Part shown: positions 1 to 13,238 of the stretch, piece by piece | Layout of the letters: each line of letters starts with the position of its first letter | Numbering within the stretch: position 1 is the first letter of the stretch | Assembly (NCBI GenBank): GCA_021788565.1 | Contig: JAJYKO010000057.1 | Location: 1-13,238, forward strand | Source: Chloroflexota bacterium | GTDB lineage: Bacteria > Chloroflexota > UBA6077 | Length of the DNA stretch: 13,238 nucleotides | Direction: 5' to 3' | Translations under genes and position numbers: made by a program | Notes under the pieces: model-generated | The model's input: the letters and a program-made list of their open reading frames with translations, nothing else | Databases searched by the model: none | What the model was told of the DNA's origin: nothing

Positions 1-101
1 TCCCGGGAGGGGCGATTGCCCTCCTGGCTGATAAGCACGCAAGCCGTCACCTTCTTCTTGTGGACGTCCAGGCCAGCACAGCGCGGGTAGAGAACTTCCA
101 T
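1..101 (-). CDS. IS110-family transposase, N-terminal fragment (cut by window edge)
   Basis: Reading the - strand from the ATG at 101-99 gives 33 codons to the window edge, beginning MEVLYPRCAGLDVHKKKV. The GLDVHKK segment is the hallmark N-terminus of IS110-family DEDD transposases; its Asp is the first acidic residue of the RuvC-like catalytic site. A good ribosome binding site (GAGGAGG, about 6 bases upstream on the - strand) supports the start. These enzymes cut and rejoin DNA as recombinases, guided by an RNA made from the element's own non-coding end. The remaining acidic residues and the C-terminal serine domain are outside the window, so whether the gene is intact cannot be judged. 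Confidence 0.88.
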   Translation of the reverse strand, partial: MEVLYPRCAGLDVHKKKVTACVLISQEGNRPSR

Positions 102-122
102 GGTCCCCTCCTCAATCGTTCT

Positions 123-276
123 GCTGATCGAGCGGGATGTCCGGCCAAACAAAGACTTTCCTCTGCGTGCTTCCCTGTAAGGGAGCGACAATCGGTGGTG
201 CCTGAGGACATCCATGGTCCAATTCCCGCACGGGCTCACTGCACCAATGACGAACGACCTTTGGCGCTCGATCAGC
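123..276. repeat. Perfect 12-bp inverted repeat inside the IS110 left end
   Basis: GCTGATCGAGCG at 123-134 is exactly reversed and complemented at 265-276 (CGCTCGATCAGC), 130 bases apart. On the - strand RNA its first arm lies inside the loop of the 9-bp stem (288-280/209-201), and its second arm lies outside it, just before the transposase ribosome binding site. The two pairings therefore cross and are either a pseudoknot or mutually exclusive. Confidence 0.7.
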
Positions 277-300
277 GAGGTCCTCAGGATACTGCACTGC
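123..300 (-). ncRNA. Candidate IS110 bridge RNA
   Basis: This is the non-coding end directly upstream of the IS110 transposase start, on the same strand, where IS110-group elements encode the bridge RNA. On the - strand I see a perfect 9-bp stem formed by 288-280 (CCTGAGGAC) and 209-201 (GTCCTCAGG). It encloses an internal loop and a 7-bp hairpin (GCGCCAA with TTGGTGC, 267-261 and 247-241, 13-base loop). One pair of that hairpin is a G-U that only works in - strand RNA. A second small hairpin (TCCCT-TAC-AGGGA) lies further downstream, around 172-184. A long stem with an internal loop and terminal hairpin, followed by a second hairpin, resembles the target-loop/donor-loop plan of bridge RNAs. 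The ends are approximate and no covariation test was possible. Confidence 0.42.
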
Positions 301-324
301 TCCGCCTTTTTCATTCACGGTTGG

Positions 325-339
325 TGCCCCAAAGGGGCA
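325..339. repeat. Short perfect hairpin TGCCCC-AAA-GGGGCA
   Basis: This is a 6-bp perfect stem with a 3-base loop near the presumed outer end of the IS110 element. It may be a structural element of the IS end or the first stem-loop of the candidate bridge RNA. There is no T-tract on either side, so it is not a convincing terminator. Confidence 0.5.
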
Positions 340-345
340 TGAGGA

Positions 346-439
346 ATTCCCGCGGAAGCGGGAATCCACGCGTCGGAACGGACAATGGATCCCCGCTTTC
401 GCGGGGATGACGATGGGTGACGCAGGGATGACGATGGGT
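346..439. repeat. Palindromic intergenic repeat, two hairpins plus a 21-bp tandem tail
   Basis: The first hairpin is ATTCCCGC-GGAA-GCGGGAAT (346-365) and the second is ATCCCCGC-TTTC-GCGGGGAT (389-408), both with perfect 8-bp stems. After the second, the 15-base unit GGGATGACGATGGGT occurs at 404-418 and again at 425-439, a period of 21. Paired palindromes of the form ATTCCCGC...GCGGGAAT with a GGGATGACG tail are a widespread class of dispersed, REP-like or dRS3-like repeats in bacterial intergenic DNA. They are non-coding; the short reading frames across them are artefacts. Confidence 0.75.
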
Positions 440-471
440 CCTACCTTGGCCTTGGTTTAGGTACCGGTACG

Positions 472-1629
472 ATGAGCGACCGAGTGATTTACCTTGATAA
501 CGCTGCTACCACATTTCCCAAGCCCCGGGAAGTCCTCGATCGGATGATCGAGACCTACAGCCGGACGGGGGTATCCCCAGGTCGGGGGAGTTACGATCTG
601 GCGGTCGAGGCTGAAGATCTTGTCGCGCAGGCGAGACTCAAACTGGCTGGGTTCTTCGGCGCTCCAGACCCCGAGCGGGTCGTCTTCGCCTCGAACGCCA
701 CCGATGCATTGAACCTGGCGATTCAGGGGATGCTCGGCCCGGGGGATCACGTGGTATCCACGCGGCTGGAGCACAACTCGGTCCTGAGGCCACTTCACCA
801 TCTGAAGGAGCGAGGGTGGATAGACTTCGACCTCGTTCCCTTCGACTCGCATGGCTTCGTCGACCCCGCTGACGTGGCCCGTGCTATCCGCCCGAACACC
901 AGGCTGGCGATCGTATCGCACGCTTCCAATGTCCTGGGCACCATCCAGCCGGTGCAGGAGATAGCTCGTGCCTGCGGCGAGTGCGGCGTGCCCGTGCTGC
1001 TTGATGCCGCCCAGAGCGCCGGCCAGATCCCGATCGACATGACGGCCTGGTCGGTGAGCGCGGTGGCGTTCACCGGCCATAAGGCCCTGATGGGCCCGAG
1101 CGGAATCGGCGGGCTCGTGTGCTCTCCCGAGCTAGCCATCAGTTCCACCCGGTTTGGCGGTACCGGCATAGAGTCCCGAAGCCCCTTCCACACTCAAACC
1201 TTCCCTCATCGCCTCGAAGCGGGAACCATCAATCTGCTGGGGGTGATCGGCCTCTCGGCCGGGCTCGATTATCTGCAGAAGGAAGGCGTAGAGCGCATCC
1301 GCGAACGCGAGATGAGGCTACTGCGGCGGTTGCGAGATGGCCTTGCTTGCCTTGATAGGGTGATCCTGTACACCCCGCTGGAGAGCGAACGCTCCGTGCC
1401 CCTCACCATCTGTAACGTCGAGGGGCTGAATCCCATGGACGCGGGAGCCATCCTCGACGGCGACTACGACATCGCGGTCCGCACGGGCCTCCACTGTGCC
1501 CCGCTCGTGCATGCCGACCTCGGGATCGCCTCCGGTGGAGCGATTCGCTTCAGCCTGGGCTGCTTCAATACCGAGGAGGATATAGATGCGGCGTTGGGAG
1601 CCATGACCGAAATCTCCCGAAGGAAGTGA
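472..1629 (+). CDS. Class V aminotransferase / cysteine desulfurase (EF2568-like)
   Basis: This is a PLP enzyme of 385 residues, a normal length for the family. It starts with the typical YLDNAATTFPKP motif (residues 7-18). The PLP lysine is K204 in TGHKALMGPSGIGG, the aspartate that contacts the PLP ring is in LLDAAQ (about 178), and the catalytic cysteine is C342 in RTGLHCAPLVH. The family removes sulfur from cysteine, or selenium from selenocysteine, to give alanine and an enzyme-bound persulfide or selenide. It most resembles the EF2568-type subgroup, which commonly sits beside molybdenum hydroxylase genes. Supplying sulfur (or selenium) for the terminal Mo ligand, perhaps through the XdhC-like protein encoded downstream, is therefore the likely role, by inference. 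No strong ribosome binding site precedes the ATG; a 10-base palindrome GTACCGGTAC (461-470) abuts it. I see no SelD gene in the window, so sulfur is more likely than selenium. Confidence 0.88.
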   Translation: MSDRVIYLDNAATTFPKPREVLDRMIETYSRTGVSPGRGSYDLAVEAEDLVAQARLKLAGFFGAPDPERVVFASNATDALNLAIQGMLGPGDHVVSTRLEHNSVLRPLHHLKERGWIDFDLVPFDSHGFVDPADVARAIRPNTRLAIVSHASNVLGTIQPVQEIARACGECGVPVLLDAAQSAGQIPIDMTAWSVSAVAFTGHKALMGPSGIGGLVCSPELAISSTRFGGTGIESRSPFHTQTFPHRLEAGTINLLGVIGLSAGLDYLQKEGVERIREREMRLLRRLRDGLACLDRVILYTPLESERSVPLTICNVEGLNPMDAGAILDGDYDIAVRTGLHCAPLVHADLGIASGGAIRFSLGCFNTEEDIDAALGAMTEISRRK

Positions 1630-1634
1630 GCACG

Positions 1635-1949
1635 ATGAGCGAAGTATCGGAGTTCGTTCTCTACTCACTCATGATCGAGTCGCTCGATTCCGCGTTCATG
1701 GCCCGCCAGGGCAAAGGTGAATGGCACCCGGATGGATGGGGCGAGCGGCTGCTCACCAGCCTGGAAAGCGACCACGCCCAGTGGCTTCTGGACACGATGT
1801 CGATATACGGTGTAGCCCGCCGCCTGCTCATCGTCTACGCGTTCCGGCGTCTGGGAGAGGAGTTCGTTGGCTCTCTATGGCGGCGCCCCGAACACTTCCT
1901 GCGAACGGCCCTGATGCTCATGAAAGGTCCGAGCTATTCCGCCAATTGA
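1635..1949 (+). CDS. Small protein of unknown function
   Basis: I do not recognise this 104-residue protein. It begins MSEVSEFVLYSLMIESLDSA and looks mostly alpha-helical, with several Trp residues (GEWHPDGWGE, AQWLLDTM, SLWRRPEHF) and a basic C-terminal third. It has no cysteine pair, no signal peptide and no clear membrane span; the stretch YGVARRLLIVYAFRRLG is too short and charged. I chose the ATG at 1635 because AAGGAAG (1619-1625) sits 9 bases upstream. A GTG at 1626 that overlaps the stop of the desulfurase gene would give 107 residues but has no spacing for a ribosome binding site. Its tight coupling to the desulfurase suggests a partner of that enzyme, but that is inference only. GC and codon use match the neighbours, which supports a real gene. 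Confidence 0.65.
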   Translation: MSEVSEFVLYSLMIESLDSAFMARQGKGEWHPDGWGERLLTSLESDHAQWLLDTMSIYGVARRLLIVYAFRRLGEEFVGSLWRRPEHFLRTALMLMKGPSYSAN

Positions 1950-2001
1950 GCACTGCGTCGGTTGCGGGCCCCGAACAGCCCCGTTCTTCGCTCACGCCTG
2001 T

Positions 2002-2014
2002 CAGCTGATAGCTG
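2002..2014. promoter_or_regulatory. Possible operator: CAGCT-GAT-AGCTG inverted repeat
   Basis: A perfect 5-bp inverted repeat with a 3-base spacer lies 14 bases upstream of the proposed -35 element of the mop promoter. A second short one, TGTA-ACAG-TACA (2030-2041), overlaps that -35. Either could bind a dimeric regulator, but arms this short are expected by chance quite often. Confidence 0.25.
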
Positions 2015-2028
2015 CGCTTTAGTGATAG

Positions 2029-2057
2029 TTGTAACAGTACATTTGGCATGATAGAAT
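2029..2057 (+). promoter_or_regulatory. Sigma70-type promoter for the mop operon
   Basis: TTGTAA (2029-2034) and TAGAAT (2052-2057) are separated by 17 bases, the ideal spacing. The -10 matches the consensus at 5 of 6 bases and the -35 at 4 of 6. It lies in a noticeably AT-richer part of the 203-base gap before mop and would give a leader of roughly 90 bases. It is the best promoter-like site I found in the window. Confidence 0.5.
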
Positions 2058-2152
2058 CGCTGCTGGTGTTCCGTCGTTCCCCATGTTCTTCGCCTTTGTA
2101 GAAGCGTAGCGCCACGAATTGGACAGCGCAACATTCTGATAGGAGAGCTGCC

Positions 2153-4903
2153 ATGCTGGACACGATCCCCAAGAAGGTAGCCACACGAAAGAGCCTCACT
2201 GTTAATGGTGTTCGTAGGGTGTTGGTCGTGGATCCCCAGATTTCTCTGGCGGACGTCCTTCGAGGCCAGTTGGGACTGACCGGCACCAAAGTCGGGTGCG
2301 GGACCGGTCAGTGCGGCTCTTGCGACGTCATCGTGGACGGCAAGATCATCAAGTCCTGCCACACGCCGATGAGCAAGATCGCAGACGAAGCCAAGATCAC
2401 GACCGTCGAGGGCGTGGGCACGCCGGAGAAGCTTCATCCCCTGCAGGTCGCGCTCATGGTGCACGGCGCGCCACAGTGCGGCTTCTGTATCCCCGGGTTC
2501 GTCGTCTCGGGCAAGGCCCTTCTGGACCAGAACGCCAATCCGACGCGGCAGGAGGTCCGGAGCTGGTTCCAGCACAACAACAATATCTGTCGCTGCAACG
2601 GTTACAAGCCGATCGTGGACGGAGTGATGGATGCGGCGCGCGTCCTTCGCGGCGAGATGACCATGGCGGACCTCGAGTACAAGCTGCCGGCGGACGGGAT
2701 GGTTTGGGGCGGCACGATGCCGCGGCCATCGGCCGTGGCGAAGGTGACGGGAACCGCTGACTATGGCGCCGATCTGGGGCTGAAGATGCCCCCGGACACG
2801 CTGAGGCTGGCTCTCGTTCAGGCCAGGGTATCCCACGCGAACATCCTCGGCATCGATACCTCCGAGGCGGAGAAGATGCCAGGAGTCTACAAGGTAGTGA
2901 CCCACAGGGACGTCAAGGGCAAGAACCGGATCACCGGCCTGATCACCTTCCCGACGAATAAGGGCGACGGGTGGGACCGGCCGATCCTCTGCGACACCAA
3001 GGTGTTCCAGTATGGCGACGCGCTCGCCATCGTCTGCGCGGACACGGAGGCGAACGCGAGGGCGGCTGCCGAGAAGGTCAAGGTAGACCTGGAGATTCTG
3101 CCGGCATACATGAGCGCCCCTGCTGCCATGGCTGACGACGCGATCGAAATCCACCCCGGCACGCCGAACGTCTACTTCGAACAGAAGATCGCCAAGGGGG
3201 ACGACACGGCCTCGATCATGGCCAGGGCCGCTTACACCGTAGAGGGGGACTACTACCTGCAGCGACAGCCCCATATGACCATCGAGCCGGACACCGGGTT
3301 AGCCTACTTCGATGAGGAGGGCCGGCTCACCATCCACTCCAAGAGCATCGGTATCCACCTCCATCACGCTATGATCTGCCCCGGCCTCGGAATCGAACCC
3401 GAGAAGCTGCGCCTGGTCCAGAACACAGCTGGGGCAACATTCGGCTACAAGTTCAGCCCCACCATGGAGGCGCTGCTCGGCGTGGCGTGCATGGCCACCG
3501 GCAGGCCGGTGTCCCTGACCTACGATTACGAGCAGCACATGATCTACACTGGCAAGCGGTCTCCGTTCTTCATCAAGCTCAAGTACGGTGCGGATGCCAG
3601 TGGTAAGATTGTGGCCATGGAGTCCGACTGGACGGTGGATCACGGCCCGTACTCGGAGTTCGGGGATCTGCTCACCCTGCGCGGTGCCCAGTTCATCGGC
3701 GCCGGATACGGCATTCCGAATATCCGAGGGCTCGGACGCACGGTGTGCACCAACCACGCGTGGGGCTCGGCATTCCGCGCGTACGGGTCGCCGCAGAGCT
3801 TCCTCGCCTCGGAGAGCCTGATGGACGAACTGGCGGAGAAGATGGGGATCGATCCCCTGGAGCTACGCTACCGCAACGTCTATCGTCCTGGTGACACTAC
3901 TCCGACCGGACAGGCTCCAGAGGTTTACAGCCTGCCGGAAGTGCTCGACAAGTTGCGCCCGGCCTACCAGAAAGCCCTCGCCAAGGCGAAGGCGGAGTCG
4001 AATCCCGAGGTCAAGTGTGGCGTCGGGATCTCCGTCGGTATCTACGGGTGCGGTCTCGATGGCAAGGACTCCTCCGAGGTTTGGGTCGAACTGGCGAAGG
4101 ACGGCGTCGTCCTTTACTGCACGTGGGAAGATCACGGGCAAGGCGCGGACATGGGTGCCCTTGGCACGGCTCACATGGCACTGCGCCCTCTCGGAATCGC
4201 CCCTGACAAGATCAAGCTGGTGATGAACGATACCGCCATTACGCCCAACAGCGGCCCGTCGGGGGGCAGCAGGCAGCAGGTTGTGACCGGCAACGCCATC
4301 AAGAACGGCTGCGAGATGCTCGTCAACGCCATGCGTAAGCCGGATGGCAGCTACCGCACTTACGATGAGATGGTAGCGGAGAACATTCCGCTGCGCTACT
4401 CTGGCAAGTGGGTGGCTTCGGTGGCCAGTTCCTGTGACGAGAATGCCCAGGGGGCGCCCTTCTCCACCTACATGTACGGTGCGTTCATGGCCGAGGTCGC
4501 GGTGGACACGAAGACCGGCAGGACCCAGGTGGAGAAGATTACCGCGGTGGCAGACGTCGGCAAGGTCAATAACAAGCTGGTGGTCGACGGCCAGATGTAC
4601 GGGGGCATAGCTCAGGGCATCGGTTTGGCACTGAGCGAGGACTTCGAGGACATCAAGAAGCACACCAGCATGGTCGCCGCCGGTATTCCTATGATCAGGG
4701 ATATTCCAGACGACATAGAGCTGATATACGTTGAGACCCCGAGGCCAGACGGACCGTTCGGCGCGGCCGGCGTTGGGGAATTGCCGCTCACCTCGCCGCA
4801 CGTCGCGGTGGTCAACGCGATCAAGAACGCAACGGGAGTGCGAATCCGCAACCTGCCGGCGCGACCGGAGAAGGTGCTGGCGGGGCTACAGCAGCTCGGA
4901 TAG
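2153..4903 (+). CDS. mop: Molybdenum hydroxylase, aldehyde oxidoreductase
   Basis: This 916-residue enzyme belongs to the xanthine oxidase family and is close to the D. gigas aldehyde oxidoreductase (907 residues) along its whole length. That enzyme oxidises aldehydes to carboxylic acids using molybdopterin cytosine dinucleotide and two [2Fe-2S] clusters, with no FAD domain. The plant-type cluster cysteines are C49, C54, C57 and C69 (GCGTGQCGSC). The second cluster uses C109, C112, C146 and C148 (QCGFC and CRCNGY). The Mo domains include KGKNRITGLITFPTNKGDGW (about 262-281), EDHGQGAD, SGPSGGSRQQV and the catalytic glutamate E876 in GVGELPLTSPH. All key residues are present and there is no frameshift. 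AGGAGAG 5 bases before the ATG supports the start. The protein has no signal peptide and is cytoplasmic. Physiological substrate and electron acceptor are unknown; the next gene is the obvious candidate acceptor. Corresponds to the DVU_1559 position of the Desulfovibrio cluster. Confidence 0.95.
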   Translation: MLDTIPKKVATRKSLTVNGVRRVLVVDPQISLADVLRGQLGLTGTKVGCGTGQCGSCDVIVDGKIIKSCHTPMSKIADEAKITTVEGVGTPEKLHPLQVALMVHGAPQCGFCIPGFVVSGKALLDQNANPTRQEVRSWFQHNNNICRCNGYKPIVDGVMDAARVLRGEMTMADLEYKLPADGMVWGGTMPRPSAVAKVTGTADYGADLGLKMPPDTLRLALVQARVSHANILGIDTSEAEKMPGVYKVVTHRDVKGKNRITGLITFPTNKGDGWDRPILCDTKVFQYGDALAIVCADTEANARAAAEKVKVDLEILPAYMSAPAAMADDAIEIHPGTPNVYFEQKIAKGDDTASIMARAAYTVEGDYYLQRQPHMTIEPDTGLAYFDEEGRLTIHSKSIGIHLHHAMICPGLGIEPEKLRLVQNTAGATFGYKFSPTMEALLGVACMATGRPVSLTYDYEQHMIYTGKRSPFFIKLKYGADASGKIVAMESDWTVDHGPYSEFGDLLTLRGAQFIGAGYGIPNIRGLGRTVCTNHAWGSAFRAYGSPQSFLASESLMDELAEKMGIDPLELRYRNVYRPGDTTPTGQAPEVYSLPEVLDKLRPAYQKALAKAKAESNPEVKCGVGISVGIYGCGLDGKDSSEVWVELAKDGVVLYCTWEDHGQGADMGALGTAHMALRPLGIAPDKIKLVMNDTAITPNSGPSGGSRQQVVTGNAIKNGCEMLVNAMRKPDGSYRTYDEMVAENIPLRYSGKWVASVASSCDENAQGAPFSTYMYGAFMAEVAVDTKTGRTQVEKITAVADVGKVNNKLVVDGQMYGGIAQGIGLALSEDFEDIKKHTSMVAAGIPMIRDIPDDIELIYVETPRPDGPFGAAGVGELPLTSPHVAVVNAIKNATGVRIRNLPARPEKVLAGLQQLG

Positions 4904-4943
4904 GCCGCTGGAGGCGACGAACTCCTTATAGCGACACAAGAAG

Positions 4944-4977
4944 TGGGAGCGGGCTCTCGCGAGAGGGTCCGCTCCCA
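4944..4977 (+). promoter_or_regulatory. Strong intercistronic hairpin between mop and the FAD/Fe-S gene
   Basis: TGGGAGCGG (4944-4952) pairs perfectly with CCGCTCCCA (4969-4977). Inside it lies a perfect 12-base palindrome, CTCTCGCGAGAG (4954-4965), which gives a very stable nested stem. No T-run follows, so it is not a canonical intrinsic terminator. In this position it could protect the 3' end of a mop-only transcript or set its level relative to the downstream genes. Its presence also argues against starting the next gene as far left as 4943. Confidence 0.6.
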
Positions 4978-4992
4978 GGTGCAATCTGCCCC

Positions 4993-4997
4993 GGAGG
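4993..4997 (+). promoter_or_regulatory. Ribosome binding site that fixes the start of the FAD/Fe-S gene
   Basis: GGAGG lies 8 bases before the GTG at 5006. No comparable site precedes the more upstream in-frame GTG at 4943, which sits within the hairpin's base. Confidence 0.7.
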
Positions 4998-5005
4998 TGG
5001 AGCGC

Positions 5006-7408
5006 GTGGGCACAGGATACCTGAGCATGGGGCAGCAGGGGCTCCGGCAAGCCGAGGAACGCTGCATCCAGGAACACCCGCCCGCCTGCACCGCTGCCTG
5101 CCCGGTGCACGTCGACGTCCGCGCGATGGCGGCCCAGATCGGCCGCGGTGAATTCACCGCCGCGCTGAACACCCTCAGGAGAACAGTACCGTTCCCCGGT
5201 ATCATCAGCCGAGTCTGCGGTCAACCGTGCCGCGCCGTGTGCAAACGCGGCGAGAAGGGCGACCCCATCGCCATAAGCGCTCTGGAGCGCGCATGCGCCG
5301 ACCTCGGCATCGCCACGACGGAGCCAGCCATCCCCGCCCGCCTGGAGGCCGCGCGAGTGGCGGTCGTCGGCGGCGGATTGAGCGGCGCGACGGCGGCCCT
5401 CTACCTGGCCCGTAAGGGGTACTCAGTCCATATCTTCGAGGCCACTGATAGACTTGGCGGTAGCCTCTGGAGCATGCCGAACGATGTACTGCCTGGAGAT
5501 CTGGTACGGGACGAGCTGAACATCCTGCGACAGATAGGGGTAGGAATCAGCTTCAACACGCGAGTCGATCGGGAAGTCCCATTCGAGTCGGTCTGCCGGG
5601 AGTTCCGTGCGGTCTACCTGGCGGTTGGAGCGGACTCCCCGGACTCCTTCGGCCTCACCATGGATGATCGCGGCCGCATCGCCGTGGCCGCGGTGACGTT
5701 CGCCACGGGCCGAAACGGGGTCTTTGCGGGAGGCGCGCTGCGTCAGGATTCGCGGAGCACGTCCGCAATCGATGCCCTTGCCGACGGACGCTACGCCGCG
5801 ACGTCGATCGACCGCTACCTGCAGGGGGCCTCACTGACGGCCGCGCGGGAGCGGGAAGGAAGCTACACGACTCGCCTCTTCACGAGCACTGAAGGAGTGG
5901 AGCTTTCGCCGGAGGTGCTCGCGAGCCATCCGGCCTCGGGATACATTCCGGAAGAGGCCGCGCAGGAGGCCGGGCGATGTCTCCAGTGCGAGTGCATGGA
6001 GTGCGTGAAGGTCTGCACATATCTCGAGCGCTTCGGGAGCTATCCCAGGAGGTACCTCAGGCAGGTGTACAACAACCTGGCGATCGTCTCGGGCAACCAC
6101 ACGGCCAATAAGCTGATCAACTCGTGCAGCCTGTGCGGGCTCTGCGGTGAGGTCTGCCCAGAGAAGCTCGACATGGGAGAGGTGTGCCTGGAGGCGAGAG
6201 AGATCATGGTGGGCCGCGGCAAGATGCCGCCGTCCGTCCACGATTTCGCCCTGCGGGACATGCTCTTCAGCATCGGCGAGAACTTCGCCATGGCTCGTCA
6301 CCAACCCGGATCAGAAACAAGCGCGTTTCTGTTCTTCCCCGGTTGCCAGCTGGCTGCTTCCAGTCCGAACCACGTCGAGGCGACTTACCACTATTTAATG
6401 GAGCGGTTGTCTGGCGGAGTCGGCCTGATGCTGGGTTGCTGCGGCGCCCCGGCAGAGTGGGCCGGACGAACCGACCTGTCCCAGGGCGTGTGGGACTGGG
6501 TCACGGCGACCTGGCGCGAAATGGGGCGCCCACGATGGGTATTGGCATGCTCTAGCTGCTTGCGGACCTTCAGGGCCCACGCCCCGACCGGCATGGAGGC
6601 AGTTTCGCTCTGGGAGCTGATGGATGAGCTTGGCTTACCACCCAAACCAGCCGCCGCATCCGAGGCTGATGGGTCGGCGCCCAGGCTGGCCGTTCAAGAT
6701 CCTTGCTCCGCGAGGTACGACAACGGACTTCAGGACAGCGCCCGCAGCCTGCTCTTGAAACTCGGCTATACAGTCGAAGAGCCGGCCCTGAGTCGGCAAA
6801 GAACGGAGTGCTGCGGTTACGGCGGATTGATGGCCTTCGCCAACCCCGAACTAGCCCACGAGGTCGTCAAGAAGAGAATAGAGGCAAGCCCCACGGACTA
6901 TGTTGCCTATTGCGCCATGTGCCGGGATCGGTTCGCCGGTCAGGGAAAACGGACCTGGCATCTGCTCGACCTGATCTTTGGACCCGGCACTCCCGGCTCT
7001 TCGGACGGATCGGACTCGGCCGGCGGTCTCGATCCGGCATCCATGCCAGGGCCTGGATACTCCCAGCGGCACGAGAACCGAGCCCGGCTGAAAAGGCGGT
7101 TGCTGAAGGAGCTATGGAGAGACGATGTGAAGGAGCCTGAAGGGTGGGAGACGATCAGACTCAGCATGTCCCCTGAAGTGGCTGAGCGGCTGGAGAAACG
7201 GCTCATTCTGGCGGAAGACGTGCAGCAGGTCATCGATTTGGCGGAACGGACGGGACGAAAGCTGCTGGCGCCCGGGAGCGGCCACTTCCTGGCTCACTCC
7301 AAACCCGCGGCGGTCACTTACTGGGTGGAGTACTCGAAGCAAGACGACGAGTTCGTGGTGCACAATGCCTACAGCCACCGCATGGTGATCCAGGAGGAGG
7401 ACCGGTGA
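5006..7408 (+). CDS. FAD / multi-Fe-S / CCG-domain oxidoreductase (DVU_1558-like)
   Basis: This is an 800-residue electron-transfer fusion. In order it has: a GltD-type N-terminal Fe-S domain (C20, C28, C32, C71, C75, C79); an FAD Rossmann motif VAVVGGGLSG (about 118-127); and the end of the flavin domain (GVFAGG, about 238). Two ferredoxin-like cysteine groups follow, from C325 (CLQCECMECVKVC) and C374 (CSLCGLCGEVCP). Then come two HdrB/HdrD-like CCG cysteine motifs, at 478 (GCCGAP) and 602 (ECCGYGG), and a charged C-terminal domain of about 115 residues that I do not recognise. CCG motifs bind unusual iron-sulfur clusters in heterodisulfide reductases. Only about 30 residues separate LAVGAD from GVFAGG, so the second, NAD(P)H-binding Rossmann domain of the GltD family seems absent. 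It probably passes electrons from Mop to another carrier. The DVU_1558 family is annotated as pyridine nucleotide-disulfide oxidoreductase/dicluster-binding protein. The gene overlaps the next by 4 bases. Confidence 0.85.
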   Translation: MGTGYLSMGQQGLRQAEERCIQEHPPACTAACPVHVDVRAMAAQIGRGEFTAALNTLRRTVPFPGIISRVCGQPCRAVCKRGEKGDPIAISALERACADLGIATTEPAIPARLEAARVAVVGGGLSGATAALYLARKGYSVHIFEATDRLGGSLWSMPNDVLPGDLVRDELNILRQIGVGISFNTRVDREVPFESVCREFRAVYLAVGADSPDSFGLTMDDRGRIAVAAVTFATGRNGVFAGGALRQDSRSTSAIDALADGRYAATSIDRYLQGASLTAAREREGSYTTRLFTSTEGVELSPEVLASHPASGYIPEEAAQEAGRCLQCECMECVKVCTYLERFGSYPRRYLRQVYNNLAIVSGNHTANKLINSCSLCGLCGEVCPEKLDMGEVCLEAREIMVGRGKMPPSVHDFALRDMLFSIGENFAMARHQPGSETSAFLFFPGCQLAASSPNHVEATYHYLMERLSGGVGLMLGCCGAPAEWAGRTDLSQGVWDWVTATWREMGRPRWVLACSSCLRTFRAHAPTGMEAVSLWELMDELGLPPKPAAASEADGSAPRLAVQDPCSARYDNGLQDSARSLLLKLGYTVEEPALSRQRTECCGYGGLMAFANPELAHEVVKKRIEASPTDYVAYCAMCRDRFAGQGKRTWHLLDLIFGPGTPGSSDGSDSAGGLDPASMPGPGYSQRHENRARLKRRLLKELWRDDVKEPEGWETIRLSMSPEVAERLEKRLILAEDVQQVIDLAERTGRKLLAPGSGHFLAHSKPAAVTYWVEYSKQDDEFVVHNAYSHRMVIQEEDR

Positions 7409-7617
7409 GCGATCAGCAGAACCAGACTGAAGAGAGCGACTGGATCTGCGACATCTGCGGAGTATCGCTGGAGTGGGGAAGGGTGACCGTGTCGTACCTC
7501 GCCAGCGCCTTCCCAGTTGACATGCTTCGCTGTCCACGATGCGGTCAGGTTTTTCTCCCAGAGGAACTCGCGCTCGTCAAGATGGCCGAGGTTGAGAGCG
7601 CCCTGGAAGACAAGTGA
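7405..7617 (+). CDS. Small CxxC/CxxC redox protein (DVU_1557-like)
   Basis: This 70-residue protein has two CxxC pairs, C15/C18 (WICDICG) and C43/C46 (RCPRCGQVF), an arrangement that fits a rubredoxin-like or zinc-ribbon site. It ends in a conserved-looking acidic helix (EELALVKMAEVESALEDK). The pattern matches the DVU_1557 family of small redox proteins, always found with these molybdenum hydroxylase clusters as far as I recall. It starts with a GTG inside the stop of the preceding gene (GTGA overlap), with a GGAGGAGG ribosome binding site directly upstream, so the two genes are translationally coupled. An electron shuttle for the preceding FAD/Fe-S protein, or a metal-binding chaperone, are both possible. 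Whether the site binds Fe or Zn cannot be told from sequence. Confidence 0.8.
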   Translation: MSDQQNQTEESDWICDICGVSLEWGRVTVSYLASAFPVDMLRCPRCGQVFLPEELALVKMAEVESALEDK

Positions 7618-7641
7618 GCAAAGTGCCAGAGGAGGAATTTC

Positions 7642-8085
7642 ATGACCGACCACAGTCTGCGCATGATGGAGCTTGGACGGCAGGGTTTCTACTGCAGCCA
7701 GATCCTGCTTGCATTGGGGCTGGAGGCTCAGGGCAAGAACAACCCGGATCTGATCCGTTCCATGGCGGGACTGGCGGGGGGACTGGGATTCACGGGAGAC
7801 ACCTGTGGCGCCCTGAGCGGTGGGGCGTGCCTTCTGGGGCTTTACGCTGGCAAAGGTACGGTCGACGAAGAAGAGGACAGCCAGTTGAATCTGATGATCG
7901 GTGAGCTCGTCGAGTGGTTCAAGGAGGAGTACGGGGCGCTGTACGGGGGCACGACCTGCGAGACCATCCTGGCCGACGACGCGCGCAACCGGATAACCCG
8001 CTGCCCGAACCTTGTGTCGGGCGTCTTCGAGAAGGTCCGGTTACTTCTCGGCTCGTACGGATACCCGCCAGAGGCAAACCAATGA
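7642..8085 (+). CDS. C-GCAxxG-C-C family protein (DVU_1555-like)
   Basis: This 147-residue protein has the spaced cysteines of the C_GCAxxG_C_C family: C18 (FYCSQ), C55 in the core motif TCGALSGGAC, C63 in the same stretch, C106 (TTCETIL) and C121 (RCPNL). The usual GCA is TCGALSGG here, a common variant. Family members are thought to bind a metal or an iron-sulfur cluster, but none in this subgroup has a proven function that I know of. AGGAGG 7 bases before the ATG at 7642 fixes the start. In D. vulgaris a methyltransferase gene lies between this gene and the CxxC redox protein; here the gap is only 24 bases, so that gene is missing from this slot. Confidence 0.85.
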   Translation: MTDHSLRMMELGRQGFYCSQILLALGLEAQGKNNPDLIRSMAGLAGGLGFTGDTCGALSGGACLLGLYAGKGTVDEEEDSQLNLMIGELVEWFKEEYGALYGGTTCETILADDARNRITRCPNLVSGVFEKVRLLLGSYGYPPEANQ

Positions 8086-8127
8086 GGCATGGTTCAGTGT
8101 TGGGGTCGCAGTCCGGGGGAAGGCGAG

Positions 8128-8199
8128 GGGAGGGCGAAGCTCCTGCTGAGCCGCCTGTTTCCTACCGACGTGGCGGCTCGCCAGGAGGCTCGCCCTCCC
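8128..8199. repeat. 72-base imperfect palindrome between C-GCAxxG-C-C and radical SAM genes
   Basis: The 28-base arms, 8128-8155 and 8172-8199, match at 24 of 28 positions when one is reversed and complemented, around a 16-base centre. The arms are of the GGGAGGGCGA...GAGCCGCC type seen as dispersed palindromic repeats in many high-GC genomes. The element nearly fills an otherwise unused 148-base gap inside an operon whose other late genes overlap or touch. It would form a long RNA hairpin between two co-transcribed genes. It has no transposase, so it is a REP-like or miniature mobile element rather than an IS. Confidence 0.75.
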
Positions 8200-8233
8200 A
8201 GATTGCCATCCCATCCAGGTGTTCTGGTGAACC

Positions 8234-9607
8234 ATGCTACCAATGATCCCAGCCGGCACGGAGCGGGTCCTCTCGGCCACCTGGAGCGTCTGCCCGCGCT
8301 GTCTGGCCCGAATACCTGCCAGCCGCGTGGCCCGCGGCGACGAGGTCTACCTCCGGAAGGTGTGTCCAGAACACGGTCCCTTCGAGGTGGTGATCTGGCG
8401 GGGCGTTCCGGACTATACCTCTTGGACGGAAAACGGCAGCGATAGCGCAGCCGTACTTCCGAACACGGAGGGCGATGAGGGGTGCCCCTTTGACTGCGGC
8501 CACTGCACGGCTCACGGCCGCCCGACCTGCTGCGCCCTCGTGGAGGTTACCGCGCGGTGCGATCTGGGGTGCCGTTTCTGCTTCGCGGACGCCGGTCGTG
8601 GCCGGGCGGCGGATCCGCCGATCGAAGCCCTCGGCGTCCGATTCCGAAAGCTGCTGTCAGGGAGACAGCTCTGCAACCTTCAGCTGTCGGGCGGAGAACC
8701 GACCCTCAGAGATGACCTGCCGGACGTCATCGCCCTGGCTCGCTCCATGGGCTTCCAGTTCATTCAGCTCAACAGCAACGGGAGGCGACTCGCCAGAGAT
8801 CCCGGCTACGCGGCGGGGCTCAAGGAAGCGGGCTTATCCTGCGTGTTCCTTCAGTTCGATGGCACCGACGACGAGATCTATCGAAACATTCGAGGCCGTG
8901 CGCTGCTCTCAGAGAAACTCGCAGCCATCCGTATCTGCGGCGAACTCAATCTAGGTGTGGTGCTGGTTCCCACCCTGGTGCCCGGGGTCAATACCCATGA
9001 CGTCGGTGCGTTGGTGAGGTTCGGGCTCGCGAACGCCCCGGCCGTGCGGGGCGTGCATTTCCAACCCGTGAGCTACTTCGGGCGCTATCCGAAGCCACCC
9101 GCCGACGGCGATCGGATAACCGTGCCAGAGGTGATCCGCGCTATCGCCGAGCAGACGGGTGGGCTCATTCGCCAGGAGAGCTTCAAGCCGGGCGAGTCCG
9201 AGAACCCGTACTGCTCTTTTCACGGCAACTTCTTGCCCATGCCAGACGGTGACTTGATATCGCTGACCAGGCATGAGTCTCGATCCTGTTGCCAACCGGG
9301 ACCCGATCCAGCCGGTGCCGCCAGGGATTTCGTGGCGAGACAGTGGTCATCGCCGCGGATCGAGACCGCTGGCACCTCCAGCGACAGGCCGGACCGCGAC
9401 AGCTGGAGCGCGCTGTTGAACGGCCTACGCACCCGAACCTTCACCGTCTCCGGGATGGCTTTTCAGGACGCGTGGAACCTGGATCTGGAGCGACTGCGGG
9501 ACTGCCACGTTCACGTCGCGGCGAGCGACGGAAGGGTGATTCCATTCTGCGCCTACAATCTGACGGATGTGTACGGACGCGGCCTCTACCGGTCGGAGAT
9601 TGCCTGA
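8234..9607 (+). CDS. Radical SAM protein, TrsS-like (DVU_1554 position)
   Basis: This 457-residue protein has the radical SAM cluster motif C109-x3-C113-x2-C116 (RCDLGCRFCF) and the SAM-contact motif SGGEPT (152-157). Before the barrel is a zinc-ribbon-like segment (C20, C23, C44, H47) and a cysteine-rich stretch (C84, C88, C91, C99, C100, in CPFDCGHC and TCC). After it, further cysteines and a PFCAYNLTD motif lie near the C-terminus. This layout resembles MJ0619- and tetraether-synthase-like enzymes and fits the TrsS family, whose members are often selenoproteins. Here the reading frame has no in-frame TGA, so it is a cysteine form. The reaction is unknown; a radical methylation or C-C/C-S bond step on a cofactor is possible. 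The start ATG has only a weak upstream site; ATG 8243 is an alternative. The next gene begins at the base after its stop. Confidence 0.82.
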   Translation: MLPMIPAGTERVLSATWSVCPRCLARIPASRVARGDEVYLRKVCPEHGPFEVVIWRGVPDYTSWTENGSDSAAVLPNTEGDEGCPFDCGHCTAHGRPTCCALVEVTARCDLGCRFCFADAGRGRAADPPIEALGVRFRKLLSGRQLCNLQLSGGEPTLRDDLPDVIALARSMGFQFIQLNSNGRRLARDPGYAAGLKEAGLSCVFLQFDGTDDEIYRNIRGRALLSEKLAAIRICGELNLGVVLVPTLVPGVNTHDVGALVRFGLANAPAVRGVHFQPVSYFGRYPKPPADGDRITVPEVIRAIAEQTGGLIRQESFKPGESENPYCSFHGNFLPMPDGDLISLTRHESRSCCQPGPDPAGAARDFVARQWSSPRIETAGTSSDRPDRDSWSALLNGLRTRTFTVSGMAFQDAWNLDLERLRDCHVHVAASDGRVIPFCAYNLTDVYGRGLYRSEIA

Positions 9608-11002
9608 ATGGACCCTGTGGAAATCACCCGTATGGACGCGTGGATCGCGCGCAAGATCGGCGCTACCGCCTCGAATCCGGCGAGGGACGAAATAGAGGCC
9701 TACCAGCTCCGAAAGATGGATGAGACGCTGCGGTACGCGCGTAGCAAGAGCCCTTTCTACCGGACTCGTCTCTCTAGAGATGGCGATACCGAACTTTCGA
9801 GCGTGGCGGACCTGGCGCGGCTTCCATTCACCACGGCGGCGGACCTGCGGTGCAACGGCCTCCAGCTGCTGTGCGTTTCACAGGGCGAGATAGAGCGGGT
9901 CGTGACGCTGCAGACCTCTGGAACCACCAGCGAGCCCAAGAGACTGTACTTCACTCGGGACGACCAGGAGCTGACTCTCGACTTCTTCCAGGTCGGAATG
10001 TCTACCTTCGTGGGCGCTGGCGAACGAGCGATGATCCTTCTTCCCGGGGAGAGGCCGGGGAGCGTGGGCGACCTTCTGGCAGCAGCGCTGCGAAGGATGA
10101 ATGTGGAGCCGATCCCGCACGGGCCGGTGAAGGACGTTTCTCGCGCCCTTGACATCCTCGTGCAGGATCGGATCGACAGCCTGGTTGGAATGCCCGCCCA
10201 GCTTCTCTGGTTGGCCCGAGCCGGCGAGGCGATCGGTAAGGTACCGCCGAGGGTCCGAAGCGTTCTGCTCACAGCGGACTACGTCCCGCCAGCTATCTTG
10301 CGTGAAATCCAGCGTATCTGGGGCTGCGAGCCCTTCGAGCACTACGGGATGACGGAGATGGGGCTGGGTGGAGGCGTGGAGTGCCACGCTCACGAGGGCT
10401 ACCACGTGCGTGAAGCCGACCTCTACCTGGAGATCGTCGACCCTGGCAACGGCCGGCAGCTACCAGATGGGGAGAGCGGAGAGGTTGTGGTGACGACCCT
10501 CACCAGACGCGGCATGCCGCTGATCCGTTATCGCACGGGCGATATCAGCAGGTTCATCCCCGGACCGTGCCCGTGCGGCACTAGCTTGAAGAGGCTAGAG
10601 CGCGTGAGGGGTCGCCTCGACGACGGTGTCAGATTGGGCGATGGCAATCTACTGTCGATGGCCGACCTGAGCGACGCGCTTTTCCCGATGCGTGGCCTGC
10701 TAGGCTTCACCGCCGCGGTCACGGGAGGCCTTGAAGGAGACGCCCTGCGTATCGAGGCTACCTGCGTAGAGGGGGTGGACTCCGAGGTTACGGCGGGGGT
10801 TCGAGCCGCGCTGAAAACCATTCCACCAGTCGCTGCCGCTGCATCGGCCGGCCGAGTCGAGCTTTCCGTCGCCGTGAGATCTTCGGACCTCTCCAGCATT
10901 CCGGATCAAGGGAAGATGAGGATCATGGACCGCAGGAACCAGGATTCCGATCCCCCACGCCTCGCCTCACGGACGGGATCGGCCGGGAGGGTGGGGGCGT
11001 GA
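9608..11002 (+). CDS. Adenylate-forming ligase, PaaK-like (DVU_1553 family)
   Basis: This 464-residue protein is of the phenylacetate-CoA ligase type in the ANL superfamily, which activate a carboxylate with ATP and usually transfer it to coenzyme A. The ATP loop is TSGTTSEPK (103-111). The A5 motif is HYGMTEMG (245-252) and the conserved aspartate is D312 in YRTGDIS. A CPCG pair and GRLDDGV follow, as in PaaK, and a lysine sits near the C-terminus (PDQGKMR). All core motifs are present. The substrate cannot be read from sequence. It may be the acid made by Mop from an aldehyde, or a carboxylate on a cofactor precursor, since the DVU_1553 family travels with the radical SAM gene. It starts directly after the radical SAM stop, with GGAG about 10 bases upstream, and overlaps the next gene by 4 bases. 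Confidence 0.87.
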   Translation: MDPVEITRMDAWIARKIGATASNPARDEIEAYQLRKMDETLRYARSKSPFYRTRLSRDGDTELSSVADLARLPFTTAADLRCNGLQLLCVSQGEIERVVTLQTSGTTSEPKRLYFTRDDQELTLDFFQVGMSTFVGAGERAMILLPGERPGSVGDLLAAALRRMNVEPIPHGPVKDVSRALDILVQDRIDSLVGMPAQLLWLARAGEAIGKVPPRVRSVLLTADYVPPAILREIQRIWGCEPFEHYGMTEMGLGGGVECHAHEGYHVREADLYLEIVDPGNGRQLPDGESGEVVVTTLTRRGMPLIRYRTGDISRFIPGPCPCGTSLKRLERVRGRLDDGVRLGDGNLLSMADLSDALFPMRGLLGFTAAVTGGLEGDALRIEATCVEGVDSEVTAGVRAALKTIPPVAAAASAGRVELSVAVRSSDLSSIPDQGKMRIMDRRNQDSDPPRLASRTGSAGRVGA

Positions 11003-12138
11003 AGCGGGACCGCTCAAAGATCGTGGGGCTGATCCTGGCCGCGGGGTACTCGTCCCGGATGGGAGAGTTCAAGCCGCTACTGCCCGTGGGCGATTCCACC
11101 GCCATCGAGAGGTGCGTCGGGAGCCTCCGCGACGCCGGCATCGAGGACGTACGGGTCGTCGTCGGATGGAAAGCAGAGGAACTGATCCCTCACCTCCATC
11201 GCCTGAAGGCCGGCACGGTGCTCAACCCCGCCTTCGCGGACGGGATGTACTCGTCGGTGATGGCCGGGGTCAGCTACCTCCCGCCAGAGACACAGGCATT
11301 CGTCCTGCTCCCCGTGGACACCCCGTTGGTGAAACCCCGGACTGTCCGAGAGTTGGTCCAGCGCTTCCTTGAGAGCGAGGCCACGGTGGTATATCCGCGC
11401 TTCCTCGATCGGCGAGGCCATCCTCCAGTCGTATCGACCTCCTGCCTCTCAGGTGCACCCGCGTCCGATCCGCCGGCCGGTCTTCGATCCGTGCTGTCGC
11501 GGTACGAAGACAGTGCGCTGGTCGTAGACGTGGTCGACCAGGGGACGGTGATGGACATGGACACTCCCGAGGATTACGAGGATCTGCGACGCTACTGCTC
11601 CAGGGAGGGCGTGCCCACCGAATCCGAGTGTGAGGCCCTGCTCGCTGTGCGGCGGCTGCCCGAGCGCGTGATCCAACATTCGCGAAAGGTGGCGAAAGTG
11701 GCGCTCAGGATCGCGTCCCTACTGCAACAGAATGGACTCGCCCTGGACCTGGACATCGTCCTGGCGGCTGCGCTTCTTCACGACATCGCCAGGGATCTGC
11801 CGAACCATGCTGCCGAGGGCGCGAGGATCGTCTCGGAGATCGGCTACCCACGAGTAGCCGCCTGCATCTCACGACACATGGATCTGGAGCCGGACCGCGT
11901 GCATGAGCTGGCCGAAGACCAGTTAGTTTACCTGGCGGACAAACTGGTCAAGGAGGACCTCGTCGTGTCGATTCAGGAGAGGCTAGCGCTGACGGCGGCT
12001 CGCCATGCCGGTCAGTCGGAGGCGTTGGACAGCGCGACGGCTCGGCTTCGGGATGCGGAAATCATCCTGGACCAGGTTGCGGGGAAGTTGGGAACGTCCG
12101 CGGATCGGATAGTGGCCGATTTGGGGGGTGCTGAATGA
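10999..12138 (+). CDS. MocA-like nucleotidyltransferase fused to an HD domain (DVU_1551-like)
   Basis: This 379-residue two-domain protein starts with a MobA/MocA-type NTP transferase domain, residues 7 to about 200. It carries the signature LILAAGYSSRMGEFKPLLPV (11-30), with K25 in the nucleotide site, and metal-binding aspartates at D107 (PVDTP) and D188 (DMDTP). MocA joins CMP to molybdopterin to make the cytosine dinucleotide form, the form used by D. gigas Mop, so this is the likely role. The second domain (about 215-330) is an HD phosphohydrolase: H227, H261-D262 (LLHDIARD), H270 and H293. What it hydrolyses is unknown; candidates are a nucleotide by-product or the dinucleotide cofactor itself. 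It starts with GTG inside the stop of the ligase gene after a GGGAGGG ribosome binding site, and its last 4 bases overlap the phosphatase gene. Confidence 0.87.
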   Translation: MKRDRSKIVGLILAAGYSSRMGEFKPLLPVGDSTAIERCVGSLRDAGIEDVRVVVGWKAEELIPHLHRLKAGTVLNPAFADGMYSSVMAGVSYLPPETQAFVLLPVDTPLVKPRTVRELVQRFLESEATVVYPRFLDRRGHPPVVSTSCLSGAPASDPPAGLRSVLSRYEDSALVVDVVDQGTVMDMDTPEDYEDLRRYCSREGVPTESECEALLAVRRLPERVIQHSRKVAKVALRIASLLQQNGLALDLDIVLAAALLHDIARDLPNHAAEGARIVSEIGYPRVAACISRHMDLEPDRVHELAEDQLVYLADKLVKEDLVVSIQERLALTAARHAGQSEALDSATARLRDAEIILDQVAGKLGTSADRIVADLGGAE

Positions 12139-12737
12139 AAACCGACCGGCGCCTGTACGTTGCCAGGCATGGGGATGTCGGCCTGCCCGCCGGCCAGAAG
12201 TACTTCGAAGGCCAGGTCGACCTGCCCCTGTCCGAGATTGGGGTGAAGCAAGCCCGCCGCCTGGCGGAGGGGTTGAGGGACGTTTCCCTGTCAGGGGTGT
12301 TCTGCAGCGACCTCGTCCGGTCGCGCGAAACTGCACGCGTCATCGCCGCGCCACACCACCTTGACTCTGTGGCCAGAGAGGATCTCAGGGAAATCCACCT
12401 TGGCGAATGGGACGGGCTCAGCTTCGCCGAGGTCCAGCGGCGCTACCCCGGTGAATTTCTCGAGCGTGGTCGCGACATAGTCCACTTGCGGCCCCCGGGC
12501 GGCGAGAGCTTCCTCGAGTGCTCCAGGAGGGTGCGGAGCGCTCTCGAAGAGATCCTCCGCAGCATCGACGGGGACGTGCTGATCGTCGGGCATCTCGGCG
12601 TAAATCGACTGATTCTGTGCGATGCCCTTGGAATACCCCTGGAAAACATGTTCAGGATCGACCAGCCCTATGGCAGCCTGAGCATCCTGAGGCAGGGCGA
12701 CTACGGCTGGCGCCTGGAGAGATTGGGAGCCGCGTGA
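12135..12737 (+). CDS. Histidine phosphatase superfamily protein
   Basis: This 200-residue protein is of the phosphoglycerate mutase/CobC type. The catalytic RHG is R11-H12-G13 (VARHGD). The second arginine is R63 or R65 in SDLVRSRET, the acid is E86 (LREIHLGEW), and the second histidine is H153 (IVGHLGVNR). All catalytic residues are present, so it should be active on a phosphomonoester through a phosphohistidine intermediate. Overall it looks most like alpha-ribazole phosphatase (CobC), but there is no cobalamin gene nearby. Context suggests a nucleotide- or pterin-linked phosphate tied to the preceding MocA-HD protein, which is inference. ATGA overlap with the preceding stop implies translational coupling. 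Confidence 0.88.
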   Translation: MKTDRRLYVARHGDVGLPAGQKYFEGQVDLPLSEIGVKQARRLAEGLRDVSLSGVFCSDLVRSRETARVIAAPHHLDSVAREDLREIHLGEWDGLSFAEVQRRYPGEFLERGRDIVHLRPPGGESFLECSRRVRSALEEILRSIDGDVLIVGHLGVNRLILCDALGIPLENMFRIDQPYGSLSILRQGDYGWRLERLGAA

Positions 12738-12758
12738 TGTGGTTATGGAGGGGAGGTT

Positions 12759-13238
12759 ATGACTGACTTCATAGAGAGTGTCATCAACGCCATCGAGGCG
12801 GGGAGAGGTGTGACCCTCGCGACCATCGTTGGCCCCGCCAGCATGCCTCAAGGTATGCTCGGGCGGAAACTGGTCGTTCATTCGGACGGGCGGGTGGATG
12901 GGACCCTCGGGGTCACTTCACTCGACGAACGGGTTGGCCGCGAACTGCAGAATGCTGGTCCAGCGGCTTCTCCGAGACTCGTCTCCCTCGCGCTCACGAA
13001 GGACGAGGCGAGCAGCCTTGGGGTGGAGCCGAATACCTCTATGCACATCTTCCTGGACGTCATGACCCCACCACCGACTTTGCTGATTGTTGGATCCGGC
13101 CACGTCGCCCAGCCGGTGAGCTCGATCGGCAAGCTGCTCGGGTTCCGCGTCGTGGTGCTGGACGACCGCGAGTCGTTCGCCAATCGGGAGCGCTTCCCCG
13201 ATGCCGACCAGATCCTCGTCGGGGAATTCAGTCAGGAA
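12759..13238 (+). CDS. XdhC-family molybdenum hydroxylase maturation protein (3' truncated by window)
   Basis: Translation from the ATG at 12759 is open for 160 codons to the window edge. GGAGG (12747-12751) is 7 bases upstream. The N-terminal part matches the XdhC/CoxI domain (GRGVTLATIVG, about 15-25). From about residue 108 a Rossmann-type XdhC C-terminal domain begins: TLLIVGSGHVAQPV, KLLGFRVVVLDDRESFA, RFPDADQILVG. XdhC binds the molybdenum cofactor, helps swap its oxo ligand for sulfur with a cysteine desulfurase, and inserts it into the hydroxylase; this fits the desulfurase and mop genes upstream. The usual GSIGGGCVE motif of the first domain is replaced by GTLGVTSLDERV, with no cysteine or GGG. 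The protein is therefore a divergent XdhC whose sulfur-transfer cysteine may be elsewhere or absent. Confidence 0.87.
   Translation, partial: MTDFIESVINAIEAGRGVTLATIVGPASMPQGMLGRKLVVHSDGRVDGTLGVTSLDERVGRELQNAGPAASPRLVSLALTKDEASSLGVEPNTSMHIFLDVMTPPPTLLIVGSGHVAQPVSSIGKLLGFRVVVLDDRESFANRERFPDADQILVGEFSQE

Follow-up and report, generated by a model that had tools for sequence, protein, structure and literature searches.

A radical SAM and adenylating ligase gene set linked to the aldehyde oxidoreductase Mop in a Chloroflexota bacterium may form a pathway of its own

Gene content of the locus

The window analyzed here is the whole stretch of 13,238 nucleotides from a Chloroflexota bacterium (UBA6077; GCA_021788565.1, JAJYKO010000057.1, positions 1-13,238, forward strand). 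All genes of the set were found on the plus strand, at the positions that an earlier reading, made from the DNA letters alone (the sequence-only reading), had claimed. The features are listed below, where unit A and core refer to the division of the locus that is proposed further on.

472..1629, plus strand, cysteine-desulfurase-family protein (TIGR01977, EF2568 type; 412.5 bits, cut-off 377)
2153..4903, plus strand, Mop, molybdopterin-dependent aldehyde oxidoreductase, unit A (NF045668; 1673.7 bits, cut-off 1100)
4943..7408, plus strand, joint protein (FAD/dicluster) (NF045663; 1031.1 bits, cut-off 530)
7405..7617, plus strand, DVU_1557-type CxxC protein (DUF7479; NF045645, 90.9 bits, cut-off 60; PF24292)
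7642..8085, plus strand, DVU_1555-type C-GCAxxG-C-C protein, core (NF045669; 173.1 bits, cut-off 103)
8234..9607, plus strand, TrsS, Tes-like radical SAM enzyme, Cys form, core (NF045646; 624 bits, cut-off 490)
9608..11002, plus strand, DVU_1553-type PaaK-like adenylating ligase, core (NF045666; 490.8 bits, cut-off 300)
10999..12138, plus strand, DVU_1551-type NTP transferase, MocA-like, with C-terminal HD domain PF01966, unit A (NF045665; 421.8 bits, cut-off 315)
12135..12737, plus strand, histidine phosphatase (TIGR03162, 165.7 bits, cut-off 162.9; PF00300)
12759..13238, plus strand, XdhC-family gene, truncated at the end of the window, unit A (PF02625, PF13478)

Seven families (Mop, FAD/dicluster protein, CxxC protein, C-GCAxxG-C-C protein, TrsS, ligase, and NTP transferase) scored above the curated NCBI cut-offs and were adjacent to each other. 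The sequence-only reading had described a near-identical order to DVU_1551-1559, an order that we took from NCBI family names, from the literature, and from the genome that encodes D. gigas Mop, not from a D. vulgaris record; DVU_1559 is listed in two published papers as an aldehyde oxidoreductase. That description held for the seven families, and the genome encoding D. gigas Mop (L100) showed nearly this order. However, the methyltransferase was missing and XdhC was displaced. The DVU_1556-type methyltransferase (NF045667) gave no meaningful tblastn match within the window and could sit elsewhere in the source genome; among the first 80 loci, it was present in 70 of the 74 that have the CxxC protein, the C-GCAxxG-C-C protein, and the ligase. 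The XdhC-family gene follows the phosphatase here, whereas in many relatives it lies between the ligase and the NTP transferase; its best NCBI family was NF045664, with 92.7 of 350 bits for a protein truncated by the window end. The NTP transferase reached 128.5 bits against MocA TIGR03310, under the cut-off of 186.45, and is MocA-like and filed as NF045665. The histidine phosphatase was a frequent neighbor (26 of 49 wide loci), and the TIGR01977 gene was an occasional one, which 7 of the 80 nearest TrsS loci also showed. The latter gene lies upstream of position 2153, beyond the part that the sequence-only reading had covered.

The joint protein, the ligase, and the C-GCAxxG-C-C protein

The joint protein comprises a GltD-like flavin part (residues about 30-310) and a dicluster and CCG part (residues about 340-690), as shown by NF045663 and Pfam, and a domain model predicted a RelE-fold domain at the C-terminus (residues about 723-821). 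Two CCG-like motifs were seen by eye in the protein from the window, and one strict motif was detected by pattern. In Mop-free loci the joint protein was split; the CCG-bearing part, with its motifs kept, was present in three of six loci. The flavin part, which was sought within the loci only, was found in none of the six Mop-free loci, in comparison with 84 of the 103 others, among which are truncated loci and two stretches that overlap within a single genome (L098 and L100).

The ligase matched the PaaK-type structure 4R1L with 138 bits, and PaaK-type ligases were its nearest relatives. It contains TSGTT, YGMTE, RTGD, and GKMR, which we take to be its adenylation motifs. The C-GCAxxG-C-C protein has a redox-type fold and is probably an iron-centre redox protein; a comparison with PDB sequences gave no significant match.

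Loci and genomes with and without Mop

The TrsS loci were the best 80 of 563 relatives, and therefore the sample leans to close relatives. Among the 49 wide loci, the methyltransferase, the C-GCAxxG-C-C protein, and the ligase were present in all 49, and Mop was present in 46. Many loci with Mop, too, were without the NTP transferase or XdhC (27 and 32 of 49), and the six Mop-free loci gave no match to Mop, NTP transferase, XdhC, or the CxxC protein.

The occurrence of Mop and TrsS was also compared across genomes; in each genome, the 4-5 top candidates from a first look were scored for Mop, and 8-10 for TrsS. TrsS was found in 24 of 26 Mop genomes among 498 genomes of three phyla, and in 86 of 90 Mop genomes of the Desulfovibrio-like order (the order of G100) after inspection, with one clear exception. 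Fisher p for the association was 4e-33 in 498 genomes and 5e-31 in 150 genomes, both values being without correction for kinship, and it was 1e-29 when the centres G001-G003, which had been picked for having TrsS, were removed. The conservation of the Mop-TrsS link is far beyond chance, and the tight linkage to this Mop subtype claimed by the sequence-only reading was borne out. Mop without the set was seen in G522 and in the second Mop of G112 (L088). None of nine genomes in which the best match was merely Mop-like (671-837 bits) has TrsS.

TrsS without Mop was found in 6 of the 30 TrsS genomes of the 498-genome sample, and in four of these six no XO-family hydroxylase was found at E<=1e-30. 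In five of the six, genome search showed both TrsS and the ligase over or near the cut-off; in G292 both were seen in the locus. Across a set of 148 genomes the two genes had an identical distribution (15 genomes, with G063 counted as split). Frequent occurrence of these genes without any molybdenum hydroxylase had been named earlier as evidence against their tie to Mop; here the radical SAM enzyme and the ligase do occur without Mop, but in a minority of genomes only.

One reading of these data is that a thiol cofactor or a diffusible redox carrier is the product of the core, with TrsS forming a C-C or C-S bond, methylation by the methyltransferase, and carboxylate activation by the ligase; the HdrD-like half would then handle the carrier, to which Mop would donate electrons. 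We know of no such carrier. The HdrD-type CCG motifs of the joint protein, kept in those Mop-free proteins that have this part, the redox-type fold of the C-GCAxxG-C-C protein, and a co-occurrence in which Mop depends on the core, not the core on Mop, all point this way. However, D. gigas Mop is reported to hand electrons to flavodoxin in vitro (PMC10223205), and we regard the carrier as rather unlikely.

TrsS and its relatives

The selenoprotein form of TrsS, in which an in-frame TGA encodes Sec, was considered for the window gene and rejected, the gene being an uninterrupted 457-codon frame. TrsS is said to have been named in a paper by Haft and Tolstoy in 2025. Its closest solved relative was Tes (7TOL), which it matched with 279 bits over residues 4-325 and 392-443; against the Tes family NF045702, however, it reached 348 bits, under the cut-off of 450. 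Residues C109, C113, and C116 (CxxxCxxC), together with C84, C88, C91, and C327, were present in 98 of 98 TrsS and 17 of 17 Tes-like sequences, while W64, R159, C235, and H275 were conserved specifically in TrsS. The shared TrsS residues were kept in both Mop-linked and Mop-free settings.

A tree of 59 of the 118 sequences placed five of the six Mop-free TrsS in one clade (support 99), which was sister to the Mop-linked clade (support 95). In FastTree, with L084 left out, the Mop-linked side had a support of only 0.486; the window TrsS paired with L063 there (0.946), but this pairing was not upheld in the 59-sequence tree. With a sister form in genomes that lack Mop, the set more probably represents an independent pathway accompanying Mop than a route to a special molybdenum cofactor.

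The kinship with Tes also suggests a bacterial lipid pathway, in which TrsS would join or alter alkyl chains as archaeal Tes does, and Mop and the ligase would handle long-chain aldehydes and acids. The cluster cysteines common to Tes-like proteins agree with it, as do the many aldehydes, long-chain ones included, that Mop is reported to accept (PMC3877041) and the lipid roles proposed for bacterial Tes homologues (PMC8941075). However, TrsS falls under the Tes cut-off and forms a separate clade with its own residues, and the ligase is closest to PaaK-type ligases, which makes a lipid pathway improbable.

Mop and its molybdenum cofactor

The Mop of the window matched D. gigas Mop (1SIJ) with 1432 bits over residues 12-912, and both carry the motifs FGYKF, AFRxYG, and GVGELPL. 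By analogy with this relative, it would bind molybdopterin cytosine dinucleotide (MCD) and two [2Fe-2S] centres and oxidise aldehydes. The set also adjoins mop in the genome that encodes the crystallized D. gigas enzyme (G608, whose organism was inferred from 103 identical residues).

D. gigas Mop, the first structure of the xanthine-oxidase family (PMC10223205), is reported with plain MCD and two Fe-S centres (PMC10223205, PMC3877041). Thus, the modified molybdenum cofactor suggested by the sequence-only reading was not supported: in these two papers, the Mop of a set-carrying genome has plain MCD, not an altered pterin. Its natural electron partner is described as putative only (PMC10223205). 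Because Mop takes many aldehydes and flavodoxin carries its electrons in vitro, no special acceptor is required. Two members of the set, the MocA-like NTP transferase and XdhC, belong to ordinary cofactor supply.

A role of the core in maturation or repair of Mop, by altering, installing, or maintaining its molybdenum cofactor, is very improbable, although a transient role is conceivable. In its favor, Mop nearly always occurs with the core, the XdhC neighbor family is called a maturation factor by NCBI, and the redox state of the dithiolene is reported to govern the activity of D. gigas Mop (PMC3877041). Against it, the cofactor of the D. gigas enzyme is plain MCD, the core occurs in four genomes in which no XO-family hydroxylase was found, and G522 has Mop without the set.

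Proposed organization of the locus

A one-substrate pathway with Mop as a step, the other proposal of the sequence-only reading, fits better than a modified molybdenum cofactor. We favor the reading, to which we give about an even chance, that the locus combines a self-standing core with Mop and the genes that supply its cofactor, with Mop as an optional step of a small-molecule pathway. Several findings weigh against it: the Mop loci without NTP transferase or XdhC, the low FastTree support of the Mop-linked side, the Mops of G522 and L088 outside the set, the many aldehydes that Mop takes and its use of flavodoxin in vitro, and the small number (six) of Mop-free loci. Unit A would consist of Mop, the MocA-like NTP transferase, and XdhC, perhaps together with the cysteine desulfurase in this window. 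Unit B would consist of the methyltransferase (not in the window), TrsS, the ligase, the C-GCAxxG-C-C protein, and the dicluster/CCG protein with its small RelE-fold domain, and the FAD/dicluster protein would be the joint between the two units. Mop lacks a flavin domain such as xanthine oxidase has; its electrons would go to the flavin part of the joint protein and from there to the dicluster/CCG part. An acid, which may be the product of Mop, would be activated by the ligase. The methyltransferase and TrsS may share one compound as their substrate, the former transferring a methyl group and the latter acting through a 5'-deoxyadenosyl radical, perhaps, as the analogy with Tes suggests, to form a C-C or C-S bond. 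In this pathway, Mop would serve as an optional aldehyde-oxidising, electron-feeding step.

A bolder form of the proposal, tentative and on the doubtful side, is a new anaerobic pathway built around a single small redox-active molecule, which would be made or used by a Tes-type radical SAM enzyme together with an adenylating ligase, a methyltransferase, and an HdrD-like Fe-S protein; Mop would have been recruited to this pathway, and its natural electron acceptor would be the flavin part that is fused to the HdrD-like protein.

If the set proves to be an independent pathway, its genes become direct candidates for the acceptor and substrate of Mop, and the radical SAM step can be tested in laboratory sulfate reducers. 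The case would also caution against taking a conserved neighborhood as a sign of cofactor maturation.

Comparison with known systems

The D. gigas Mop system (1SIJ/1VLB) shares a full-length Mop match and the same neighbors with the window, but it belongs to a different organism, and the window is without the methyltransferase gene. The NCBI families NF045645, NF045646, and NF045663-NF045669, which we infer from adjacent accessions and names to be one curated set, are represented in near-identical order by seven families over the cut-off, while XdhC, of the same family, is truncated and NF045667 is absent from the window. The iron-centre domain of split-Soret cytochrome c (1H21) is a further point of comparison for the C-GCAxxG-C-C protein, at a Foldseek E of 0.095, and metal binding by the latter is putative. 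Tes (7TOL) aligns with TrsS, and Tes-like proteins have the radical SAM and auxiliary cysteines in common with it, but TrsS differs in its score under the Tes cut-off, its separate clade, and its own conserved residues. Heterodisulfide-reductase-type proteins share the 4Fe-4S dicluster and CCG domain with the joint protein, in which, in contrast to them, these domains stand in fusion with a GltD-like flavin part and with a predicted RelE-fold domain.

Gene set of the window

The gene set is real and is catalogued as families at NCBI, and a search of the literature found no functional study of it. All seven families that the sequence-only reading had named (the molybdopterin-dependent aldehyde oxidoreductase Mop, a joint FAD/dicluster protein, a CxxC protein, a C-GCAxxG-C-C protein, the Tes-like radical SAM enzyme TrsS, a PaaK-like ligase and an NTP transferase) exceeded the NCBI curated cut-offs, with their genes occupying the plus strand between position 2153 and the end of the window; Mop scored 1673.7 bits against its NCBI family profile. 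The remaining features of the window were as follows:

3-314, minus strand: partial frame, interrupted by the window start
472-1629: cysteine-desulfurase-family gene upstream of mop, exceeding the TIGR01977 cut-off
1626-1949: 107-codon open frame that overlaps the desulfurase gene at its end
downstream: histidine phosphatase gene, continuing the set
to 13238: XdhC gene, continuing the set and interrupted by the window end

The desulfurase-family gene, of a kind found near TrsS in 7/80 loci, may act in cofactor sulfuration. Neither frame 1626-1949 nor frame 3-314 had a Pfam or NCBIfam match; the latter, judged by eye, presumably resembles the start of an IS110-type transposase. Of the first 80 loci, 74 were comparable, and 70 of these have a DVU_1556-type methyltransferase; the search of the 13,238-nt window itself found none. 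The window appears to be an entire contig (protein P0001 lies on a contig of 13238 bases), and a methyltransferase may be present in another part of the genome.

The locus is best read as two units, in which the joint protein would bridge Mop, with its cofactor supply, and a self-standing core. This architecture is well supported, while the reaction sequence is a proposal.

Linkage of Mop and TrsS

Genomes were drawn evenly from three phyla. In the first (G003 as centre, 148 genomes), Mop was above the cut-off in 9 genomes and present as one piece in G128 (890 bits), and all 10 had TrsS; TrsS was above the cut-off in 14, plus G063, where it is split across two frames, and the ligase was above the cut-off in the identical 15. 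In the second (G002, 199 genomes), Mop was found in 13 genomes and as contig-end pieces in G394 and G397. TrsS was found in 12 genomes and also, lying at a contig edge, in G393 (469.5 bits); it accompanied Mop in 13/15, and both exceptions (G394, G404) carry Mop at a contig end. The third (G001, 151 genomes) had Mop in 1 and TrsS in 2. With genomes treated as unrelated, the pooled association gave a Fisher p of 4e-33, or 1e-29 minus the three centres. TrsS was detected at the thresholds used in none of the nine genomes whose best match was only Mop-like (671-837 bits; G057, G071, G113, G166, G260, G285, G368, G378, G442). G260 carries four such genes (800-837 bits; C3, C5, C91), and the threshold used revealed no TrsS in it.

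Of 150 genomes in the order of G100, 90 matched a 103-residue Mop piece, 85 had TrsS, 83 had both and 58 neither (p 5e-31, genomes again treated as unrelated); 75 of the 83 have the two genes within 10 kb of each other. When the seven Mop-only loci were read, TrsS proved to adjoin Mop after all in G599, G648 and G659, and the sequence to stop near Mop in G593, G595 and G597. Only in G522 was Mop truly apart (L101, 9420-12140); there the 20 kb read contained no other gene of the set, and the genome has no TrsS at the threshold used. Of the two TrsS-only genomes, G583 is cut off at the TrsS gene and G661 just short of the joint protein. The tight linkage to this Mop subtype proposed from the sequence was thus borne out, with TrsS in 24/26 Mop genomes of the three phyla and, after the loci were read, in 86/90 of the order. 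In G112, the rest of the set is not near a second Mop (L088, 7327-10056) and lies elsewhere in the genome.

The neighbourhoods were examined in the best 80 of 563 TrsS relatives, 49 of which are wide loci (at least 8 kb upstream and at least 6 kb downstream). Among these 49, the methyltransferase, C-GCAxxG-C-C protein and ligase were each present in 49, Mop in 46, XdhC in 32, the NTP transferase in 27, histidine phosphatase in 26 and cysteine desulfurase in 5; where Mop was out of view in a wide locus (L037, L052, L075), the genome has it elsewhere. All 24 chosen TrsS genomes that were searched had a match to the xanthine oxidase (XO) family, with Mop above the cut-off in 19; the best scores of the other five were 584 (G007), 256 (G008), 451 (G012), 779 (G020, full length yet only Mop-like) and 887 bits (G023, a cut piece).

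MoeA-like genes, labelled by eye from sequence, lie directly upstream of mop in L087, L096, L097 and L041, and iron-type alcohol dehydrogenases, labelled likewise, lie near the set in some of these loci. Protein P0010 in L069 (9980-12154) is a fusion of TrsS with DUF5714 (PF18978), a domain similar to part of the selenoprotein family MbdU; no further gene of the set matched there.

A core without Mop

The linkage had exceptions in a minority: across the three phyla, Mop is missing from 6 of the 30 genomes with TrsS, so that the radical SAM enzyme and ligase can occur without it. Four of them (G155, G099, G132, G063) had no XO-family match at E<=1e-30, and G149 and G292 have other members of that family. 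All six loci (L081-L085, L089) carry the methyltransferase and TrsS, five the ligase (that of G099 is on another contig) and three the C-GCAxxG-C-C protein (31.8 bits only in L089). Mop, NTP transferase, XdhC and CxxC had no match in the six; in L089, a phosphatase matched at a distance of about 5 kb.

Three parts make up the 821-residue joint protein: a flavin part resembling GltD, a dicluster part whose CCG motifs number one under a strict pattern and two by eye, and a final domain, about 95 residues long, that is predicted to adopt a RelE/BrnT-like fold. In Mop-free loci, the dicluster part is a separate gene in L081, L082 and L084, and the last domain in L082, L083, L085 and L089. The flavin part was found in 0/6 of these loci versus 84/103 others (p 9e-5, from loci that are not independent and were alone searched). 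Mop resembles xanthine oxidase minus its flavin domain (PMC10223205), which makes the flavin part of the joint protein a plausible candidate acceptor for electrons from Mop.

Five of the six Mop-free TrsS proteins formed one clade, sister to the Mop-linked ones, in both FastTree (support 0.994 for the Mop-free clade, 0.486 for the Mop-linked side) and IQ-TREE, which took 59/118 sequences (TrsS 100, Mop-free 99, Mop-linked 95); L084 was left unplaced. This fits either one event in which Mop joined the core or one early loss.

Comparison with D. gigas Mop

The sequence-only reading had also suggested a modified molybdenum cofactor. G608 encodes the 103-residue Mop stretch at 100% identity and is therefore taken to be a D. 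gigas genome or that of a nearly identical strain. Next to its mop (L100) lie the joint protein, CxxC protein, methyltransferase, C-GCAxxG-C-C protein, TrsS, ligase, XdhC and phosphatase genes, yet the purified D. gigas enzyme is described as containing ordinary molybdopterin cytosine dinucleotide, observed at a resolution of up to 1.28 A, together with two Fe-S centres (PMC10223205; PMC3877041). The set is therefore unlikely to alter the molybdenum cofactor permanently; a transient role may exist. The window Mop matched D. gigas Mop (1SIJ) across residues 12-912, at 1432 bits.
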